This document shows, one piece after another, positions 1 through 64,000 of a stretch of DNA of 64,000 bases (position 1 is its first letter; the number at the start of each line of letters is the position of its first letter). The DNA is from Phycisphaerales bacterium (GTDB taxonomy: Bacteria > Planctomycetota > Phycisphaerae > Phycisphaerales > UBA1924). The notes under the pieces are model-generated. The model ran no database searches, was not told the DNA's origin, and saw nothing but the letters and a program-made list of their open reading frames with translations. The stretch spans positions 1 to 64,000 of the forward strand of contig JADLFE010000033.1 of NCBI GenBank assembly GCA_020845755.1. The letters are read 5' to 3'. The position numbers were made by a program, and so were the translations under genes.

Positions 1-304
1 GCGTCGGCGCGATGCCCGCGATCCGCGACGACCCCGCCCACGCCGCCATGTTCGCCTCGCGCTGATCCAACGCCGTGCGCAGCACGCCCGGCGCGATCCG
101 CCCGTCCTCATCCAGCCACGCCAGGCGCCGCCACGCGTATGCCCTGCCCGCGTCGGTCACGGGCTCGCGCCCGGCGCGTTCCGACTCTTCGTCGGCATGC
201 GGGTTGATGATGCCCGCGGTGCGCTCCGGCGACGAGCATGAGAGGGCGAATAGACCAAACCCCACGCCAAAGAGCCGGGCGAGACCGTGATATCCACGCC
301 GCAT
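1..304 (-). CDS. Lipoprotein precursor, N-terminal part only
   Basis: This frame is open from an ATG at 304 to the window edge (101 codons) and lacks its C-terminus. The start follows a GGAGAG ribosome site. The N-terminus has a basic start, a hydrophobic stretch (ARLFGVGFGLFALSC) and a lipobox-like LSC, so a lipid-anchored secreted protein is likely. The next visible part is charged and Ala/Arg/Trp-rich (around WRRLAWLDEDGRIAPG) with no recognised domain. Similar leaders precede long beta-propeller proteins in planctomycetes, but that is only a guess here because the body of the protein lies outside the window. Confidence 0.7.
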   Translation of the reverse strand, partial: MRRGYHGLARLFGVGFGLFALSCSSPERTAGIINPHADEESERAGREPVTDAGRAYAWRRLAWLDEDGRIAPGVLRTALDQREANMAAWAGSSRIAGIAPT

Positions 305-614
305 AAGGCTCTCCTTCCAACCCAGACTAACCCCGGCGGGAGATTGGATCAAGAGAGGACGCGATGATGTCGGCCTCGCGGCGTGCACAGGAATCGCGAC
401 CTCGCCTCCCTTTCCCGGCGACCTCACGCAAAGTCACGGACACCGCCAAGTTATCGGCTCGCGACCCGCCCGGCCCGGCGTGAGAATCAATCCGCGCGTG
501 CACACCCGCGGCCAGATGTCAACACGCTCCGGCTTCAGGCGCGCAAAGAAGCACGGACACGAATGCGTGCCCGTGCTACGAAGGACTTCAGATTCAACCG
601 GCGAACCCCGCGTG
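305..614. other. Intergenic region, no gene seen
   Basis: This stretch lies between the start of the lipoprotein gene and the stop of the dockerin-tailed monoheme gene, both on the minus strand. It should hold the lipoprotein promoter. I see no hairpin with a T-tract and no open frame with convincing coding character. Confidence 0.5.
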
Positions 615-1256
615 TCAGCACCCGGCCTCGAAGTGCTCGGCGAACGCGTCGTAATCCAACGCGTTCACGAACCCGTCCGCGTTCATGTCCGCGCCGGGAT
701 CGCCCGCCTCGAACAACTCAGCGAACGCGTCGTAATCCAGCGCGTTGACGAACCCGTCCCCGTTGAAGTCCGCCGGGCATGTGTTCGGCGGAGTCTCGAT
801 CTGGTTGGTCACGGCCGCATTCGTGTTCGTGAAGCACGGGTCGGTGCCCTTGTTACCGATGAGGCCCGGGTTGTATCCAACCTGCCCGGTCATGTCGGTG
901 CGCGCCAGAAGAATCTCGTCGCGGTTGTTCACGCCGTCGCCGTCCGAGTCCATCAGTTCCACGTCCGCGATCGCCTGGGCGTTCGTTCTACCCGCGGCGA
1001 GCCGCAGTGCGATCGCCTCCTTGTAGCAGTTCCCAGGGTTCGCCTCGTCGTTCGGATGATGGCACACATAGCACTGGTTGCCCGTCGCGGTGGCCGTGCG
1101 CGACAGCAGCGTCGAGCCCGGGTACCTCGCCGCAAACGCGTTCTTCAGACCGTTGGTCGCGCGCGCCGTCGGCGCGGGGGCGGCCACAACAACCGCGATC
1201 GCGGCAACTACACCGGCCGACAGAAAAGCGTTGGAACAGAGAGCGGAACGATTCAT
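615..1256 (-). CDS. Secreted monoheme c-type protein with dockerin-like tail
   Basis: The product is 213 residues. The start at 1256 was chosen because CTGGAGG lies 5 nt upstream and a signal peptide follows at once (hydrophobic residues 10-33). Residues 62-66 are CYVCH, a single c-type heme-binding motif. Residues 102-113 (MDSDGDGVNNRDE) form a Ca-binding Asp-rich loop like thrombospondin type 3 or EF-hand loops. Residues 160-213 are two dockerin-like repeats (NGDGFVNALDYD and NADGFVNALDYD) opening with Cys and ending in Gly-Cys. The role is probably secreted or surface-bound electron transfer, but no partner is visible. A longer frame upstream exists and is rejected because it lacks a ribosome site. 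Confidence 0.82.
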   Translation of the reverse strand: MNRSALCSNAFLSAGVVAAIAVVVAAPAPTARATNGLKNAFAARYPGSTLLSRTATATGNQCYVCHHPNDEANPGNCYKEAIALRLAAGRTNAQAIADVELMDSDGDGVNNRDEILLARTDMTGQVGYNPGLIGNKGTDPCFTNTNAAVTNQIETPPNTCPADFNGDGFVNALDYDAFAELFEAGDPGADMNADGFVNALDYDAFAEHFEAGC

Positions 1257-1648
1257 GCTGCCTCCAGGGATCCGAAGTCGCGCGAGAAAGACCGACCAGC
1301 CGCCCCGCTCGCGCACGTGGCTCGGTCGCAAGGGTCCGTGGGCCGCCAACATCGACGCCCACCCCATCGCAGGAGGCGCCACAAGGAGGCTGAATACTTG
1401 AAGTTCAAGACAACTGCACAACAAGGTCGTTTTTTCTGCTTGGCCGATCGCGTACGTAACACTGGAGAAGCCGGAGAACATGGGCAATACATCGCCGCGG
1501 CTCACGCGATGCGAAGCAATCCACGCGACCCCGAGACGCTCATCCTCGACCGCCAGCCACAGCGTCTCTTGCTTTCCACTGCGTCACTCGACCACACCGG
1601 CACTCCCTCTTTCCCTCGAGCCCGGTGCCTTTGGCCGATTGCCTTACC
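1257..1648. other. Intergenic region, no gene seen
   Basis: This stretch separates the start of the monoheme gene from the stop of the peroxidase gene, both on the minus strand. It includes a short AT-richer part at about 1400-1450. No tRNA, terminator hairpin or small gene could be supported. Confidence 0.45.
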
Positions 1649-3523
1649 TTAACACCCGCCCTCGAAGTGCTCGGCGAAGTTGTCGTAGTCCAGCCCGTTC
1701 ACAAATCCGTCGGCGTTGAAGTCCGCCCCCTGATCCCCGGACTCGAACGCCGAGGTGAAGAGGTCGTAATCAAGTCCGTTCACGAACCCGTCGGCGTTGA
1801 TGTCCGCCGGCCCGCAGGGCCACGGGCATCCCGCCGACCCGCAGAACACGGGGATGCGCCCCACGCTGCTGAGGGCCTGTCCGCCCGCCGCTGCGGGATC
1901 ATCCACGAACCACTGCGCGAACAGCACCTGCCCCGAGTTTACTTCGCCCTCCACCAGCGCCCAGTGCTGCGTCGCCACGCCCGCGCCCGCTCCGGCGCCG
2001 CTCGCGCTGGTGAAATCAAACCACCGCGTCGGCGTGATCCGGCCGTTCACCGGCGGCGTAACCGAAATCCCGAGCCGCAGCGCCGCGCCGCCCAGCACGC
2101 GCCCAACGCCGATCCGATACTCCGTGTTCCCGAGCATGGCCGGCGCATCCACGACAATCTGTGGCACGATCCCGCCCGAGCCCGCCACGCCGCCGCCGAT
2201 CACCGTCGATCGCTCCGCCGTCCGCTCGCCGAACAGCGTCGGACGATCGAACGGGAACGTCGCGTTCGCCACGCGCGGATCGGTCAGGGCGTTCTGCAGG
2301 AAGTCCTGGATGTCCCCCGCCGCGGGCGGCGGGAGTTGAATCGTCGGGATCAGCGGGTCCTGGTTCTGCGGGAACTGCGGCGGAGCGCCCTGCCCGCGCG
2401 CGTACCACCGGAGCACGTCCGTCAGCGTCTGGAACTGGCCGTTGTGCATGAACGCCCGCTTCAACCCGACGTTGCGAAGGCCCGGCACCTTGAAGCGCCC
2501 CGCGTCCGCCGCCACGCCCGTGATCGACTGGCGGCCGTTGTCCTCCGCGATCGGGCGCAGGCCGATGTTCCGGAATCCGTTGCCCGTGAAGAGATCATCC
2601 ACCAACGTGTGGCACGCGTTGCAGTGCGTCTGCGGCGCCTGGAACGCCTGCAGGCCCCGCTGCTGCGCCGGCGTCAGCGCGTTGGTCTGTCCGTCGCGGA
2701 ATCGGTCATACGCCGTCTGATCCGAGATCAGCGTTCGCTCATATGTCGCGATCGCAAACGCGACGCGCACCGCCGTGATCTCCTGGTCACCGAACGCGCG
2801 CTCGAACAACACGCCATAACTCGGCTTGTCCGCCAGCGCCGCCGAAACGTCCGCCGGAAAGTTCGTCGCCAGGTCCAGCGGACGCACCCGCGACAACCTC
2901 TCCGAAAGGTGCGCGAACGTGTTGCCCGCGTGCGCCATCTCGACCGTGTTCACCAAGGGCTGCAGCGCCTGGCTCTCCAGCGCCCCGCCCTCTTGAATCA
3001 CCACCGCGCCCGTCTCCGGATCAACGAACTGCGACGTCGCCCGCCCATCCCAGAAAAGGTTCGGCGCATACGCCGCGTTGATCGGCGAGTTCGCCGTCCG
3101 CCCCGTGATCTGCGGCGTCAGCGCAAAGACCGCGTCCGCCTCGTAGTTGTTGATCGCGTCCGATCGAATCACGCCCGGCGAGCCCTGGATGTCGTCCGGC
3201 GTGTTCAGAATGTTGTCGTCGCCCGGATGCCGCGCCAACCGCGGCTCCGCCCCAGCCCGCGGCATCGAGTGGCACGTCGCGCACGCCACGTTGTTCGAGG
3301 TCGACATCTGCTCGTCAAAGAACAGGATCTTCCCCAGCACACGCTTGGCCTCGCTGTACGGATTCTCCACCGGGAACACCACCGGCGGCACGTCCGCGCT
3401 GGCCATGTGCATCAGCCCCAGCGCCAGCACCCCGACCACAGGCCGAGCAAGCCCGACCCAGCCCGCCTTGGCCAATGACACGGACCCCGCGCGCACCGCC
3501 GCCGTTCGACCCGCCTTCGACAT
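1649..3523 (-). CDS. Diheme cytochrome c peroxidase-like protein with dockerin-like tail
   Basis: The product is 624 residues. The start at 3523 is preceded by GCGGAGG at a 5 nt spacing and followed by an N-terminal secretion signal. CATCH at residues 81-85 and CNACH at about 301-305 are the two heme sites, spaced as in the di-heme peroxidase (CcpA/MauG) family. Flanking text such as LGKILFFDEQMS and GFRNIGLRP is typical of that family, which reduces peroxide or oxidises protein side chains in the periplasm. After the peroxidase part (to about residue 430) comes an uncharacterised region of about 130 residues, then two dockerin-like repeats (NADGFVNGLDYD twice) ending in GGC. A peroxidase with a dockerin-like anchor is unusual. 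Whether it is a peroxidase or a MauG-like oxidase cannot be told from sequence alone. Confidence 0.88.
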   Translation of the reverse strand: MSKAGRTAAVRAGSVSLAKAGWVGLARPVVGVLALGLMHMASADVPPVVFPVENPYSEAKRVLGKILFFDEQMSTSNNVACATCHSMPRAGAEPRLARHPGDDNILNTPDDIQGSPGVIRSDAINNYEADAVFALTPQITGRTANSPINAAYAPNLFWDGRATSQFVDPETGAVVIQEGGALESQALQPLVNTVEMAHAGNTFAHLSERLSRVRPLDLATNFPADVSAALADKPSYGVLFERAFGDQEITAVRVAFAIATYERTLISDQTAYDRFRDGQTNALTPAQQRGLQAFQAPQTHCNACHTLVDDLFTGNGFRNIGLRPIAEDNGRQSITGVAADAGRFKVPGLRNVGLKRAFMHNGQFQTLTDVLRWYARGQGAPPQFPQNQDPLIPTIQLPPPAAGDIQDFLQNALTDPRVANATFPFDRPTLFGERTAERSTVIGGGVAGSGGIVPQIVVDAPAMLGNTEYRIGVGRVLGGAALRLGISVTPPVNGRITPTRWFDFTSASGAGAGAGVATQHWALVEGEVNSGQVLFAQWFVDDPAAAGGQALSSVGRIPVFCGSAGCPWPCGPADINADGFVNGLDYDLFTSAFESGDQGADFNADGFVNGLDYDNFAEHFEGGC

Positions 3524-3801
3524 AAAGCCTCCGCGTGCTCGCCCGGACTCCCCCCTCCGGGATTCACACCGGGCACGTGCCCCAGCCCAACGCACCCCGA
3601 TGCCCGGTTATTGCCTGCGCCCGCCGACCACACGCAAAATCACCACGCAACCACCCCGCCCCTCCCGAACTTCATACAACCACCAGCGCCATGACCACGC
3701 ACGGCACGCGTCCGCGTAATACCTCCTCGGTTATCTCTTCCTTCCTCCGCCTCTTCGTCGCTTTCTCTTCCCTTCATGCCTGATGCCTGATGCCTTCTTC
3801 C

Positions 3802-3967
3802 TCAGCACCCCGCCTCGAAGTGTTCGGCGAACGCGTCGTAGTCCAGCGCGTTCACAAACCCGTTCCCGTCAAAGTCCGCGCCTCGATCCCCCGTCTCGAA
3901 CAACTCCGCGAACGCGTCGTAGTCCAACGCGTTCACGAACCCGTTCTGGTCAAAGTCGGCGGGGCAC
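3802..3967 (-). repeat. Dockerin-tail DNA repeat, copy A
   Basis: This 3' coding segment encodes the two dockerin-like repeats. By eye it differs from copy B (6130-6295) at only about five positions, far fewer than the rest of the two genes. Confidence 0.8.
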
Positions 3968-6024
3968 AGCGTGCCCGTGACCGTCAGCACGGCCAGCCCC
4001 CGCGACAGGCAACTCATCCACAACTCGTACCCGCCGGGAATCTCTCGAACTTCCATGTCCTTGATCTGCGTGTGGGGCAGGCCGCCCCACTGTGCTGCGC
4101 CGTCGATGGGTCCCGGGAACGTGCCGACCTGCCCCGACGCGGGGTCATACCAGCACAGCCCGCCGTCGAAGTACTGATACGAGTTGTTGTACACCATCCA
4201 CACGCGTCCGTCGGGCGTGGTGATGAGCGGCGTGACATACGCGCCGGGGAGTGCCCAGCCGTCCTCGAACTTCATCATGGTGTACGCGCCGGTGTTGGCG
4301 TCCAGACGGATGAGCCCGCCGCCCGAGCCGCCGGCGCCGAGCATGACGCTGCACCCAAGCCACACCACGCCGTTGCGCGCCGGCGCCATGCCCCAGAACG
4401 TGTCGCTCTGGCTGGTGAGTTCGGGGAAGTCATCGATGGTGCGTGTGAAGCGATAAGACCCGTCGGTGCGCGCGACCTCGTAGCCGGCATTGGCCCACAC
4501 GGTGCCGGCGCGATCGGGGTCGGGGCGCATCGACTGACCCCAGGCCGCGATCTGGTAGTTGGTGAACCCGCCGTTCTGATAGATCCCGAGACTGAAGTAT
4601 TCGCCGAGCCCCCAGAGTCGCCCGAGTGAGTCTTCGGTGTAAGCGACGACGTCGCTTGAGCCGCCGGAGATGTTGGACCACACCGAGCCGTTGTACGACT
4701 TGGTGCCGTTGAACATCGGATTGATGACGACGTTGCCGTTCGAAGGACGAACGTAGATCGCTTCACTGTTGTCGGTCGGGAACGGCCAGTCGTGGCCAAG
4801 CCCGTAGGTCAACTGATTCCAGCCGGTCCAACGCACACCATCAAACCTGACCATGCCCCCTGCTCCGGGCCCGGCATTGGCGCACGCCCAAACCTCGCCG
4901 GTGCTCTGGTTGATGGTGAGGTCGTTGTTGAAACTGTCGAACTGGCTGGTGTTGGTGACGCGGTAGCGTTGCCACTGGCCCGTTGTCGGGTTGCGCTTCG
5001 CCGCGCCGCCTACGCCGCCGGCCCAGACGGCGCCGGTGGAGTCCATGGCAAGGTCGTACGTCCAGTTGATGTTGCCCCAATCGCCGAGCGACAACCACGA
5101 CGAGCCGTTGTAACGCCGCACCTGCCCGCTGCTGATCGCCAGCGCCTGCGAGGGCCCGGTGACGCGCAGCACTTCTCCCCCACCGCCGGGCGGCTGGGGC
5201 ACGCCGATCCATGTGCCGTCGGGGCGCCGACAGTCCAGCACCGCGTTGAAGTTGTCGGGCAGGACTCGATAGATCCACATGTTGCCGCTGGCATCGACGC
5301 ACTTGTTCCCCGGAAGATTGCGCGGATTGCCGTTGGTCGATGGGATGGTCGTCCACGCCTGCGTGGCGCTGTCGTATCTCTGAGTCTGGCCAACGGAGTC
5401 CAGTCCGTCCGCGGCCCAGACGTAGTACCCGCCGCTGGGCTTGGGTTGGATCGCGAGGTTTTCCGGGCGAGAAGAGCCGAGGTACGTCCAAGTGCTGGTG
5501 GCGGGATTGAACCGCATCAATCCGCCGCCGCCCCAGACGGTCGCGTACCCACTGGCCCAGATGGTCCCGTCCGGCGCGATCTCGATGTTGGTAACCCACC
5601 CGCCCGGCCAGGGCGAGTTGGTCGCGGTGTAGTGCTTCAACGAACTCGGCCCGATCGTGGGATTGAATTTCAGGACGCCGCGCCCCGTCCCCATCCACAG
5701 GTTGCCCTGGGCATCCGGGGTGATGTCGCGGACGCGCGTGGTGCCGGTGTTCTCGGGGTGGCCGATCTCGGGATAATCGACGTTGGAGACGTTGATCCAG
5801 CGGTTCTCGCTCTGCACGAACTTGGTCAGGCCGCCCTCTTCGAAGCCGGGGTCATAGCCGCCGATCCAGGGGTCGTTGTCGGGACCGATCCACAGGGCGT
5901 CGCAGTAGTCGCCCTGGATGCCCGTGTTGCCCGGGCGGTAGTACCGCCACGAATACCCCGGCTGGGCGATCGCCGAACCCGAAAACACAACGAACGCCAA
6001 CGCCGCCAAACGCATCGATGTCAT
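3802..6024 (-). CDS. Secreted two-component-regulator-type beta-propeller with dockerin-like tail (copy 1)
   Basis: The product is 740 residues. The start at 6024 follows TTGGAGA at 8-9 nt; an in-frame ATG at 6015 is the alternative. A signal peptide (LAALAFVVFSGSAIAQ) is followed by many short blades with the pattern xxDxxGxxWxG (for example DAQGNLWMGTGRGV, DSLGRLWGLGEY, PDGRVWMVYN), as in the periplasmic propeller domains found on hybrid two-component sensors. No transmembrane or kinase domain follows; the chain ends in two dockerin-like repeats. It is a paralog of the next gene at 6130-8370 over its whole length, so the pair is a tandem duplication. The function is unknown, probably a secreted binding protein. 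Confidence 0.85.
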   Translation of the reverse strand: MTSMRLAALAFVVFSGSAIAQPGYSWRYYRPGNTGIQGDYCDALWIGPDNDPWIGGYDPGFEEGGLTKFVQSENRWINVSNVDYPEIGHPENTGTTRVRDITPDAQGNLWMGTGRGVLKFNPTIGPSSLKHYTATNSPWPGGWVTNIEIAPDGTIWASGYATVWGGGGLMRFNPATSTWTYLGSSRPENLAIQPKPSGGYYVWAADGLDSVGQTQRYDSATQAWTTIPSTNGNPRNLPGNKCVDASGNMWIYRVLPDNFNAVLDCRRPDGTWIGVPQPPGGGGEVLRVTGPSQALAISSGQVRRYNGSSWLSLGDWGNINWTYDLAMDSTGAVWAGGVGGAAKRNPTTGQWQRYRVTNTSQFDSFNNDLTINQSTGEVWACANAGPGAGGMVRFDGVRWTGWNQLTYGLGHDWPFPTDNSEAIYVRPSNGNVVINPMFNGTKSYNGSVWSNISGGSSDVVAYTEDSLGRLWGLGEYFSLGIYQNGGFTNYQIAAWGQSMRPDPDRAGTVWANAGYEVARTDGSYRFTRTIDDFPELTSQSDTFWGMAPARNGVVWLGCSVMLGAGGSGGGLIRLDANTGAYTMMKFEDGWALPGAYVTPLITTPDGRVWMVYNNSYQYFDGGLCWYDPASGQVGTFPGPIDGAAQWGGLPHTQIKDMEVREIPGGYELWMSCLSRGLAVLTVTGTLCPADFDQNGFVNALDYDAFAELFETGDRGADFDGNGFVNALDYDAFAEHFEAGC

Positions 6025-6129
6025 GGGGCCTATCTCCAACAAACGAGTATCCCACGACCATCCAATGTCGCATCTCGGACACACATGTCAAGATTTTCGA
6101 TTTAATTTCGGGCTCGCGGCGGCGGCTTC

Positions 6130-6295
6130 TCAGCACCCCGCCTCGAAGTGCTCGGCGAAGGCGTCGTAGTCCAGCGCGTTCACAAACCCGTTCCCGTCAA
6201 AGTCCGCGCCTCGATCCCCCGTCTCGAACAACTCCGCGAACGAGTCGTAGTCCAATGCGTTCACGAACCCGTTCTGGTCAAAGTCGGCGGGACAC
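6130..6295 (-). repeat. Dockerin-tail DNA repeat, copy B
   Basis: Near-identical to copy A (3802-3967) and copy C (8770-8935), including synonymous positions, which suggests recent copying or gene conversion of the tail. Confidence 0.8.
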
Positions 6296-8370
6296 ATGGT
6301 TCCCGATACCTTGAGTACCGCCAGACCGCGCGAGAGGCAGCTCATCCAGAGCTCGTACCCTCCTGGAATCAATTTCACCTCCAAGTCCCAGATCGATGCG
6401 TGTGGCAGGCCGCCCCACTGGGGCTCACCGTTGGGCGGCGCTGGGAACGTCCCGATGTTCGTGCCGTCCCACCACAAGAGACCCATGTCCGTCGACGGGT
6501 ACTCGCTGTCGTAGGTCATCCACACGCGTCCGTCGGGCGTCACGGTGATGGGACGGACGTGATCGCCTGGGAAGGGCCAGCCGTTGTCGTGCTGCCAGAT
6601 CTGGTACGAACCCGTGTTGGCATCGATACGGAGCAGAGTGCTCCCGGCGCTGTTGAATTGTCCCCAGGTCCCGACCCACGCTGCGCCAGCGTGATCGGCG
6701 GCCATGCCCGTGAACAAGCCGCCGTTGGCAACCACCTCAGGGAAGTCCTCAACGGTGCGAGAAAAGACGTACGCGCCATCTGTTCTTGTGATCAGATAGT
6801 CCTGGTTGGCCCACACGGTGCCCGGTCGATCCGGGTCGGTCTGAAGCGACATGCCCCACCCACCGTTGCCGATGGAGTGGAACGCGCCGTTCTGGAAATA
6901 CCCGAGACCGGCGTAGTGCCCGATCGCCCACAGTCGCCCCAACGAATCTTCACGATACTGGCGGATCGAATCAACGAACCCGGGGATCGACGTCCACGTG
7001 TTGGTCAGCGGACTGTATTCGTGCGTGTAGTTGAACATCGGGTTGACCGCGACCGTGCCCGTGGAGGCACGCACGCAGATCGCTTCGCTATTGTCGGTCG
7101 GGAAGGGCCAGTCGTAGCCGAGGCCGTAGGTGTATTGGTCCCAGCAGGTCCATCGCTGTCCGTCGTAACTGACCATGCCGCCGATACCCGGGGCAGCATT
7201 CGCGCAGGCGTAGACATCTCCGGAGTTCGGATCGATCGAGAGGTCTCCGTTGAAGAAATCGAACTGGCTGGTGTTGGTGACGCGGTATCGCTGCCACGCA
7301 CCCGTGATCGCGTCGCGCCGGAGCGCGCCGCCGAGGCCCGATCCACAGAGCCAGATCGTTCCGTCTCCCGCGATGTCGAGATCGTCGACGAAGCCATTGA
7401 TATCGGGCACGGGTCCAAGGTCGGTCCAAGATGTGCCGTTGAAGCGGTGCAGGTGCGCGTAGCCGTCGATCATCAGTGCCTGCAAGTTTCCGAACGCGCG
7501 GAGCGCCGCAACCTGGACGACGGGATGCTCCGGAGGAAGCGGCGGCGAGACCCAGGTACCGTCGGGACGCATGCAATCCAGTCGCGACTGGCCCTGATCG
7601 CCGTACCACCGGGTGATCCACATGTTGCCGGCGTCGTCCGCGGAGTCCAGCGACGCGAGCGCCGCCGGGTTTCCCGCGGTAGGCTGGAACGTCGTCCACG
7701 AGTTCGTCGTGCTGTCCCATCGCTCGACGGGGCTGAGTCCTCCGAGCGAAGTCCAGATGTAGTAGCCGCCGTTCGGCTTGGGCTGGGCCGCGATCTTGCC
7801 GCCGCCCCGCCCGCTCATGTGTGTCCAGGTGTTCGTCGCGGGGTGATAGCGGCTGAGCCCGCCGGCTGCCCAAATGGTGGATTCGGCCGACACCCACAGC
7901 GTCCCGTCGGGCGCCATCGTCATGTCGCGCGTCAATCCGCCCGGGAGTGCCGAATTCCCCGGACCGAACTTCACCAGCGAACTTGGACCGGCGGCCAAAT
8001 TCATCCTCATCACGCCGCGCCAGGTGCCCAGCCAGAGGTTGCCTTGTCCGTCGGAAACCATGTCACTCACGCGCGTCGTTCCGACGTCATTCGGATGCCC
8101 GATGATGGGATAATCGACGTTCGAGACGTTGATCCAGCGATTCTCGTCCTGCACGAACTTGGCGATGCCGCCTTCCTCAAAGCTCGGGCTGTAGCCGCCT
8201 ATCCAAGGGTCGTTATCGGGCCCGATCCAAATCGACTCGTTCCAGTCGCCCTGGATTCCAGTATTGGTCGGGCGAAAGTACCGCCAGGAATAGTCCTCTT
8301 GGCCGCACGCCGTCGCCGCCGCACCGAGAACAATCGCCAATACCGCCGCACGTTCACTCGTCTTGTCCAT
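6130..8370 (-). CDS. Secreted two-component-regulator-type beta-propeller with dockerin-like tail (copy 2)
   Basis: The product is 746 residues. The start at 8370 follows GAGGGGAGA at about 8 nt. The short signal peptide runs to about residue 24 (VLGAAATACGQ). The body matches copy 1 in order and spacing, including shared strings such as YSWRYFRP, WIGPDNDPWIGGY, RWINVSNVDYP and ELWMSCLSRGLAVL. Blades with DGQGNLWLG, DSLGRLWAIG and PDGRVWMTYD support a propeller fold. The protein ends with two dockerin-like repeats and Gly-Cys. The 105-nt gap to copy 1 contains no obvious terminator, so the two may be co-transcribed. The ligand is unknown. Confidence 0.85.
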   Translation of the reverse strand: MDKTSERAAVLAIVLGAAATACGQEDYSWRYFRPTNTGIQGDWNESIWIGPDNDPWIGGYSPSFEEGGIAKFVQDENRWINVSNVDYPIIGHPNDVGTTRVSDMVSDGQGNLWLGTWRGVMRMNLAAGPSSLVKFGPGNSALPGGLTRDMTMAPDGTLWVSAESTIWAAGGLSRYHPATNTWTHMSGRGGGKIAAQPKPNGGYYIWTSLGGLSPVERWDSTTNSWTTFQPTAGNPAALASLDSADDAGNMWITRWYGDQGQSRLDCMRPDGTWVSPPLPPEHPVVQVAALRAFGNLQALMIDGYAHLHRFNGTSWTDLGPVPDINGFVDDLDIAGDGTIWLCGSGLGGALRRDAITGAWQRYRVTNTSQFDFFNGDLSIDPNSGDVYACANAAPGIGGMVSYDGQRWTCWDQYTYGLGYDWPFPTDNSEAICVRASTGTVAVNPMFNYTHEYSPLTNTWTSIPGFVDSIRQYREDSLGRLWAIGHYAGLGYFQNGAFHSIGNGGWGMSLQTDPDRPGTVWANQDYLITRTDGAYVFSRTVEDFPEVVANGGLFTGMAADHAGAAWVGTWGQFNSAGSTLLRIDANTGSYQIWQHDNGWPFPGDHVRPITVTPDGRVWMTYDSEYPSTDMGLLWWDGTNIGTFPAPPNGEPQWGGLPHASIWDLEVKLIPGGYELWMSCLSRGLAVLKVSGTMCPADFDQNGFVNALDYDSFAELFETGDRGADFDGNGFVNALDYDAFAEHFEAGC

Positions 8371-8769
8371 GCCTTAGTCTCCCCTCGAACGTCGCTCGCC
8401 ACATCATCGTCGGCCGTGGACGCCCTCGTAATCTCATGCTCCATCCGGTCCGGAATCGCGTCACGGCGCGCGCGGAATCGGTGATCCAAGTCTGCCACCG
8501 CGTTCGCGGACGGCGAGCCCGCTGCTCATGAAAATCGCCCGCGCGGCGCGGAGGTGCTGATCTTCCCAGCAATGGCAGTACAACAGGAGTCCATGCCCGC
8601 CGCTCCGCTCCCTTCCGGTCTTCTATCGCGACGCATCCGTATACACATCGCTGCCGATCGAATAGCAAAGTACCTGCCGCGATTCGCCCCGTTCATGTAC
8701 ACGCACCCCATTTCCTGAATACTCGGCCCCGCCTCGATACACCAGCGTTCGGTGTACAACGCCGTCTCC
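8371..8769. other. Intergenic region, no gene seen
   Basis: This stretch lies between the start of propeller copy 2 and the stop of the protease gene, both on the minus strand. The GC content drops in 8560-8760. I found no convincing open frame, hairpin terminator or RNA gene. Confidence 0.45.
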
Positions 8770-8935
8770 TCAGCACCCCGCCTCGAAGTGCTCGGCGAAC
8801 GCGTCATAGTCCAGCGCGTTCACAAACCCGTTGTGGTCAAAGTCCGCGCCTCGATCCCCCGTCTCGAACAACTCCGCGAACGCGTCGTAGTCCAATGCGT
8901 TCACGAACCCGTTCTGGTCAAAGTCGGCGGGACAC
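8770..8935 (-). repeat. Dockerin-tail DNA repeat, copy C
   Basis: Third near-identical copy of the dockerin-encoding segment. It differs from copy B by about half a dozen bases although the genes upstream are unrelated (protease versus propeller). Confidence 0.8.
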
Positions 8936-10983
8936 GGATTCACCAGCGTGAACGGCCTGGAAACCGCGAAGAAGATCTTGCCCACCGCGCTCACGCGAAC
9001 CCGCGCGCCCGATATGTCACGCACCGGGAACGTCACGCTCGCCGTGCCGTTATTCGGGAACGTGCCCAGCAGGTCCGGCCACGTCGCGCCGCCATCGTTT
9101 GACAGGCGGATCTCAACGTTCGCGGCCGAGATCGGCGCCGACGCGGTGTTTCCCACCGTCCACACGACGTTCGCCGGATAGAGGGGCCCGGAGTTGAGCA
9201 CCGCGCCCTCGGCGGGTGCGGCAACGCCGAACGCCGATGTGCCCGACGCGATCGTGAGCGTCACGGTGCTCGAGATCGCCGACGCGCCCACGCCCGGGTG
9301 GTTGTCGCGCACCACGACGCGGAACTTGCGATTGACGCCGGTCACGGTGGGCAAACGCTCACCGCGGACAGACCCGCCCGCCAGCACACCGCTCATGTTC
9401 GGGAAGATGCGGCTCGTTTCGAGCGTCGGCGGGAAGACGCGGAAGAGCGAGCCCTGTCCGTTGTCTTCCGAGCCGTCGCCTTCCAGCGGCCTGCGCACGC
9501 CGTTGTCGAACTGCTCCCACGAATACGTCAGCAACTCGCCGTCCGCGTCGGTCGCGGTCGCGTTCAGCACAAACGGCGTTGAGGGCGGGATCGGCTGGTT
9601 GGGCGTCACGAACGTGATGACCGGGACGCGGTTGGTCGTCGCGGTCGAGCCCATGCACGTTGCGTAGGGAATGAAGTCCTTCATCTCTTCGAGCGAGCCG
9701 TGATGGAAGAAGGGGTCGGCGAACTGGACGATGTTATCGGAAGGCGGCGCATCGCCGACGGGGCACCCACCTGCGTAGGCCATGGGTGAGGAGCCGGAGC
9801 CGGCCTCCCAGGCGGTGGAGAGGTTGGCGTTGTTGCCGCAGCGCCCGCGGGTGCCGCTGAAGGTGTGGTTAGCGCCGAACTGGTGCCCGATCTCGTGGAT
9901 GACGACGAGCGCGGAGAAGGGGTCGAGGTCGCCGCCGCGCGGGATGCCGGAGACGCCGCCTCCGTCGCTGCACACATCCCAGAGGTAGGCCACGCCGCCC
10001 GCGATGCGCGTCATGCAGTGCCCGATGTCCCAGGACGACGAGAGATTCGCGTAGAGCGCTCCGGGGAGTGCGCCCAGCACGGGGCTCGAGCAGTCCGCGC
10101 CGCCCAGGCCATCACATGTTGTCGGGAAGGGATCGGTGTTGGGATCAACGAACACGACCTGGTCCTCGTCCGCGACCAGATCGAAATGCACGCCGAGGTC
10201 TGCCTCGTACACAACGTTGCTCCGCGCGATCACGGTCACGATCGCCGCGAGCGGATCGGCGACGTTCGGCGCGTGCCCTTGGATGGTCGATTGGTGCACG
10301 CCGTATTCGCCCGTGCACGCCATCGCCACCCTCGCCGTGCGAAGCGTCTGCGTCGCGCGTGACGACCGCCCGCCCGCGCCGTCCGCCGTCGGCCGGTGCT
10401 TTCCGTGCGTGGCCGGGTCGGTGTGGCATGTCCAATCCAAACTTGCGTTGAGGTCCCGCATGGAATACGACATCAGCGTCGTTGCGTCGCCGGACCAGGC
10501 CGGGTCGATCATCCATGCCTCACCGTCGATCGTGCGCAGCATCGCCGTCACACCGCGCGGCAGGACCTCCAGCCTCCCCTCGGCGCTCCCGTCGACACAG
10601 CGCACGATGAAGGTCTGGAACTGCGGAAAGCGTTGGGCCAGCAGCGGCTCCATCACGGGCGAGCGCGCGATGTAGGCGTCGATCAACCGCCCGTCGGGCG
10701 TTGGAAGTTGAATGACCATGCCGTAGGTCGAAAGATCGCGCGAACAATCTTGCTCCGGCGCGCCGGCAACGGCGTCGGCGAGTCTGTCATGGTCCGAGAA
10801 GACGACAGACCCCGCCACAGGCCGCGGGCCTTCCACCGATCCGGCGAAGGGCGCGAGGTCGGAGGGACGATCGACGAAGGAGAAGAACTGCGCGTTGGCG
10901 GCGGAGGCCAGGGTCAGCGCGACAAGGCCCGATACAAACGCCGTCCGCGGCAACACGCCGCGCATCTTGAATCTGTTCAACAT
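8770..10983 (-). CDS. Secreted reprolysin-like (M12B type) zinc metallopeptidase with dockerin-like tail
   Basis: The product is 737 residues. The start at 10983 is preceded by GGGAG at 6 nt; the upstream in-frame extension lacks a ribosome site. A signal peptide ends near ALTLASAANAQ. The zinc site HEIGHQFGANH lies at residues 363-373, the extended HExxHxxGxxH motif of metzincins, followed by a Met-turn candidate (SSPMAYAG). The N-terminal 200 residues resemble a prodomain (ending around YSMRDLNASLDW). Downstream are Ig/fibronectin-like stretches (FVLNATATDADGELLTYSWEQ) and two dockerin-like repeats. It is expected to cleave proteins outside the cell. The specificity cannot be read from the sequence. 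Confidence 0.88.
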   Translation of the reverse strand: MLNRFKMRGVLPRTAFVSGLVALTLASAANAQFFSFVDRPSDLAPFAGSVEGPRPVAGSVVFSDHDRLADAVAGAPEQDCSRDLSTYGMVIQLPTPDGRLIDAYIARSPVMEPLLAQRFPQFQTFIVRCVDGSAEGRLEVLPRGVTAMLRTIDGEAWMIDPAWSGDATTLMSYSMRDLNASLDWTCHTDPATHGKHRPTADGAGGRSSRATQTLRTARVAMACTGEYGVHQSTIQGHAPNVADPLAAIVTVIARSNVVYEADLGVHFDLVADEDQVVFVDPNTDPFPTTCDGLGGADCSSPVLGALPGALYANLSSSWDIGHCMTRIAGGVAYLWDVCSDGGGVSGIPRGGDLDPFSALVVIHEIGHQFGANHTFSGTRGRCGNNANLSTAWEAGSGSSPMAYAGGCPVGDAPPSDNIVQFADPFFHHGSLEEMKDFIPYATCMGSTATTNRVPVITFVTPNQPIPPSTPFVLNATATDADGELLTYSWEQFDNGVRRPLEGDGSEDNGQGSLFRVFPPTLETSRIFPNMSGVLAGGSVRGERLPTVTGVNRKFRVVVRDNHPGVGASAISSTVTLTIASGTSAFGVAAPAEGAVLNSGPLYPANVVWTVGNTASAPISAANVEIRLSNDGGATWPDLLGTFPNNGTASVTFPVRDISGARVRVSAVGKIFFAVSRPFTLVNPCPADFDQNGFVNALDYDAFAELFETGDRGADFDHNGFVNALDYDAFAEHFEAGC

Positions 10984-11248
10984 GTCAAACTCCCATGTCC
11001 ACACCGGCGCAAGCCGGTTCATGTCCGTCCGCGCCGCCCCGGCGCCCGGACCCCCACGCCATCCAAAATACAGGACGACGCCCCCGGCGCATAGGGGCAA
11101 CTTCATGATCGGTGCGACTTTCCCCTCCACCGGGGCTTGGAAGCGCCACCCCGGCCGGGGGAGTCAACGCTCCATGAAATCGCCTCCGCTCACCACACGC
11201 GCCCGTGCCACAGCGCACCCAAACGTCCGCCCCCTACCATCCCGGTCT

Positions 11249-12811
11249 ATGACGACGAAATCCATGGACGCGATCATGGCTCTGTGCAAGCGCCGGGGCT
11301 TCATTTACCAGGCCAGCGAGATCTACGGCGGGATCAACGGATTCTGGGATTACGGCCCGTTGGGCGCCCAGATGAAGAAGAACCTGCGCGAAGCCTGGTG
11401 GCAGGACATGATCATGCGCCCGGCGTGGGGCAAGGCGGGCCCGGGCGGGAAGAGCGTGCGCTGCGTGCCGCTGGAGACGCGCATCATCCAGCACCCCAAG
11501 GTGTGGCAGGCCAGCGGACACGTCGGCGGGTTCAATGACCCGATGGTGGATTGCCGCGAAACGAAGAATCGATATCGCTATGACCATGTGAGCGTGTTCG
11601 TGCCGGCATCGGGCGATGCGGGCGACAAGCCGCTCTTTGCGTTCATGAAGGATTCGGCGAGCGAGGCCAAGCAGCAGAAGAAGGCAGAGAAGGCGTTCGG
11701 GCAGGTGAAGGTTGTGGCGCTGACGACGATTCCTGTCGCCAACTTTGCGAAGGTGCTGGGGCCCGACGCGGAGAAAGTCGGCACGCTCACCGAGCCCCGT
11801 CAGTTCAACCTGATGTTCCACACGTATGTCGGCGCGACGGCGAGCGAGGACGACAAGGCGTACCTGCGCCCCGAGACGGCCCAGGGCATCTTCGTGCAGT
11901 TCAAGAACGTGGTCGACACGACGCGCGTGAAGATCCCCTTCGGCATCGGCAACACGGGCACCAGTTTCCGCAACGAGGTCACGCCGCGAAACTTCACGTT
12001 CCGCTCGCGCGAGTTTGACCAGGCGGAGCTGGAGTTCTTCTGCCATCCGGACGAGTCGTTTGAGTGGTACAAGTTCTGGCGCGATTTCCGCATGCAGTGG
12101 TGGCAGTCGATCGGGCTTGCGGGCGAGAACCTGATCCTGCGCGAGCACGACAAGGACGAATTGTCGCACTATTCGCAGGGCACCAGCGACGTGGAGTATC
12201 GCTTCCCGTTCACGGCGCCGGGGTTCGGCGAATTGGAGGGGATCGCGCACCGCGGGTGCTTTGACCTCACGCAGCACCAGGAGCACAGCAAGACCAAGCT
12301 CGAGTATTTCGACCAGGAGATGCAACTGAAACTGCAGGGCGAGGGCAAGAGCAAGGAAGAGATTGCGGCCAAGAGCAAGTACATTCCGCACTGCATCGAG
12401 CCGGCGGCCGGCCTTGACCGCGGCGTGCTGGCGCTCTTGTGCGAGGCGTACACGGTGGATGCGTCGCGCCCGAGCCCGGAATTGATGAAGTTTCACCCGC
12501 GGATCGCGCCGATCAAGGCCGCGGTGTTCCCGCTGGTCGCCAAGGACGGCATGCCGGAGGTCGCGGAGAAACTGCACGCGGAGCTGTCGGAGAAGTTCTG
12601 GCGCGTGGGCGGCGTGGAGATGGACGAGAAGCAGTCGATCGGCAAGCGCTACGCGCGCATGGACGAGGCGGGCTGCCCGTTCTGCTTCACGATCGACGGC
12701 GAGACGCTGACGGGCCAGACGGTGACGGTGCGCGACCGCGACAGCGGGCAGCAGCAGCGCATCGCGCTGGACAAGGTCTCGGCGTTTGTGAGCGAGAAGC
12801 TGGGGATGTAA
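11249..12811 (+). CDS. glyQS: Glycyl-tRNA synthetase, single-chain class II type
   Basis: The product is 520 residues, a normal size for the alpha2-type enzyme that charges tRNA-Gly with glycine. The N-terminus (MDAIMALCKRRGFIYQ then SEIYGGINGFWDYGPLG) is the family hallmark. The class II motif 2 region (FGIGNTGTSFRNEVTPRNF) and a motif 3-like IEPAAGLDRGVLALL are present, followed by the anticodon-binding domain (APIKAAVFPL to the C-terminus). The ATG at 11249 was chosen because it begins just before conserved residues; it lacks a clear ribosome site and an upstream in-frame extension has no family resemblance. The gene is transcribed away from the protease cluster. Confidence 0.96.
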   Translation: MTTKSMDAIMALCKRRGFIYQASEIYGGINGFWDYGPLGAQMKKNLREAWWQDMIMRPAWGKAGPGGKSVRCVPLETRIIQHPKVWQASGHVGGFNDPMVDCRETKNRYRYDHVSVFVPASGDAGDKPLFAFMKDSASEAKQQKKAEKAFGQVKVVALTTIPVANFAKVLGPDAEKVGTLTEPRQFNLMFHTYVGATASEDDKAYLRPETAQGIFVQFKNVVDTTRVKIPFGIGNTGTSFRNEVTPRNFTFRSREFDQAELEFFCHPDESFEWYKFWRDFRMQWWQSIGLAGENLILREHDKDELSHYSQGTSDVEYRFPFTAPGFGELEGIAHRGCFDLTQHQEHSKTKLEYFDQEMQLKLQGEGKSKEEIAAKSKYIPHCIEPAAGLDRGVLALLCEAYTVDASRPSPELMKFHPRIAPIKAAVFPLVAKDGMPEVAEKLHAELSEKFWRVGGVEMDEKQSIGKRYARMDEAGCPFCFTIDGETLTGQTVTVRDRDSGQQQRIALDKVSAFVSEKLGM

Positions 12812-12837
12812 TAAAGCGACTATCGGGCGATTCAGCT

Positions 12838-13482
12838 ATGCTCGAATACTTGTTCCGCGCAATCACGGAGATGGAGGAAGCCAATGACGCCTGGGATGAG
12901 GCGTGCGCATCGATCGATAGCGTGTCCTTTGCTGAAGAAACGATCAATGTCTCGGTCAGGATCGTTGTTCCCGGGAGCGACTCAGATCAGGAGTGGCGTA
13001 TCGTCGCGCCGAAGCCGCTCGACTATCGGCTGACGCCCTATTCAGGCGGTGGCATTTACCTCGACTCTGACCACGTGGCGCTGTGGCCATATTCGAAACC
13101 CAGGCACAGCATTTATATGACTGGGCGAGTGCTCGATCCGGCGCCGCTTTTGGGCAGACTGCTCGACGCCCATCGCGATTTGGTCGGTGATTGGTGGCCT
13201 ATTGATACGTTTATCAACCACGCGTTTCTTACGATCATTTCTGATCATTGGAATCCTGCGATAGGCTATTTTTCGCTCGGCGGGCCTGAGCCGCTCATGC
13301 TTGAGTACATCAAGGTGCTGGAGCAATTCGGGCTGAAAACATCAATCCCGGAACGATCGCCACACTACGGCATGGGAGGCAATCCTCTCCCGTCAGGAGT
13401 GCCTGCGCAACCCGTGTACATGCTCGACATCGGCGGCTCGTACATCATCGCGTCGCAGTTTCATGCCGAGCGAATTTCATGA
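12838..13482 (+). CDS. Hypothetical protein
   Basis: The product is 214 residues and was not recognised. The start is the ATG at 12838, 26 nt after the glyQS stop; the frame upstream overlaps glyQS and is a shadow. There is no signal peptide or membrane segment; the text is acidic and aromatic-rich (IDTFINHAFLTIISDHWNPAIGYFSLGG). Base composition is visibly less GC-rich than the neighbours, with more A/T third positions, which suggests recent acquisition. Its stop overlaps the start of the downstream hydrolase (ATGA), so the two are probably translated together. It looks like a contact-dependent immunity-type or other accessory protein in size and composition, but no family can be named. Confidence 0.7.
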   Translation: MLEYLFRAITEMEEANDAWDEACASIDSVSFAEETINVSVRIVVPGSDSDQEWRIVAPKPLDYRLTPYSGGGIYLDSDHVALWPYSKPRHSIYMTGRVLDPAPLLGRLLDAHRDLVGDWWPIDTFINHAFLTIISDHWNPAIGYFSLGGPEPLMLEYIKVLEQFGLKTSIPERSPHYGMGGNPLPSGVPAQPVYMLDIGGSYIIASQFHAERIS

Positions 13483-14150
13483 ACGCTCCCTCGCTCGTCC
13501 TTCTTCCCGGCCTGGGCGCGGACCCGCGGTTGTTTGACCCGCAGCGTGGCGAGTTTCCGGGGTTGATTTCGCCCGAGTGGCTTGTGCCGCGGGACCATGA
13601 GTCGCTGTCGTCGTATGCGGCGCGAATGGCGGAGGTGGTCCGGGCGCGTGTGGCGCGTGGGGCGGAGATCGTGCTGGGCGGCGTGTCGTTCGGCGGGATG
13701 CTGGCGGCGGAGATGTCGGGGATTCTGGGGCCGCGGACGCTGGTGCTGATCGGCAGCGCGCTCTCGCCGGGCGAGATTGCGCCGGGGATGCGGGTGGCGG
13801 CGACGCTCGGGCGCTTTGTGCCGCAGGCGGTGGGCGCGCGATCAAAGAAGCTGGGGCGGGTGTTCATCCGCCAGATTGGGCCGATGGGGCGGAAGGACCG
13901 CGAGTTTCTGGAGACGATGATCGACGCGGTGCCGTTCTCGTTTCTGAAGTGGGCGGGCGGCGCGATCTTTGGTTGGGGCGGCGCGAGGCCGAGTTGCCCG
14001 GTGGTGCGCGTGCATGGCGACAAGGATCGCATCATCCCGCTGAGGAGCGCGGGCGTGGACGTGGTGCTGAAGAATGCGGGGCACGTTCCGAGTGTGTCGC
14101 ACGCGAAGGACGTGAATGAGGTGCTGAAAAGGGTGATGGGCGGGGCCTGA
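13479..14150 (+). CDS. Alpha/beta hydrolase fold protein
   Basis: The product is 223 residues. The fold signature is clear: an oxyanion-type N-terminus (LVLLPGLGADPRLFD), a nucleophile elbow GVSFGG at about residues 67-72, an acid in VHGDKDRI, and a late His in NAGHVPS. This is a complete Ser-Asp-His triad for an esterase, lipase or related enzyme. The cap region between strands 6 and 7 is short and basic (ARSKKLGRVFIRQIG). The start overlaps the preceding stop by 4 nt, so translation is coupled to the hypothetical gene before it. The substrate is unknown; cytoplasmic, since no signal peptide is seen. Confidence 0.85.
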   Translation: MNAPSLVLLPGLGADPRLFDPQRGEFPGLISPEWLVPRDHESLSSYAARMAEVVRARVARGAEIVLGGVSFGGMLAAEMSGILGPRTLVLIGSALSPGEIAPGMRVAATLGRFVPQAVGARSKKLGRVFIRQIGPMGRKDREFLETMIDAVPFSFLKWAGGAIFGWGGARPSCPVVRVHGDKDRIIPLRSAGVDVVLKNAGHVPSVSHAKDVNEVLKRVMGGA

Positions 14151-14221
14151 CGAGAAGAGCCGCGAGCCCGAGCGCCACGCTTGCTGCACTGATCGTGAGC
14201 GTGCGAGCGGGGCGCGATTGC

Positions 14222-15364
14222 CTACTCCTTGGGCGTCGGCTTGGCGAAGAGAACGTTACTGGCGTCGTTGACCGCAAGGGTGTCGGGCTTGAGATCGCCG
14301 GCTTCCCAGCGTTCATTGTTGAACCAGACCTCGGCGGAAGCAGGGAGCGTAAGGCCGTTGATATCGCGCCAGTCGATGTAGCGCATCTCGATCGCGCCGA
14401 TGGCTCCGCCCTTGCCGCGGTCGCGGAAGAACGCGGCGAGGACCTTGCCGGTGGTGGGGTCGAGGGCGAGGGTGGTGGCGGTGGAATCGAACCAGAGGGT
14501 GAGCTTCTCGGCCTTGGCTTGGTTGATGGTGAAGGGGCCGGCGGCAACGGCGATGAAATCGTCGCGTGTGCGGAGTCTGGCGATGACGGCGGGAAGGTGG
14601 TAGAGGCCGCGCGAGAGCGCGAGGCGCTGCTGCGGGTGCATGTCCTCGACTTGGGAGTAGGCCATCACACCGAAGTCGGGCGTGACGATCATGGCGTACT
14701 TGTATTCGTCCCAGTCGTCGTCACGGCGGAACTTATCGGGGAACGATGCGATCCAGGTGCGGCGGTGGTTGTAGTCCTTGCTGCCCTGCTTCTCGCGTGT
14801 GGTGGCTTCCATGCGGAGGGAGGACATGGCGTCGACCTTGGCAGGACCTCCCATGGCGGTGAGCATGAGTTTGAGGAGCTCTTGGCCACGCGCGAGTGAT
14901 TCGGGGGTCGTGGTGGGCTTTGGGTCGGGGCGATCGGTGCGGGATTCGGGGTCCTTGAGGAAGTTCTCCTTGCAGCTCGGCGAGGCGAAGGTGAAGAGGC
15001 GGCCGTCGTGGATGGTGTGGATCGTGGTCGCGCCGCGGCCACTGAGGGGTCCCATCTTGGCGCAGGCGCCGCCGAGCTGGACCTCGTATTTCTGGTAGTC
15101 GGCGAGGAAGGTGTCGGCGTTCTGCTTGGATGAGAAGAGGTAGCGATATCCCCAGCAATCGACGGCGAAATCGGGATTGCCGGGGACTTCGCGGCCCTGG
15201 TGGAGTTCGACGACATCGAGCTTGAAGGTGCGGGTTTCCGGCGGCGCGGGGAGCCGCTGGGCAATTGGAGGTATGGTGGGGACAGGCTCGTGGTTGGTGA
15301 GGCCGTGCTGCGCCAGGGCGGGAGAGGTGAGGAGGGCCAGGGCGAGGAGGAGGCGGGCGGTCAT
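14222..15364 (-). CDS. Secreted YHS-domain-like protein
   Basis: The product is 380 residues. The start at 15364 has CGGAG about 9 nt upstream and a clear signal peptide (MTARLLLALALLTSPALAQ). Residues of about 45-140 contain two stretches like YHS domains (DFAVDCWGYRYLFSSKQNADTFLADY and GRLFTFASPSCKENFLKDP), which in other proteins sit around copper or other metal sites. The rest (from about residue 160) resembles outer-membrane lipoprotein-sorting style proteins that track turnover of a substrate, with LTLWFDSTATTLALDPTTGKV. The gene lies 125 nt after the VOC gene on the same strand and may be in that transcription unit. The function is unknown. Confidence 0.72.
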   Translation of the reverse strand: MTARLLLALALLTSPALAQHGLTNHEPVPTIPPIAQRLPAPPETRTFKLDVVELHQGREVPGNPDFAVDCWGYRYLFSSKQNADTFLADYQKYEVQLGGACAKMGPLSGRGATTIHTIHDGRLFTFASPSCKENFLKDPESRTDRPDPKPTTTPESLARGQELLKLMLTAMGGPAKVDAMSSLRMEATTREKQGSKDYNHRRTWIASFPDKFRRDDDWDEYKYAMIVTPDFGVMAYSQVEDMHPQQRLALSRGLYHLPAVIARLRTRDDFIAVAAGPFTINQAKAEKLTLWFDSTATTLALDPTTGKVLAAFFRDRGKGGAIGAIEMRYIDWRDINGLTLPASAEVWFNNERWEAGDLKPDTLAVNDASNVLFAKPTPKE

Positions 15365-15489
15365 GGCTGGAACTCCGGGAGAGGATTCAGGCGTGGGTCG
15401 TGCGCGGGTCGGCTGAAACACGCCGGGGCCGGTTGGGGCGCGCGGCGTGGAGGTCGGGGGGGCCGCGCGGAGGGGCCGCGGCACGCGGT

Positions 15490-15867
15490 TCAGCAGGGCT
15501 GCATGTTCTTCCACAGGCCGAGGGCGTTGCCTTCTGGGTCGGTGAACCACGCGAACCAGCCCATGCCGGGGACTTCCTGCTGGGGGACGAGGGTCTTACC
15601 ACCGAGCTTCTCGATGTTGGCGAGCGTGGCGGCGATGTCGTCGACCTGGGCGTAGACGGTGACGTAGTTGTGCGGCGGGTGACCGAGGGAGTTGATGTGC
15701 CCGCCGATGCCGTCGGTTGGCTTTGGGCAGTGCGAGCCGAGGTTTCCGATCATGGCGGTGCAGTCGCCGTAGGCCATGAACTCCCAGCCGAACGCGGCGG
15801 CGTAGAAGGCCTGGGTCTTGGCGAGGTCCTTGCAGCCGATTTCGAAGTGAACAACTGGTGCGGGCAT
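15490..15867 (-). CDS. VOC-family (glyoxalase/bleomycin-resistance fold) protein
   Basis: The product is 125 residues, one VOC module pair. It begins PAPVVHFEIGCKDLAKTQAFYAAAFGW and ends FTDPEGNALGLWKN, both diagnostic. Metal ligand candidates are His7 and the Glu of DPEGN. The ribosome site AAGGAG lies 7 nt upstream, in the 15-nt gap after the TetR gene, so the two are an operon. Such TetR/VOC pairs usually respond to and handle a small reactive or antibiotic molecule; the substrate is not evident. Confidence 0.88.
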   Translation of the reverse strand: MPAPVVHFEIGCKDLAKTQAFYAAAFGWEFMAYGDCTAMIGNLGSHCPKPTDGIGGHINSLGHPPHNYVTVYAQVDDIAATLANIEKLGGKTLVPQQEVPGMGWFAWFTDPEGNALGLWKNMQPC

Positions 15868-15882
15868 GCGGGGCTCCTTGTG

Positions 15883-16653
15883 CTAGCGGCGCTTTGGCCT
15901 GGGTGATGGACGCGTGCGAGGCTTGGACGGGCGTGGCGGCGACTTGCGGCGTGCCGCTGTTGCGTCGGCCGCGGCATTGGTTTGTTGCGCGGGCAGCGGG
16001 GAAGTTCCGGCCGATGGTACGATTCGATCTATGTGCGGAGAGCGATCGAGGGCGGCCAGGGAGCGGAGGGCGTCGAAGTAGGTGCGGAGCTGGGCCACGG
16101 AGTCGTCGAAGGGTCTGATGCTGGCGGCGGCGCGGGCCTGCATGATGCCGCCCTCCATCACGGTGAGCACGAAGTAGGCGAGTTGGCGTCGGTTGACGGA
16201 GGCGGGGAGGGCGGCGGAATCACTGTGGAGCCAGGCGCTAACGTGGTCGGCCCAGTTACGGAAATTGGCGTCGATGAGGGCTCGAACCTTGGGGTCGTTG
16301 TCGGAGACCTCAAGGGCGAGGTTGCCGATGGGGCAGCCCATCTTGCAGCCCCAGGAGTTCATGTTGCTGCGGTACCAATCGAGCAGGGCAAAGACGCGAC
16401 CGATGGGGTCAGGCGTCGCGGCCTCGGCGGGGGCCATGACGACGCACGACATGGCGGAGAGGGCGTATTCGAGCACGCCCACGAGGAGGGCCTCCTTGCT
16501 GGGGAAGAAGTGATAGAGGCTTCCGGCGTTGACACCGGCCTCGCGGAGGATGGTGGAGATGCCGGTGGCGTGGTAGCCCTGCTCGTGGAAGAGCTGGAAG
16601 GCAACTTCGAGGATTCGGGTTCTGGTGTCGGGGGGGGTCACTGCGGGGGCCAT
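15883..16653 (-). CDS. TetR/AcrR-family transcriptional repressor
   Basis: The product is 256 residues. The N-terminal helix-turn-helix (TRTRILEVAFQLFHEQGYHATGIS, then GVNAGSLYHFFPSKEAL) is classic TetR. The middle matches the TetR_C clade with a Cys pair (WGCKMGCPIGNLALEVS), seen in regulators of the YxaF/LmrA type. The C-terminus has an odd basic proline-rich tail of about 30 residues (RRKSPPRPSKPRTRPSPRPKRR) that is longer than usual and may be dispensable. Two palindromes immediately upstream are likely its operators, giving autoregulation and control of the VOC gene. Confidence 0.9.
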   Translation of the reverse strand: MAPAVTPPDTRTRILEVAFQLFHEQGYHATGISTILREAGVNAGSLYHFFPSKEALLVGVLEYALSAMSCVVMAPAEAATPDPIGRVFALLDWYRSNMNSWGCKMGCPIGNLALEVSDNDPKVRALIDANFRNWADHVSAWLHSDSAALPASVNRRQLAYFVLTVMEGGIMQARAAASIRPFDDSVAQLRTYFDALRSLAALDRSPHIDRIVPSAGTSPLPAQQTNAAADATAARRKSPPRPSKPRTRPSPRPKRR

Positions 16654-16662
16654 GGGTGCCTG

Positions 16663-16678
16663 TTGAATGATCGTTCAA
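16663..16678. promoter_or_regulatory. TetR operator candidate 1
   Basis: A 16-bp near-perfect palindrome (TTGAATGATCGTTCAA) begins 9 nt upstream of the TetR start codon. It matches the second palindrome at 15 of the central positions or nearly so. Confidence 0.75.
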
Positions 16679-16684
16679 GTATAG

Positions 16685-16700
16685 TAGAACGATCGTTCAA
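16685..16700. promoter_or_regulatory. TetR operator candidate 2
   Basis: A second 16-bp palindrome (TAGAACGATCGTTCAA) lies exactly 22 bp from the first, about two helical turns, so two dimers could bind the same face. It also lies 54 nt upstream of rtcB, which is transcribed the other way. Confidence 0.75.
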
Positions 16701-16754
16701 GTGCGTGTCAAGGGTGCATTCGCGAAATCGGTTGCGGCCGGCCAACAATCCCGC

Positions 16755-18020
16755 ATGTCAACAGGTTCTTCATCGTGTTCCTACAGGCTCTGGGGTGTGG
16801 CGGGCGAGGACTTCGACCAGCCGGCGCTGGACCAGTTGATGGCCGCGTGCGGGTTGCCGGTGGCGGCGGGCGCGGCGCTGATGCCCGATGCGCACGTGGG
16901 CTACGGCCTGCCGATCGGGGGCGTCCTGGCGACGCGGAACGCGGTGATCCCGTACGCGGTCGGCGTGGATATCGCCTGCCGCATGAAACTCTCGGTACTC
17001 GATCTGCCGGCGTCGATGCTGGAGAAGAAGCACACGCGCGATCAACTGGCCGGCGCGATCGAGGATCAGACGTCGTTCGGCATCGGCGCGGAGTTTCCGC
17101 GCCGGCGCGAGCACGCGGTGATGGACATGGACTGGGATGTCTCGCCGGTCACGCGCCGCTTCAAGGACAAGGCGTGGTCGCAGCTTGGCACCAGCGGCTC
17201 GGGCAATCACTTCGTGGAGTTCGGCACGTTGACGGTCCTGCCGGGCGCGCCGCGCGGGATTGATCAGAGGTCCGAGGGCGGATCGCACGCGCGATTCGAT
17301 CTGGAGCCGGGGACGTACCTGGCGCTGCTCAGCCATTCGGGAAGCCGCGGCACGGGGGCGGCGGTGTGCAAGCACTACTCCGACGTGGCGATGGGGAAGC
17401 GGCGCGGGTTGCCCGACAAGCAGCGGTACCTGGCGTGGCTCGACATGGATTCGCAGGAAGGTCGCGAGTACTGGGACGCGATGAACCTGATGGGCGAGTA
17501 TGCCGCGGCCAACCACGCGTGCATCCATCGCGCGGTGCTCAAGCATCTTGGGGCCAAGACGCTGGCGGATGTGGAGAACCACCACAACTTTGCGTGGAAG
17601 GAGACGCACGAGATCAAGAACGCGGACGGGAGCGTGACGCGCGAGGAGGTGATCGTGCACCGCAAGGGCGCGACGCCGGCGGGTGCGGGTGTGCTTGGAG
17701 TGATCCCCGGGACGATGGCACACCCGGGCTATGTGGTGGTCGGGAAGGGGAGCGCGGAGTCCTTGTGTTCGTCGAGTCACGGCGCCGGGCGGGTGATGAG
17801 CCGCACGAAGGCACGCGAGAAGTTCCGCTTCGGATCGGTGCGGGGCACGCTGCGCGAGCAGGGGATCACGCTGCTCTCGGCGGGTGCGGACGAGGCACCG
17901 GGGGCGTACAAGGACATCGAGCGCGTGATGTCGCAGCAGCGGGATTTGGTCGAGGCGATCGCGAGGTTTGACCCGGCGATCGTGAAGATGGCGCCCGAGG
18001 GCGAGCAGGCGGAAGATTGA
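16755..18020 (+). CDS. rtcB: RtcB-type RNA ligase
   Basis: The product is 421 residues, the usual size for this GTP-dependent, Mn-dependent ligase that joins 2',3'-cyclic phosphate or 3'-phosphate to 5'-OH RNA ends. Visible signatures are GVDIACRM (metal-binding Asp/Cys), GTSGSGNHFVEF (metal-binding His), LLSHSGSRGTG, and SSSHGAGR near the C-terminus, whose His is the guanylylation residue. The ATG at 16755 is used; the in-frame ATG at 16701 would run into the TetR operator. No archease gene is adjacent. The role could be RNA repair after stress. Confidence 0.95.
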   Translation: MSTGSSSCSYRLWGVAGEDFDQPALDQLMAACGLPVAAGAALMPDAHVGYGLPIGGVLATRNAVIPYAVGVDIACRMKLSVLDLPASMLEKKHTRDQLAGAIEDQTSFGIGAEFPRRREHAVMDMDWDVSPVTRRFKDKAWSQLGTSGSGNHFVEFGTLTVLPGAPRGIDQRSEGGSHARFDLEPGTYLALLSHSGSRGTGAAVCKHYSDVAMGKRRGLPDKQRYLAWLDMDSQEGREYWDAMNLMGEYAAANHACIHRAVLKHLGAKTLADVENHHNFAWKETHEIKNADGSVTREEVIVHRKGATPAGAGVLGVIPGTMAHPGYVVVGKGSAESLCSSSHGAGRVMSRTKAREKFRFGSVRGTLREQGITLLSAGADEAPGAYKDIERVMSQQRDLVEAIARFDPAIVKMAPEGEQAED

Positions 18021-18171
18021 CAACCGACCCGAGCGCACGCGTGCATCCCGCGCGATCCACCGCTCCGGGCGGGCCGGAAACGACGCAACCGGGCACTCAC
18101 GCCCGGTCGCGTCTCGATGCACTCTCCCCTCGCGCGTCGGCTCTCTCCTCGATGCGCCCGACGCCTGCGCT

Positions 18172-19353
18172 TCAGCATCCGTTCTCAAAGTGCTCGGCAA
18201 ACTCGTCGTAGTCCAGCGCGTTCACAAAGCCGTCGCCGTTAAAGTCCGCGCCGTGATCGCCGACCTCGAACAAGCCCGCGAACGCGTCATAATCCAGCGC
18301 GTTCACGAACCCGTCGTTGTTGAAGTCGCCCGGGCAGTGCAGGATCATCCACACAGAGCCCCCGCCGTCGGCAACGTACAGCGTCGGGTTGCCGAACTTG
18401 GCGTATGGCCCGACGCACACGAACATCGGGTACGCCGCCCCGGGCAGCCCGGCAGCAAACGGCATCACCGGGCCCCCGCCCGGCAGGATGTAGTCGATCG
18501 TGCCACGCGTCAGATTGCACGCGTACAGCCACGGGCCGAAATACGCATCGCCCGGACCGAACGCCAGCCCCTCGAGATCCGGCTGCAGCACCGCGATCGG
18601 CGGCATCATCACGCCCTGCGGCGTGACGCTGAACACCTGGCCCGTCGCGTATGAACTCACCCACAGCAGGTTCGGTCCATATCCCGTCACCCCGCCGGAC
18701 ACATCGAACGTGAAGTACCGCGGATCAAGCCCCGCGAGCGGGCAGAATATCGCGGCGACCCCGGCGGGATTCACGCGGTAGATGCAGTCCGTCCCGTCCT
18801 TGCCCCAGTCGCTGATGTACATCATCCCGCCGTACTGAAGCCCCGGCGTCCGATCGATCTGCACCTGCGCCGAGCCGGGGTTGCCGGGCGACGGCGCCCA
18901 CGGCATCCACGCCCCACCCGGCATCACCCGGATCAGCGGTGCGCCGCCCAACTCGGCCACCCACGCGTTCGCAGGTCCACCGAAGAGGCCCATCGTCGCC
19001 GGGAGTCCTATCCCGCCGGGCAGAAACGCGTTGGCGATCGGGCCGTCGATGTCCAGCCCGAACGCCCCGGTCGGGAACGGACCGGCAATCATGGTGTAAG
19101 GCACCTGCTGCCCATTCGGCGTGATCATCACGACGCCGGTGCCGCACAATTCGCTGATGTACATCATCCCCATGTGCGCGCCGAAGGGGGCGTCTATCAC
19201 GCCGAACTTCGGACAGGCGATGGGCTGCTGTCCGGCGGCCTGCCCCGCGAACGGAAATATCGACAGGCCGGGTTTGAACACCACCGGTTGGGCCATCGCA
19301 CCGGACGCAAGCACCAGCGCGGAAACAGCGCCGAAACAAATCGACTTGTTCAT
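18172..19353 (-). CDS. Secreted propeller-like protein with dockerin-like tail
   Basis: The product is 393 residues. The start at 19353 is preceded by AAGGGGGT and followed by a signal peptide (VSALVLASGAMAQ). The body has repeated Gly/Pro/Met-rich stretches that recur with a similar pattern (MMYISELCGTGV, MMYISDWGKDGTDCIYRVN, LLWVSSYATGQVFSV, LYVADGGGSVWMI), consistent with an NHL/SMP-30-like propeller. It closes with NNDGFVNALDYD and NGDGFVNALDYD repeats and NGC. The ligand and role are unknown. Confidence 0.8.
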   Translation of the reverse strand: MNKSICFGAVSALVLASGAMAQPVVFKPGLSIFPFAGQAAGQQPIACPKFGVIDAPFGAHMGMMYISELCGTGVVMITPNGQQVPYTMIAGPFPTGAFGLDIDGPIANAFLPGGIGLPATMGLFGGPANAWVAELGGAPLIRVMPGGAWMPWAPSPGNPGSAQVQIDRTPGLQYGGMMYISDWGKDGTDCIYRVNPAGVAAIFCPLAGLDPRYFTFDVSGGVTGYGPNLLWVSSYATGQVFSVTPQGVMMPPIAVLQPDLEGLAFGPGDAYFGPWLYACNLTRGTIDYILPGGGPVMPFAAGLPGAAYPMFVCVGPYAKFGNPTLYVADGGGSVWMILHCPGDFNNDGFVNALDYDAFAGLFEVGDHGADFNGDGFVNALDYDEFAEHFENGC

Positions 19354-19669
19354 CGAATACCCCCTTCGCAAGCGCCCCGACGTGGTGCTTGCCATCAGTT
19401 CCTCGCGGAATGCGGGGAGCGCGCGACGCTACGCGCCCCAGCGGGCTTGTCAATGAATTCGCCTTGTTTTTCCGGCACTTTGAAGTGAAAGGCTCATGGG
19501 GCGGATCGCTCAACACGCCGGCGACGGACGCAATCCACCCATCCCCGCTCTCAGCCCCCATGAAAAAGGCCCGGGTCGCCCCGGGCCTTGCTCGTCACAC
19601 ATTCACATCCACGCACCTCTGGGCTTCCGCATCATCCTGATGCCTCCGCCCGGAGCCTCGCGACGCGCC
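19354..19669. other. Intergenic region holding a terminator
   Basis: Between two minus-strand dockerin-tailed genes. It contains the terminator at 19563-19589 for the upstream gene and presumably the promoter of the 18172-19353 gene. No additional gene is supported. Confidence 0.5.
19563..19589 (-). terminator. Rho-independent terminator
   Basis: A 10-bp stem (AAGGCCCGGG with its complement) followed on the minus strand by TTTTT lies about 80 nt after the stop of the gene at 19670-21454. Confidence 0.8.
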
Positions 19670-21454
19670 TCAGCACCCAACCTCGAAGTGCTCCGCGAAC
19701 AGGTCGTAATCGAGCGCGTTCACGAACCCGTCCTTGTTGAAGTCGGCGCCGATGTTGCCCGTCTCGAACAGGTCCGCAAAGGCGTCGTAGTCCAGGGCGT
19801 TCACGAACCCGTCGTTGTTGAAGTCGGCCGGGCATGTCGAGATGTTGAAACTGCCGATCCACGTCGCCCAGCCCGCGGTGGTCTGATACTCGCCGATGAA
19901 CCAGAACGTCGAGTCGTTCACAGGATCAACGGCCATGTCGAAATAGTCCCCCCAACGACCGTTGGCCGTCGCGTTGCCGATCGCGGCCTGCTGCAGCGCA
20001 CCCATCGCCCCCGCGGCGTCCGTCGACTTGCGCCCCGTGTACGCCACGTTGCAGTACGTCGTCGACGACGAACGAGCCATCACGATCCCCACGTCACCGA
20101 ACTTGTTGCTGTACAGCGCCGGGAACCACGTGTGAACGCCCGTCCCGCCGTTGACGTTGCCCGACTGGTTGAGCGTCACCGAGCCGCTGGTCGGCCAGTT
20201 GTTGGTGTTGAGTTCGTACCACCGCGCCTGGTTCCGCGAACTGATGCTCACGCCGTGCGCCGCATACAACTTCCCGTTCCTCCAGTGGACGTTGATGATG
20301 CGACCGTCGAGCACGTCCGCCGAGCCGCCGCCCTGATTCGGCGCGCCGCTGGATGGATACGAGAACGACGGCACCGTCACAAGAGTGCTGGTCAGCGTGG
20401 GCGTTCCCAGGGGGTTCCGAACCGCGTGAACGCGCAACTGCGTGCTCGATTCGTCGGTGACGAAGTACTGGGCCTGGGCCGTGCCGAACGTCTGGGCCGC
20501 CTGAACACTGGCCGAGTTCCCGTCCCGCAGGTCCTTGGCGACCGCCGTCCCGCCGCTCAGCAGCGGCGACTTGGGCAGCACGCGGAAGAACGCGCCCGCA
20601 AAGCCGCTGTTGTTCAGCCCGAACAGATTGCCCGTGATGTAGTACGCGTCCTGGTCGTAGCCAAAGCCCGGATAGTCGACCCAGTATGTATTCCCGCTGA
20701 TGGTGACGACCGCGTTGAGACGGTACTTGTACCACACGCCGTTGGGATCCGAATCGTCCGACACCGCGAACGTCGTCCACGCCTGGTTCGGCGAGTAGTA
20801 CTCGAGCGCCAGCACCACGAACCGCCCGCTGTAATGGTCATAGAAGCACTTGGGGTCGAACGTGAACCCGCCCGCCCCGATTCCTTCAAAGAACCCCGGA
20901 CTCCCCGTGTTGTCCAGGCGGCTCTGGAACTGCAGCGTCCCGCCCTTGGTGTACCACGCCACGTCCATGTTCACCGTCGACACGATGTGGTTCGGGCCCA
21001 CCGCCAACGTCGGGTCCGGCGGCGTCCACGGCGTCGCCGCTATCCCCGGAAACAACGATTCAGGCGTCGCACGCGCCTCCTCCAGCACCGCGCCGACCGC
21101 CTCACCCTCGATCTGCGGCTTGATCTTCGCCGGCTTGGTGTGCGGCGGGAGAACTTCCTTCACCCGACGCGGCGTCCCGGTGAACGGTGTCACGTCGATC
21201 TGCTTCGGAAACGTCCGCGTATCAATGATCTCGACAGGCGCATACGACAACTGCGCCACGCTCCCGTCCGTCAGATCGATCGGAGGCGCTGTCATCGAGC
21301 CGGCCGGCGCTTCGGGCGCGCCGCCCACGGCCGAAAGCCGCATCGGCGCCGAACGCCCCGAACTCAGCCCCGCCATCTCATGACTGTGAACCGAACAACC
21401 GGCCAAGGCGGCCAAGGCGGCGGTCATGCCCAAAACACGTGCGCTGTGCTTCAT
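19670..21454 (-). CDS. Secreted lipoprotein-like protein with dockerin-like tail
   Basis: The product is 594 residues. The start at 21454 follows AAAGGG. The N-terminus has a signal with lipobox-like LAGC (TAALAALAGCSVHSHE). The main body begins about residue 130 (WTPPDPTLAVGPNHIVSTVN) and shows recurring surface-type strings (FYDHYSGRFVVLALEYYSP, WVDYPGFGYDQDAYYITGN, WGDYFDMAVDPVNDSTFWFIGEY) that occur in large secreted proteins of unknown role. It ends with two dockerin-like repeats and VGC. Carrying both a lipid anchor and a dockerin-like tail would be redundant if both are anchors, so the lipobox may be fortuitous. Confidence 0.8.
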   Translation of the reverse strand: MKHSARVLGMTAALAALAGCSVHSHEMAGLSSGRSAPMRLSAVGGAPEAPAGSMTAPPIDLTDGSVAQLSYAPVEIIDTRTFPKQIDVTPFTGTPRRVKEVLPPHTKPAKIKPQIEGEAVGAVLEEARATPESLFPGIAATPWTPPDPTLAVGPNHIVSTVNMDVAWYTKGGTLQFQSRLDNTGSPGFFEGIGAGGFTFDPKCFYDHYSGRFVVLALEYYSPNQAWTTFAVSDDSDPNGVWYKYRLNAVVTISGNTYWVDYPGFGYDQDAYYITGNLFGLNNSGFAGAFFRVLPKSPLLSGGTAVAKDLRDGNSASVQAAQTFGTAQAQYFVTDESSTQLRVHAVRNPLGTPTLTSTLVTVPSFSYPSSGAPNQGGGSADVLDGRIINVHWRNGKLYAAHGVSISSRNQARWYELNTNNWPTSGSVTLNQSGNVNGGTGVHTWFPALYSNKFGDVGIVMARSSSTTYCNVAYTGRKSTDAAGAMGALQQAAIGNATANGRWGDYFDMAVDPVNDSTFWFIGEYQTTAGWATWIGSFNISTCPADFNNDGFVNALDYDAFADLFETGNIGADFNKDGFVNALDYDLFAEHFEVGC

Positions 21455-21711
21455 CACCCACACCCTTTCTAAGACCCACGCCCACGAGCCACCGGTTTCT
21501 CCGGCGGGTCCGAGAATCATAAATCCCCGGTAGGTCGACTCCTGTCGAATATACACGGGTCGAGCGCCGGCGCGCAGATGGATTTCGCCCCCATTTCCAA
21601 ACTTTCGCCCTATTTTCTTTCCCGACACGGCTCACGACCTGCAATCCCACCTCCCACCACCGCACACGCCACGCCATGAGCGCCCATTCCTCCGTTCCCT
21701 ACACTCCACCA

Positions 21712-22275
21712 ATGCCCAGCAAGCATCTCGCCGTCTTTCCAGGCTCCTTCGACCCGATCACCTTCGGACACCTCGACGTGATCCAGCGCGGACGCCGACT
21801 CTTCGACGATCTTGTCGTCGCCGTCGGCCGAAATCCCGGCAAGGACCAACTCCTCTCCGCAGACGAACGCCTCGCGCTCACCTCTCAACTCGTCAAGGAA
21901 CTCGTCACGCAACACCCCTCCGACGCGCCCGTCACCGTCCGCGCCTTCTCAGGACTCACCGTCGATTTCGCACGCTCCATCGGCGCCACCATTCTCCTCC
22001 GCGGCGTGCGCAACCTCTCCGACCTCCAATACGAAGTCCAGCAGGCCGTCACCAACCGCGAGGTCGCCGGGCTCGAGACCGCCTTCGTCGTCGCCGGCCA
22101 GAGTTTCGCCTACACATCCTCCAGCCTCATCAAGCAGATCACCGCCATGGGCAATGACCTCTCGGGCCTCTCCTCAATGGTGCCCCCAACCGTCATCGAG
22201 ATCCTGCGACAGAAAAAGGCCCAACGCCACCCCGCCCTGGAACGACTCCGCGACGATCGCCCTCGCGGCGAGTAA
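21712..22275 (+). CDS. coaD: Phosphopantetheine adenylyltransferase
   Basis: The product is 187 residues if it starts at 21712; an in-frame ATG at 21676 adds 12 residues with no family resemblance. It catalyses the adenylylation of 4'-phosphopantetheine in coenzyme A synthesis. Key features are the nucleotidyltransferase motif GSFDPITFGH at residues 11-20, the LLRGVRNLSDLQYE segment and the late SSSLIKQ motif. The C-terminal extension after about residue 165 (QKKAQRHPALERLR) is longer than in the Escherichia coli enzyme. It stands alone in its transcription unit. Confidence 0.95.
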   Translation: MPSKHLAVFPGSFDPITFGHLDVIQRGRRLFDDLVVAVGRNPGKDQLLSADERLALTSQLVKELVTQHPSDAPVTVRAFSGLTVDFARSIGATILLRGVRNLSDLQYEVQQAVTNREVAGLETAFVVAGQSFAYTSSSLIKQITAMGNDLSGLSSMVPPTVIEILRQKKAQRHPALERLRDDRPRGE

Positions 22276-22394
22276 TGCGCGTTCCGCACGCCGAACAAAC
22301 AGCCGCGCATGGACACGTTGACCAGGGAGCGACACGGAGAATGACCAACCGGAGAACGCTCTCAACGATCTGGCGTCGCTTCCCCTTACTGACC

Positions 22395-22560
22395 TCTCTT
22401 CTCCTCGCTCCATCTGTTCTTGCCCCGCATCTCTTTCTTCTCTGTGATTCCGTGCCTCTGTGGTTCATTCTTCTGTTTTCTCGTCCGTGCTCCCCCCGTG
22501 TCTCTCCGTGTTGAACTCTCTTCCGTCTCCGCGATCGCCGCGTCCTCCGCGGTGAACTCT
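22395..22560. repeat. Dispersed intergenic repeat of the 'CCTCTGTGGTTCATTC' kind
   Basis: The text (TGTGATTCCGTGCCTCTGTG, then GTTCATTCTTCTG, then CCGTGTCTCTCCGTG) is a run of degenerate short units. The reverse complement translates to strings such as NHRGTESQRRK, which I recognise from spurious proteins annotated in many planctomycete and verrucomicrobial genomes. No gene is supported here. Confidence 0.55.
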
Positions 22561-22574
22561 CTCCCGGACCTCGC

Positions 22575-23270
22575 ATGATTGACTATCGCATCATCAGCAT
22601 CGGCGCCCTCTCCGCTCACCCGCTCTGGGGCGAAAAGGAACCCGTCCGCACCGGACACTCCACCACCACCCTCGTCCGCTCCCGCGATCGCGTGATCATC
22701 GTCGACCCCGGCCTGCCCTCGCAGGCCCTCGCGGCCCGCCTGCAGGAGCGCGCCAAACTCCCCGCCGCCGCCGTCACCGACGTCTTCCTCACCTCTTTCC
22801 GCCCCGACGCCCGCCGCGCCCTCGACCTCTTCGACGACGCCACGTGGTGGATCCACAACGATGAGCGCGAGCGCGTCGGCGTCATGCTCGCCTCCACGCT
22901 CCGCCGCATCGCGCAGGACGCGCCCGGCGACGAAGACGATCCCATCCGCGCCGCCATCGAGCGCGACATCGTCATCCTCCAACGCTGCAAGCCCGCCCCC
23001 GATCACCTCGCCGACCACGTCGACATCTTCCCGCTCCCCGGCGTCTCGCCCGGCACGTGCGGCCTGCTCCTCGAAGAACCCCGCGCCACCACCCTCATCT
23101 GCGGCGACGCCATCCCCACCACCGAACACCTCCAGCAGGGACAGGTGCTCCCCAACTGCGCCGACTACGACAAGGCCAAGGAGAGCTTCCAGGAGGCCGT
23201 CGAGATCGCCGACTTCCTCATCCTCGGCCGCGACAACATCGTGGCGAATCCGACGCGAAGGGCGTTCTGA
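22575..23270 (+). CDS. Metallo-beta-lactamase-fold protein with a degenerate metal site
   Basis: The product is 231 residues. The order of elements is that of the MBL hydrolase fold: RVIIVDPGLP, then FLTSFRPDARRAL at residues 71-83 where active enzymes have THxHxDH, then FPLPGVSPGTCGLLLE at 152-166 where a His normally follows PG, then ICGDAIPT with the bridging Asp178. The three His of the first motif are Ser74, Arg76 and Ala79, while the Asp78 is kept; the second-motif His is Val157. So the usual dizinc site is largely gone. The closest relatives are probably the MBLAC1-like group. It may be a non-catalytic or repurposed protein. Start at 22575 directly follows the repeat-rich gap. Confidence 0.85.
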   Translation: MIDYRIISIGALSAHPLWGEKEPVRTGHSTTTLVRSRDRVIIVDPGLPSQALAARLQERAKLPAAAVTDVFLTSFRPDARRALDLFDDATWWIHNDERERVGVMLASTLRRIAQDAPGDEDDPIRAAIERDIVILQRCKPAPDHLADHVDIFPLPGVSPGTCGLLLEEPRATTLICGDAIPTTEHLQQGQVLPNCADYDKAKESFQEAVEIADFLILGRDNIVANPTRRAF

Positions 23271-23351
23271 GACGGCAGGTCGCCGGGTTTGTCTTGTGCC
23301 GATTCCACCGTCGCGATACGCTGATTCGGGGGCAGACGCGTGGAGGTTCTC

Positions 23352-24344
23352 ATGGGCCGCGCCGAGCCGACCGTTCCGAATCGTGCGTCACGCCGCATCG
23401 CGGGGCTGTGCTTCGCGCTGATGGCGACCGCGGTGCCCGCGCTGGCGCAGGACGACGAGCCGGCGGCGGCCAAGCCGGCAGCTCAGGCCGCTGACACGCC
23501 CGCCGATCGCGTGAAGCAGTTAATGCCCGAGGTCGAGCGCCGGCGCAACGCGATCAACGCCGAACTCCGCCGCCTGGCCGAGTCGCCCGCCAGGGGCGAC
23601 GACGCGTGGGCCAACGAGTGGGCGGGTGAGTATTCGTGCGGCCTGACGGGCGTCACCACCATCATCTCGCTCGCGCCCCGATCCGGCATCGTCTGCATTC
23701 GCGAGGGGTGCTATTCCACGTGGGAGGTCAACACCGGCGACATCATTCTCGCCGACGCGACCGGGGCGAGCCTCAAACTGGTCGACCAGCCCAAACCGAG
23801 CGCGCTGCAAACTCTCGACAGCGAGATGTACTTCGTGCGCTGGGGCGAACGCCGATACCTGATCGCCCGTTCCAAGCTTGAAGAGTTCTGCAACGCCTAC
23901 AACGCGGGCACGCTCGCGAAACGTGATTTCTGGGTCTACCCGCTCCATCGCGACGATCGCGGCAAGAACACACCGACCACGCCGCCGAAGGTCGCCGCGG
24001 AGTTTGCGGGCCTGTTGCTCACCGACCCAATCGACGCCGGGGTCGTAAAAGTCGGCGATGTCAGCACCGAGCGACTGGAATCCGGCGAACTCGTGATGCG
24101 CGGCACACTCACGCTCGACGCCGGATCGGCCGATCATGTCGTGCGCGGCCTGGCGTTTCACCTGGTGAACTCGAAGCAACCACTGTCGGCCCGCGTCGTT
24201 CGAACGGAAGAGCACCTGAGCGAGGCGCGATTCGTGCAGACGTTCACCGATCAGGCCAAGGCGGATCCGCCGAAAAACGGGGCGTGGATGTCAACGCTCG
24301 ACCGAGGCACCAGTTGTGACAACGTAAGGCCGGCGAAGCGATGA
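23352..24344 (+). CDS. Periplasmic protein of unknown function (tandem copy 1)
   Basis: The product is 330 residues. GGAGG lies 5 nt before the ATG at 23352, which beats the upstream in-frame ATG at 23340. A signal peptide (GLCFALMATAVPALAQ) is followed by an Ala/Pro-rich linker and a conserved body (ANEWAGEYSCG, MYFVRWGERRYLIARSKLEEFC). It aligns with the downstream gene over most of its length, including WAN.(W/Y)AGEY and the WG.RRYLIAR motif. The function is unknown. Confidence 0.78.
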   Translation: MGRAEPTVPNRASRRIAGLCFALMATAVPALAQDDEPAAAKPAAQAADTPADRVKQLMPEVERRRNAINAELRRLAESPARGDDAWANEWAGEYSCGLTGVTTIISLAPRSGIVCIREGCYSTWEVNTGDIILADATGASLKLVDQPKPSALQTLDSEMYFVRWGERRYLIARSKLEEFCNAYNAGTLAKRDFWVYPLHRDDRGKNTPTTPPKVAAEFAGLLLTDPIDAGVVKVGDVSTERLESGELVMRGTLTLDAGSADHVVRGLAFHLVNSKQPLSARVVRTEEHLSEARFVQTFTDQAKADPPKNGAWMSTLDRGTSCDNVRPAKR

Positions 24345-25324
24345 ATGGCTTCAAGCACACACTCTTGACGAACCTATTGCTCGCCCTCGTCGCTCCCGCG
24401 CTGGCGCAGGTCACGCCGCCAAAGCCCGCCGAGCCCGCGCCGCCCGCGCCGCCCGCGCCCCAGGACTCTGTGCCGCCCAAGCCCAAGAAGGAAACCCGCG
24501 ACGAGGCACATCAGCGCCGAATGCTCGAAGAGCAGGGCGCGATGAAACGCCGCCGCGCCGCGATCGACGCCGAACTCCTGCTCCATGACCGCGATCATCC
24601 GTTCAGCGAGGACTGGGCCAACAAATACGCCGGCGAATACAACGGCGGCGACGGGCTGGGCATGAATTTCACCGTGAAGTTCGCGCCCGAGAGCGGCTTC
24701 TACTTCCGCCAGTACGGCTGCACGGGAACCTACGACGAGAATCACGCCGAAATCATCAAGGCCGACGACTCGGGCCTATGGCTCAAGCCCGCCATCGATC
24801 CGGACCTGGCCTGGCGGAGCTCTGTCGACGAGCGCATGCACTTCATCGACTGGGGATCTCGCCGATACCTGATCGCGCGGAAGCGGATGCTGGACTTCTG
24901 CAAGTGCTGGAATGAGAAGTTCTCCGAACGCAATCTCGGCGCGCGGTTTCCGTGGATGACCCGGAGCGGCGAGTTCGACGCCGGCGAGTCGCCGCAACTC
25001 CCCGCGGAGTTCGAGCGGTTCCTGCACCTCACGCCGCTGGACTGCGAGATCACAAACGTGCTGGAGGTCCGGACACGAGCCTCGGACCTCGAAGGCAAGT
25101 CGCACATCACCACGGCGATAATCGATGTCAACGTCGGGGACGCGGAGGGTGTGTACGAGGAACTGAAGCTGCAGTTGGCGGACCGATCGCTCGACGTGAC
25201 CATCGAGGTCAGGAGCGTGCGCGAGCACGCCGCGACATGCCAGATGCAGCTGTACACGTCGAACGGCGCCAAGCCGCTCAGCCCCGAGAAGGGCTGGCAC
25301 CTCCGGACCGCGAGCGCCCAATGA
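24341..25324 (+). CDS. Periplasmic protein of unknown function (tandem copy 2)
   Basis: The product is 327 residues and starts inside the stop of copy 1 (ATGA overlap), so they are co-translated. The signal peptide (TNLLLALVAPALAQ) precedes a Pro-rich linker (KPAEPAPPAPPAPQ). The body shares EDWANKYAGEYNGG and HFIDWGSRRYLIARKRMLDFC with copy 1. This is a tandem duplication that has diverged well beyond the signal region. Neither copy has a recognised catalytic motif. Confidence 0.78.
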   Translation: MNGFKHTLLTNLLLALVAPALAQVTPPKPAEPAPPAPPAPQDSVPPKPKKETRDEAHQRRMLEEQGAMKRRRAAIDAELLLHDRDHPFSEDWANKYAGEYNGGDGLGMNFTVKFAPESGFYFRQYGCTGTYDENHAEIIKADDSGLWLKPAIDPDLAWRSSVDERMHFIDWGSRRYLIARKRMLDFCKCWNEKFSERNLGARFPWMTRSGEFDAGESPQLPAEFERFLHLTPLDCEITNVLEVRTRASDLEGKSHITTAIIDVNVGDAEGVYEELKLQLADRSLDVTIEVRSVREHAATCQMQLYTSNGAKPLSPEKGWHLRTASAQ

Positions 25325-25348
25325 AAACCCCCGCTCTTGGCGGGGGTT
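25325..25348 (-). terminator. Terminator hairpin between convergent genes
   Basis: A 9-bp stem (AACCCCCGC with its complement) sits 49 nt after the transketolase stop; on the minus strand it is followed by TTTT. It may also stop transcription from the plus-strand pair ending at 25324. Confidence 0.7.
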
Positions 25349-25396
25349 GATGAACGTCACTCACTGATTCAGCCGTCGCGTGCCGCGGCCTGCCGC

Positions 25397-27358
25397 TCAC
25401 GCCACCTGCAGCAAGCTCATCGCCGCCTTCACGATGTCCGCCGCCGAGAGCGAGCACATCGAGAGCAACTCTTCCGGCGTCTTGGCGCTCTTGGGAATCC
25501 GCTTGACGTGCAGCTGCGTGAGCTTGAACGCATCGCCCGATTCGGTCAGCGCGTCTGAAACCGCCGAGCCGATCCCGCCGCCGTAGTTGTCCTCGATCGT
25601 GATCACATAGCCGTTGTTGGCCCCGATGATGTCGAGCAGCGCCGGCGCGTCAAACGGCAAGGAGTACAGGTCGACCAGCGTCGCCGAGATCCCCGCCTTG
25701 TCGAGCAGCTCCAGCGCCTTGTTGGCCTCGTGCACCATGTACCCCGCGGCACACAGCACCACGTCCCGCCCTTCCTGCAGCACCTCGAACCCGCCGAGGT
25801 TGAACACCACGTCGTCGGAGTACAGGAACTCGGTGTCGGGGCGGAGCGTCCGCATGTAGCACGCGCCCTCGTACTCCGCCATCACGTTCGTGAGCGCCCA
25901 GGCCGAATACGCGTCCGACGGCTGGAGGATGTAGCACCCCGGATTCCCGCGGTGGTCCTTGATCGTCGTGAACGAGCGGAACCACGACACGTCGGGCAGG
26001 GCCATCTGGCTGGGCCCGTCGGCCGCGAGGGTGATGCCCGCGTGGCTCCCGACGATCTTGAGGTTCGCGCCGCTGTTGATCGCCATCTCGATCTGGTCGT
26101 ACGCGCGGGTGATGAACTTGGCGAAGCTCGAGACAAAGGGAATCTTGCCCGCCGCCGAAAGACCCGCCGCCACCGAGATCATGTTCTGCTCGCCGATCTT
26201 GCACTCAAAGAAGCGATCCGCCAGCGACGGGTCCTTCTTGAACGTGTCGGCAAAGGTCGAGTTCGAAACGTCCGCGTCGAGCACGACGATCCGGTCATTG
26301 ACATGACCCAGCGCCCGCAGCGCCATGCCATAGGCCCGGCGCGTCGCCAGGTTGCCGCCCTGCAGGAGCGCCGTCATGTCGTTCTTCTTCATATACGCCG
26401 AGAGCGTGCCGATGTCGCCGGTCTTGGGCTCCGGCGCCTTGTACTCGCTGGGCGGGTCGATGGTGAACGAATCGCTCGACGCCAGCGCGCTGGTCAGTTC
26501 CACGCGCTTCTCATCGAGTTCCGACAGGGCCCGCTTGAGTTGGTCGCCCGTCGCGGGCTTGCCGTGCCACCCGCTCCCATGCAGCGACGGCGCGCCCCAG
26601 CCCTTGACCGTCTTGGCAACCACGGCCATGGGCTTCTTACCCTTGCCGCCGATGAACGTGTCGAACGCGCTCTTGATCTGCGCCGGGTTGTGCCCGTCGA
26701 TGGTCTTGACCTCAAAGCCCAGCGCCGTCAATTTGGCCGCGATCGCCTCGGGCGACTGCTGCGAACTGACGCGATCGGCCTGCCCGTATTCGTTGCAGTT
26801 GAAGATCGGGAGCACGTTCTCGAGTTTGTGGTCGATGAGGTAATCCAGCGCCTCGGCGATCTGCCCCTCGCGCGACTCGCCGTCGCCGATGATGCAGTAC
26901 ACGCGCCGGTCGTTCCCATCCAGAACCGCCGCCTCGCCCAGGCCAGCCGCGATCGACAACCCCTGACCCAGCGACCCCGTCGCCGCATCAAAGAACGGGA
27001 ACCCTTCCATCGGGTTCGGATGCCCGTCGAGCATGCTCGTCGCCGCACGCAGCGTCTTCAGATCATCCAGCGTCAACTTCCGGCGGCTCTGCGGGTCCTT
27101 CCCCACCATCACGCCCATCTTCGCCGCCGCGGCATACACCGCCGGCACCGCGTGACCCTCGCTCAACACCAGCCGGTCGCTGGTCGGATAGTCGGGGTAA
27201 TCAGGGCTCCAACGCATCGTGTGAAACATCAGCACCGTCACGATGTGTCCGATGCTCATCGCGCTGGACGGATGACCCGTCCCCGACGCGGCGCACATTT
27301 CAAGAGAAAGTCGGTCGATCTCGATGGCCTGAGCGTGCACGGCGGCTTCGAATGACAT
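25397..27358 (-). CDS. tkt: Transketolase
   Basis: The product is 653 residues from the ATG at 27358, with GGAG 9 nt upstream; ATG at 27373 is an alternative. It transfers two-carbon units between sugar phosphates using thiamine diphosphate. N-terminal domain features are SGTGHPSSAMS, LSEGHAVPAVYA and the cofactor motif GDGESREGQIAEALDYL with NCN about 30 residues later. The pyrimidine domain (GGNLATRRAYGMAL, FFECKIGEQNMISVAAGLS) contains the catalytic Glu of the GEQNM segment. The C-terminal domain ends QLHVKRIPKSAKTPEELL. The gene is complete and stands alone. Confidence 0.94.
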   Translation of the reverse strand: MSFEAAVHAQAIEIDRLSLEMCAASGTGHPSSAMSIGHIVTVLMFHTMRWSPDYPDYPTSDRLVLSEGHAVPAVYAAAAKMGVMVGKDPQSRRKLTLDDLKTLRAATSMLDGHPNPMEGFPFFDAATGSLGQGLSIAAGLGEAAVLDGNDRRVYCIIGDGESREGQIAEALDYLIDHKLENVLPIFNCNEYGQADRVSSQQSPEAIAAKLTALGFEVKTIDGHNPAQIKSAFDTFIGGKGKKPMAVVAKTVKGWGAPSLHGSGWHGKPATGDQLKRALSELDEKRVELTSALASSDSFTIDPPSEYKAPEPKTGDIGTLSAYMKKNDMTALLQGGNLATRRAYGMALRALGHVNDRIVVLDADVSNSTFADTFKKDPSLADRFFECKIGEQNMISVAAGLSAAGKIPFVSSFAKFITRAYDQIEMAINSGANLKIVGSHAGITLAADGPSQMALPDVSWFRSFTTIKDHRGNPGCYILQPSDAYSAWALTNVMAEYEGACYMRTLRPDTEFLYSDDVVFNLGGFEVLQEGRDVVLCAAGYMVHEANKALELLDKAGISATLVDLYSLPFDAPALLDIIGANNGYVITIEDNYGGGIGSAVSDALTESGDAFKLTQLHVKRIPKSAKTPEELLSMCSLSAADIVKAAMSLLQVA

Positions 27359-27666
27359 CAGGAAGCACTCCATCGGTGCAACCCAATGGGTTGCCCCGCG
27401 TCGAATCAACCCCACCCGACCCCACGCCCCGGCTATTCCTTGCCGAAAACGCCCCGCCCGACGGGTGTCGGTCGAGCAGGTTCCGCCCCCCAAACGGGTG
27501 AAAGTCACCACGCCCGGGCGGGGTTCCCCCACGCCCGTTCCTGGTCCCGTCGCTCCCGACGGCAGTCCCAAACACATCAACGGACGGCGTGAAACCCCTC
27601 AATCGCCACACCACCAGCCTGCCACGCCGGTACACTGTGGCTCCATTTAGAACGGAGTGTAGGCCC
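27359..27666. other. Divergent intergenic region between tkt and dnaN
   Basis: Holds the promoters of both genes. The inverted repeat GCAACCC-AAT-GGGTTGC at 27378-27394 begins 20 nt upstream of the tkt start and could be an operator or an mRNA hairpin. No open frame is supported. Confidence 0.5.
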
Positions 27667-28848
27667 ATGAAGGTCATCTGCGATCGCTCCGCGTTGCTCG
27701 ACGCGATCAACACCGTCTCCGGCGCCGTCGCCGCCCGCTCCCCGCGGGTCCAGCTTTCCTGCATCCACCTCCACGCCGCCAAGTCCGGCGGGGTCGGCGA
27801 GCTCACACTCTCCGCGACCGACGCAGAAATTGCCTTGAAGCTCAAACTCTCGCAGGTCGACGTCTCCGAACCCGGCGACGCCCTCATTCCCGCCGACAAA
27901 CTGCGCGCCATCGTCTCAGCCGAGGACCAGGAACCCACCCTCACCATCGAAGCCGACGACCAGGCCGCCCACATCCGCGGCAACGACGCCCACTTCAAGG
28001 TCTTCACCTACGCCGCCGCCGAATTCCCCCCCATCCCTGATTTCCACGACGCCGTCGCCGGCTCCGCCGCCGCTCCCAAGGCCAAGGCCGTCTTCACCCA
28101 GTCCGCCGGAACCCTCAACACCGTCATCGCCCGAACCATCTTCGCCACCGCCAAGGAAACCAGCCGCTACGCGATCAACGGCGTGCTCCTCCGCCGCGAA
28201 GGCAAAAAACTCGAAATGGTCGCGACCGACGGCCGGCGCCTCGCCCTCTGCCGCATCGCCCTCCCCGGACCCGCCGAAAAGGACGCCAAGGTCGCCTCCT
28301 GCATCGTCCCCACCAAGGCCCTGGGCATGTTCCAGAAACTCGTCCGCGACGGCGATGAGCCCGTGCATGTCGCCGTGACCGACAACCAGGTTCTCTTCTC
28401 CTTCGGCACCGACAAAGACCCCGGCCGCGCCGTGCTCGTCAGCAACCTCGTCGAGGGCAGTTTCCCCCCCTACGACGACGTCATCCCCCGCGACCAGGAC
28501 AAGAAGATCTCCTTCGACCGCGACGTGCTCGCCTCCGCCGTCCGCCGCGCCGCCCTCCTCACCAACGAGGAATCCCGCGGCGTGCGCCTGAAGTTCAGCG
28601 GCAAGAAGAAACAACTCGAACTCTCCAGCCGCGCCCCCGAGATGGGCGAGGCCCAGATCAACGTCGACGTCGCCAACTACGACGGCGAGGATATCGAGAT
28701 CGGCTTCAACCCCACCTTCATCACCGACGCCCTCAAGGTCATCCCCGAGAACGAAGTCATCATGGAACTCAAGGCCTCCAACAAGCCCGGACTCATCAAG
28801 TCCGGCACCGAGTTCATGTACGTCGTCATGCCGGTGAATCTGCAGTAG
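27667..28848 (+). CDS. dnaN: DNA polymerase III beta subunit (sliding clamp)
   Basis: The product is 393 residues, near the normal clamp length. It forms the ring that tethers the replicative polymerase. It begins MKVICDRSALLDAINTVSGAV and shows the three-domain pattern: DAEIALKLKLSQVDV, then TSRYAINGVLLRREGKKLEMVATDGRRLA, then the end FMYVVMPVNLQ, where the normal C-terminal MPxRL-type residues are close to consensus. The ribosome site is GGAGTG, 7 nt upstream. No dnaA or recF is adjacent, so this is not the typical origin block. Confidence 0.96.
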   Translation: MKVICDRSALLDAINTVSGAVAARSPRVQLSCIHLHAAKSGGVGELTLSATDAEIALKLKLSQVDVSEPGDALIPADKLRAIVSAEDQEPTLTIEADDQAAHIRGNDAHFKVFTYAAAEFPPIPDFHDAVAGSAAAPKAKAVFTQSAGTLNTVIARTIFATAKETSRYAINGVLLRREGKKLEMVATDGRRLALCRIALPGPAEKDAKVASCIVPTKALGMFQKLVRDGDEPVHVAVTDNQVLFSFGTDKDPGRAVLVSNLVEGSFPPYDDVIPRDQDKKISFDRDVLASAVRRAALLTNEESRGVRLKFSGKKKQLELSSRAPEMGEAQINVDVANYDGEDIEIGFNPTFITDALKVIPENEVIMELKASNKPGLIKSGTEFMYVVMPVNLQ

Positions 28849-28906
28849 ACCGCGGTTCTCAGAGAACTCCGCGAGCCACGACCTGGCCGGGACTTCAAAA
28901 ACAGAT

Positions 28907-28928
28907 CCGCCCCGCAGAGGCGGGGCGG
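28907..28928. terminator. Bidirectional terminator hairpin
   Basis: A 9-bp GC-rich stem (CCGCCCCGC with its complement) lies 58 nt after the dnaN stop and 50 nt before the stop of the convergent gene at 28979. On the minus strand a T-run follows a few bases later. Confidence 0.6.
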
Positions 28929-28978
28929 TGGCCGGACATGCTATCTCCGGCATTGCTCGCATTGAACAGGCACGAGCC

Positions 28979-29554
28979 TCAGCCCACGCCACCGGCCGCA
29001 CGCCGACGCGGCCGCGCCGGGTGCCGATGACGAGGCACATCTTCGTGCGCGGGCACTTGATCAGCCCCGACCTCCGCCGCGTGGCCCAACGCGCCGGCAG
29101 CCTCGTCGCCACGCCCCGCGTCGCGCGGCATGAGTTCCAACAACTCCCGCGCCACATCGATCCGTGGCTCAACCACCAGCACCCGCTCGGGCGGAACGCC
29201 CGCCGACGCCAACGCAGCGCCGCTCTCATCCGCGCCCGCCGCGATTACTTCCTCATCCCCTACCGCGACCTCGCCCGCAAAGTCGTGATCCAACTCGTGC
29301 GCGACGCGATCGCCCGCGAGCGATTCGCCTTCGTGCCCGCGCGCCACCGGCGCCGCGTGCCGCGCCCGACGCTCAAACTCCCAGGCCGCCAGCGCCACAA
29401 ACGGCAGCGTGAAAAGCCCGATCAGCAAAAACAACTGGGCTGTACCGACGGAGGCCAGCACACCCGGGCGGAACAGGTACCACGCCAGCACAATGCCCGC
29501 GACGAACGTCCCCGCCGCCACACATCCCACGGCTAGTTTTCTCGCTCGCCTCAC
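28979..29554 (-). CDS. Small two-helix membrane protein, unknown function
   Basis: The product is 191 residues with a GTG start at 29554, chosen because GGGAGG lies 6 nt upstream. The first 60 residues carry two hydrophobic helices (AVGCVAAGTFVAGIVLAWYL and GTAQLFLLIGLFTLPFVALA) ending in a basic WEFERRAR. The cytoplasmic part is acidic, then turns Arg-rich at the end. Other frames in this region are longer, but this one alone has sensible membrane topology and start signals. A frame error near the C-terminus cannot be excluded. Confidence 0.55.
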   Translation of the reverse strand: MRRARKLAVGCVAAGTFVAGIVLAWYLFRPGVLASVGTAQLFLLIGLFTLPFVALAAWEFERRARHAAPVARGHEGESLAGDRVAHELDHDFAGEVAVGDEEVIAAGADESGAALASAGVPPERVLVVEPRIDVARELLELMPRDAGRGDEAAGALGHAAEVGADQVPAHEDVPRHRHPARPRRRAAGGVG

Positions 29555-30059
29555 CTCAGCCTCCCAACACACCGGCCCGACCCATCAAGCCAACCCATCA
29601 ACAGGTCGCCGGGAAATTCGCACGATCGACTCCGGGAAAACCCCCGGGCGCACGCGCCGGACCCTATCCATCGGTCCGTCACGCCTTGGGCGATTACTCC
29701 GGGAATCCCACGATAGCAGAACACCCCAGAGCGCCCTGAGGCGCATCATTAGCCCGTACGACCCCAGGTTTCGATCTCAATCCGCTCCCGCTCGCGCAAC
29801 CTCATGTCCTCAATCGAATTACTCGCCGTGGATTTCCCGCACAGGCCGATCGAGATCGCCGTCCACATCTTTTCCACATCCCCCGCGCTGGCCCCGGGGC
29901 TCACCCGACTCGTTCCCGCGCATCACCACGCTCGTGCGCAATCTTGCGGTGATGCTGGCAAACCCCCGCCCGGCATTTGTGGCCGGGCCTTGGGGCGGGT
30001 ATCGTCCCTGCCAATACGCGCACGACGCCGCGCCCCCGGCCCTCCGGCCGGGAGCGAGC
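29555..30059. other. Divergent intergenic region, 505 nt
   Basis: This gap separates the small membrane protein gene from bamA. Frames here run into bamA but lack a coding signature. It probably holds the promoter of the bamA-skp-lpxD unit; no clear -35/-10 or -24/-12 match was found. Confidence 0.45.
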
Positions 30060-32738
30060 ATGGGGATTGGGAACGGGTTGACCGACACCACGCAACCATT
30101 CAGGACGAATCTCACCCTCGCCCGCACGGCCCGCGGCGCTCACGCGCGGCGGCTCCTGGCCGTTGCAGGCTTCGCCTGTTTCCTCGCCGCTCCGGCGCTG
30201 GCCCAGCCGGTCGAGCCACCCACCGACGACGAGCCTCCGACGCTGGAAAAGCCGAAGGACGCGCCGGCCAACCCGCTCCCGCAGGACCTGGACGTCTTTG
30301 AGGGCCGCCCCGTCCGAGCGATCCAACTGCGCGAGCCGACCGGCCCGAAGGTGAAAGACCCGGCCGAACAGAAATATCGCGAGCCCGACGAACAACTCGA
30401 CACGCTCGCGCGGGCCCAACTCCGCTCCAAGGTCGGGCAACCCTTCCGCCCCGGCGCGGTGCAGGACGACATCACCCGCCTCAACCGTCTGGGCCGCTTC
30501 AAGCGCGTCGACGGACGCGTCCGTCTTCAGGACGACGGGAGCGTCATCATCACCTACACGCTGATCCCCCAGCCGGTCGTGCTCGCGGTCCAGTCGGTGG
30601 GCAACAAGGAAGTGAGCGACCAGGACATCCTCAAGCGCACCGAGGGGCTGGTGAACACGCCCGTCGATCGCTACCAACTCGCCGCGGCCTGCCGCGACAT
30701 CGAGGACGTGTACCGCCAGAAGGGCTACTACCTCGCCCAGGTCGCCGTCGATGAGGAGCAGCTCGAAGAATCCGACATCGTCGTCTTCCGCGTGCGCGAG
30801 GGCGAACGCACCAAGGTCACCGACATCCGCTTCGAGGGCAACCTCGCCTTCACCGCACGCGAACTCCGCAGCCAGATCAAGACCAAGACCGCCTTCCCCA
30901 TCCTCGAGAAGGGCCCGCTCGACGACGAGGTCCTCGACCAGGACGTCGCCTCGCTGGTCGCGTTCTATCGCGACCGCGGCTACCTCGACGTCCGCGCCGA
31001 CCGCGTCTATCGCACCAGCCCCAACGGCAAGGAAGCGATCGTCACCTTCATCATCAGCGAGGGCCCGCTCTTCACCCTCCGCAACCTGACCGTGATCTAC
31101 CCCGAGCGCGGGCGCGATTTCCCCACCATCGAAGAGGCCCGCGCCGACGCCAAGCCCGGCGAGCAGATCTTCCCGCTCGGGCCCAACGTCTTCTCGGTCT
31201 ATTCCTACGGCGTGTACACGCCCGAGCAGGTCTCCGGGCTCATGCTCATCAAGCCCGGCGACGTCTATTCCGACGACAAACTGCGCAAGAGCATGGAATC
31301 GCTGCGTCAGGCCTACGGGCAGATGGGATACACCGACGCCAACGTCGACCGACGCGAACTCCGCGACCTCGAGAAGCCCCTCGTCGACATCCTGCTGGTC
31401 GTCCGCGAGGGCAAGTGCTACAAGACCGGCGAGGTCATCACGCAGGGCAACGAGATCACCAAGCAGTCGGTGATCCTGGGCGAGGTCGAGGTCAAGCCGG
31501 GACGCCCGCTGGACTCCACCGCGATCTTCCACACCAAGCGGCGTCTCCAGCAGTTGCGGATCTTCGCCAACCCGATGCGCGACAACCCCGTGCCCATCGA
31601 TGTCGTGCCGCAGGAGCCCGACCCCGACGAGCCGAGTTACCGCGACGTGCTGATCCGCGCCACCGAGACCAACACGGGCGAACTGGCGGCCGGCGTGCTG
31701 GTCGGATCGGACGCGGGGCTCACCGGGCGACTGGCGTTCACGCAGAAGAACTTCGACGTCGCCGACACGCCCGATACCTTCGAGGAATTGATCAAGGGCA
31801 ACGCGTTCCGCGGCGCGGGCCAGACGTTCCAGATCGAGGCGATGCCCGGCACGCGCTTCGAGACCTACCGCATCTCGCTCTCGGACCCGACCCTGCTGGA
31901 CACCAACTACGCGGGCTCGGCGTCGGCCTTCTTCACCTCGCGCGACTACGACGAGTTCGACGAGGACCGCCTGGGCACGCGCTTCTCGATCGGGCGACGC
32001 TTCGGCACACGCTGGCAGGCCAACATCCCGATCCGCATCGAGAACGTGAACCTGCGCGCCATCCAGGAAGACAAGCCGCAGGACGTGTGGGACTACAAGG
32101 GCGAGAACATGATCACCGGCGTGGGGTTCACGCTCACGCGCACCACGCTCGACGATCCCTACCGCCCGGGCAAGGGCTCACGCGTGGAGATGGGCGTCGA
32201 GCAGGTCGGCGCCGCCGGAGGCGACTTCACCTTCACCAAGTTCAACGCCGAGGTCACGACCTACTTCACCGTCAACGAGGACTTCCTGGGGCGGCGCACG
32301 ATCCTCAAGCAGCGCACGGCGGCGTCGTACATCCCGCAGGACAAGAGCGATGTGCCCGTCTACGAACGCTACTACATGGGCGGCCAGTCGTTCCGCGGCT
32401 TCAACTACCGCGCCATCTCGCCCGTTGGAATCCGACACGACACCAAGACCATGGGCGACGACGTGGTCGGCGGCACCTACATGTTCTTCCATGGCTGGGA
32501 GATCGATCAGCCGCTGGTCGACGAGACCGTCTCGCTCGTCGCGTTCATCGACTCGGGCACCACGACCTTCGACCCGGGCTTCGACGCCTACCGCGTCTCG
32601 GCGGGCTTCGGCGTGCGTCTGTATATCCCGGCGCTGTCCCCCCTGCCTCTGGCGTTTGACTTCGGCTTCCCGCTCATCAGCGAGGAGACCGACCGCGAAC
32701 GCGTCTTCACCTTCTCGCTGGACCTGCCCTTCCAGTAA
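30060..32738 (+). CDS. bamA: Outer-membrane protein assembly factor (Omp85 family)
   Basis: The product is 892 residues. The start at 30060 has GGGAG 6 nt upstream and leads into a signal peptide (RLLAVAGFACFLAAPALAQ). Residues of about 75-520 form POTRA-type repeats (for example QSVGNKEVSDQDILKR, DIRFEGNLAFTARELRSQI). The C-terminal half is the 16-strand barrel with the family signature GGQSFRGFNYRAISP and a final strand ending in Phe-Gln. It inserts beta-barrel proteins in the outer membrane. It is followed by skp and lpxD, the conserved Gram-negative order, and it is about 80 residues longer than the Escherichia coli protein at the N-terminus. Confidence 0.94.
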   Translation: MGIGNGLTDTTQPFRTNLTLARTARGAHARRLLAVAGFACFLAAPALAQPVEPPTDDEPPTLEKPKDAPANPLPQDLDVFEGRPVRAIQLREPTGPKVKDPAEQKYREPDEQLDTLARAQLRSKVGQPFRPGAVQDDITRLNRLGRFKRVDGRVRLQDDGSVIITYTLIPQPVVLAVQSVGNKEVSDQDILKRTEGLVNTPVDRYQLAAACRDIEDVYRQKGYYLAQVAVDEEQLEESDIVVFRVREGERTKVTDIRFEGNLAFTARELRSQIKTKTAFPILEKGPLDDEVLDQDVASLVAFYRDRGYLDVRADRVYRTSPNGKEAIVTFIISEGPLFTLRNLTVIYPERGRDFPTIEEARADAKPGEQIFPLGPNVFSVYSYGVYTPEQVSGLMLIKPGDVYSDDKLRKSMESLRQAYGQMGYTDANVDRRELRDLEKPLVDILLVVREGKCYKTGEVITQGNEITKQSVILGEVEVKPGRPLDSTAIFHTKRRLQQLRIFANPMRDNPVPIDVVPQEPDPDEPSYRDVLIRATETNTGELAAGVLVGSDAGLTGRLAFTQKNFDVADTPDTFEELIKGNAFRGAGQTFQIEAMPGTRFETYRISLSDPTLLDTNYAGSASAFFTSRDYDEFDEDRLGTRFSIGRRFGTRWQANIPIRIENVNLRAIQEDKPQDVWDYKGENMITGVGFTLTRTTLDDPYRPGKGSRVEMGVEQVGAAGGDFTFTKFNAEVTTYFTVNEDFLGRRTILKQRTAASYIPQDKSDVPVYERYYMGGQSFRGFNYRAISPVGIRHDTKTMGDDVVGGTYMFFHGWEIDQPLVDETVSLVAFIDSGTTTFDPGFDAYRVSAGFGVRLYIPALSPLPLAFDFGFPLISEETDRERVFTFSLDLPFQ

Positions 32739-32813
32739 TCCACGGCGAACAAGGATGGCCTTGCCCCCGGCGTACCATCCCGAACTCAAGCACGCACTCC
32801 ACGGAGTTTCACG

Positions 32814-33446
32814 ATGAAAAGCGGTTGGTTGAACGGCAGGCTGGCGATGGCGGCGGTGCTCACGCTCGGGTTGGTCGGGGCGGCCCACGTCTACGGCGTG
32901 TCCACGGCGCCGCGCCCCCCGGCCCCGACCACGGCGGTCGCGGTCGTCGATGTCGCCAAGATCATGCTGGGCATGGAACTGGTCAAGACCGAGTCCGCCA
33001 AACTCAAGGCCGACTTCGACACCAAGCAGAAGTCCCTCGACGGGATGCAGAAGAAGATCAAGGACCTGGCCGAGCAGGTCAAGTCCGCCAAGGACGGCAC
33101 GCAGGAGAAGCGGACGCTGGCGTTCGAGCAGATCAAGGCCGAGGCCGAGTTGAAGATGACCGGCGAGTTGTTCCAACGCCAGTTGAACCTGGCGCAGGGC
33201 GACCTCTACAAGCAGGCGTTCCTGGAGGTGACGGCGGCGATCGACCAGGTCGCCAAGCAGAACGGGTATCACCTGGTGCTGCGCAACGACGCGGACGTGC
33301 AACTCCCCGCCAATATCAGCGGGACCGACATGGAGGCGTTCATCGCCAACCAGCGGGTGTTCTACGCCGATTCGAGCACCGACATCACCGAGCAGGTGGT
33401 GACGCTCCTGAACAACCAGTTCAAGGCCGGCGGCAAGAAGAAGTAA
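32814..33446 (+). CDS. skp: OmpH/Skp-family periplasmic chaperone
   Basis: The product is 210 residues. GGAG precedes the start by about 9 nt. An N-terminal signal ([17 protein letters not shown]) is followed by [16 protein letters not shown], the family's start of the body, and a long coiled-coil arm (about residues 55-130, rich in Lys/Glu/Gln). The partner role is holding unfolded outer-membrane proteins for BamA, which is encoded just upstream. The C-terminus ends in a Lys tail. Confidence 0.88.
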
Positions 33447-33465
33447 ACGGCGCGGGAAGGTCGAT

Positions 33466-34515
33466 ATGTCGAAGAAAGCCGACGGATCGCCGGTGTCGCT
33501 GCGCGTGGGCGAACTGGCCGAACTGGTCAACGCGGAGGTCGCGGGCTCGCGCGACATCGAGATCACCCACATGGACGTCCTCGACCGGGCAGGGGTGGGC
33601 GCGCTGTCGTTCATCCGCTCCAAGCGGTTTGCGCGCCAGTGGCCGACGAGCAAGGCCTCGGCGGCGCTGGTGACGCGGGGGATGCCGATCGACCGCCCGG
33701 CGGAAGGCTCGGGGCGGGCGCTCCTGATCGTGGCGGACGCGGACCTGGCGTTGGTGCAGGTGCTGGAGCGGTTCGCGCCGACCCCCACGCCCAGGCCGGC
33801 GGGCGCGCATCCGAGCGCGGTCGTTGATCCGACGGCGGTGATCGGCGCGGGCGCGTCGATCGGGCCGGGCTGCCTTGTCGAGGCGGGCGCGACGATCGGC
33901 GAGGGCACGGTGCTGGTGCACAACGTCCATATCGGTCGCAACGCGCGGATCGGGCGGGCCTGCACGCTCCACAGCAACGTGTGCGTGCTCGACGCGTGCG
34001 TCGTCGGCGATGGTTGCATCCTGCACTCGTGCGTCGTCATCGGCACCGACGGCTTTGGCTATCGCCCCGACCCGCAGGGGCGCGGCGTGGTGAAGATCCC
34101 GCATACCGGCAACGTCGAGATCGGCGCGGGCGTCGAGATCGGCGCCAACTCGTGCATCGATCGCGCCAAGTTCGGCTCGACGCTCATCGGCGCGGGGACC
34201 AAATTCGACAACCTCGTCCACATCGCGCACGGCGTCCGCGTCGGGCGCGCCTGCCTGTTCGCGGCCCAGGTCGGCGTCGCCGGGTCGGCGACGATCGGCG
34301 ACGGCGTGCAGATGGGCGGGCAGGTCGGCGTGGCCGAGGGGCTGACCATCGGAAAAATGGCACGGGTGGGCGGGCAGTCGGGGATCATGCGCGACGTGCC
34401 CGACGGCGAGACGTGGATGGGCTATCCGGCGGTCCCGATGTGGGAGTTCCTGCGACACTCGCCTGCGCTCAAGCGGCTGATCGACCGGCGCGAGGCGGGC
34501 GGGGAGAAAGCCTGA
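33466..34515 (+). CDS. lpxD: UDP-3-O-acylglucosamine N-acyltransferase
   Basis: The product is 349 residues, the normal length. It adds the N-linked acyl chain in lipid A synthesis. The N-terminal uridine-binding domain ([26 protein letters not shown]) is followed by a left-handed beta-helix of hexapeptide repeats from about residue 105 to 310 ([21 protein letters not shown]). The catalytic His is in [12 protein letters not shown]. The C-terminal helix ([13 protein letters not shown]) forms the trimer end. It lies 19 nt after skp and is co-transcribed. Confidence 0.95.
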
Positions 34516-34739
34516 TCGAAACAGCGAGGCAGCGAGACAGGGGAAGAGAAGAAGTGGTCGGGTGATCAGGAGCGCGAGAGGACCGATCATCGCGCCCCAT
34601 CAGTACCCCGACCGTCAGCAAGGGCGTTTTCGTGCGGCGATTCCGGCGCGGGCCCACGCTGAGTCCAAATGTCCATGCGGCGAATGGCATACTGAAGACG
34701 TGAAACGCGCCGTTTGAGTCGTCGGCGAGGGAGCGCGAG

Positions 34740-35660
34740 ATGGGCGTCGGAGCGGGCGTGATGCGACGGACCTTGCGGACGCCGGCCGCGTTCGAAGGGA
34801 TCGGTCTTTTCACGGCGGCCGTCGGGCGTGTGAGGATCGTGCCGGGCGAGCGCGGGAGCGGCGTGCGATTCGTTCGCGTCGATCTTGATCCGTCGCGCGC
34901 GATCCCGGCGCTGGTGACGCACGTGTTCATCGATCCGCGCTTGCCGGGCAGGAACACATCGATCATCTCCGATCCGACGAAGACGGCGTCGAAGGAGAAT
35001 CCCGCGGTCGCGACGATCGAGCACGTGATGTCGGCGCTGGCGGGGCTGCGGGTGACGGATGTCCTGATCGAGGTGACCGGGCCGGAGATCCCGATTCTCG
35101 ACGGTTCGGCCGGGCCGATCGTTGAAACGCTCGTGGGCGCGGGGCTGGTTGATGTTGACGCCGCCCCCATGCTGGTGCTGGACCGCACGATTGTCGTCGG
35201 CGAATCGCCGGGCGCGACGATCACGATCGAGCCGAGCGCTCGGATGGAGTTTGAGTATCGCCTGGACTATGGCGGCGACAGCCTGCCGGAGCAGCGCGCG
35301 GCCTATGTCGCGGACGAGGCGGGCGCGGCGGAGACGTACGCGGGACAGATCGCGCCGGCGCGGACGTTCTGTCTTGCACGCGAGGCGGAGATGCTGCGCA
35401 AGGCGGGTCTGTTCGGGCATGTTACGACGCGCGAGATGCTGGTGATCGGGACGGACGGCACGCCGATCGAGAACGCGTGGCGGATGGAGCGCGAGGCCTC
35501 ACGCCACAAACTACTGGACCTGATCGGGGACCTGGCGCTGGCGGGCGTCGCGGTGCGCGGGCGCGTCAGGTCGGATCGCGGCGGGCACACGCTCAACGCC
35601 AAGGCGGCGGCGGCGCTGCGGGAGTGGGCGCGAGTAGCACCGGACACCGGGCACGAGTAG
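34740..35660 (+). CDS. lpxC: UDP-3-O-acyl-N-acetylglucosamine deacetylase
   Basis: The product is 306 residues. It catalyses the committed step of lipid A synthesis. The zinc ligands are conserved: His95 in IEHVMSA, His256 and Asp260 in HKLLDLIGD, and the general-acid His283 in GGHTLN. The N-terminus (RTLRTPAAFEGIGLFT) is the family's first strand. It follows lpxD by about 220 nt. The end after ALREWARV is short and clean. The presence of lpxC, lpxD and bamA supports an outer membrane with lipid A. Confidence 0.95.
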   Translation: MGVGAGVMRRTLRTPAAFEGIGLFTAAVGRVRIVPGERGSGVRFVRVDLDPSRAIPALVTHVFIDPRLPGRNTSIISDPTKTASKENPAVATIEHVMSALAGLRVTDVLIEVTGPEIPILDGSAGPIVETLVGAGLVDVDAAPMLVLDRTIVVGESPGATITIEPSARMEFEYRLDYGGDSLPEQRAAYVADEAGAAETYAGQIAPARTFCLAREAEMLRKAGLFGHVTTREMLVIGTDGTPIENAWRMEREASRHKLLDLIGDLALAGVAVRGRVRSDRGGHTLNAKAAAALREWARVAPDTGHE

Positions 35661-35995
35661 ACGAGTGCAGATTCGGAGTGGAACCACGCGCGGCTGAGTT
35701 GCGGATCGGCAGGGCTGGAAAGGGCTTCCGTTCGCTCTTTGCAAGGTAAAACGAACCTGACACGAAAGAGAACTGCATCCAGCCTCGGCAAGCGGTCGAT
35801 TCGATCATGGGTCGGCCGGCGCGGGACGCATTGACCACGCCGGGGCGATCGGTTGCAATAGAGTCGGCGGCAAGCGCGGGCGAGCGGATTGCCGCCTGCG
35901 TCCGGGAGTCGGCTGATTCGGCAACTCGGAACGGGTCGGGCGGTTGAACTGTGGACGGCGGCGGCGTGGGAGCGCTTCGGTGCGTGGGGGCGAAG
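35661..35995. other. Intergenic region, no gene seen
   Basis: The stretch lies between lpxC and the pseudopilin gene. I saw an AT-richer patch at 35740-35770 but no promoter match or terminator that I would defend. Confidence 0.4.
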
Positions 35996-36742
35996 ATGCG
36001 GCGGTGGGTGCTCGAATCATGGCGGCGGTCGTGCGGCGGAAGTGGCACAGGGCGTCGCGCGTTCACGCTGATCGAGTTGCTCGTGGTCATCGCGATCATC
36101 GCGGTGCTGATCTCGATCTTGCTCCCGACGCTGTCGCAGAGCCGCGAGGCATCGCGGAGGCTCAAGTGCCTGACGAACCTGAAGGGGATCGGGACGGGGC
36201 TGGCGATCTACATGCAGGAGCGGTCGAAGGGCGTGTTACCGAAGGTCAGGCCGCTGCACGACGACACATCGTCGGAGAACGACCCGTCGCTGCTGAACAT
36301 CCTGGAGGAGTACGTGAGCGCCGCGACGCCGCGGAAGGGCGATGACGGGCTGTACATCGTGGGCGATCCGTACAAGTGTCCGTCGGACGTGGCGTCGAAC
36401 TCGGAGGAGGACGCGTTCCGCCCGGTGTGGCAAACGACCGGGATCAGTTATGACTACGTGCCGGCGATCTACATGCTGGCGGCGGAGGTCATCGGGCTTG
36501 TGAGCCCCGAGCGCACCGCCAAGGCGGTGACACGGGCCTATGAGAAATGGAAGGACTCGGGCAAGGATTGGTCGATCCTCGTGGACGCGGGCGACTGGCA
36601 CACGCAGAAGAAGAACGCCATCCCGCGGAACGGCTTGTTCATGTTCGATTGGCGGGCCGACTGGGCGACCATCGCAACGGAGCAGGAGAGCGCGGACTTC
36701 CTCAAGGACGTCCTGAAATTCGGGAGTTCGCCGTTGAATTGA
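35996..36742 (+). CDS. Type II secretion-type pseudopilin with prepilin N-terminus
   Basis: The product is 248 residues from the ATG at 35996. The prepilin motif [20 protein letters not shown] lies at about residues 18-37; cleavage is expected before Phe, leaving the conserved Glu at +5. The rest ([27 protein letters not shown], then YKCPSDVAS) matches the large planctomycete family of such proteins, which lack close partners nearby. No other pilus gene is visible in the window. The role is unknown. Confidence 0.87.
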
Positions 36743-36865
36743 TGGGCATCGGGCATCAAAGGAAGGAGAGGCGGAAAGACGAAGAGACGGATTGGCGAGA
36801 AAAGCCAAGACACGAGGGCGTCGGCGTGCCGAGCGCGGCACTGATGGGCGGATGAGCGTGAGATC

Positions 36866-37720
36866 ATGAGCGACACGAGCAACAAACCGATGATGCCGAG
36901 CCTCTTGGACGAAGTTGCGGCGGCGCCGGCGGAGAAGGTGAAGCGGCCGGGGCTTGTCGCGCGCACGCGGGCGTCGCTGCGGGCGCGGTTTGATCGCTGG
37001 TGGTCGCCGATCGACGCCGATCCGGATCGTCGCACGCGCTGGATCAGGGGCGGGCGCATCGCGCTGGGCGCACTGGTGCTGGGGCTGGGCGTGGGCGCGT
37101 ACTTCGTGTTCCGGCCCGTGCCGCAGCCGGATTATCTGGATGATCCGCTGAGCGACGTGCTTGGGTACACACTGCTGACCGACGAGTTCAACAGGCTCCC
37201 GGTCGAGAAACGCCTGGAGTTGATCGGGCAACTGGTGCAACGGTTCAAGTCGATGGACGCCGGCGACTCGGTGCTGATGGCGAGCTTTGCCGCGGGCATC
37301 GCGGGGGCGGCACGCGACCAGTTAATGGAGAACGGCTCGCGCCTGGCGGTCGACACGTGGGACAAGTTCGCGGTGGATTACGCGAAGGTTCCCGACGATC
37401 AGCGCGGCGACTATCTCGACAAGACATTCGTGGATTTCACGAAGATGATGGAGACGCTGGGCGGACGCCCGCGCGACGTGTCGGACGAGGAGCGGCTGGC
37501 GGAAGGTCGGCGCCAGGCGGCCCGCGACATGGAACGGATCAAGGAAAACCCGGACCGCGCGCCGACGAGCGAGATGGCCGGGCGGATGTTCCAGTTCATG
37601 AATGAGGGCGTAGGAAAATTCGCGTCGGCGCAGCAGCGGGTGCGCGGGCAGCAGATGATGCGGGACATGGTCCGGCGGATGCGCGGGGTGGACATCGTGA
37701 CGGGCAAGCCGCCGAGGTGA
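36866..37720 (+). CDS. Membrane-anchored protein, unknown function
   Basis: The product is 284 residues. One transmembrane segment (IALGALVLGLGVGAYFVFRP, about residues 67-86) follows a basic cytoplasmic N-terminus of 65 residues. The extracytoplasmic part is helical and charged (RLELIGQLVQRFKSM, EERLAEGRRQAARDMERIKEN), possibly a coiled coil. It lies 124 nt after the pseudopilin on the same strand. I do not recognise a family. Confidence 0.78.
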   Translation: MSDTSNKPMMPSLLDEVAAAPAEKVKRPGLVARTRASLRARFDRWWSPIDADPDRRTRWIRGGRIALGALVLGLGVGAYFVFRPVPQPDYLDDPLSDVLGYTLLTDEFNRLPVEKRLELIGQLVQRFKSMDAGDSVLMASFAAGIAGAARDQLMENGSRLAVDTWDKFAVDYAKVPDDQRGDYLDKTFVDFTKMMETLGGRPRDVSDEERLAEGRRQAARDMERIKENPDRAPTSEMAGRMFQFMNEGVGKFASAQQRVRGQQMMRDMVRRMRGVDIVTGKPPR

Positions 37721-37927
37721 GGGGCGGGGGCTGTCGCGCCGCTCTGTCGCCCCTCATGACTGCGCCCGGACAGAGACACGCGGACTGGCTCGGCTCCCGA
37801 TGCCCGTGGATCGAGCACGCATCGCACGACGTGCAAAACAACTGTCTCAGATAGAGTCCGGTCGATCAGATGTGATCGACGCAGGATGCGCCGTGACGGC
37901 GCGTGCCGCGATCGCCGGAGCGAGATC

Positions 37928-39421
37928 ATGGAGCGCGCCATCGGGTATTTGGCTCATACATGCAAGTCGGCACCCGTCGTCGCGTTTGTCGGGCTTTTCA
38001 CGTCGCTCTCACTCGCCCAGCCCGCGATCCTCGAACAGCCGCGCGTCGACGTGACCGCGCCCGTCAACCGGGCCGCCAACAACACCAGCGCCGCGGCGTC
38101 GGAGTTCAACCCCGATCGGATCGTGGCGGCGTGGATCGATTGGCGGCTATCGCCGGTGCTCTCCAGCGAGATTCTGAGCACTGGCGTGGGTCTGTCGTTT
38201 GACGGCGGGATCACGTGGAGCGACATGCTCGTCAGGCCGCCGACCGCGAATCAGACGCTGATAGAGGCCAGCCCGATGACGGCGGCAGACCCGCGCACGG
38301 GGACGATGTGGGTTGGCGGGATCAGTTATGGCACGGGCGGCGGCGTGTATATCGCGCGGCTCGATCCAACGGCGACGGCGTTTAGCGCGACGAAGATGGC
38401 GCGCCTGTCGGCCAGCGCGGACCGGGGCGCCATGGCCGCGGGGCCCAAGCCCGGCGAGCCGGATACAACTCGGCTCTACATCACGTACAACGAGGGGTGC
38501 ATCAGGTCCGACGATCTCGGCGACACCTGGACCGCGCCGGTGAGCCTGGGGAGCGGGCTGGGGTTTCTGCCGCGGGTCGCCAAGGACGGCACGCTGTACA
38601 TCGCGTACTGGGACCAGGCCAGCGGGCTCATGCTCAAGCGCTCGGCCAACGGCGGGTCGAGCTTCGTCACCAAGACGATCGCCACGCGCCTTGATACCTG
38701 GACGATCCAGGACGGCTCACGCTTCCCGGGGAATTTCCGCGTGATCCCCACGGTGTGCATCGCCGTGAGCCCGGTCGATGGGGCGCTGTACGCGGTGTAT
38801 TGCGATCGCACGAAACTGCTGAGCGGGCGGCACGATATCGACCTGTACTTCACCAAGTCGACCAACAAGGGCGACACGTGGAGCGCGCCCACGCACACGA
38901 TCCACGCCGACGCGTTCAATCAGGACCAGTTCTTCCCGTGGATCGAGGTCGATCGCGAGGGACGCCTGCACGTGTCGTGGTGGGACGGGCGGCGCACCGA
39001 CCAGAACGACGCGACAACGAACACCGATGCGTGGTTCGACAACTCCTACGCGTACAGCGAGGATGCCGGCGCGACATGGCACGAGTATCGCCTGTCGGAG
39101 AACACGTGGAACGCGGCGAGCGACGGGCTGATCCGCAACCAGCAGTTTGTGGGCGATATGTGCGGCATGGCGTGCGCGGGGCGACGCATCACGCCGGTGT
39201 ATGTCGATACGCGGAGCGGCGATCCGGACATCTACGCAACGCGCCTGTGGTTCTGCGGCGCCGACGTGAACAAGGACGGGTTCGTGAACGGGAATGACTA
39301 TGACATCTTCGCCGAAGCCTTCGAAGGTGGTGACATCGCGGCCGATTTCAACGACGACGGTTTCGTCAACGGCAATGACTACGACCTCTTCGCCGAGGAA
39401 TTCGAGGGCGGGTGCCTGTAG
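37928..39421 (+). CDS. Asp-box (BNR/sialidase-type) propeller with dockerin-like tail
   Basis: The product is 497 residues. CGGAG lies about 8 nt before the ATG at 37928, and the signal peptide is FVGLFTSLSLAQ. At least four Asp-box motifs SxDxGxTW are visible (SFDGGITW, SDDLGDTW, STNKGDTW, SEDAGATW), as in exo-alpha-sialidase-like six-bladed propellers. The catalytic triad of true sialidases could not be assigned. The dockerin repeats here read NKDGFVNGNDYD and NDDGFVNGNDYD, diverged from the NALDYD form, and the chain ends GGCL rather than GC. Confidence 0.85.
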   Translation: MERAIGYLAHTCKSAPVVAFVGLFTSLSLAQPAILEQPRVDVTAPVNRAANNTSAAASEFNPDRIVAAWIDWRLSPVLSSEILSTGVGLSFDGGITWSDMLVRPPTANQTLIEASPMTAADPRTGTMWVGGISYGTGGGVYIARLDPTATAFSATKMARLSASADRGAMAAGPKPGEPDTTRLYITYNEGCIRSDDLGDTWTAPVSLGSGLGFLPRVAKDGTLYIAYWDQASGLMLKRSANGGSSFVTKTIATRLDTWTIQDGSRFPGNFRVIPTVCIAVSPVDGALYAVYCDRTKLLSGRHDIDLYFTKSTNKGDTWSAPTHTIHADAFNQDQFFPWIEVDREGRLHVSWWDGRRTDQNDATTNTDAWFDNSYAYSEDAGATWHEYRLSENTWNAASDGLIRNQQFVGDMCGMACAGRRITPVYVDTRSGDPDIYATRLWFCGADVNKDGFVNGNDYDIFAEAFEGGDIAADFNDDGFVNGNDYDLFAEEFEGGCL

Positions 39422-39484
39422 ATCGGCCCGCGGGTTGGGCTGCGAGCCCGTGCCGAAACGGCGTGATCCGGACGCTCCCCGGCG

Positions 39485-41080
39485 TCAGCCCGCGCCGGTG
39501 CCGTAGAGCGTGTGGACGCGCAGGCCCTGGCGCTCATACACGCCCGCGCGCGCCACGATCGCGTCCTGATTGATCCAGGAACTGATGACAACATCGCCGG
39601 CGCCGGTGCGGGCGGCGTCGGCGGGCGCGACGATCGGCCAATTCCACAGCGACTTGCCGTGGCGCGCGGGATCATCGTCGGTGAACGCGACGATCCGCGC
39701 GGGGCTCTCGGCGAGCACGCCTGCCAGTTCGATCGTGTGGCGTCCCGTGCCGTGGATCGCGACGACTTTGCCCGTCAGGCGTTGCAGCGTCTCTCGAAGT
39801 CGCGAGGCGCCGTCCGGCGGAACAGCGCCCGAGCCCGCGGAAGCGGCGCTGCTGGTGAACGCAACCGGGCGCGACGCGGGCCAGGAGCGCGCGGGCGAAT
39901 CGGCGATCTCGTCGATGAGCAGCGCGGTCTGTCGCGCGTGGGACTCGAGGCCGAAGCGACCGCGGGCGCGCTCAACACACGCACGGCTCTGCGCCTGCAG
40001 ACCCCGCGCCAGCGCCCGCTGCACGCCGTCGGCCATCAGCGTGCCCAGCGCGGCGTCGGTGGCGTCGGGCGCGAGGTCGACAAGCTCGCCGTTCTCGCCG
40101 GGCGAGATGAGCTGCGTCGCGCCCGATTCGGTGCGCGTGATGACCGGCACGCAGCCGCGCGACATCGCCTCCAGGATCGCGACGCTGAGCCCCTCGGCAC
40201 GCGAGGCGAGCACGGTCATGTCGTGCTCTTCGAGCAGACGCAGCACGCCGTCGGGCGCAATCGCCTCCAACCGCCGGATCCGCCCCGGCTCGGCCCGCGC
40301 GATCCGCGCGTCGACCTCGCGCGTCGACGGCCCGTCGCCCACCAGCGTCAGCCGGTGCGGCACGCCCCGACGCCCGAGTTCGTCCGACATCTCGACCAGC
40401 GCCAGCACCCGCTTGATGTTCTGCTCGATCCGCCCGTGATAGATCATCGTGACGGGGCGGCCCGCAAGCGACGGGCGCGGCGCGACCGACGCGGGCACCT
40501 CCACGCCGTAGGGAATCGAGCGTACATCCGCGGTCCGCGCGGGCACGGCCCCGCGCAGCACGCCCGCGATGTGGTCGCTCACGCCGACGAACCGAGCGAT
40601 GATCGGCTCGTACGCCGCCAGAACCCGTGTGTCGTACGGATTCAGCAGGTGCTTGTAGCCCACCACGCGGACGCTCTCGGCATCGGCGGTGCACAGGGCG
40701 GCCGCGATCGCGTAGCAATCGCCCAGCAGGTTCGGTGAGAGCACGACCGGGCGCGCCGTCTCGATCGACAGTTCTCGCACCACCTCGCGATAGTGCGGGA
40801 TGAAGGGCGAGAGATCACCCTGGGCGGCGTCAAGATCGGGCACGCTCCGCAGTTCGCGCACCAGCACGCGCGGATGGATCGGGAGGGACAGACGCGCGTG
40901 ACCGGACGTCTCGGCGTGCGCGATGAGGGCGGCGGGACGCCCATGGGCCGCGAGCGTGTTCACCAGGCGCAGGGCCCAGGTGGTGACGCCCGAGGTTGTG
41001 AACCCGCGCGGGAGCGCGATGGCGATCGCCGCCGGGCCGCGCGCGGACGCCTTGGTTGATGACGGTGAGGTCGCGACCAT
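39485..41080 (-). CDS. Glycosyltransferase, GT4-like
   Basis: The product is 531 residues from the ATG at 41080; a longer frame to 41203 crosses the terminator of the neighbouring operon and is not used. The N-terminal part has IALPRGFTTSGVTTWALRLVNTLAAHG, a GT-B Gly-rich loop. The C-terminal half has VTMIYHGRIEQNIKRV, LTLVGDGPSTREVD and the donor-site motif ASRAEGLSVAILEAMSRGCVPVI (EGxSxxxLEAM) of GT4-type retaining enzymes. A C-terminal extension of about 130 residues (RLTGKVVAIHGTGRHT then VVISSWINQD) resembles a nucleotide-binding fold. The acceptor is unknown. Confidence 0.83.
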   Translation of the reverse strand: MVATSPSSTKASARGPAAIAIALPRGFTTSGVTTWALRLVNTLAAHGRPAALIAHAETSGHARLSLPIHPRVLVRELRSVPDLDAAQGDLSPFIPHYREVVRELSIETARPVVLSPNLLGDCYAIAAALCTADAESVRVVGYKHLLNPYDTRVLAAYEPIIARFVGVSDHIAGVLRGAVPARTADVRSIPYGVEVPASVAPRPSLAGRPVTMIYHGRIEQNIKRVLALVEMSDELGRRGVPHRLTLVGDGPSTREVDARIARAEPGRIRRLEAIAPDGVLRLLEEHDMTVLASRAEGLSVAILEAMSRGCVPVITRTESGATQLISPGENGELVDLAPDATDAALGTLMADGVQRALARGLQAQSRACVERARGRFGLESHARQTALLIDEIADSPARSWPASRPVAFTSSAASAGSGAVPPDGASRLRETLQRLTGKVVAIHGTGRHTIELAGVLAESPARIVAFTDDDPARHGKSLWNWPIVAPADAARTGAGDVVISSWINQDAIVARAGVYERQGLRVHTLYGTGAG

Positions 41081-41204
41081 CGCATCATTCTTCGGCGTTC
41101 GCGGCGAGGATTCGGGAGTATCGGGGCATGGCAGCCAGACGGAGGGGAGCGACCCCTCGGGAGCGCCGTGGGAATCCGCGCGATCGCACCGTTGAGCACC
41201 CATG

Positions 41205-41230
41205 AAAAAAGGCCCGCGACCGCGGGCCTT
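41205..41230 (-). terminator. Rho-independent terminator of the regulator/maturation operon
   Basis: A stem (AAGGCCCGCG with its complement, tight loop) followed on the minus strand by TTTTTT, 28 nt after the ccsA stop. Confidence 0.82.
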
Positions 41231-41257
41231 GGGAGTGGGAATTGTTGGTCGCGCGGG

Positions 41258-42946
41258 TTACGCGGCCTGGGGCTTGTTGAGTGCCGCGGCGCTCTTCAGG
41301 CTCCGGTGGCGGACCCAGCAGACGGCGAGGAAGACCAACTCGATGGCAGCCCAGAGGCCGACCCAGACTTCGCCGCCCGAGCCGAAGCCGTAACTGTGGA
41401 GGCCGGTGGCCATGACGTAGTTCACGCCGTAGAAAGTCCAGACGATGACAACGAGCCCGAGCACGGCGGAGGCGGCCAGTCCGAAGTCTTCGATCCAGCG
41501 GACATAGCGGGCGTGGAGCACGGCGAAGTAGACCAGGATGCTGATGAGCGCCCAGGTTTCCTTCGGGTCCCAGCCCCAGAATCGTCCCCAGGATTCCGCG
41601 GCCCACACGCCACCCAGGATCGTTCCCGCGGTCAGGAGCACCAGTCCGACCTGGATCGTGCGATAGGCCTGCACGACCAGCGCTGCGGAGCGGGCGCGGC
41701 TGACTTCATCGCGCTTGTTGAGGATGACGTCCTTGATGAGATAGGCGTGCCCGAGAACGGCGGCGACGGCCAGCACGCCGTAACTGGCGACGATCGTGAG
41801 CACGTGGATGGTGAGCCAGAAGTTGGAGCGGAGGACAGCGGGGAGGGAGTTGGTACGGTCGGCGAGGGGGACCAGGCCCGCGAAGAGGACGGAGATCATG
41901 GCCGCCGCGATGCCGCCGAAGAGGTAGTACCCGCGGCGCTTGTTGACGATCTGGAAGATCAGGCCGACGCCGATGGCGACCAGGCCCATCCACAGGAGTG
42001 ATTCGAAGGTGTTGCTGACAGGGGCGCGGTTGAGGATGATGACGCGCAGCGCCACGCCAAGGATGTGCTCGCCGATGCCGATGACGGTGGCGGCCAGCCC
42101 GAGCGTGAGCATGATGTTCTTCATGACGAGGCGCGAGAACCCGAAGAGAACGAGCGCCAGCCCGTAGAACACCGCGGTCTTCACCCACGGATCGTGGTTG
42201 TCATAGAAGATCTCGAGGCGGACGTTCCGCGCGTCGTTCTCCGTGAGCGCTCCCATCGCGTTGATCGCGCTCTCCAACTTTTCCACCGCGGGAGTGACCG
42301 GCTGCCCGGAGGTATACAGCTGCGCGACCTCCTTGAACGCGGCCTGGACGGCCTCGGCGCCGGGGTCGGCGGTCTGCGCGCTGGCGTGACGGAAGGCCTG
42401 ACCGGGCTGCGACGGAATGATGGGGAGGGTCAGGCCGCTGGCAAACTCCGCCACTCGGTTGGCGGCGTTGCGGATGTCCATGGCCTTGCGCTGGTCCTTG
42501 GTCGCCGACGCGCCGGGGTCATCCTGGCGTGCTTTCTCGAAGTCCATCAGGAGTTGCGACAGCCCAGTGCACTGCGAGAGCTCGACCGGGCTGAAGAAGC
42601 GGCGCTCGGGGTCCAGGCCGACCAGTTTCTTGAACGGCTTGTCCTCGATGGTGACGACCTTGGACTTGATCATCTTGTCCCCGTCGAACATGCAGTCGAG
42701 GAGGAACTGCATCGACGAACGCTTGGTGAAGCCCTCGGGACCACCCGACGACCAGCGCGTGCGCCCCGTCACCTCGACGGCGAAGCGCCGCGCGTAGCCC
42801 TCCAGGGGCATGATGCGCCCGCCCTCTTGAACCGCCAGCGCTCCCAGGCGCGCGATGCCCGGGTCGGTATCAGCCGCGTTTGCTCTCGAGAGGCCCGGGA
42901 GCAGCGCCAGGCACCACATCGCGACGAACAACAGTCGACGGAACAT
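41258..42946 (-). CDS. ccsA: Cytochrome c synthase subunit CcsA (System II)
   Basis: The product is 562 residues. AAGGAGG precedes the ATG at 42946 by 8 nt, and the start overlaps the ResB stop by one base (TGATG). A signal-like helix and a periplasmic domain of about 250 residues come first; then at least seven membrane helices with the heme-handling WWD motif (WGRFWGWDPKETWALIS) and HARYVRW downstream. With ResB it exports heme and attaches it to CxxCH motifs outside the membrane. The long N-terminal domain is larger than in a minimal CcsA. It is in one operon with ResB, a kinase-like protein and a sigma-54 regulator. Confidence 0.93.
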   Translation of the reverse strand: MFRRLLFVAMWCLALLPGLSRANAADTDPGIARLGALAVQEGGRIMPLEGYARRFAVEVTGRTRWSSGGPEGFTKRSSMQFLLDCMFDGDKMIKSKVVTIEDKPFKKLVGLDPERRFFSPVELSQCTGLSQLLMDFEKARQDDPGASATKDQRKAMDIRNAANRVAEFASGLTLPIIPSQPGQAFRHASAQTADPGAEAVQAAFKEVAQLYTSGQPVTPAVEKLESAINAMGALTENDARNVRLEIFYDNHDPWVKTAVFYGLALVLFGFSRLVMKNIMLTLGLAATVIGIGEHILGVALRVIILNRAPVSNTFESLLWMGLVAIGVGLIFQIVNKRRGYYLFGGIAAAMISVLFAGLVPLADRTNSLPAVLRSNFWLTIHVLTIVASYGVLAVAAVLGHAYLIKDVILNKRDEVSRARSAALVVQAYRTIQVGLVLLTAGTILGGVWAAESWGRFWGWDPKETWALISILVYFAVLHARYVRWIEDFGLAASAVLGLVVIVWTFYGVNYVMATGLHSYGFGSGGEVWVGLWAAIELVFLAVCWVRHRSLKSAAALNKPQAA

Positions 42947-44664
42947 CACGCGACCTCCTTCTTGACGGGGTCCTGCGGGCGGATCGGGATGCCCGGATGG
43001 CCCCAACTCATGGACCTGCTATAGAACGTGATCACCACACCGATGCACAGGAACGTGGACGCGATGTACGTCAGCGTGAGGCCCGGATCGTGCATCACGC
43101 TGAAGATCGACACCGTCGTGCCGTTGAAACCGGACTGGTACACCTTCCACGGCCCGTGGGCGAAGGGGTGGTTCATGTAGATATCAAACTTGGTCTCGGG
43201 CTGCCCGGGGAAGATGATGCCGACGTCGGACTGATACTCCATCGCCATCTCGGTGCCGGGGTAGTCGATCTTGTGGAACTTGTCGAGGCGGACGGAGAAG
43301 GGCAGTTGGGCGCGCTTCGGGCCGTAGTAGATGGCCAACTGCTTCCCGCTCTCGCCGGTGACGGGGAGCATGTTCCTCCACGAGATGGTCTTGAGTTCAT
43401 TGGAGTTGCCGACGCGGACGAGGATCGCAGGAGAGTTGTCCTTGGCGACGGGCGCCTCGACCAGGCGCGTGTCGACATGGGCGTTGGACAACTGGCGGTG
43501 GATCGTGACCTCGCGGGTGTCGAATTGCAGCGTCACGGGGTACCGGTTCTCGATGTCGTAGGTGCGTCCCGCGCCGTCGAGCCCGATGTAGCCGATGCGG
43601 GTCTTCTCGACCGTCCCGAAGATGATGAGCGTCTCGCCGGCGTTCACGCCGCCCTTGATAAGTTTGGCGCCGGACTTGGCCTCGCCTTCGAGCGTCCGCC
43701 CCATGATCATGTCGGGGAACTGGGCGAACGCCGTGTGAATCTCGGTCGTGCCCTTCCCGTCGGAGATCTTCACCTGCACGGCGGGATTCTCCGGCGACGT
43801 CGCGGAACCCTCGACGATCGTGTCGCCCGACACCATCGCCCGCGCATACCGCGTCAATTCCACGATCTTCCAGCCCGGAAGCACTTCGTCGCCGACGTTG
43901 CCCAACGCGTGCGTGTGACCGGCGTCGGTGAACACAAAGTCGCCCTTGGCCGAGGTGTCGGGCTTGGGCGGCGTCCAGTCGCTCCCGTTCGGAAGCACCA
44001 GCACCTTCAGGCCCAGCAGCGTCGGCGAGGGGCCGGCCTGATCTTCCTGCCCCACCCACGCCGATTGCGGCCCGGCGACGGGCGAGATGTCCACGGCACG
44101 GAGAGGAACGGGGCTGTCGTTGGCGACGACCTCCTCTTCCTTGGAATTCTGCCAACGCTCCACCACCTCGAACGACACGCCGCCCAGCGTGAGCGATTTG
44201 CGACCCAGCGGCGCGGGGATGGCCCCAAGGCTGTTGAAGTCGCCGCGGTTGGGCTCCATCACCTCGATCTGATGCTCCTGCGTCTCGATGATGCTCCCCT
44301 GCGTGCCCTCGCGGAGCATCAGGTGCCCGTCGACCCGGGCCCACATCGACCAGAAGCCGCCCGCGATCAACGCGACCAGCGAGGCGTGGACCATGACAAA
44401 GCCGATGTGCCTCTTCTTGAGCGGGATGCGCGTGATGACGGCGAAGATCAGGCTGACACAGGTGAGCCCCATCAGCGCCACGAACCACCACGAGCCGTAG
44501 ACCCACTCGCGCGCCACGGTTGCGTTCTGCTTGGAGTCGAGCCACGTGCCGACACCCAGCGCGATGGAAACCAGGAAGAGCACCGGCACCGCCAGTTGGA
44601 TGCTCCCCAGGAACAGAATGACCCGCCCGAAGGGTGTGTAGTGCCAATCAAGAGACTTCTTCAT
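42946..44664 (-). CDS. resB: ResB-family cytochrome c biogenesis protein (System II)
   Basis: The product is 572 residues. GGAG lies 6 nt upstream of the ATG at 44664. It has an N-terminal membrane helix (IQLAVPVLFLVSIALGVGTWLDS), two more at about residues 57-110, a large periplasmic domain, and a C-terminal helix (LTLTYIASTFLCIGVVITFYS) that follows FNGTTVSIFSVMHDPG. This arrangement is that of ResB/CcsB, the partner of CcsA. It should help deliver reduced apocytochrome and heme. Its adjacency to the multiheme cytochromes explains why it is here. Confidence 0.9.
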   Translation of the reverse strand: MKKSLDWHYTPFGRVILFLGSIQLAVPVLFLVSIALGVGTWLDSKQNATVAREWVYGSWWFVALMGLTCVSLIFAVITRIPLKKRHIGFVMVHASLVALIAGGFWSMWARVDGHLMLREGTQGSIIETQEHQIEVMEPNRGDFNSLGAIPAPLGRKSLTLGGVSFEVVERWQNSKEEEVVANDSPVPLRAVDISPVAGPQSAWVGQEDQAGPSPTLLGLKVLVLPNGSDWTPPKPDTSAKGDFVFTDAGHTHALGNVGDEVLPGWKIVELTRYARAMVSGDTIVEGSATSPENPAVQVKISDGKGTTEIHTAFAQFPDMIMGRTLEGEAKSGAKLIKGGVNAGETLIIFGTVEKTRIGYIGLDGAGRTYDIENRYPVTLQFDTREVTIHRQLSNAHVDTRLVEAPVAKDNSPAILVRVGNSNELKTISWRNMLPVTGESGKQLAIYYGPKRAQLPFSVRLDKFHKIDYPGTEMAMEYQSDVGIIFPGQPETKFDIYMNHPFAHGPWKVYQSGFNGTTVSIFSVMHDPGLTLTYIASTFLCIGVVITFYSRSMSWGHPGIPIRPQDPVKKEVA

Positions 44665-44701
44665 GATCCGCTCCGCTTTCGACGCTCCGGGATGCGTCGC
44701 G

Positions 44702-45736
44702 TTAATTCATACCCGTCGTGTGGACGTCGGCCGGCGAATGAGAGGCGCGAACCTCCCCCGCGTCGACCGAACGCTCCAAGTCCACCATCTTCTGCCCGTC
44801 GAGATAGTCCGTCAGGACCACGCGCCGGATGTGCTTCAGCGACGCCACCGTCTTGCTCATCCTCGATAGAGTCGTTTGGATCTCTCGGCAATACCGCTCG
44901 AGGTTCGAATTGCCCCCCGATTGACGCCCCACCAGCGACAACTGCATCTCGATCGTCGCCATCGCGTTGTTCAGATCGTGATTCAGCGTCACCGCCAACT
45001 GACGCAGTGTCTCGGCCTTGCGCTCCTCGTTGGCCTGCAACTGCTCCGCTAGACGGTTGTACGCAGTCGCCAACTCCCCGAACTCGTCGCCCTGTTCGAC
45101 ATTGACGCGGTGATCGAATCGCTCGGCGGCCAGCTCGCGGCTTCCCTCCACCAACTGCCCGACCGGCTTGAGCACCACCATCGCCGTACGCAGCAGCACG
45201 AACACCGCGACGTTCACCATCACCAGCGCCGCCAGCGTCAGACCCAGCACCAGCCCGCGGAAGTACCGCCCGAACGACGCCTGCTCGCCGGCGACAAACC
45301 CGCGGACCGAGCGCGCCAACTCGCGCATCGCTTGATGCACGTGCGTGCGATGCTCCCGCTGGCTCGCCGCGTCCGAACTTGCGGGCTCCATGAACTCGGG
45401 AAGGAGTTCGACCAACTTCGCGTACGACCTCGCCTGGGGCGAGCCCGCGATCTTGATCGCGTCGTGGGCTCCAATGGCCGACATCGCGACACGCAGCCGC
45501 TCGTCGGGCGCCTGGGCATTGACGGGGCCCGAAGGGGGAAGCCCGTCGCGCGCGTTCTCGATCTCGGCAACACAGTCGTCGGCGGTGTGCACCCCGTCGA
45601 TCAGAACAACCGCGTCCCGATTGATCCGGTCGATATCGGGGATCGCCTGCTGGAGCAGGGAGACCGCCACCGCCGCGCCCATGACGAAGCAGGCGACCAG
45701 GAGACCGATCCGGATGAGTAGTTTCCGACGGAGCAT
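44702..45736 (-). CDS. Sensor-kinase-like membrane protein lacking the ATPase domain
   Basis: The product is 344 residues. It has a membrane helix at residues 8-28, a periplasmic sensor of about 130 residues, a second helix at 161-185, a HAMP linker (186-238) and a dimerisation/phosphotransfer-like helix with His253 in LAVTLNHDLNNAMATI. Normal histidine kinases then have about 150 residues with N, G1, F and G2 ATP boxes; here only about 75 residues remain and no such boxes exist. So it cannot phosphorylate itself by the usual route. It lies 18 nt after the response regulator gene and is likely its partner. Confidence 0.82.
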   Translation of the reverse strand: MLRRKLLIRIGLLVACFVMGAAVAVSLLQQAIPDIDRINRDAVVLIDGVHTADDCVAEIENARDGLPPSGPVNAQAPDERLRVAMSAIGAHDAIKIAGSPQARSYAKLVELLPEFMEPASSDAASQREHRTHVHQAMRELARSVRGFVAGEQASFGRYFRGLVLGLTLAALVMVNVAVFVLLRTAMVVLKPVGQLVEGSRELAAERFDHRVNVEQGDEFGELATAYNRLAEQLQANEERKAETLRQLAVTLNHDLNNAMATIEMQLSLVGRQSGGNSNLERYCREIQTTLSRMSKTVASLKHIRRVVLTDYLDGQKMVDLERSVDAGEVRASHSPADVHTTGMN

Positions 45737-45754
45737 CGCTCGCCCTGTTTCTCC

Positions 45755-47134
45755 CTACGGCGTGTTGTCGCCGCGCTCCTGGTCCTGCAGGTCCTTGGGG
45801 ATCCGCAGTTCCTCCAACTTGCGGTACAGGCTCGACACGCCGATGCCCAGGTGCTGGGCGGTCTCGGCCTTGTCGTAGTTGTGCCGGCGCAGGCTGTAGA
45901 TGATGTGCTGACGCTCGAACTGCATGAGCGCCTGCTTCAGATCCTCGCCCGTGTCCTCGTCGATCGCGACCGACTGGAACGGCAGGTCCGACGCCTCGAC
46001 ATCACGACCTTCCGAGAAGATCACGGCACGCTCGATCACGTTCTCCAGTTCACGCACGTTGCCACGCCACTCGTGATTCAGCAACGCCCGCATCGCGCCG
46101 TTGCTGATCCCCGTCACGTTCTTGTTCATCTTCCGCGTGTACTTGTCGAGGAAGTGCTGGGCCAGGAGCGGGATGTCCTGGCGGCGCTGGCGCAGCGGGG
46201 GGAGCAGCAATCGCACCACGTCGAGGCGGTAGAGCAGGTCCTCGCGGAACTTGCCCTCCTTGCACAGCGTCTGCAGGTTCTGGTTCGACGCCGCGATGAT
46301 GCGCACCTCGACCGGGCGCGGACGCGTGTCGCCCACGGGAACAACCACACGCTCCTCGAGCACACGGAGAAGCGAACTCTGCACCTGGACGGGGAGCGTC
46401 GAGATCTCGTCGAGGAACAGCGTGCCGCCGTTGGCCGCCTCGAAATAGCCGATGCGGTCCTTGACCGCGCCGGTGAATGAGCCCTTGCGGTGCCCGAACA
46501 GTTCGGATTCGATGAGATTCTCGGGGATCGCGCCGCAGTTGACCGCGATGAAGGGCTTGTCGCGCGTGATCCCGTTGTAGTGGATCGCGCGGGCGAACAG
46601 TTCCTTGCCCGTGCCCGACTCGCCCACGATCAGGACGCTGCTGGAAACCGTCGAGAGTTTCTTCACCAGCGCAAACAGACCGGCCATCGCCGGCGACTCG
46701 CCCACCAGGTCGTGGAAGGTCGATTGCGACGCGAGCTGCTCGGTCAGGATGCTCCGGTTCCGACGCATCTCGCCAACCTCGAGCGCCCGCTTCACACGGA
46801 TCAGCACGTCCTCGAACTGCACCGGCTTGAGTAGATAGTCGGCCGCCCCCATCCGCATCGCGCTCACCGCCGACTCCACCGTCCCGAACGCCGTGATCAC
46901 GATCACCGGCGTCTGCGGGATCACCTGCTGAAGATTCTTCAGGAGCGTCAGCCCGTCCATCACCGGCATGCGGATGTCCGTGAGCACAAGATCAAAGGGC
47001 TCGGCGAGCACGGCGTCGTAGCCAGCCTTGCCGTCCCCCGCCTGCACGACCTGATACCCCTCCTCGCCCAGGAGTTGGGCCAGGGACTCACGGAGCAGTT
47101 GCTCGTCTTCGACCAGGAGAATCTTGGTGGCCAT
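45755..47134 (-). CDS. Sigma-54-dependent response regulator (NtrC family)
   Basis: The product is 459 residues. The receiver domain has the phosphoacceptor Asp53 (LTDIRMP) and Lys103 region (LLKP). The AAA+ domain has Walker A GESGTGKE at 171-178, the sigma-54 contact loop GSFTGA at 218-223 (the common form is GAFTGA) and Walker B GGTLFLDE at 236-243. A Fis-type helix-turn-helix fills about residues 405-450 (ETAQHLGIGVSSLYRKLEEL). It should activate -24/-12 promoters, four of which lie in this locus. GGAG precedes the start by 6 nt. It is in one operon with the upstream NTF2-like gene. Confidence 0.95.
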   Translation of the reverse strand: MATKILLVEDEQLLRESLAQLLGEEGYQVVQAGDGKAGYDAVLAEPFDLVLTDIRMPVMDGLTLLKNLQQVIPQTPVIVITAFGTVESAVSAMRMGAADYLLKPVQFEDVLIRVKRALEVGEMRRNRSILTEQLASQSTFHDLVGESPAMAGLFALVKKLSTVSSSVLIVGESGTGKELFARAIHYNGITRDKPFIAVNCGAIPENLIESELFGHRKGSFTGAVKDRIGYFEAANGGTLFLDEISTLPVQVQSSLLRVLEERVVVPVGDTRPRPVEVRIIAASNQNLQTLCKEGKFREDLLYRLDVVRLLLPPLRQRRQDIPLLAQHFLDKYTRKMNKNVTGISNGAMRALLNHEWRGNVRELENVIERAVIFSEGRDVEASDLPFQSVAIDEDTGEDLKQALMQFERQHIIYSLRRHNYDKAETAQHLGIGVSSLYRKLEELRIPKDLQDQERGDNTP

Positions 47135-47155
47135 GCAGGTCTCCGAAGACTCGGA

Positions 47156-47899
47156 TCACTCCTTCTTGGGCTCGGTCGCGGGCGCGGCCGGCGTTTCGGT
47201 GGGCGCGGCTTCCGGCTTGCCTTCCGTCTGGACGGCGGGCTGGGCGGCGGGCTGGGCGGCGCCGGCGGGCAGGTACTTCGCCGGGATGTCGTTGCCGGGC
47301 GTCTCGAAATCCCAGAAGACGTTGACAATCCACCAGCGGTCCTTGTCCTTCAGCAACTGGATGCTGTTGATGCCGCGGATGTACGGGTCCTTCTCCTCGG
47401 CGCTGTGACGCGACTCGTAGGTGCTCCACACCTGGGCCATGTGCCCGAACGAATCCACCTGGCGATGCACCTCGGAATCAAGGAAGCCGCCCTTCTCGAA
47501 GTACTTCTTGTTCATGTCGACGTACTGCGCGATCGGCACATACATCGCCATCGCACCGCCGCGATCATCGGAGCGGGCGGGAACCATGCGCGCATCGGGC
47601 GTAAAGAGCGACATGTACCGCTCCCAGTCGCGCGCCTCGCCCGGATTACCGGCCGGGATCTTGTAAAACGCCGCCAGGATCGCGTCGATCGACTTCACGT
47701 CCTCCGCTCGCGCCTTGGGCCATTTCACCTGCTCATTGCTCATCCCCGGATGCCCCGACGGCATCGGCTTCTTCGACGGCTGGTCCGTCGAGGGGTGCGC
47801 TGGCTTGTCGTTCGGCGGCTGGACTGGCTTGGAATCCTGCGGGAGCGGCATCGGGCCAGAGAGCAAACAGGCCACGATCGCGGTTACAAGTGCGTTCAT
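47156..47899 (-). CDS. Secreted NTF2/SnoaL-like protein
   Basis: The product is 247 residues. GGAGG lies 8 nt before the ATG at 47899 and a short signal peptide follows (LVTAIVACLLSGPMPLPQ). Residues 60-190 look like the NTF2/SnoaL cone (IDAILAAFYKIPAG, RDWERYMSLFTPDARMVP, WSTYESRHSAEEKDPYIRGINSIQLLKDKDRWWIVNVFWDFE). Pro/Ala-rich stretches flank the domain. It is the first gene of the regulator operon, directly behind a sigma-54 promoter. The function is unknown; it may bind a small molecule in the periplasm. Confidence 0.78.
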   Translation of the reverse strand: MNALVTAIVACLLSGPMPLPQDSKPVQPPNDKPAHPSTDQPSKKPMPSGHPGMSNEQVKWPKARAEDVKSIDAILAAFYKIPAGNPGEARDWERYMSLFTPDARMVPARSDDRGGAMAMYVPIAQYVDMNKKYFEKGGFLDSEVHRQVDSFGHMAQVWSTYESRHSAEEKDPYIRGINSIQLLKDKDRWWIVNVFWDFETPGNDIPAKYLPAGAAQPAAQPAVQTEGKPEAAPTETPAAPATEPKKE

Positions 47900-47947
47900 T
47901 TGTGGGTCCTCCAGAAGCGAGAATGGATCAATCCATATCGGGCTGTT

Positions 47948-47962
47948 GCAAACGCCGTGCCC
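47948..47962 (-). promoter_or_regulatory. Sigma-54 promoter P3 (regulator/maturation operon)
   Basis: On the minus strand the sequence reads GGGCACGgcgtTTGCA: GG and GC are separated by exactly 10 nt, and all but one of the consensus bases match. The predicted start of transcription is near 47936, 37 nt before the NTF2-like start codon. Confidence 0.8.
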
Positions 47963-48024
47963 AGACCATTCCCCACTTCAGAATCGCATTTTCCACAGGA
48001 ATGACGATAAAATTACCACAAACG

Positions 48025-48047
48025 GGAAACGCAATAGTAGCGTTTCC
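48025..48047. other. Inverted repeat upstream of P3
   Basis: GGAAACGC-(7 nt)-GCGTTTCC, an 8-bp perfect stem in an AT-rich gap, about 70 bp upstream of P3 and 38 nt after the 12-heme stop. It could be an activator site or a transcription stop; there is no adjacent T-run, so I do not call it a terminator. Confidence 0.5.
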
Positions 48048-48084
48048 TGATCGTGGGAATTGGTAAAATGGGAAATCTTTGCTC

Positions 48085-49758
48085 TTACGGCCCTTCAGGG
48101 TACTTTTTCGGCGAGTGGTCCACGCCGTGGCACGACAGGAAGCACTCGCCGGTGTGCCCGCCCGTGTCACGGTATTCGAGCTTGCCGGTCACCCGGTCGG
48201 GAAGAACGATCGCGGTCGCGAAATTGACGAGGTGGGCGTTGTTGGCGGCACGCCCTTGGCCGGCGGCGATGCCGTGCGAATCATGGCACGCAATGCAGGG
48301 CGTCTGGTGGTCGACGATGTGCTTCTTGTGCCCGGGGAAGGAACGATCGTCGAGGATGCTCCCGCGGTCGTGGCAGGTATAGCACAACGCATAGCCCGCG
48401 GCACTCTCGCTGGTGTAATCGTTGGTCTCGTAGGCGGCCCGGAGCAGACCGGGGTTGTTCGAGCCGTGGACGCCGACGGGCAAACCAGCATCCGACCCGT
48501 GGCAATCGCTGCAACTCATGATGCTCGAGGTAGACCAGCCGGGCCGCAGGCTCGGCACGTCGGTCCCGCGCCCGGAGATACCCACCGGGTGCATCGACAC
48601 CGACGAGGGGCTGAACTGCAGGCGGACGTTGGTATTGGAGACCTGGCGCGCGATCCGCGGCGTGACGACGTTCCCGTCGCCGTGACACTTGTAGCAGACT
48701 TCCTGCTCGGCGCTGATGACGCCGATGGGCGAGCCCGAGGCGTTGACGCCGGAGATTCGACCGAGACGCCCAAGGTCGACGTTGCGCGGGCCCGGACCCT
48801 GGTTGTGCGCACCAGTGCCGCGCCGCATGGTGTGCGGATCGTGGCAACTGGTGCAGTTCGTGGTCGACTCATACGCGCCGTCCGGATCGACCGGGCTCAT
48901 CGTGTCGTGGGCGCTGACCTTGGTCAGGTCGGAGGCGATGTCGGCGGCGTCGTGCGTGGAGCCGTTGTGGCAACTGGTGCAGGTCTTGGTGGTGTTCTGG
49001 TTGTTGAGGAGGTAGGGCCCGCTGGGCGCGGTGTGGTTCTGGTGGCAGTCAATGCACTGCGCGTGACCCTGGATGTCGGTCTGGCTGATGGTGTGGCACG
49101 ACGTGCACAACTCGGAGTTGGTGTTGCGCATCACCAGGAACTTGCCGAAGGCGTTGTTGTGCGCGTCGTGGCAGGTGGTGCACTGCAGTTCGCGGTTCAA
49201 ATCGAGTTTGATCTGCGGCGGAAGGGCGAATGGATCGCGCAGTCGCCCGTCCTTGCCGGCCAGTGACGAGTCGTACGTGAACGAGATCGGATGATCGTCG
49301 CGCAGGTCGGTGCCGAGATTGGCGCGCCCATGCGGCATGGTGGTCACCCCGCCGCGCATCGGGATCGGCGCCCCGATCCCCGCCACGGAGCCCCCGCGAC
49401 GCAGCACGCTCCCCAGCGCGATCGTCCCGTCGTGACAGGACAGACAGAGTTTGGAATCGCCCGTGGGCTGCCCGGGGTTGGCGTCGAGCGAGCGGCTGGC
49501 ATACACCAGATACGCCTGGGGCGACATGGCGCGATTCCACAGGGGCGCGATGGGCGAGGCGCTGTGAGTGGTGTGGCAGAAGATGCACACCTGGTCCTCG
49601 CCGGAGGCGCGGACGTTGGCGGCACTCCCCGCGGAGAGATCGTGCGGGCTGCTGACCATCGACACGATCTGGGCCCGCGCGCCCGCCGCGCACAACGCCG
49701 CACAGATCATCGCCACCCACGCCGAACGACCAATGGCGTTCATGGGATTCACGTTCAT
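48085..49758 (-). CDS. Secreted 12-heme c-type cytochrome
   Basis: The product is 557 residues with a signal peptide (MICAALCAAGARAQ). I count eleven CxxCH motifs and one CxxxCH (CFLSCH, near the C-terminus), so 12 hemes. The first four (CIFCH, CLSCH, CTTCH, CTSCH) with SPHDLS, CHDGTIALGS and LGTDLRDDHPISFTYD form the same module as the tetraheme protein at 55521-56141. Eight more hemes follow. The start overlaps the stop of the upstream NHL gene (ATGA). It is the last gene of the operon starting at 54996. Cell-surface or periplasmic electron transfer is expected. Confidence 0.92.
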   Translation of the reverse strand: MNVNPMNAIGRSAWVAMICAALCAAGARAQIVSMVSSPHDLSAGSAANVRASGEDQVCIFCHTTHSASPIAPLWNRAMSPQAYLVYASRSLDANPGQPTGDSKLCLSCHDGTIALGSVLRRGGSVAGIGAPIPMRGGVTTMPHGRANLGTDLRDDHPISFTYDSSLAGKDGRLRDPFALPPQIKLDLNRELQCTTCHDAHNNAFGKFLVMRNTNSELCTSCHTISQTDIQGHAQCIDCHQNHTAPSGPYLLNNQNTTKTCTSCHNGSTHDAADIASDLTKVSAHDTMSPVDPDGAYESTTNCTSCHDPHTMRRGTGAHNQGPGPRNVDLGRLGRISGVNASGSPIGVISAEQEVCYKCHGDGNVVTPRIARQVSNTNVRLQFSPSSVSMHPVGISGRGTDVPSLRPGWSTSSIMSCSDCHGSDAGLPVGVHGSNNPGLLRAAYETNDYTSESAAGYALCYTCHDRGSILDDRSFPGHKKHIVDHQTPCIACHDSHGIAAGQGRAANNAHLVNFATAIVLPDRVTGKLEYRDTGGHTGECFLSCHGVDHSPKKYPEGP

Positions 49759-50873
49759 GGCTTTCTACCCTCACTCCCGCCACGGTCCGCGCCGACAGAC
49801 ACACCGTCGCCCAGATACTGAAAGACCTGGACGCGCTGGTTATATGAATCGGCAATCCAGACTCGCCCCTTTGGATCGATGTGAATCCCGGCGGGAAGCC
49901 AGAATTCACCAGGCCCTCGTCCCTCACGCCCGACCGATAGCAGCAACTGCCCCTCGGAAGTGAAGATCTCGACGGCCTCGAAATTGGCGTCCACCACGTA
50001 GACGTGCCCGTCTGGATCGAGTGCAACGCCCTTGGGCTGGGAGAAATAACCCGGCAGGTCGCCTCGACGCCCGATCTGGCGGATCGGTTTCAGGTCGGGC
50101 CCGAAGACCTGCAAGCGAAAGTTCAGGGTGTCGCTGACGTATAGATCACCCTCGCCGTCGATCGCGAGGTTGGTCGGATAGTTGAACGTGCCCAACTCCG
50201 TCCCACGCTCGCCCAGACGCGTGATCTCCGCCCCGGCGCGATCCAGCACGACGATCTGGTGCACGCCGACATCGGCGACGAAGATCCGCCCGTCGGCGCC
50301 GACCGCCAGCCCCGCCGGACGCTTCAGAACGCCCTCGCCGATCTTGGCGGTCATCGTGCCGCCCGCATCAAACGCGAAGATGCAGCCCGCCACCGAGTCC
50401 GAAACCAACACGCGCGACCCCGCGGCGTCCCACGCAACCGCAACCGGCATCGAGAACTTCTCCGCCGGGTCCCAGTGCGCGTAGCGCCGCGTGTCGAGAT
50501 CGAAGACGTGCAGCGTCTGCCCGTTGTTGTCGGCGACAAAGACCCTGGAGCCCCCGTCGGTGCACACGCCCATCGGGCTGGTCATGCCCTTGGCCGCCTC
50601 TTCGCCGAAGAGCCCGGCGCCGATCGACTCCAGGAAGCCGCGCGCCGGCTTCAGGTCCTTATCGGTGGCGATCTCGCCGAGATACCGCAGCCGCGGCGGA
50701 TCGGGCGGCGTGGGCCACACCGGCGACGCGTCGGTCCCCTCGAGGATCGTGCCCGCGGGCGTGGTGCACCCGCCCAGCACAACCGCCGGGACACCGATCA
50801 GCAGCGCCATCGCCCGCGCCCCGGCGGAGAGCGAGCGTCGTGGCATGAACCGGGGTGGGCGTGGCTGGTCCAT
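49755..50873 (-). CDS. NHL-repeat propeller lipoprotein (second copy in operon)
   Basis: The product is 372 residues. AGGAG lies 6 nt before the ATG at 50873. The lipobox is LGGC in VPAVVLGGCTTP. Six NHL blades are visible (for example DGGSRVFVADNNGQTLHVFDL, DGEGDLYVSDTLNFRLQVF, DPKGRVWIADSYNQRVQVF). Just after the Cys is SPVWPTPPDPPRLRYLGEI, which matches WPLAPAEPRIQYIGSY in the NHL protein at 53686-54996. Such paired lipoproteins accompany multiheme cytochromes in metal-reducing bacteria. It may hold or orient a cytochrome on the outer membrane. Confidence 0.9.
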   Translation of the reverse strand: MDQPRPPRFMPRRSLSAGARAMALLIGVPAVVLGGCTTPAGTILEGTDASPVWPTPPDPPRLRYLGEIATDKDLKPARGFLESIGAGLFGEEAAKGMTSPMGVCTDGGSRVFVADNNGQTLHVFDLDTRRYAHWDPAEKFSMPVAVAWDAAGSRVLVSDSVAGCIFAFDAGGTMTAKIGEGVLKRPAGLAVGADGRIFVADVGVHQIVVLDRAGAEITRLGERGTELGTFNYPTNLAIDGEGDLYVSDTLNFRLQVFGPDLKPIRQIGRRGDLPGYFSQPKGVALDPDGHVYVVDANFEAVEIFTSEGQLLLSVGREGRGPGEFWLPAGIHIDPKGRVWIADSYNQRVQVFQYLGDGVSVGADRGGSEGRKP

Positions 50874-50880
50874 GGTGCTC

Positions 50881-52902
50881 CTAGAACGCGCGGCGCAGGC
50901 CGACCTCGATGAACTGGGACTCGTTCTTGGTGGCGGGCCCGTCGAGATTGGAGTTGCTCACCGTGGCATAGATGGAAGTCTGACGCTTCCGGAACGTGAG
51001 GGTCAAGTGCTCTTCCAGCCCGTCGGTCGTCCCGCTCTGGCTGCTGTCCTCATGACGGTACGTCGCGCCCAAGGTGAGGCTGAGCGCCTGATCCAGGCGG
51101 GTCGTCCATTCGAGCCTGGCGCGGTCGAGCGCCACATCGTCGTTCTGCTGCGTGAACTCGATCATCTCATGCGACAACTCCGCCGTCACCGCCGAACCCG
51201 TGCCCGTCTGGAGCGAGTAGTTCAGCAGGAACCTCGCCACGTTGTAGGGCGAGATGGAACTGTCGTGCATGTTGTACTCGGCCCGGGCGAGCCATTCGGC
51301 GCGCCGGTACTCGACGCCGACGAGCAGGTCCTTGGTGTCGTCGGGCGTGAAGAGCGAGGGATCGCTGGCGCTGATGCTCTGGTCCGTGGTGCGGTAGGTG
51401 GTGTACCCCGACAGGCCCCTGAACGTGCCCTCGGTGAGCGTGTAGCGCAGGGCCCAGTTCGTGCTGAGCGTGTCGACGTCGTAGCCGGACTCGGGCCCGA
51501 CGTCGTAGGTCACGCGGACCTGCTGCCCGTTGATCAGCGCGCCGGTCAGGACGCCGCGGATCTCGGTGTGATCCGGGTAGTACAGCACCGTGTAGTCGAT
51601 GCCCTCCTGGTAGGGCGTGGAGTTGGAGGGGGGGCGCACCTCGACCGAGCCGGGCACGATGTTGCGCCGGTTCAGGATGATGGGGAACCCATCGTTGTAG
51701 ACGTGGGATTCGTCGAGAACACGGAACGTCGATCCGCGATCGCTGTTGGTCTGCGCGTCATAGCCCAGGCCGACCGACGCGTCGAGCGTCCCCAGCGGGA
51801 CCCGCTTGGTGTAGTCCAGTTCGCCGCTGAGGAACAGGTCGTCGCTGGTGAAGCCCTCGTCGTCGGTGATGCGCTGGGCCCCGAGGGTGCCGAGGCTGGT
51901 CAGGCTGTCGAAGAGTTTGTGCTTGGCCGAGTTCTGGAAGCGGACAAGGTCGCGCGAACTCCCGCGGATGTCGGCCTGGTCATACACCAGGTCGTGCCTG
52001 GTCTCGAAGTTGTCGGTGTGCCGCAGCGTCAGGAACTCGTCCCAGCGCATGCGGTTGATGTCCTGGCTCCCCGACTGCTGGTAGACACGGGCCTGCGAGC
52101 GCAGTTCGTGCGGGCGACCCTCCTCGCCGAACACCCAGGTGTGCGTCAGCATCGCGTCGTGACGCGTGTACGAGTCCGAGTACCCCCCGCCCTGACTCTC
52201 GTCGATCATGTCGAGCGTGTAGTTCAGTTCGAGTTTCTGCCGCTCCGCCACGCTGAAGATGTCGTTGGTGGTGAAGGTGTCCTGTCTGGTGTTGGTGTTG
52301 ATGTCACCGAAGTCGTCGGTGATCTCCTGCTCCCGGTGGAAATACTCGGCGCTGAGCGCCATGAAGTCGTCGTGATAACTGCTGGAGATCCCGGTCTCGG
52401 TCGTGATCTGGTCGATCGTGCCCGCGAACGGGCGACGCTGGCGGTCCTCGCTCCGACGCGAATAGATGCTGGTCGGCAGTTCGCTGGCCCCGAAGACCAG
52501 CGCGTTGATGTCCCACAACCCCACGAATTCGTTCGTGTTCCCGCTGTCGCCGTCGATGCTGCTCCGACGATCGATGTCCTCGTTGCCGATCTGGAAGATG
52601 CCGACCACGTCGATCAGGTTCTTGTGCCCGATCGTCACCTCGGTGTCGAGGTCCAGCAACTCGCGATACCGATCCTCCGTCACCGTCTGGTCAGACTGGC
52701 CCGTCACCTGCGACTTGTCCCGCTGGTGCTGCCAACGCAGGTCGAGCGACGGCACAAACCTCACCAACTCGACCCCAGACCACGTCGCCTTCCGCTCTCC
52801 CACGATCACCGGCCCGCCGTCGTCCGCCTGCTGCGCCGCCGCCCGCCCCGCCAGGGCGAGCAACGCCGCGATCAAGATGGATGTGGGGGCTCGCCGCGGC
52901 AT
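50881..52902 (-). CDS. Outer-membrane beta-barrel candidate of the cytochrome operon
   Basis: The product is 673 residues. A signal peptide (LIAALLALAGRAAAQ) is followed by a chain of alternating amphipathic strands with aromatic girdles and ends in Arg-Arg-Ala-Phe, the C-terminal Phe expected for Bam-inserted barrels. No other domain is seen. Its place between two multiheme cytochromes and two NHL lipoproteins is that of the barrel in a porin-cytochrome complex (MtrB or OmbB type), though I see no direct sequence signature of those families. The stop lies 7 nt before the next start. Confidence 0.75.
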   Translation of the reverse strand: MPRRAPTSILIAALLALAGRAAAQQADDGGPVIVGERKATWSGVELVRFVPSLDLRWQHQRDKSQVTGQSDQTVTEDRYRELLDLDTEVTIGHKNLIDVVGIFQIGNEDIDRRSSIDGDSGNTNEFVGLWDINALVFGASELPTSIYSRRSEDRQRRPFAGTIDQITTETGISSSYHDDFMALSAEYFHREQEITDDFGDINTNTRQDTFTTNDIFSVAERQKLELNYTLDMIDESQGGGYSDSYTRHDAMLTHTWVFGEEGRPHELRSQARVYQQSGSQDINRMRWDEFLTLRHTDNFETRHDLVYDQADIRGSSRDLVRFQNSAKHKLFDSLTSLGTLGAQRITDDEGFTSDDLFLSGELDYTKRVPLGTLDASVGLGYDAQTNSDRGSTFRVLDESHVYNDGFPIILNRRNIVPGSVEVRPPSNSTPYQEGIDYTVLYYPDHTEIRGVLTGALINGQQVRVTYDVGPESGYDVDTLSTNWALRYTLTEGTFRGLSGYTTYRTTDQSISASDPSLFTPDDTKDLLVGVEYRRAEWLARAEYNMHDSSISPYNVARFLLNYSLQTGTGSAVTAELSHEMIEFTQQNDDVALDRARLEWTTRLDQALSLTLGATYRHEDSSQSGTTDGLEEHLTLTFRKRQTSIYATVSNSNLDGPATKNESQFIEVGLRRAF

Positions 52903-52905
52903 GGG

Positions 52906-53667
52906 TTACGAGGGGTTAGGTGTCTCCGCAGGGATGACCTCGTCGTCCTCGGGACCCACGGGCGGACCGACACGCTCCTCCGCCGGCGGTACGCTCGGGC
53001 TCCGACCGCTCTCGGGGTTGAAGATCGGCTGCTGCTTCTCGACCTCCTTCAACTCGCTCTCGGGCGGCGGTGATTGCGCCGACGCGCCAGGACGAAGCAT
53101 GATCGCCGAATCACCGCCGTGCCCGAAGTGGCACGACAGGCAACTCGACTTCTCGTCCGCGTGCGCCGGCACCGTCTCCCCCGTCAGCATCGCCGACGAG
53201 TGGCACTGCATGCACAACTTCCGGTCAGGACCACGCAGAAGCCAACGACGCACCGATTCATGCGGCGTGTGACACCACAGGCACGCCCCTCCTGCCACCG
53301 CTCCGTGCGTCCAGGCGTGCTGTCCCATCAACTTGTCATGACAATTCAAGCACGCACGCGGATCATTCCGACTCGGTCGATACTGCGTCTTGTGACACTC
53401 CTCGCACTTCTCATCCGCGAACGGCTTGTGAACCACGACCCGCGCCGCAATCGTCATGTCCGAGATGTCCGTGCCCGCAACCTTCGCGCTCGGATCAGGC
53501 ACCCCGTCAAAGAACAAACTCAGCGTCGCGTAGTTCTCTTTCGTGACCGTGCACCCGCACCACACCCCACCCACCACACCCCCGGCCAACGCCGCGCCCA
53601 GCGCCCAGCGCGCGGCGGCCCCACCGAAGCGGGGTCGCCGAAACACTTGGCGTCGGGTGCGTCTCAT
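52906..53667 (-). CDS. Membrane- or lipid-anchored pentaheme c-type cytochrome
   Basis: The product is 253 residues. The N-terminal signal (AAARWALGAALAGGVVGGVWCGC) could be a lipobox ending at Cys or a membrane anchor. Five CxxCH sites follow: CEECH, CLNCH, CLWCH, CMQCH, CLSCH. After the last heme comes a Pro/Glu-rich tail of about 75 residues without Cys. Its small size and heme packing fit the periplasmic cytochrome that sits inside a porin in known conduits. It is four nt from the barrel gene, which it precedes. Confidence 0.88.
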   Translation of the reverse strand: MRRTRRQVFRRPRFGGAAARWALGAALAGGVVGGVWCGCTVTKENYATLSLFFDGVPDPSAKVAGTDISDMTIAARVVVHKPFADEKCEECHKTQYRPSRNDPRACLNCHDKLMGQHAWTHGAVAGGACLWCHTPHESVRRWLLRGPDRKLCMQCHSSAMLTGETVPAHADEKSSCLSCHFGHGGDSAIMLRPGASAQSPPPESELKEVEKQQPIFNPESGRSPSVPPAEERVGPPVGPEDDEVIPAETPNPS

Positions 53668-53685
53668 CAGGCCGACAACTCCGTG

Positions 53686-54996
53686 TTATGGCTTGGGATT
53701 GGCGGGCGGCGTCTGCGGCTGGGGCTCCGCGGGCTGAGCGCTATCGCCCAAGGGCTCGTCCTGCACCGCGCCCTCGGGCGTCGGCTCGACGCCGCCGATG
53801 TTCTGGAACTTGAGCGTCTCGGCGCTGGGCGTGTCCTGCACCCCCACCGAGACCTTCTCCGAAACCGCCGCGACCTGCTCGATCGTGTACCCGGAACGCA
53901 GACCGCCCATCGCGTACACCGACACCCTCCCGTCGCCGAACTGGTTGGCCACCAGCACCAGCCGCTTGGCCTCAAAGCCCGGGTAGATCTTGTCCTTGAA
54001 ATAGTCCAGTCCCTGGTCGGTCACCGCGATCCCGACCGGGAGGCTCATCGCGCCGGGGTGCTTCCCAGGTGACCCGAAGAACATGAGCAGTTTGAACTCG
54101 TCGTTGAACATCTGCACGTTCTGGAACTGGGCGTCAACGACATAGATGATGCCGTCGGAGTCCACCGCCACATGCTTGGGCCGCGCGAACGAACCCGCAT
54201 GGTCGCCAAGACGCCCGAAGCCCGACAGATACTTCCCGTCCTTGTCGAACTTCTGCACCATGCAACGCATCATGTCCGTGACATAGACGTTCCCGCTCTT
54301 GTCCACTGTCACGCCGATCGGAAGGCGGAACTGCCCGGGCTCATCCCCCACGCTCCCGATCACCCCCAACTCCTTGCCCGACTTGCGGTCCAGGATCAGG
54401 ATCTGCTGGCGGGTGATGTCCGCGATGTACAGCCGCTCGCCGAACGTCGCCATCGACGCCGGCTTGAACTTCTCGATCTTGATGGCGCGGCTGAATCGCT
54501 CGCTCTTGTCGAAGATCATGATCGCGCCGTACACACCGTCCGCGACATAGATCTCCCCGTCGTCCCCGATCGTGATCGCGACCGGCCGCTCCAGTTTGTT
54601 CACGCCCGTCGTGCCCATCAGCCGCGTCTGCTTCCTGGCCAGATCCATCACCACGACCGACTTGCCCCGGATGTCGCAGATGTAGATCTTCCCGTCGTGC
54701 ATTATCAGGCCGTACGGCTTGTTCACATACGCGACCTGCTCCGCGTCCCTGCCGAAGACCGCCTTCTCAAGGCCCGACGCCTCCGTCTTCGACACGTCCT
54801 CGCTCGAGTTGTACGAGCCGATGTACTGAATCCGGGGCTCCGCCGGCGCCAACGGCCAGAACGCGTACTTGCCAGCCGTCCCCACGTCCTTCTTGGTCTC
54901 GGTTGGCGTCGAACCGCACCCCGAAACACCGATCAGGGCCACCAACCCCAGCAGCCCGGCCGCCAGCGCCCCCCGAATCGCAAACTTGGTACTCAT
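53686..54996 (-). CDS. NHL-repeat propeller lipoprotein (first gene of operon)
   Basis: The product is 436 residues from the ATG at 54996, with GGGAGG 5 nt upstream. The lipobox is VSGC (LVALIGVSGCGS). NHL blades include DIRGKSVVVMDLARKQ, DDGEIYVADGVYGAIMIFD, DKSGNVYVTDMMRCMVQKFD and DSDGIIYVVDAQFQNVQMF. A Pro/Gln/Glu-rich tail of 60 residues ends the chain. It shares a WPxxPxxPRxxY segment after the lipid Cys with the NHL protein at 49755-50873. It is the first gene behind promoter P2. Confidence 0.9.
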   Translation of the reverse strand: MSTKFAIRGALAAGLLGLVALIGVSGCGSTPTETKKDVGTAGKYAFWPLAPAEPRIQYIGSYNSSEDVSKTEASGLEKAVFGRDAEQVAYVNKPYGLIMHDGKIYICDIRGKSVVVMDLARKQTRLMGTTGVNKLERPVAITIGDDGEIYVADGVYGAIMIFDKSERFSRAIKIEKFKPASMATFGERLYIADITRQQILILDRKSGKELGVIGSVGDEPGQFRLPIGVTVDKSGNVYVTDMMRCMVQKFDKDGKYLSGFGRLGDHAGSFARPKHVAVDSDGIIYVVDAQFQNVQMFNDEFKLLMFFGSPGKHPGAMSLPVGIAVTDQGLDYFKDKIYPGFEAKRLVLVANQFGDGRVSVYAMGGLRSGYTIEQVAAVSEKVSVGVQDTPSAETLKFQNIGGVEPTPEGAVQDEPLGDSAQPAEPQPQTPPANPKP

Positions 54997-55029
54997 GGAT
55001 CCTCCCGGTTGGTCACGTCTGAGAATCGT

Positions 55030-55045
55030 GCAAACCTGGTGCCAG
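55030..55045 (-). promoter_or_regulatory. Sigma-54 promoter P2 (NHL/pentaheme/barrel/NHL/12-heme operon)
   Basis: On the minus strand the sequence reads CTGGCACcaggtTTGC followed by A; GG and GC are 10 nt apart and the consensus bases match. The predicted transcript start is near 55018, 22 nt before the start codon. Confidence 0.85.
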
Positions 55046-55400
55046 GGTTGAGCCTCTCTGGCCAAGGTACAGGTTGTAGCCCTTCAGGTCGTCATTGTCA
55101 CCGCCGCCCTCGGGAATGTGCACGGCTCCATCAGGCCTACACGCCCCGCCCGCCTTCTCTCCGATGCCCGATGCCTTCTATCAGGAGCCCGACCGTGAGG
55201 GATGGCGTTCCTGGCAGTGCCTGGATGCATGCGCGGATTTCCAGCCTCGAAGCCGACCCCTTTCGGGGTCGTTGACCCTACGCCGTCGCCTTCCGGGGTT
55301 CGCTCGCGCCTGGCTCCACCCCTGGCCGCGAACGAACAGCCCTCCGGGCTGAAAGACGTGCGTCCCGGCGAGCCATCGTGGTATTTCCCTGTTTTCCCTG

Positions 55401-55448
55401 TCTCGCTGTCTCGCTGTTTCGCTGTCTCGCTGTCTCGCTGTCTCGCTG
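55401..55448. repeat. 8-bp tandem repeat (TCTCGCTG) x 6
   Basis: Six head-to-tail units, one with a C-to-T change. Similar text in the other orientation (CAGCGAGGCAGCGAGACAGG) lies at about 34522-34541 after lpxD. Confidence 0.9.
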
Positions 55449-55449
55449 C

Positions 55450-55485
55450 AAAAAAGAACTCCGAGCGCCTTGCGACGCTCGGAGT
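55450..55485 (-). terminator. Rho-independent terminator of the tetraheme gene
   Basis: A 10-bp stem (ACTCCGAGCG with its complement, 8-nt loop) followed on the minus strand by a T-run, 36 nt after the tetraheme stop. It separates this gene from the NHL operon. Confidence 0.88.
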
Positions 55486-55520
55486 GAGTCAATCAATCGA
55501 AATGACTCCGGGGCTTGATC

Positions 55521-56141
55521 TTACTTGATGTGGCAAGTCAAGCAGATGTGGCTGGCCTGGTTGCTGAACCGCATCATGTGGCCGTAGTTGCCGGCGTTGT
55601 GGGCGGTGTGGCAGGTGCTGCAGCCGACGACATACTTCTCAACGCTGTCGGTCGGGTCGATCCACGCACGCAGACGCAGGGAGCCCCACGGGCCCGGGAC
55701 CTGGTGGGCGGCGTTCTGGGGGTTGAAGCGGGTGCTGGTCGTGGTCGGATAGATCGCGTCGGCGCCGATCGGGTGATCGTCGCGCAGGTCGGTGCCGATC
55801 TTGGCCCAAGCCGCGATCGTGTTGGAACCGGTCGTCCCGCCGAAGCTGTCGAGGGCGACGGTGCCGTCGTGGCAACCCATGCACATCAGGGAGCGCTCAT
55901 CGAGCAGTTCGGGGCCGCCCACTTCACCCTCGAACATGGTGAAGGTCGCGCTGGAGAGCTCGTGGTTCCACATGAAGCCCGCGTCCACATTGCCGAAGTG
56001 CGGCGTATGGCAGGGCTTGCAGATCTCGCCACCGCTCCAGGCGTAGCTGCTGAAATCGTGCTTGCTGCCCGTGATCTGGGCCTGAGCGGCCGTGGCCAAG
56101 CACACCATCGCGAGAGTCCCGACAAACAGTTGACGTTTCAT
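55521..56141 (-). CDS. Tetraheme c-type cytochrome, OmcE-like
   Basis: The product is 206 residues. GGAGG lies 5 nt before the ATG at 56141. A signal peptide ends near residue 22 (TAAQAQ). Hemes are at CKPCH 41-45, CMGCH 87-91, CSTCH 174-178 and CLTCH 200-204. Text around them (GSKHDFSSY, CHTPHFGN, WNHE, CHDGTVALDSF, IGTDLRDDHPIG, HICLTCHIK at the end) is the pattern I know from OmcE-type cytochromes, which polymerise into extracellular filaments in Geobacter. Length and heme count also fit. It is alone between its own sigma-54 promoter and terminator, which suits a highly expressed subunit. Filament formation is inference. Confidence 0.92.
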   Translation of the reverse strand: MKRQLFVGTLAMVCLATAAQAQITGSKHDFSSYAWSGGEICKPCHTPHFGNVDAGFMWNHELSSATFTMFEGEVGGPELLDERSLMCMGCHDGTVALDSFGGTTGSNTIAAWAKIGTDLRDDHPIGADAIYPTTTSTRFNPQNAAHQVPGPWGSLRLRAWIDPTDSVEKYVVGCSTCHTAHNAGNYGHMMRFSNQASHICLTCHIK

Positions 56142-56228
56142 GATGTCCTCCACACTTTGTTCTGGCGGCCGGGACCTCAGGTCCGCCCAGGAGTCTGCCG
56201 GCCGATACTGTATTCAAGATGTCACAGT

Positions 56229-56245
56229 GGCAATTTGCGTGCCAG
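56229..56245 (-). promoter_or_regulatory. Sigma-54 promoter P1 (tetraheme cytochrome), nearly palindromic
   Basis: On the minus strand the sequence reads CTGGCACGcaaaTTGC, a full match to the -24/-12 consensus. The predicted start is near 56218, 77 nt before the tetraheme start codon. The same bases on the plus strand read TGGCAatttgcGTGC, a weaker -24/-12 match facing the hexaheme gene. Confidence 0.87.
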
Positions 56246-56438
56246 CGGTCTTCAGAATTGAAAACCGCATTTGGACGTTACGGCGAGGGGTTTGTCGTCT
56301 GTGCAATTCCCGCCGTTGGGAGGATTCATACCACCTTTCCTATTCCCGTGAGAACCCGCCCATCGCTTTTTGACTCCACCACGTTCAAGCAGAATGTGCG
56401 CGTTGCCGATCCCTGTGACAGGCAGGGAGCACACAACG

Positions 56439-57242
56439 ATGCGAACGAATCGCGTACAGCGGCGGGCGGTCCCTTGGTCGTTTCTTTGGGGGCTGGCCGG
56501 GATTGTGGGAGTGATCGTGGCCGGGTCGATCGGACCCGGGCCCACGCGGGCCAAGGCCGACGGCGAGGCCTGGACTGTCGCCGCGGCGCCGTCCGGGAAT
56601 CAGACGCCCGGGGTGACCTCCCGCAGTTGCGTTTCGTGCCATCACTTTGAACAGGTTCTGACCCACCCAACCAACGTGCGGGCGTCGATGCCGGTGCCCG
56701 CAAGCCTTCCGTTGAACGCCGGGATGGTGACGTGCCTCACATGCCACGACGCCGGGCCGAACCACGCCACCGGCCACCAGAAGGTTGGTGTTCGGAGTGA
56801 TTCCTCCGGCACGAGCCTCTGCATGCAGTGTCACTCGAATGTCAAGAACTCGACCAAGGCGGTTCACGCCCTCCGTGGTGGAAAGGCCCACCTCAGCGCC
56901 AGGTCCCAGTATGACGCCCACGCCAGCAAGGTCGCCGACGGCGAAAGCGTCAGTTGCATGGGTTGCCACGACGGCACCTCGGCCAGCGATGCCGGATCCC
57001 ATTCCATCAAGAGGTCACAGGACGACATGCTCCCGGACCATCCGATCGGAATTCCCATGCGTGAGACCGGCCGCAAACGCGATGGCGACTTCCGTCTGAA
57101 TCGGACCATCGACAAGCGAATCCGCCTTTACGACGGAAATCTCGGGTGCGGCTCGTGCCACAGCATCTACTCTCGTGAACCCAAAGAACTCGTCATGAAC
57201 AATCGCGGGAGCAAACTCTGCCTCGGATGTCACGCTCAATAG
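56439..57242 (+). CDS. Secreted hexaheme c-type cytochrome
   Basis: The product is 267 residues from the ATG at 56439, with GGGAG about 10 nt upstream. A signal/anchor helix (GLAGIVGVIVAGSI) is followed by CVSCH, CLTCH, CMQCH, CMGCH, CGSCH and CLGCH. The last three hemes with CHDGTSASD, DHPIGIPM and SKLCLGCHAQ at the very end match hemes two to four of the tetraheme module, including the spacing around DHP. It is divergent from the tetraheme gene and shares a 297-nt control region with it. Confidence 0.9.
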   Translation: MRTNRVQRRAVPWSFLWGLAGIVGVIVAGSIGPGPTRAKADGEAWTVAAAPSGNQTPGVTSRSCVSCHHFEQVLTHPTNVRASMPVPASLPLNAGMVTCLTCHDAGPNHATGHQKVGVRSDSSGTSLCMQCHSNVKNSTKAVHALRGGKAHLSARSQYDAHASKVADGESVSCMGCHDGTSASDAGSHSIKRSQDDMLPDHPIGIPMRETGRKRDGDFRLNRTIDKRIRLYDGNLGCGSCHSIYSREPKELVMNNRGSKLCLGCHAQ

Positions 57243-57389
57243 CAGCAAATTCCCACAATCAAGATTGAATTATCGACATCAATTCCAGAAATGGGATTGG
57301 TGTTTTTTTCTTCGGCGCGCACGCGGCCGCTCGCTCCATGACGCGATCCGCTGCTCGGATGTCGGAGCAACGCGCAGAATCAATTCCTA

Positions 57390-57404
57390 TGGCACCAACA
57401 TTGC
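57390..57404 (+). promoter_or_regulatory. Sigma-54 promoter P4 (ccmC/ccmD-like genes)
   Basis: TGGCACcaacaTTGC, followed by A; GG and GC 10 nt apart with all consensus bases matched. The predicted start is near 57416, 70 nt before the ccmC start codon. Confidence 0.85.
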
Positions 57405-57485
57405 AGTGAATGGGACGTTGCGGGACCCGTGTTCCGCGGCTGCGTTCCCTTCCTTACGCGAATTCCTGCCTCCTCAAGGTGCTGC

Positions 57486-58178
57486 ATGGACCGCCAGCGC
57501 AGATGGATCGCGGGTTCCTATTGGACGTTGACGATCGTCCTTCTCGCGATCGGGGCGTTTTTGGTGGTCCGGGCTCCCATTGATGAGACAATGGGTCCCA
57601 TACAGAAACTGATCTACCTCCACCTGCCGGTGGCGGTCAACACATTCTTGTCATCGCTCGTGGTGTGCATCGCCAGCGTGGGCTATCTGGCGGTTCGTCG
57701 CCAGAGGTGGGATGACCTGGCCCAGGCGGCGGCTGCGGTCACGGTGCTCAACGGCACGGTCCTGCTGCTCACTGGTATGTGCTGGGGCAAGGTCGCGTGG
57801 AACCTGTGGTGGACCTGGAGCCCGCGCCTCACCTTCAGTTTGATCCTCTGGGTGTTGTACCTGGCCTACCTGGCGGTGCGCCGGCGAATCGAGTCGCCCG
57901 AACGCCGCGCCCAGGTCAGCGCTGTCTACGGCGTCGTCGCGTTTCTCGACGTGCCCCTTCTGTATCTGGCCGTGAAACTCCTGCCCGACGTCCACCCGAC
58001 CCAGTCCGGGCTCATCCCCGCGATGTACCCGGCTCTTTGGACGTGGTTTGTGGCGATCACCATGTTGACGGGCGGCCTGATCGCCGCTCGGTTCTCCCTC
58101 GCTCGTCTCCCAACCTTCCGGTGGGAGAAGGAGCCGAGCACTCCGACACTCCCTCCCGCCGCCGGCCTGACCGGATGA
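57486..58178 (+). CDS. ccmC: CcmC-like heme-handling membrane protein
   Basis: The product is 230 residues with six membrane helices. AAGGTG precedes the ATG at 57486. Two His that match the CcmC heme ligands are seen: YLHLPVAVN (about residue 45) and LLPDVHPTQSG (about residue 165). The tryptophan-rich loop reads WNLWWTWSPRLTFSLILW, where the usual CcmC has WxWDxRLT, so the Asp is Ser-Pro. No other Ccm System I genes (A, B, E, F, H) are nearby. Together with System II at 41-45 kb it may serve a special cytochrome of this locus. A CcsA-like role is the alternative. Confidence 0.88.
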   Translation: MDRQRRWIAGSYWTLTIVLLAIGAFLVVRAPIDETMGPIQKLIYLHLPVAVNTFLSSLVVCIASVGYLAVRRQRWDDLAQAAAAVTVLNGTVLLLTGMCWGKVAWNLWWTWSPRLTFSLILWVLYLAYLAVRRRIESPERRAQVSAVYGVVAFLDVPLLYLAVKLLPDVHPTQSGLIPAMYPALWTWFVAITMLTGGLIAARFSLARLPTFRWEKEPSTPTLPPAAGLTG

Positions 58179-58375
58179 CCGACCAAGCCGCGACCATCAT
58201 CGCATTTGCGATCAGCCTCGGCGTGCTCGCGGGGTACGGCGTTGGTGTGCTCACCCGCCTCCGCCACGAGCGGACAAAGCAGAACGAGACAAACCGCTCG
58301 GGTGAATCTCCCGAGCGGCCAAACGACGCCGTGATTGCTGAGGTCAAGCCCGAAAGCCCGGTCAAGACTTCTTGA
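58175..58375 (+). CDS. CcmD-like small membrane protein
   Basis: The product is 66 residues (MTDQAATIIAFAISLGVLAG...). It starts inside the ccmC stop (ATGA overlap). One membrane helix near the N-terminus is followed by a basic segment (RLRHERTKQN) and an acidic tail, the topology of CcmD, which stabilises the CcmC complex. The family is too short and variable to be sure by sequence; position decides. A 9-bp inverted repeat lies inside it (58294-58318). Its last 14 nt overlap the convergent lipoprotein gene. Confidence 0.78.
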   Translation: MTDQAATIIAFAISLGVLAGYGVGVLTRLRHERTKQNETNRSGESPERPNDAVIAEVKPESPVKTS

Positions 58376-59027
58376 CGCTCTCGACCATGGCGTTGAAGCC
58401 GGGAAGCGCCGCCTTCATCCCCTCGGCGGGTCCGGTCATCTTGATGAACAGAAGCCCCTGGGTGGTCTCGATAATGGCGCCGCGGAGCATCCAGTTTTCC
58501 TTCGGGGCGGCATCGCCCATACCCGCGAAGGTACCGGTCATCTCAACCGTGGTCACGTTCACGCCGCCGACCTGCTTGGTCGTGGGCGTTCCGGCTACCG
58601 GCTGACCCTGGGCATCGCGGACCTGACCGGCCCAGCGGCTGATGTTGTCGGCGACCGAGCCGCCGGCGGTGGAGAAGACCACGAGACACGCCTTTGCGGG
58701 GTCGCCGCCGGCGTCGGCGACGCTGGCCTCGGCCAATCGCATCTGGTTGGCGGGCGGGTTGCGCTTCCACGCATCGGGAAGGGTCACGCTCACGCCCATG
58801 GCGGTGACAGTCTGCCCGGTGCCGAGATTGGCGGCGTCAGGGCTGACGGGGACCGGATTTCCGGGGGCGGTATTGCTCGCCGGCGGCGTGGCAGCGGTGT
58901 TGTTGGCCGGGACCGCGGCGGGCTTGGGCTCCGACAAAGGAGGCTGCGTGGCCTTGTCCTCGCACCCCACCAGACTCATCACCGACGCGACCGCGACCAC
59001 CAGACCAATGCTCGTGTTCTTGTTCAT
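58362..59027 (-). CDS. Lipoprotein, unknown function
   Basis: The product is 221 residues. The start at 59027 gives a good lipoprotein signal (GLVVAVASVMSLVGCEDK). A Pro/Ala/Asn-rich linker of about 55 residues precedes a compact domain (VTAMGVSVTLPDAWKRNPP, ACLVVFSTAGGSVADNISRWAGQV, GLLFIKMTGPAEGM) that resembles the PsbP/DcrB-like fold of small surface proteins. The ribosome site is weak. It is convergent with the CcmD-like gene and is probably unrelated to the redox locus. Confidence 0.78.
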   Translation of the reverse strand: MNKNTSIGLVVAVASVMSLVGCEDKATQPPLSEPKPAAVPANNTAATPPASNTAPGNPVPVSPDAANLGTGQTVTAMGVSVTLPDAWKRNPPANQMRLAEASVADAGGDPAKACLVVFSTAGGSVADNISRWAGQVRDAQGQPVAGTPTTKQVGGVNVTTVEMTGTFAGMGDAAPKENWMLRGAIIETTQGLLFIKMTGPAEGMKAALPGFNAMVESVKKS

Positions 59028-59171
59028 GCCCGATCGTATACACCGCACAGCACTTTCTTCGACACCGGGAGTTCACCCGATAACTGCCCAAAATATCCGA
59101 AACTCGGGGGGTGGGGCGAGTGGTCATAAGATGAATCTGGTTGAGAAGTTGTCCGCGTTCAGGGAGCCGCG

Positions 59172-61094
59172 ATGTCGGATGGGTCCAAGGCAATGCCAGG
59201 CAACCAGAACGCGCCCTCGGCGTCATCGCTGGTCTATTCCATGCCGACGCCCTGCGCGCAGATCAATCCGTCCGGGCGCGTTGAATTTGTCAACGCGGCA
59301 TGGACATCGCACCAAAGGCGGTGCGTGTCGCTTGCCGGACTGGGTGGAAACCTCATCGAGTCGATGCAGGCAACACCAAGCAGCACGCCCGCAGCGGCGG
59401 GGCTGTGCGAACTGCTCGACGGACGGCGCGCCGACCTGACGTGCGACATCTGCGTCAACGACGAGTCAGACGCATGGTCACGCGTGATGGCAACCCGCGA
59501 CACCTCGGGGAACGTGCTGGTGATGCTGATCGATATCACCGATCACCCAGCGGCGGAATCCAGGGCGGCCAGCGAACTGCGCCTCCAACGCATCGTCGAA
59601 TCGGCGATGGACGGCATCATCACAATCGACCAGCGCGGGCACGTGGTGATGTTCAACGCCGCGGCGGAAAAGATGTTCGGCGTGCCGGCGGCCCAGGCCA
59701 TCGGGGTCTCCCTCGATCGCTTCATCCCGTCGCGCACCCGCGACCAGCACCCGTCGTTCATCAAGGCGTTCGGCGCCGCGGGCGTCACGACTCGCTCGAT
59801 GGGGCACCTGGGCGCGGTCGCGGGAGTTCGGGCCGACGGCACGGAGTTCCCGATCGAGGCGTCGATCTCGCACGCGCAGTCCGACGGGCAGCACTACTAC
59901 ACCGTGATCCTGCGCGACATCGCGGAGCGCAAACGCCTCGAGGCGCAACTGCTCCAGGCACAGAAGATGGAGGGCGTGGGACGACTGGCGGGCGGGATCG
60001 CGCACGACTTCAACAACCTCATCATGGCGATCTTCAATTACCTGGCGCTGGCCTCGCGGAAACTGGGCGTTGATCACCCGGTCGCCCCGATGCTCGCGCA
60101 GGCCAACCAGGCGGCCCAGCGTGCGGCGGACCTGACGCGCCAGTTGCTCACGTTCGCGCGAAAGCAGATCGTGGCGCCGCGCGTGCTCTCGCCCAGGGAA
60201 GTCGCCGCGGGACTCTCGCCCATGCTGCGCCGCCTGATCGGTGAGGACGTGACGCTGCGCACGGCCTTTGCCGACGACACGGGCATGGTTCGGGCGGACC
60301 ACGCCCAACTCGAGCAGGTGCTCGTGAACCTGGTGATCAACGCGCGCGACGCGATGCCCAGCGGCGGCACCCTCACGCTCGAGACCCACAACACCGTGCT
60401 GGACGAGGCGTTCTGCCGCTCGCGCGTCGAGGTGACCCCGGGGGAGTATGTGGTGTTCGCGGTGACCGACACCGGCGTGGGGATGACGCCGGAAGTCCAG
60501 CGACATATCTTCGAGCCGTTCTTCACGACCAAGCCCGCGGGCAAGGGCACCGGCCTGGGGCTGGCGATGTGCCAGGGGATCGTGAAGCAGGCGGGCGGGC
60601 ACATCGGCGTGTACAGCGAGGTGGGGCGCGGCACGTCTGTGCGCGTGTACCTGCCGCGCGTGTACGCCAACGCCTCGCCCACGGGCGCCGCGCCGGTGCC
60701 CAAGCCCCCACCGCGCGGGAGCGAGACAATCCTGATCGCGGAGGACAGCGCGCTGGTGCGCGAACTGGTGGCCGAAGAACTGCGCAACGCCGGCTACACC
60801 GTGCTCAGCGCCGAGAGCGGTCCCGAGGCGCTCAAGATCGCGGCGGCCCATCCGGGAACGATCGACGTGCTGCTGACCGATGTGGTCATGCCGGATATGA
60901 GCGGCGTGCAACTGGCCGAGAAACTCGCCGAGTCACGCTCGCTCGCGGTCATCTACATGTCGGGCTACACGGAAGAAACCATCACCCACCACGGCGTGGA
61001 CCCGGAGCGCGTCACGTTCATCGCCAAGCCCTTCATGTCGGACACGCTGCTCCACCTTGTGCGGCGCGTGATCGGCGCCGGGGCGAAGAAATGA
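59172..61094 (+). CDS. Hybrid sensor histidine kinase with PAS and receiver domains
   Basis: The product is 640 residues, cytoplasmic (no membrane helix). Order: a degenerate PAS at about 15-125; a PAS at about 140-260 (MDGIITIDQRGHVVMFNAAAEKMFG); the phospho-acceptor His at about 278 in GGIAHDFNN; the ATPase domain with NARDAMPSGG, DTGVGM and GKGTGLGLAM; then a receiver with Asp near 571 in LLTDVVMPDMSG. The family signals by phosphorelay, often to a separate partner. GGGAG lies 6 nt before the start. It could feed phosphate into the regulator at 45755-47134, but that is only possible, not shown. Confidence 0.92.
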   Translation: MSDGSKAMPGNQNAPSASSLVYSMPTPCAQINPSGRVEFVNAAWTSHQRRCVSLAGLGGNLIESMQATPSSTPAAAGLCELLDGRRADLTCDICVNDESDAWSRVMATRDTSGNVLVMLIDITDHPAAESRAASELRLQRIVESAMDGIITIDQRGHVVMFNAAAEKMFGVPAAQAIGVSLDRFIPSRTRDQHPSFIKAFGAAGVTTRSMGHLGAVAGVRADGTEFPIEASISHAQSDGQHYYTVILRDIAERKRLEAQLLQAQKMEGVGRLAGGIAHDFNNLIMAIFNYLALASRKLGVDHPVAPMLAQANQAAQRAADLTRQLLTFARKQIVAPRVLSPREVAAGLSPMLRRLIGEDVTLRTAFADDTGMVRADHAQLEQVLVNLVINARDAMPSGGTLTLETHNTVLDEAFCRSRVEVTPGEYVVFAVTDTGVGMTPEVQRHIFEPFFTTKPAGKGTGLGLAMCQGIVKQAGGHIGVYSEVGRGTSVRVYLPRVYANASPTGAAPVPKPPPRGSETILIAEDSALVRELVAEELRNAGYTVLSAESGPEALKIAAAHPGTIDVLLTDVVMPDMSGVQLAEKLAESRSLAVIYMSGYTEETITHHGVDPERVTFIAKPFMSDTLLHLVRRVIGAGAKK

Positions 61095-61183
61095 TAATTC
61101 TCGCCGGGTATTCCAACTAATCTGATGCTCGCGGAATTGTTGATGCCAATGTCTGCATGACATTGCGACAATGATATTGTCTG

Positions 61184-61867
61184 ATGACGAACGATCTTCA
61201 ATCGACGTGGGCGGCCGTTGACACACTCGCCGAGGACTGGCTGGGCGTCAACGATGGCGTGCTCGAAGAGGTGATGGCCCGCTGCACACGCGCGGCGCTC
61301 CCGGCGATCGCGGTGTCGCCCTGCCAGGGGAGATTTCTGCAGTTGCTGGCGCGGGTTTCCGGTGCGAAGCGCGTGCTGGAGATCGGCACGCTCGGCGGCT
61401 ACAGCACCATCTGGCTGGCCCGGGCACTGCCCAAGGGCGGCAAGATTGTCACGCTGGAGATCGACCCGCACCACGCGCGCATCGCGCGTGAGAACTTCGC
61501 GCTTGCGATGGTTGACGCCTTGATCGAACTTCGCGAAGGGCCGGCGCTGAAAACCCTGGCCGCTTTGGAGCAAGAACTTCCGTCCCCATTTGACCTCGTC
61601 TTCATCGACGCCGACAAGCCCAACAACCCTCGCTATTTCGAGATCGCGCTGCGTCTCTCGCGCCCCGGCGCGATCATCGTCGTCGACAACGTGGTGCGCG
61701 AGGGCGCGGTGCTGGATGATTCGGGCGTGAATCACTCGGCCGAAGGATCACGCGAAGTGCTGCGGCTGATGGGAGAGACTCCCGCCGCGGAGGCGACGCT
61801 CCTGCAGACCGTGGGCGTGAAGGGCTACGACGGCTTTGCCATCGCGGTGGTGGGCGGGGCGGAGTAA
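61184..61867 (+). CDS. SAM-dependent O-methyltransferase (COMT-like)
   Basis: The product is 227 residues. The SAM motif is VLEIGTLGGYSTIWLA (Glu66 onward) and the metal/catecholic site is FIDADKPNN, then VVDNVVREG with the ligand Asp and Asn. These mark the cation-dependent O-methyltransferases that act on catechol-like or caffeoyl-type acceptors; the true substrate is not known. No ribosome site is obvious before the ATG at 61184. The gene appears complete and alone. Confidence 0.9.
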   Translation: MTNDLQSTWAAVDTLAEDWLGVNDGVLEEVMARCTRAALPAIAVSPCQGRFLQLLARVSGAKRVLEIGTLGGYSTIWLARALPKGGKIVTLEIDPHHARIARENFALAMVDALIELREGPALKTLAALEQELPSPFDLVFIDADKPNNPRYFEIALRLSRPGAIIVVDNVVREGAVLDDSGVNHSAEGSREVLRLMGETPAAEATLLQTVGVKGYDGFAIAVVGGAE

Positions 61868-62003
61868 CTCGCCCGCCGGCGGTTGCCGTCAACAGACAGA
61901 AATATCGGTTGGTTGTTCTCGCCACGCGAGTCCTTTCGATCGCGCGCAGGTCGGCGCCGCGTGTCTTTCTGTGCAGCGCGACGGCGCGACAAGGAGCATC
62001 GCC

Positions 62004-62174
62004 ATGCTGTACGGCATCCTCGGGCTGATCCACTTCATTCTCTTCCTGATCGCCGCGTTCGAGATTCTGAATTCGGGCAAGTCGCTGGGGAACAAACTGG
62101 TGTGGCTGCTGGTGATCTTCCTGTTCCCGCTGGTGGGCCTGCTGGTCTACTTCGCGCTGGGGAGGAAGGCGTAG
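62004..62174 (+). CDS. Small PLDc_N-type membrane protein
   Basis: The product is 56 residues. AAGGAG precedes the ATG at 62004 by 7 nt. Two membrane helices (LGLIHFILFLIAAFEIL and LVWLLVIFLFPLVGLLVYFAL) with NSGKSLGNK between them match the stand-alone form of the N-terminal segment of cardiolipin synthases. The function of such stand-alone proteins is unknown. Confidence 0.87.
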   Translation: MLYGILGLIHFILFLIAAFEILNSGKSLGNKLVWLLVIFLFPLVGLLVYFALGRKA

Positions 62175-62191
62175 TGCGGTAGACTGATGGC

Positions 62192-62674
62192 GTGAAGATC
62201 GGACCGATCATCGGCATTCTGTGGATCGCGATCGTCATCGCGTCGTTCGTCGCGCTTCTCATCGCGATCCGGCGTCACGGCGCGAAGGGCGCGCGCTGGG
62301 CGCTGCTCGGGCCGCTGGGCGCGATCGCCTCGGCGGCGCTCGTCGTCGCGTGGATCGGCTCCATGGAAGGCGTGTACCGAAACCCACCGCTCGTCAAGCA
62401 ACTGGTTGCGGTCGTAGGCCTGCTGACCGTCGGGCTCGCGGGTGTCTATGTGCAGTTTGCGGCGTGGCGCGATGCGCTGCGCGAGTCCGTCCCGCCGGGA
62501 CACTGCAAGAAATGCGGCTATGACCTGAAGGAATTGGCGAAGTGCCCCGAGTGCGGCGCGGATCGGCTCGATGCTTCGGACGCCCGCGCGGGCGTGGGAA
62601 GCCTTGGCCGCACTTCTGGTGTTGGTGAAGGCCCTCAGGACGACCAGAAGCCGGAAGATGCGGGTTCGCGGTAG
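62192..62674 (+). CDS. Membrane protein with C-terminal zinc ribbon (array copy 1)
   Basis: The product is 160 residues with a GTG start at 62192. Three hydrophobic helices in the first 95 residues precede a zinc ribbon CKKCGYDLKELAKCPECG, then a Gly/Asp-rich tail. The ribbon form CxxCGYxL-x-L-x(4)-CPECG is very common in planctomycetes. Copies 2 and 3 follow in tandem. The function is unknown. Confidence 0.78.
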   Translation: MKIGPIIGILWIAIVIASFVALLIAIRRHGAKGARWALLGPLGAIASAALVVAWIGSMEGVYRNPPLVKQLVAVVGLLTVGLAGVYVQFAAWRDALRESVPPGHCKKCGYDLKELAKCPECGADRLDASDARAGVGSLGRTSGVGEGPQDDQKPEDAGSR

Positions 62675-62683
62675 ACTTCAGAC

Positions 62684-63163
62684 GTGGCATTCCTGATGAT
62701 CGTGCTGTGTCTCGCCTGGCTTTGCGCTTTGGCCGGGTCCATCGCTGCTTCCGTGAGTGCTTTCCAACAATGGGGGCGCGTGCGCGGGCGTTGGAGCCTG
62801 CTCTGCCCACTGGGCGTCATGCTCTGCTTCGACTTGATCATCGAGCAATTCACGACTTAAGCTCCAAACCAGGTGACAGGACAGACCGCACGTCTCGGCC
62901 CGTTTCTCGAATCGCTCGCCCTCGCGCTTCTCGGTATTGCGGTAGCCATCACCGGCTGGATCAAGACGCACCCGCGCGAGTCCCCCGCGGGATGCTGCCA
63001 GAAGTGCGGCTATGAACTGAAGGACCTGCCGCGCTGCCCGGAGTGCGGTTCCGAGCGGCTTGGTACTTTGGACAGAGGCACCATCGTCGAGGAATCCGCC
63101 CGCGCAGGGGATGCCGACGGAGGCCCCGGAGACGATAACGAACTGGACGGGGCGGCGCGGTAA
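62684..63163 (+). pseudogene. Membrane/zinc-ribbon protein interrupted by an in-frame stop (array copy 2)
   Basis: Reading from the GTG at 62684, the frame stops at TAA 62858-62860 after 58 codons, and continues in the same frame without shift to 63163. The first part (LAGSIAASVSAFQQWGRVRG and CPLGVMLCFDLIIEQFTT) aligns with copy 3 residues 15-60, and the part after the stop (LGIAVAITGWIKTHPRESP, CQKCGYELKDLPRCPECG) aligns with copy 3 residues 85-130. So one gene of about 160 codons has a nonsense codon. A GTG at 62873 could restart translation of the second half. A sequencing error is possible. Confidence 0.8.
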
Positions 63164-63164
63164 C

Positions 63165-63641
63165 ATGCCCGAAGTGATCGTCGGAACCGCCATCATCCTT
63201 CTCGCGTGGATCTGCACGTTCGTTGCCTCCATCGGAGTCGCGGCCAATGCGTTCCAACGATGGGGACGAGACCGCGGCCTTCCCGGTATCTTGTGTCCCC
63301 TCGGCGTCGCGATGACGTCCGATCTGTTTATTCACCAACTCACGGCCATCACGGTCGCTCGCGCGTCGGGTTCCGCACTCAACCTGCCAGCACTCGGCTT
63401 TGCCATCCTCGGCATCGCGCTGGCCATCACCGGCTGGGTCAAGACCCATCCGCGCGAGTTCCCCGCGGGCTGCTGCCGAAAGTGCGGCTATGAACTGAAG
63501 GACCTGCCGCGCTGCCCGGAATGCGGCACGGAACGCTCGGCGACAACCAAGGAGGATGGCCAGTCCGCCGGCGACGGAACAACGAATTCACCCGCGCCGC
63601 CGCCGGATTCGCCGGCCTCAAGCCACGACACGACTCTGTAA
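63165..63641 (+). CDS. Membrane protein with C-terminal zinc ribbon (array copy 3)
   Basis: The product is 158 residues from the ATG at 63165, 1 nt after the stop of copy 2. Helices at about residues 4-27 and 75-95 (LGFAILGIALAITGWVKTH) flank RWGRDRGLPGILCPLGVAM. The ribbon is CRKCGYELKDLPRCPECG, identical in 16 of 18 positions with copy 2. A Pro/Ser-rich tail ends the chain. The array arose by tandem duplication. Confidence 0.8.
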   Translation: MPEVIVGTAIILLAWICTFVASIGVAANAFQRWGRDRGLPGILCPLGVAMTSDLFIHQLTAITVARASGSALNLPALGFAILGIALAITGWVKTHPREFPAGCCRKCGYELKDLPRCPECGTERSATTKEDGQSAGDGTTNSPAPPPDSPASSHDTTL

Positions 63642-63650
63642 GCTGCTGCG

Positions 63651-64000
63651 ATGCGCCATCGCCGACACTCCTATCGCTCAGGTCTCCTGCTCGCCGCGTT
63701 GCTGATCGCGACTCCCGCCGCCCGCGCGGGGCTGTCTCCCGAGTCGGTCGCGCTGGTTGTCAACGGCGATAGTTGGGCCTCGCTCACGGTCGCCAACGAA
63801 TTCGCCGCGCTCCGCCACATCCCGGCGCGGAATGTCATCCTGCTCCACGGCCTGACCGCGCCGGACTACACCGACGTCAACCGGTTCCGCACCGAAATCC
63901 TCGGGCCGGTGCTGCACGAACTCGACGTTCGCGGACTGCGTCCGCAGATCGACTGCATCACGTATTCGATCGACATCCCCTCGGCCGTCGACGTGAGCGC
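63651..64000 (+). CDS. TIGR03790-like secreted protein, N-terminal part only
   Basis: The frame is open from the ATG at 63651 to the window edge (116 full codons). A signal peptide (SGLLLAALLIATPAARAG) leads into LSPESVALVVNGDSWASL, then EFAALRHIPARNVILLHGL, the usual N-terminus of the TIGR03790 family of secreted proteins found in planctomycetes and others, which have no known function. The remainder lies outside the window. The gene starts 9 nt after copy 3 of the zinc-ribbon array. Confidence 0.8.
   Translation, partial: MRHRRHSYRSGLLLAALLIATPAARAGLSPESVALVVNGDSWASLTVANEFAALRHIPARNVILLHGLTAPDYTDVNRFRTEILGPVLHELDVRGLRPQIDCITYSIDIPSAVDVS

Follow-up and report, generated by a model that had tools for sequence, protein, structure and literature searches.

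A conserved gene cassette in Phycisphaerae as a candidate outer-membrane electron conduit joined to OmcE-family cytochromes

Introduction

Planctomycetota are common in sediments, wastewater and biofilms, and outside the anammox group their electron exchange has hardly been studied. In one Phycisphaerales bacterium (assembly GCA_020845755.1, contig JADLFE010000033.1), four genes for secreted multiheme cytochromes are clustered with genes for a barrel-like protein and two NHL lipoproteins. Do these genes encode a route for electrons across the outer membrane, and how would such a route be joined to cytochromes at the cell surface? To answer this, we analyzed positions 1 to 64,000 of the contig, forward strand; this whole stretch is referred to as the window.

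The original prediction regarded the locus as an electron conduit, analogous to known ones, in a Phycisphaerae-type bacterium. The barrel model and the OmcE homology support this reading, and we consider it likely that six of the genes encode an outer-membrane electron conduit joined to OmcE-family surface cytochromes.

Architecture of the locus

Inspection of the open reading frames at 48085-57242 recovered every predicted gene at its coordinates (Table 1). The core cassette consists of six genes, in the order F-E-D-C-B-A, C being the barrel; G lies beside the cassette in some relatives only. The secreted cytochromes A, D, F and G contain 11, 5, 4 and 6 CXXCH motifs, respectively, whereas shuffled proteins of the same composition contain 0.03-0.05 heme motifs on average and 3 at most. 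With one conserved CX3CH motif of A included, the heme numbers are 12, 5, 4 and 6, exactly as predicted.

Table 1. Features of the cassette and its surroundings (window positions).
Feature	Position	Strand	Description
ResB	42946..44664	-	cytochrome c maturation
HAMP/HisKA sensor protein	44702..45736	-	
NtrC-family response regulator	45755..47134	-	with sigma-54 interaction domain
247 aa secreted protein	47156..47899	-	weak SnoaL-like match
Sigma-54-like site	47947..47962	-	1 mismatch; upstream of 247-aa gene and regulator genes
A	48085..49758	-	557 aa secreted 12-heme cytochrome; OmcE-like N-domain, then 8-heme region
B	49755..50873	-	372 aa NHL propeller lipoprotein; overlaps A start by 4 bases
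C	50881..52902	-	673 aa outer-membrane beta-barrel, predicted from model
D	52906..53667	-	253 aa pentaheme lipoprotein-like cytochrome, MtrA/NrfB-like
E	53686..54996	-	NHL propeller lipoprotein; ATG 54996 taken as start in place of 55065
Sigma-54 (-24/-12) promoter	55029..55044	-	exact; upstream of E-D-C-B-A
F	55521..56153	-	210 aa secreted cytochrome with four hemes, homologous to OmcE; candidate filament subunit; ATG 56141 is a possible start
Sigma-54-like site	56229..56244	-	1 mismatch; upstream of F
G	56370..57242	+	290 aa secreted 6-heme cytochrome, divergent
Sigma-54 promoter	57390..57405	+	exact; upstream of CcmC-like gene
CcmC/CcsB-type protein	57429..58178	+	cytochrome c maturation

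Both B and E match Pfam NHL, and a lipobox-like Cys is present in the two proteins and in their orthologues, in agreement with their assignment as NHL lipoproteins. E had been given as 459 aa; the gene stands, whereas its start probably does not. Because the sigma-54 promoter sits inside the longer frame, the revised ATG is the most likely start. The pentaheme D, which was absent from the original list of lipoproteins, is itself lipoprotein-like.

Barrel C and pentaheme cytochrome D

The original prediction hinged on the 673-residue protein, barrel-like and ending in Phe, modelling as a barrel. The predicted structure of C (pLDDT 82) is indeed a barrel of ∼28 strands; one insert (residues 387-473), located between strands 17 and 18, lies on the predicted outer side. 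Compared to PDB folds, MtrB is the best match and LptD is just behind; the margin over LptD and TonB receptors is slight, and ushers are also near. In family averages over 9-residue windows, the predicted strands alternate in character (z of 7 to 10 vs shuffles); over whole strands of the window barrel alone, the alternation is not significant.

C does not match any Pfam family, and the Pfam search of its insert gave no match either. The barrel profile found nothing among PDB sequences, so the link between C and MtrB is one of fold. The MtrB/PioB models PF11854 and TIGR03509 matched neither the window barrel nor any protein of its own genome; among 21 barrel homologues they matched one, weakly (E 0.0087 and 0.056). 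As these models fail on C, membership in canonical MtrCAB was rejected. One NCBIfam phage tail-tube model matched 12 of the 21 homologues (best E 2e-8; residues 394-481 in the window protein), which we take as a shared small beta fold and not as phage origin. As in porin-cytochrome systems, a predicted integral outer-membrane barrel is encoded together with cytochromes.

D contains five hemes and a lipobox-like Cys; it is the only redox lipoprotein candidate of the cassette, and the core cassette has no separate periplasmic cytochrome gene. The D family profile best matched the MtrA chain 6r2q_A (E 2.6e-27), the next match being at E 3e-8. The best sequence match of D and the best fold match of C are chains of the same PDB entry, 6R2Q. 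In two relatives (L032 and L058), decaheme D-like forms occupy the position of D.

OmcE homology of A and F

A and F brought the OmcE idea of the original prediction onto firmer ground than its author knew, as two proteins are OmcE homologues. F is homologous over its full length (single sequence, 9yuq E 1.7e-13 and 7tfs E 2.4e-11), and its family profile matched OmcE-type structures with E 7e-39 and 6e-38. The N-terminal 205 residues of A (residues 18-222) form an OmcE-like domain with four hemes, which matched OmcE 7tfs with E 3e-29 as a single sequence and E 5e-46 as a profile; CXXCH motifs inflate similarity among multiheme proteins, and all these values, like those of D, are to be read accordingly. 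All eight ligand histidines of OmcE are kept in F and in the A domain, both of which combine the homology with the four hemes and four distal His of the OmcE family. Judged from the sequences, the inter-subunit heme ligand His should be among these eight.

The remainder of A is an 8-heme region with seven CXXCH motifs and the CX3CH motif, CFLSCH; the two Cys and the His of CFLSCH, like all 12 heme sites, are invariant across 19 orthologues. A carries a plain signal peptide, not one of the lipoprotein type, and has a partial match, over the cut-off, to the Pfam MtrC/MtrF domain II/IV. The suggestion that A could be the outer partner fits both this match and the OmcE-like domain. One AlphaFold2 model of A, built from 9 sequences, had a pLDDT of 31 and was set aside.

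Conservation of the cassette

The order F-E-D-C-B-A recurs across the class, with barrel identity of 20-35%. It is kept in 8 named and 20 further loci; among the latter, C, B, A and E are present in 20/20, and D and F in 18/20. Sampling of 198 genomes from the class showed the barrel in 45; most of the genomes compared are metagenome-assembled. Within the family, the barrel and A are present in the same 11 of 61 genomes. CbcL-like inner-membrane cytochromes are encoded in 6 of these 11 genomes and in none of the other 50 (Fisher P 8e-6, relatedness and the choice of locus limits ignored). Candidates for 15-heme cytochromes are encoded elsewhere in the genome of the window. Plasmid collections contained no relatives of C or A, and plasmid cargo was rejected on this basis.

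Proposed mechanism and alternatives

CbcL-like proteins and periplasmic cytochromes with 15 hemes would supply the electrons from the quinone pool. As suggested by homology, adjacency and barrel size, D may sit in or under C and conduct them through the outer membrane, like MtrA within MtrB, although D is lipoprotein-like and MtrA is not. They would then pass to A on the outer face and along the tetraheme F subunits; F probably polymerizes like OmcE, and the NHL lipoproteins E and B may keep the cytochromes at the membrane or assemble them there. More tentatively, A might be a built-in junction, its OmcE-like domain capping or nucleating the F filament and its eight-heme part docking on the D-C conduit. 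On present sequence grounds, electrons more probably flow outward, to minerals or to partner cells; in Geobacter, CbcL-like proteins are quinol oxidases for outward flow.

The same conduit might instead run inward, with Fe(II), Mn(II), steel or partner cells as electron donors for nitrate or oxygen respiration. In Fe(II) oxidizers, the flow through MtrAB-type modules (Mto/Pio) is inward (PMC8805035), one relative, OFTM399 (L033), is from an iron- and manganese-oxidizing tunnel biofilm (PMC10732223), and the genome itself contains two or more strong matches to heme-copper oxidases; however, the co-occurrence of CbcL-like proteins with the cassette speaks against it, and we regard inward flow as rather unlikely. 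We also find it improbable that C serves chiefly to export A and F, with the NHL lipoproteins acting in secretion or maturation and no electron transfer inside C. Such a role would suit the closeness of the fold to LptD and ushers, the two of 20 further loci with no D gene nearby, and the eight-gene block beside OmcS in Geobacter, which has a link to the maturation and secretion of nanowires (PMC12977616). Yet an MtrA-like D accompanies C in the other 18, and the decaheme forms at its position are expected of a wire that varies in length.

There is very little to favor the view that the cytochromes are soluble periplasmic enzymes, for instance of nitrogen-oxide chemistry, and the barrel an unrelated porin. 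Octaheme nitrite-reductase-like proteins do occur in Phycisphaerae (PMC11266412), and the genome encodes one HAO-like octaheme protein (at C58). But A, D, F and G are all below the cut-offs of nitrite-reductase and HAO-type catalytic families, and a periplasmic nitrogen enzyme was rejected on this ground; moreover, the match of A, and of F along its entire length, is to a structural filament protein, and the barrel is locked to the cytochromes across the class.

Comparison with known systems

Like the cassette, MtrCAB of Shewanella (6R2Q) has a large barrel adjoining an MtrA-like multiheme cytochrome, and an outer multiheme partner, with which A shares the Pfam MtrC/MtrF match. Different from the soluble decaheme MtrA, D is pentaheme and lipoprotein-like (decaheme only in some relatives); C, with its ∼28 strands and surface insert, falls outside the MtrB/PioB models; MtrC is a decaheme lipoprotein, whereas A is OmcE-like with 12 hemes and a plain signal peptide; and the two NHL lipoproteins are unlike MtrCAB. 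F and the A domain resemble the OmcE filament of Geobacter sulfurreducens (7TFS) and 9YUQ in their four hemes and four distal His. OmcE polymerizes, whereas F is known here from sequence; the genes of F and A accompany those of a barrel and an MtrA-like cytochrome, and in A an eight-heme region is fused to the OmcE fold.

The Ext, OmcBC and OetABI conduits of Geobacter and Desulfobacterota also combine a barrel with multiheme cytochromes, often beside filament cytochromes, and by description the small pentaheme lipoproteins ExtC and ExtF are like D; as far as the cited accounts go, these conduits are described with neither NHL lipoproteins nor a 12-heme protein fused to OmcE (PMC6148476, PMC10553843). 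In Desulfovibrio ferrophilus, according to the published gene content, DFE_0448-0451 and DFE_0461-0465 cluster a multiheme lipoprotein, an NrfB-like pentaheme cytochrome, beta-propeller/NHL proteins and large secreted multiheme cytochromes (PMC8322314, PMC9769857); in contrast to the cassette, that genome shows no evident porin-cytochrome conduit (PMC9769857).

The original prediction knew of no described example in Phycisphaerae, which holds only in part. We found no published description of this cassette; homology scans had nonetheless flagged possible iron-reduction genes in related planctomycetes, namely FeGenie matches to DFE_0448/0449/0451/0461-0463 in one Phycisphaeraceae UBA5793 genome (PMC13055281) and iron-reduction genes in four Planctomycetota genomes (PMC10732223). 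Extracellular, wire-based respiration may extend far into this phylum, where descriptions of it are scarce. With a filament-type cytochrome and a barrel co-encoded, and a filament domain fused into one of the cytochromes, the cassette makes the attachment of cytochrome nanowires to the cell a question that can be addressed concretely. If A is the junction, one cassette would encode a nanowire already wired to an outer-membrane feed-through; the filament-cell connection is an open question in Geobacter. As a genomic marker, the linked cassette would also outperform models of single cytochromes, with their known tendency to misannotate.

Regulation by sigma-54

RpoN is present in the genome. The window contains two exact sigma-54 sites, compared to 0.06 expected by chance. 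Exact promoters lie upstream of the conduit operon, the cytochrome-maturation gene and the CbcL-like operon; 3 of the 7 exact sites of the genome are at multiheme loci (binomial P ∼1.5e-5, ignoring relatedness and the choice of locus limits). Sites with one mismatch are marginal (4 found vs 1.6 expected; 7 of 100 shuffles reach 4), and the two-mismatch pattern showed no excess over chance; our reading relies on the exact sites and on position. The cassette would belong to one sigma-54 regulon with a local NtrC-type activator, which would bring OmcE-type cytochromes, a transmembrane conduit and a likely inner-membrane supply under common control in Planctomycetota. Sigma-54-like sites also precede F in several relatives. 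In L033 and L034, the 247-aa gene likewise adjoins the regulator, and a site like that at 47947..47962 is present in both.

The cassette encodes heme proteins, a barrel and two propeller lipoproteins

The cassette comprises the six genes F-E-D-C-B-A. Strict CXXCH motif counts are 11 in the secreted cytochrome A, five in the lipoprotein-like cytochrome D, four in F and six in G, compared to a mean of 0.03-0.05 in shuffled proteins. A also contains one CFLSCH site, of which both Cys and the His are unchanged in all 19 orthologues, so that A can fairly be counted as a 12-heme protein. A lipobox-like Cys is present in nearly all orthologues of D and of the NHL propeller proteins E and B; judged from orthologues and the sequences themselves, the signal peptides of A and F are plain.

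Coordinates of the cassette and of related features
Feature	Location	Strand	Remarks
F	window 55521-56153	minus	first of six closely spaced genes
E (NHL), D, C, B, A	to window 48085 (end of A)	minus	in this reading order after F
G (6-heme) and CcmC-like gene		opposite to cassette	G divergent
Exact sigma-54 sites	window		one upstream of E-D-C-B-A, one upstream of CcmC-like gene
Predicted C surface insert	window 51478-51744		C residues 387-475
Open frame, two CXXCH motifs	window 1652-3607	minus	distant from cassette
CbcL-like operon	L090 (C7:88000-107000), 4752-12652		two ten-heme/cytochrome b and two 15-heme cytochromes; behind exact sigma-54 site
Octaheme protein	L091:11374-13089 (C58)		near 15-heme and 4-heme cytochrome genes
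Sensor kinase with CXXCH in sensor part; 12-heme HmcA-like cytochrome	L092 (C37) 2303-3952 and 7237-8304		a few kilobases apart
NHL gene directly adjoining 5-heme cytochrome gene	L093:6150-7645 (C46)		independent NHL-cytochrome pair
E-like NHL protein and eight-heme cytochrome region	L059:8425-10461; L060:2542-4506		one shared open frame

C and D resemble two chains of one complex

A Pfam search with C gave no match. The AlphaFold2 model of C, for which eight orthologues on named contigs of Phycisphaerae and Planctomycetota were used, has a pLDDT of 81.7 and a pTM of 0.69; it contains 28 strands of at least 12 residues, and one 87-residue insert follows strand 17. Within the model-derived strand limits, residues of 21 homologues alternate in character (z 7.4 to 9.7 against shuffles). 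Counted from a periplasmic N-terminus, the insert would lie on the outer side. It is well conserved in the barrel family, carries the motif YxxGxDYxVxxFxDxxEIxR...DGQxVLIDY and matches one phage tail-tube model; possibly, it is a docking site.

The top Foldseek match of C in the PDB is MtrB (6r2q_B, E 2.9e-9, TM 0.45 and 0.47), followed by LptD and TonB receptors with scores near that of MtrB; what this reveals is a barrel as large as those of MtrB and LptD, not proof of relation to MtrB. The MtrB/PioB models matched neither C nor any other protein of the genome, and only weakly matched one of the 21 homologues. The D profile (17 orthologues) matched MtrA (6r2q_A, under a different label in the database) with an E of 2.6e-27; the second-best structure gave 3e-8. 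Found by independent fold and sequence searches on neighbouring genes, these two chains of one complex are the strongest indication that a conduit exists. D itself is a pentaheme protein, but decaheme D-like proteins occupy the same position in two relatives (L032 and L058).

F and the N-terminal part of A are homologous to OmcE

F matches filament subunits over its whole length (9yuq, E 1.7e-13; OmcE, 7tfs, E 2.4e-11), with E values of about 1e-38 by profile. Residues 18-222 of A also match OmcE (E 3e-29; 5e-46 by profile). In both alignments the four CXXCH His and four distal His are all kept, the latter in HD[LF], CHTPH/CHTTH, DHP and CHxxH motifs. In OmcE, one heme ligand is supplied by the neighbouring subunit (PMC9473688); as all eight His are kept, its counterpart should be among them. 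The remainder of A matches the Pfam MtrC/MtrF domain II/IV above cut-off and, by profile search, weakly 6i5b and MtrA.

Some exact sigma-54 sites lie at multiheme loci

An NtrC-type activator and a sensor adjoin the conduit, and RpoN is encoded in the genome. On account of this activator gene, the sigma-54 pattern TGGCACN5TTGCW was searched; the window contains two exact sites, against 0.06 expected. One-mismatch sites are located upstream of F and of the regulator genes, and similar sites upstream of F in several relatives and of one regulator-linked gene in L033 and L034. The genome has only seven exact sites, the third upstream of the CbcL-like operon; with locus limits chosen by us, P is about 1.5e-5 for three of the seven lying at multiheme loci.

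Other multiheme loci of the genome lie on C7, C58, C46 and C37. Two C7 proteins each combine ten CXXCH hemes with a membrane region that matches formate dehydrogenase gamma or cytochrome b561, which is the architecture of CbcL. The 15-heme cytochromes of C7 have 13 CXXCH and two CX3-4CH motifs; 15-heme genes adjoin the conduit in L033, L034, L036, L038 and L046. Of the 61 family genomes, six encode the CbcL-like protein, and every one of these six belongs to the 11 bearing the barrel (Fisher P 8.3e-6, ignoring relatedness). The C58 octaheme protein has a Pfam multi-haem/HAO-like match and may be the octaheme nitrite reductase that has been reported from Phycisphaerae; the C37 kinase is a possible heme-based sensor.

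The cassette is patchily distributed

Of 198 genomes of the class, 45 contain the barrel; a profile search detected it in 22 of 392 genomes of the phylum. The full order F-E-D-C-B-A was found in eight named loci. Twenty further loci, several of them from the genomes of named loci, all have C, B, A and E, with D and F in 18 each. Within the family, 11 of 61 genomes contain the barrel, and the same 11 contain A; in most of them another match, similar to F in size, lies several kilobases away from A. This patchiness may reflect repeated loss or transfer. Many genomes of family f18 (L013-L020) have two barrel genes at separate places, which suggests paralogous conduits. The frame shared in L059 and L060 would tie NHL propellers to cytochromes.

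An outer-membrane conduit is the best reading

The analysis shows the genes, homology, barrel, linkage, co-occurrence and promoter sites, and their best reading is an outer-membrane conduit of C and D with the OmcE-type surface cytochromes A and F and propeller lipoproteins. D would sit inside C, A would be the outer partner and F would form a filament, with the propellers holding or assembling A and F. Electron flow is probably outward; inward flow is a real alternative, since the relative OFTM399 came from an iron-oxidising tunnel biofilm (PMC10732223) and the genome encodes oxidases. The second alternative is a secretion role for C.

As an outer-membrane conduit, the cassette would work as porin-cytochrome conduits do in Shewanella and Geobacter (three-part definition in PMC6148476), and it would resemble OetABI, a conduit that lies beside the filament cytochromes OmcS/OmcX (PMC10553843). 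It cannot be filed under MtrCAB, because the MtrB test fails, or under the Geobacter conduits, with which the comparison was by published description. In gene content the cassette comes closest to the islands of D. ferrophilus that combine lipoprotein cytochromes with propellers (PMC8322314); no porin conduit is apparent in that genome (PMC9769857). The open-licence text covered contained no link between OmcE and Planctomycetota, and Planctomycetes go unmentioned in the MtrCAB survey PMC8805035. Automated annotation flags iron-reduction genes in Planctomycetota (PMC10732223) and DFE-type genes in a UBA5793 genome of the Phycisphaeraceae (PMC13055281); a locus from UBA5793 itself (L035) has the full cassette.

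Follow-up and report, generated by a model that had tools for sequence, protein, structure and literature searches.

The gene at positions 55521-56141 (minus strand, stop codon included) encodes a tetraheme cytochrome of 206 amino acids that is predicted to be secreted. It is best called a UetA-type cytochrome of the OmcE family, and is thus of a kind already known. The best supported view is that it has the OmcE domain and serves a Uet conduit as its extracellular tetraheme. Its relationship to OmcE and its place in a widely conserved set of genes for electron transfer across the cell envelope make it a good candidate for the subunit of an electron-conducting filament. The protein is probably the UetA of a Uet-type electron conduit, which would be exported and form a head-to-tail polymer in the manner of OmcE.

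The tetraheme cytochrome and its gene cluster

The window, the whole stretch of 64,000 nucleotides analysed here, belongs to a planctomycete genome of 4.24 Mb that is 94% complete. Translation of the open reading frame confirmed the four CxxCH heme sites (CKPCH, CMGCH, CSTCH and CLTCH) and all landmarks named in the first-pass annotation, which had not given the strand. GSKHDFSS is located at residues 25-32, directly behind a Sec-type signal peptide (...AQAQ), and is followed by CHTPH (44-48), CHDGT (90-94), LRDDHP (119-124) and CLTCHIK (200-206). As judged by eye, the signal has an AxA-Q site and is devoid of a lipobox. Orthologs in relatives are 87, 74 and 64% identical.

The tetraheme gene is the first of a cluster in the order tetraheme, NHL lipoprotein, pentaheme, presumed barrel, NHL lipoprotein and undecaheme. 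The genes identified in and around this cluster are the following:

42946-44664, minus: ResB-like cytochrome c maturation protein
44702-45736, minus: HAMP membrane protein with a histidine-kinase-like H-box (LNHDLNN), adjoining the NtrC-type regulator; no ATPase domain match
45755-47134, minus: NtrC-family response regulator (REC, sigma-54 activation domain, Fis-type HTH)
47156-47899, minus: protein of 247 aa without a Pfam match, the N-terminus resembling a signal peptide
48085-49758, minus: UetJ-type undecaheme (557 aa; 11 CxxCH and one CxxxCH)
49093-49713, minus: N-terminal part of the undecaheme, an OmcE-like tetraheme module
49755-50873, minus: 372-aa NHL beta-propeller protein, the second of the cluster, whose signal resembles that of lipoproteins
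50881-52902, minus: 673-aa secreted-type protein with a C-terminal Phe, presumed outer-membrane barrel (UetC position), fold inferred only
52906-53667, minus: pentaheme cytochrome (253 aa), presumed periplasmic
53686-54996, minus: UetH/I-like NHL beta-propeller protein of 436 aa, whose signal likewise resembles that of lipoproteins
55521-56141, minus: UetA-type, OmcE-family tetraheme cytochrome (206 aa), predicted to be secreted
56439-57242, plus: divergent hexaheme cytochrome (267 aa)
57429-58178, plus: CcmC/CcsA-like cytochrome c assembly protein

The genes from the first NHL protein to the undecaheme are tightly packed, with gaps of 3-18 nt or overlaps. For the 673-aa protein, which has neither a Pfam nor a PDB match, 23 amphipathic strands were counted compared to 17.5 +/- 3.3 in shuffled sequences, a weak basis for a barrel.

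In 12 relatives from the same taxonomic order, the tetraheme gene is followed on one strand by the genes for an NHL protein, the pentaheme, the 673-aa presumed barrel, an NHL protein and the undecaheme of the 557-aa type, and in others the gene order is identical up to the end of the contig. The hexaheme gene upstream of the tetraheme is conserved in many Phycisphaerae. The ordered cluster was identified in 39 loci (37 distinct ones after two duplicates were dropped) from at least seven phyla, namely Planctomycetota, Bacteroidota, Chlorobiota, Pseudomonadota, Thermodesulfobacteriota, Kiritimatiellota and Nitrospirota; some of these clusters, for example that of locus L096, are without the pentaheme. 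An NHL gene is present at most 1.5 kb downstream of the tetraheme in 78 of 104 loci. The loci of both counts were chosen by similarity to the tetraheme of the window or to OmcE and are not a random sample. Among 61 genomes, comprising the host and 60 relatives, the undecaheme is encoded in all 15 with the tetraheme and in 3 of the 46 without it (Fisher p 1e-11, not corrected for kinship).

Some loci deviate from this arrangement. Four genomes of one genus (G043, G047, G039 and G059; loci L012, L015, L021 and L065) have three or four matches to the OmcE module each, with tetraheme paralogs also located outside the conduit cluster. In L045 and L046, which come from other families, NHL, multiheme, barrel and undecaheme genes are present without a clear stand-alone tetraheme. 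Planctomycete-type tetrahemes were also identified in records designated Leptolyngbya sp. PLA1 (L049, with the whole cluster) and Vicinamibacteraceae PLA1 (L079), the titles of which are probably wrong.

Relationship to OmcE and the heme ligands

The first-pass annotation described the protein as OmcE-like, and OmcE proved to be a genuine full-length homolog. By phmmer, the only full-length relatives of the tetraheme in the PDB were 9YUQ (2e-13) and the OmcE filament 7TFS (3e-11), the latter matching residues 9-206. A profile search of the PDB gave 4.5e-57 for 9YUQ and 1.5e-58 for 7TFS, but both were already contained in the profile alignment, so that the single-sequence phmmer search is the independent evidence for homology. 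Of the archaeal tetraheme filament proteins, with which a comparison had been proposed, 8E5F and 8E5G were not matched by the profile at E<=1, and for OmcS no usable similarity to the profile was found. Pfam and NCBIfam yielded local matches to doubled CxxCH sites only, and PHROGs gave no match. Full-length similarity to NapC/NrfH, c3 or STC-type proteins was not found in the PDB, Pfam and NCBIfam; best hits only to soluble NapC/NrfH- or c3-type proteins, which had been named as speaking against a filament subunit, are thus not what the searches returned.

In an alignment of 17 sequences with OmcE, eight His are invariant, four of the proximal and four of the distal type, and all eight heme-ligand His of OmcE are present in the tetraheme, with H28, H48, H123 and H181 as the conserved non-proximal ones. 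Among 100 related tetrahemes, H28 is kept in 98, H48 in 94, and H123 and H181 in all 100; this set was picked by similarity alone, while earlier ligand counts partly followed from the pattern used for collecting. The nearly invariant ligands in these 100 proteins, together with the identity of the orthologs, place the tetraheme far from chance. The family is very widespread, with at least 545 relatives identified in the species-genome collection, and the named relatives of highest identity among the matches listed are mostly from MAGs of Phycisphaerae and Planctomycetota.

Six related tetrahemes (L071, L080, L091, L099, L104 and L118), from Calditrichota, Ignavibacteriota, Deferribacterota and Bacteroidota, lack the second distal-type His at the position of H48, and two of them also lack H28. 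They are possibly end or cap variants.

The N-terminal module of UetJ

The OmcE domain was identified a second time in the cluster. Residues 18-222 of the undecaheme match OmcE at 3e-29, a stronger match than that of the tetraheme itself, and the eight ligand positions of the domain are retained in the UetJ modules. The landmarks pointed out in the first-pass annotation thus hold as marks of the OmcE domain, but not as marks of filament formation, since a module that is part of a larger protein carries the same ligand set.

In an unrooted tree, the UetJ modules form one clade (support 99/91). OmcE and 9YUQ group with these modules (98/94), and the tetrahemes of the Uet clusters are located across that branch, so that the tetraheme does not fall into one orthologous group with OmcE.

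In 58 UetJ homologs, the proximal His of all 12 heme sites are invariant, as are 13 other His, and one more is conserved at 95%. Compared to UetA, with four conserved non-proximal His for four hemes, UetJ thus has one spare invariant His. This is what a mount donating a ligand to a filament would need, although it is a count only and a conserved His can serve otherwise. We tentatively consider, as a rather doubtful reading of the sequences, that UetJ might be the mount of an OmcE-type filament, with its N-terminal module as a first subunit built in covalently. The downstream face of this module would be fused to the hemes of the conduit, and its N-terminal His would complete a heme in the first UetA subunit. 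If true, the wiring of a cytochrome filament to a conduit in the outer membrane would be accounted for.

Transcription and regulation

The regulatory sites identified are the following:

55030-55044, minus: exact sigma-54 site, the second of three, 48 nt upstream of the ATG of the NHL gene
55458-55485, minus: intrinsic terminator of the tetraheme gene, with a 12-bp stem and the tail TTCTTTTTTGC
56230-56244, minus: TGGCACGCAAATTGC, the sigma-54 promoter core (-24/-12) of the tetraheme gene, about 100 nt upstream of its ATG
57390-57404, plus: exact sigma-54 site, the third of three, upstream of the CcmC/CcsA-like gene

The perfect sigma-54 promoter and the strong terminator reported earlier for the tetraheme gene were both found again. 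The promoter has the sequence TGGCAC-N5-TTGC at 56244-56230, which is the exact -24/-12 core, and is conserved in relatives; the terminator at 55485-55458 has a T-run tail and is located 35 nt past the stop codon. The downstream NHL gene has its own sigma-54 site, which is conserved at this distance from the gene in L028 and L042. With its own promoter, a terminator and a separate sigma-54 site for the next gene, it is well supported at the sequence level that the tetraheme gene would be transcribed as a single-gene unit, as had been proposed. While this part of the first-pass annotation stood, the membership of the gene in a Uet-type porin-cytochrome cluster had been missed. The terminator is also present in the genus and in some relatives of the family but is missing in others, so that not every cluster of this kind would have the tetraheme gene as a separate transcription unit.

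The exact TGGCAC-N5-TTGC motif occurs three times in the window, compared to 0.12 copies expected, and all three sites are within 2.4 kb, upstream of the tetraheme gene, the NHL operon and the CcmC/CcsA-like gene. In the whole genome of 4.24 Mb, 13 exact cores were counted, with 4 for the reversed pattern as a control. Sites agreeing in at least 10 of 11 positions were identified upstream of 26 of 82 tetrahemes, compared to 0.6% of random stretches. The host genome encodes rpoN, and an NtrC-family regulator is encoded downstream of UetJ, a candidate activator for the sigma-54 promoters of the cluster.

A hairpin in the leader between the promoter and the ATG was rejected, with a z value of -0.06 compared to shuffled sequences and no conservation beyond the genus. 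Rfam gave no match. In the spacer between the tetraheme and NHL genes, an 8-bp tandem repeat, CTGTCTCG, is present in 6.4 copies (55398-55448), located within about 340 bp by which the spacer exceeds that of L042; similar short stretches recur at about 20 further sites of the genome.

Another multiheme cytochrome cluster is encoded in the same genome (G000) on contig C7 at 92904-100243. An exact sigma-54 core precedes its first PF09699 match by about 1 kb, which suggests that the two clusters share a regulon.

Proposed function

For OmcE, ligation between subunits has been described (PMC9473688), and by analogy we infer that UetA may polymerise by intersubunit His ligation in the same way. Many copies of UetA would be exported and joined head to tail, with one His of each subunit completing a heme of its neighbour. 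The stacked hemes would link UetJ at the cell surface to a donor or acceptor of electrons outside the cell, and from UetJ the path would lead through the barrel and the pentaheme into the periplasm. A two-component NtrC-type regulator would likely turn on the cluster together with RpoN. Electron uptake to oxygen is possible, since heme-copper oxidases are encoded in the host genome and electron uptake has been proposed for the published Uet hosts (PMC10734462).

This explanation is supported by the matches to OmcE and 9YUQ, the eight ligand His, the order of the six genes, the co-occurrence with UetJ, the NHL and multiheme neighbours of OmcE-like relatives, the sigma-54 sites, the NtrC-type activator and rpoN. 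Counted against a UetA filament are the presence of the ligand set in UetJ, where the module belongs to a longer chain, the position of OmcE and 9YUQ beyond a supported branch, the weak assignment of the barrel and the missing UetB and UetDEG.

It is also possible, though less likely, that UetA is extracellular but does not polymerise, with one or a few copies docking on UetJ and contacting a mineral, an electrode or a partner. Such a role would agree with the Uet description used here, in which UetA is termed an extracellular tetraheme cytochrome and is not termed a filament (PMC10734462), and with the solved OmcE-type structures belonging to a different branch of the family. UetJ, in addition, retains the N-terminal His and the other ligands without being a simple repeat subunit. 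However, the gene's own promoter and terminator suggest that UetA is needed in excess over the conduit, a similar neighbourhood of NHL and multiheme genes surrounds the relatives of OmcE, and 9YUQ, known here from its sequence record alone, has 16 chains of one sequence, which suggests that it is a second member of the family forming polymers. That the tetraheme is a soluble periplasmic shuttle from the inner membrane to the conduit is very unlikely: a Sec signal without a lipobox would be compatible with it and a secretion route is not visible in the cluster, but no full-length c3, NrfH, NapC or STC-type similarity was found, the full-length match is an extracellular filament protein, and the pentaheme of the cluster already suits a periplasmic role.

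For the filament reading, the interest of the cluster lies in the joint encoding, in conserved order and in at least seven phyla, of a subunit from the OmcE family with a cytochrome of the conduit in which the module of this subunit recurs. The hand-over of electrons from extracellular cytochrome filaments to the cell has been called poorly understood (PMC10553843), and UetA and UetJ would provide a direct genetic system for testing the connection between filament and conduit. Candidate cytochrome filaments are thereby extended to planctomycetes of the Phycisphaerae.

Comparison with known systems

The Uet (undecaheme electron transfer) pathway was described for Ca. Tenderia electrophaga and Gallionella, with the tetraheme UetA, the barrel UetC, the NHL proteins UetHI and the undecaheme UetJ, and in addition the PPIase UetB and three trihemes, UetDEG (PMC10734462). 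By gene content, the cluster of the window is the Uet pathway, matched to that of Tenderia by description and not by sequences. Both contain a tetraheme, two NHL proteins, an undecaheme and a large secreted protein at the position of UetC. The window has one pentaheme where three trihemes are present in Uet, and PPIase and triheme genes are absent among the cluster genes examined. The planctomycete host and the flanking genes for the NtrC regulator, ResB and the CcmC/CcsA-like protein are further differences to the published clusters.

OmcE (7TFS) and the tetraheme share full-length homology, four hemes, the eight ligand His, an N-terminal His-Asp motif and a C-terminus two residues past the last heme site. 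They differ in that their identity is about 31%, a supported branch lies between them, and polymerisation, known for OmcE, is a prediction for the tetraheme. The 9YUQ protein, a 'putative multiheme cytochrome c', is likewise a full-length homolog of the tetraheme and groups with OmcE.

In loci encoding proteins 51-60% identical to OmcE, the neighbouring genes code for 8- to 10-heme cytochromes, an NHL protein and a CcsA-like protein; in the three loci closest to OmcE, the 8- to 10-heme cytochromes are found where the cluster of the window has UetJ. The link between OmcE and NHL proteins thus reaches Geobacter-like genomes. A Geoalkalibacter locus has also been described which encodes an OmcE homolog together with two NHL proteins (PMC12016550).
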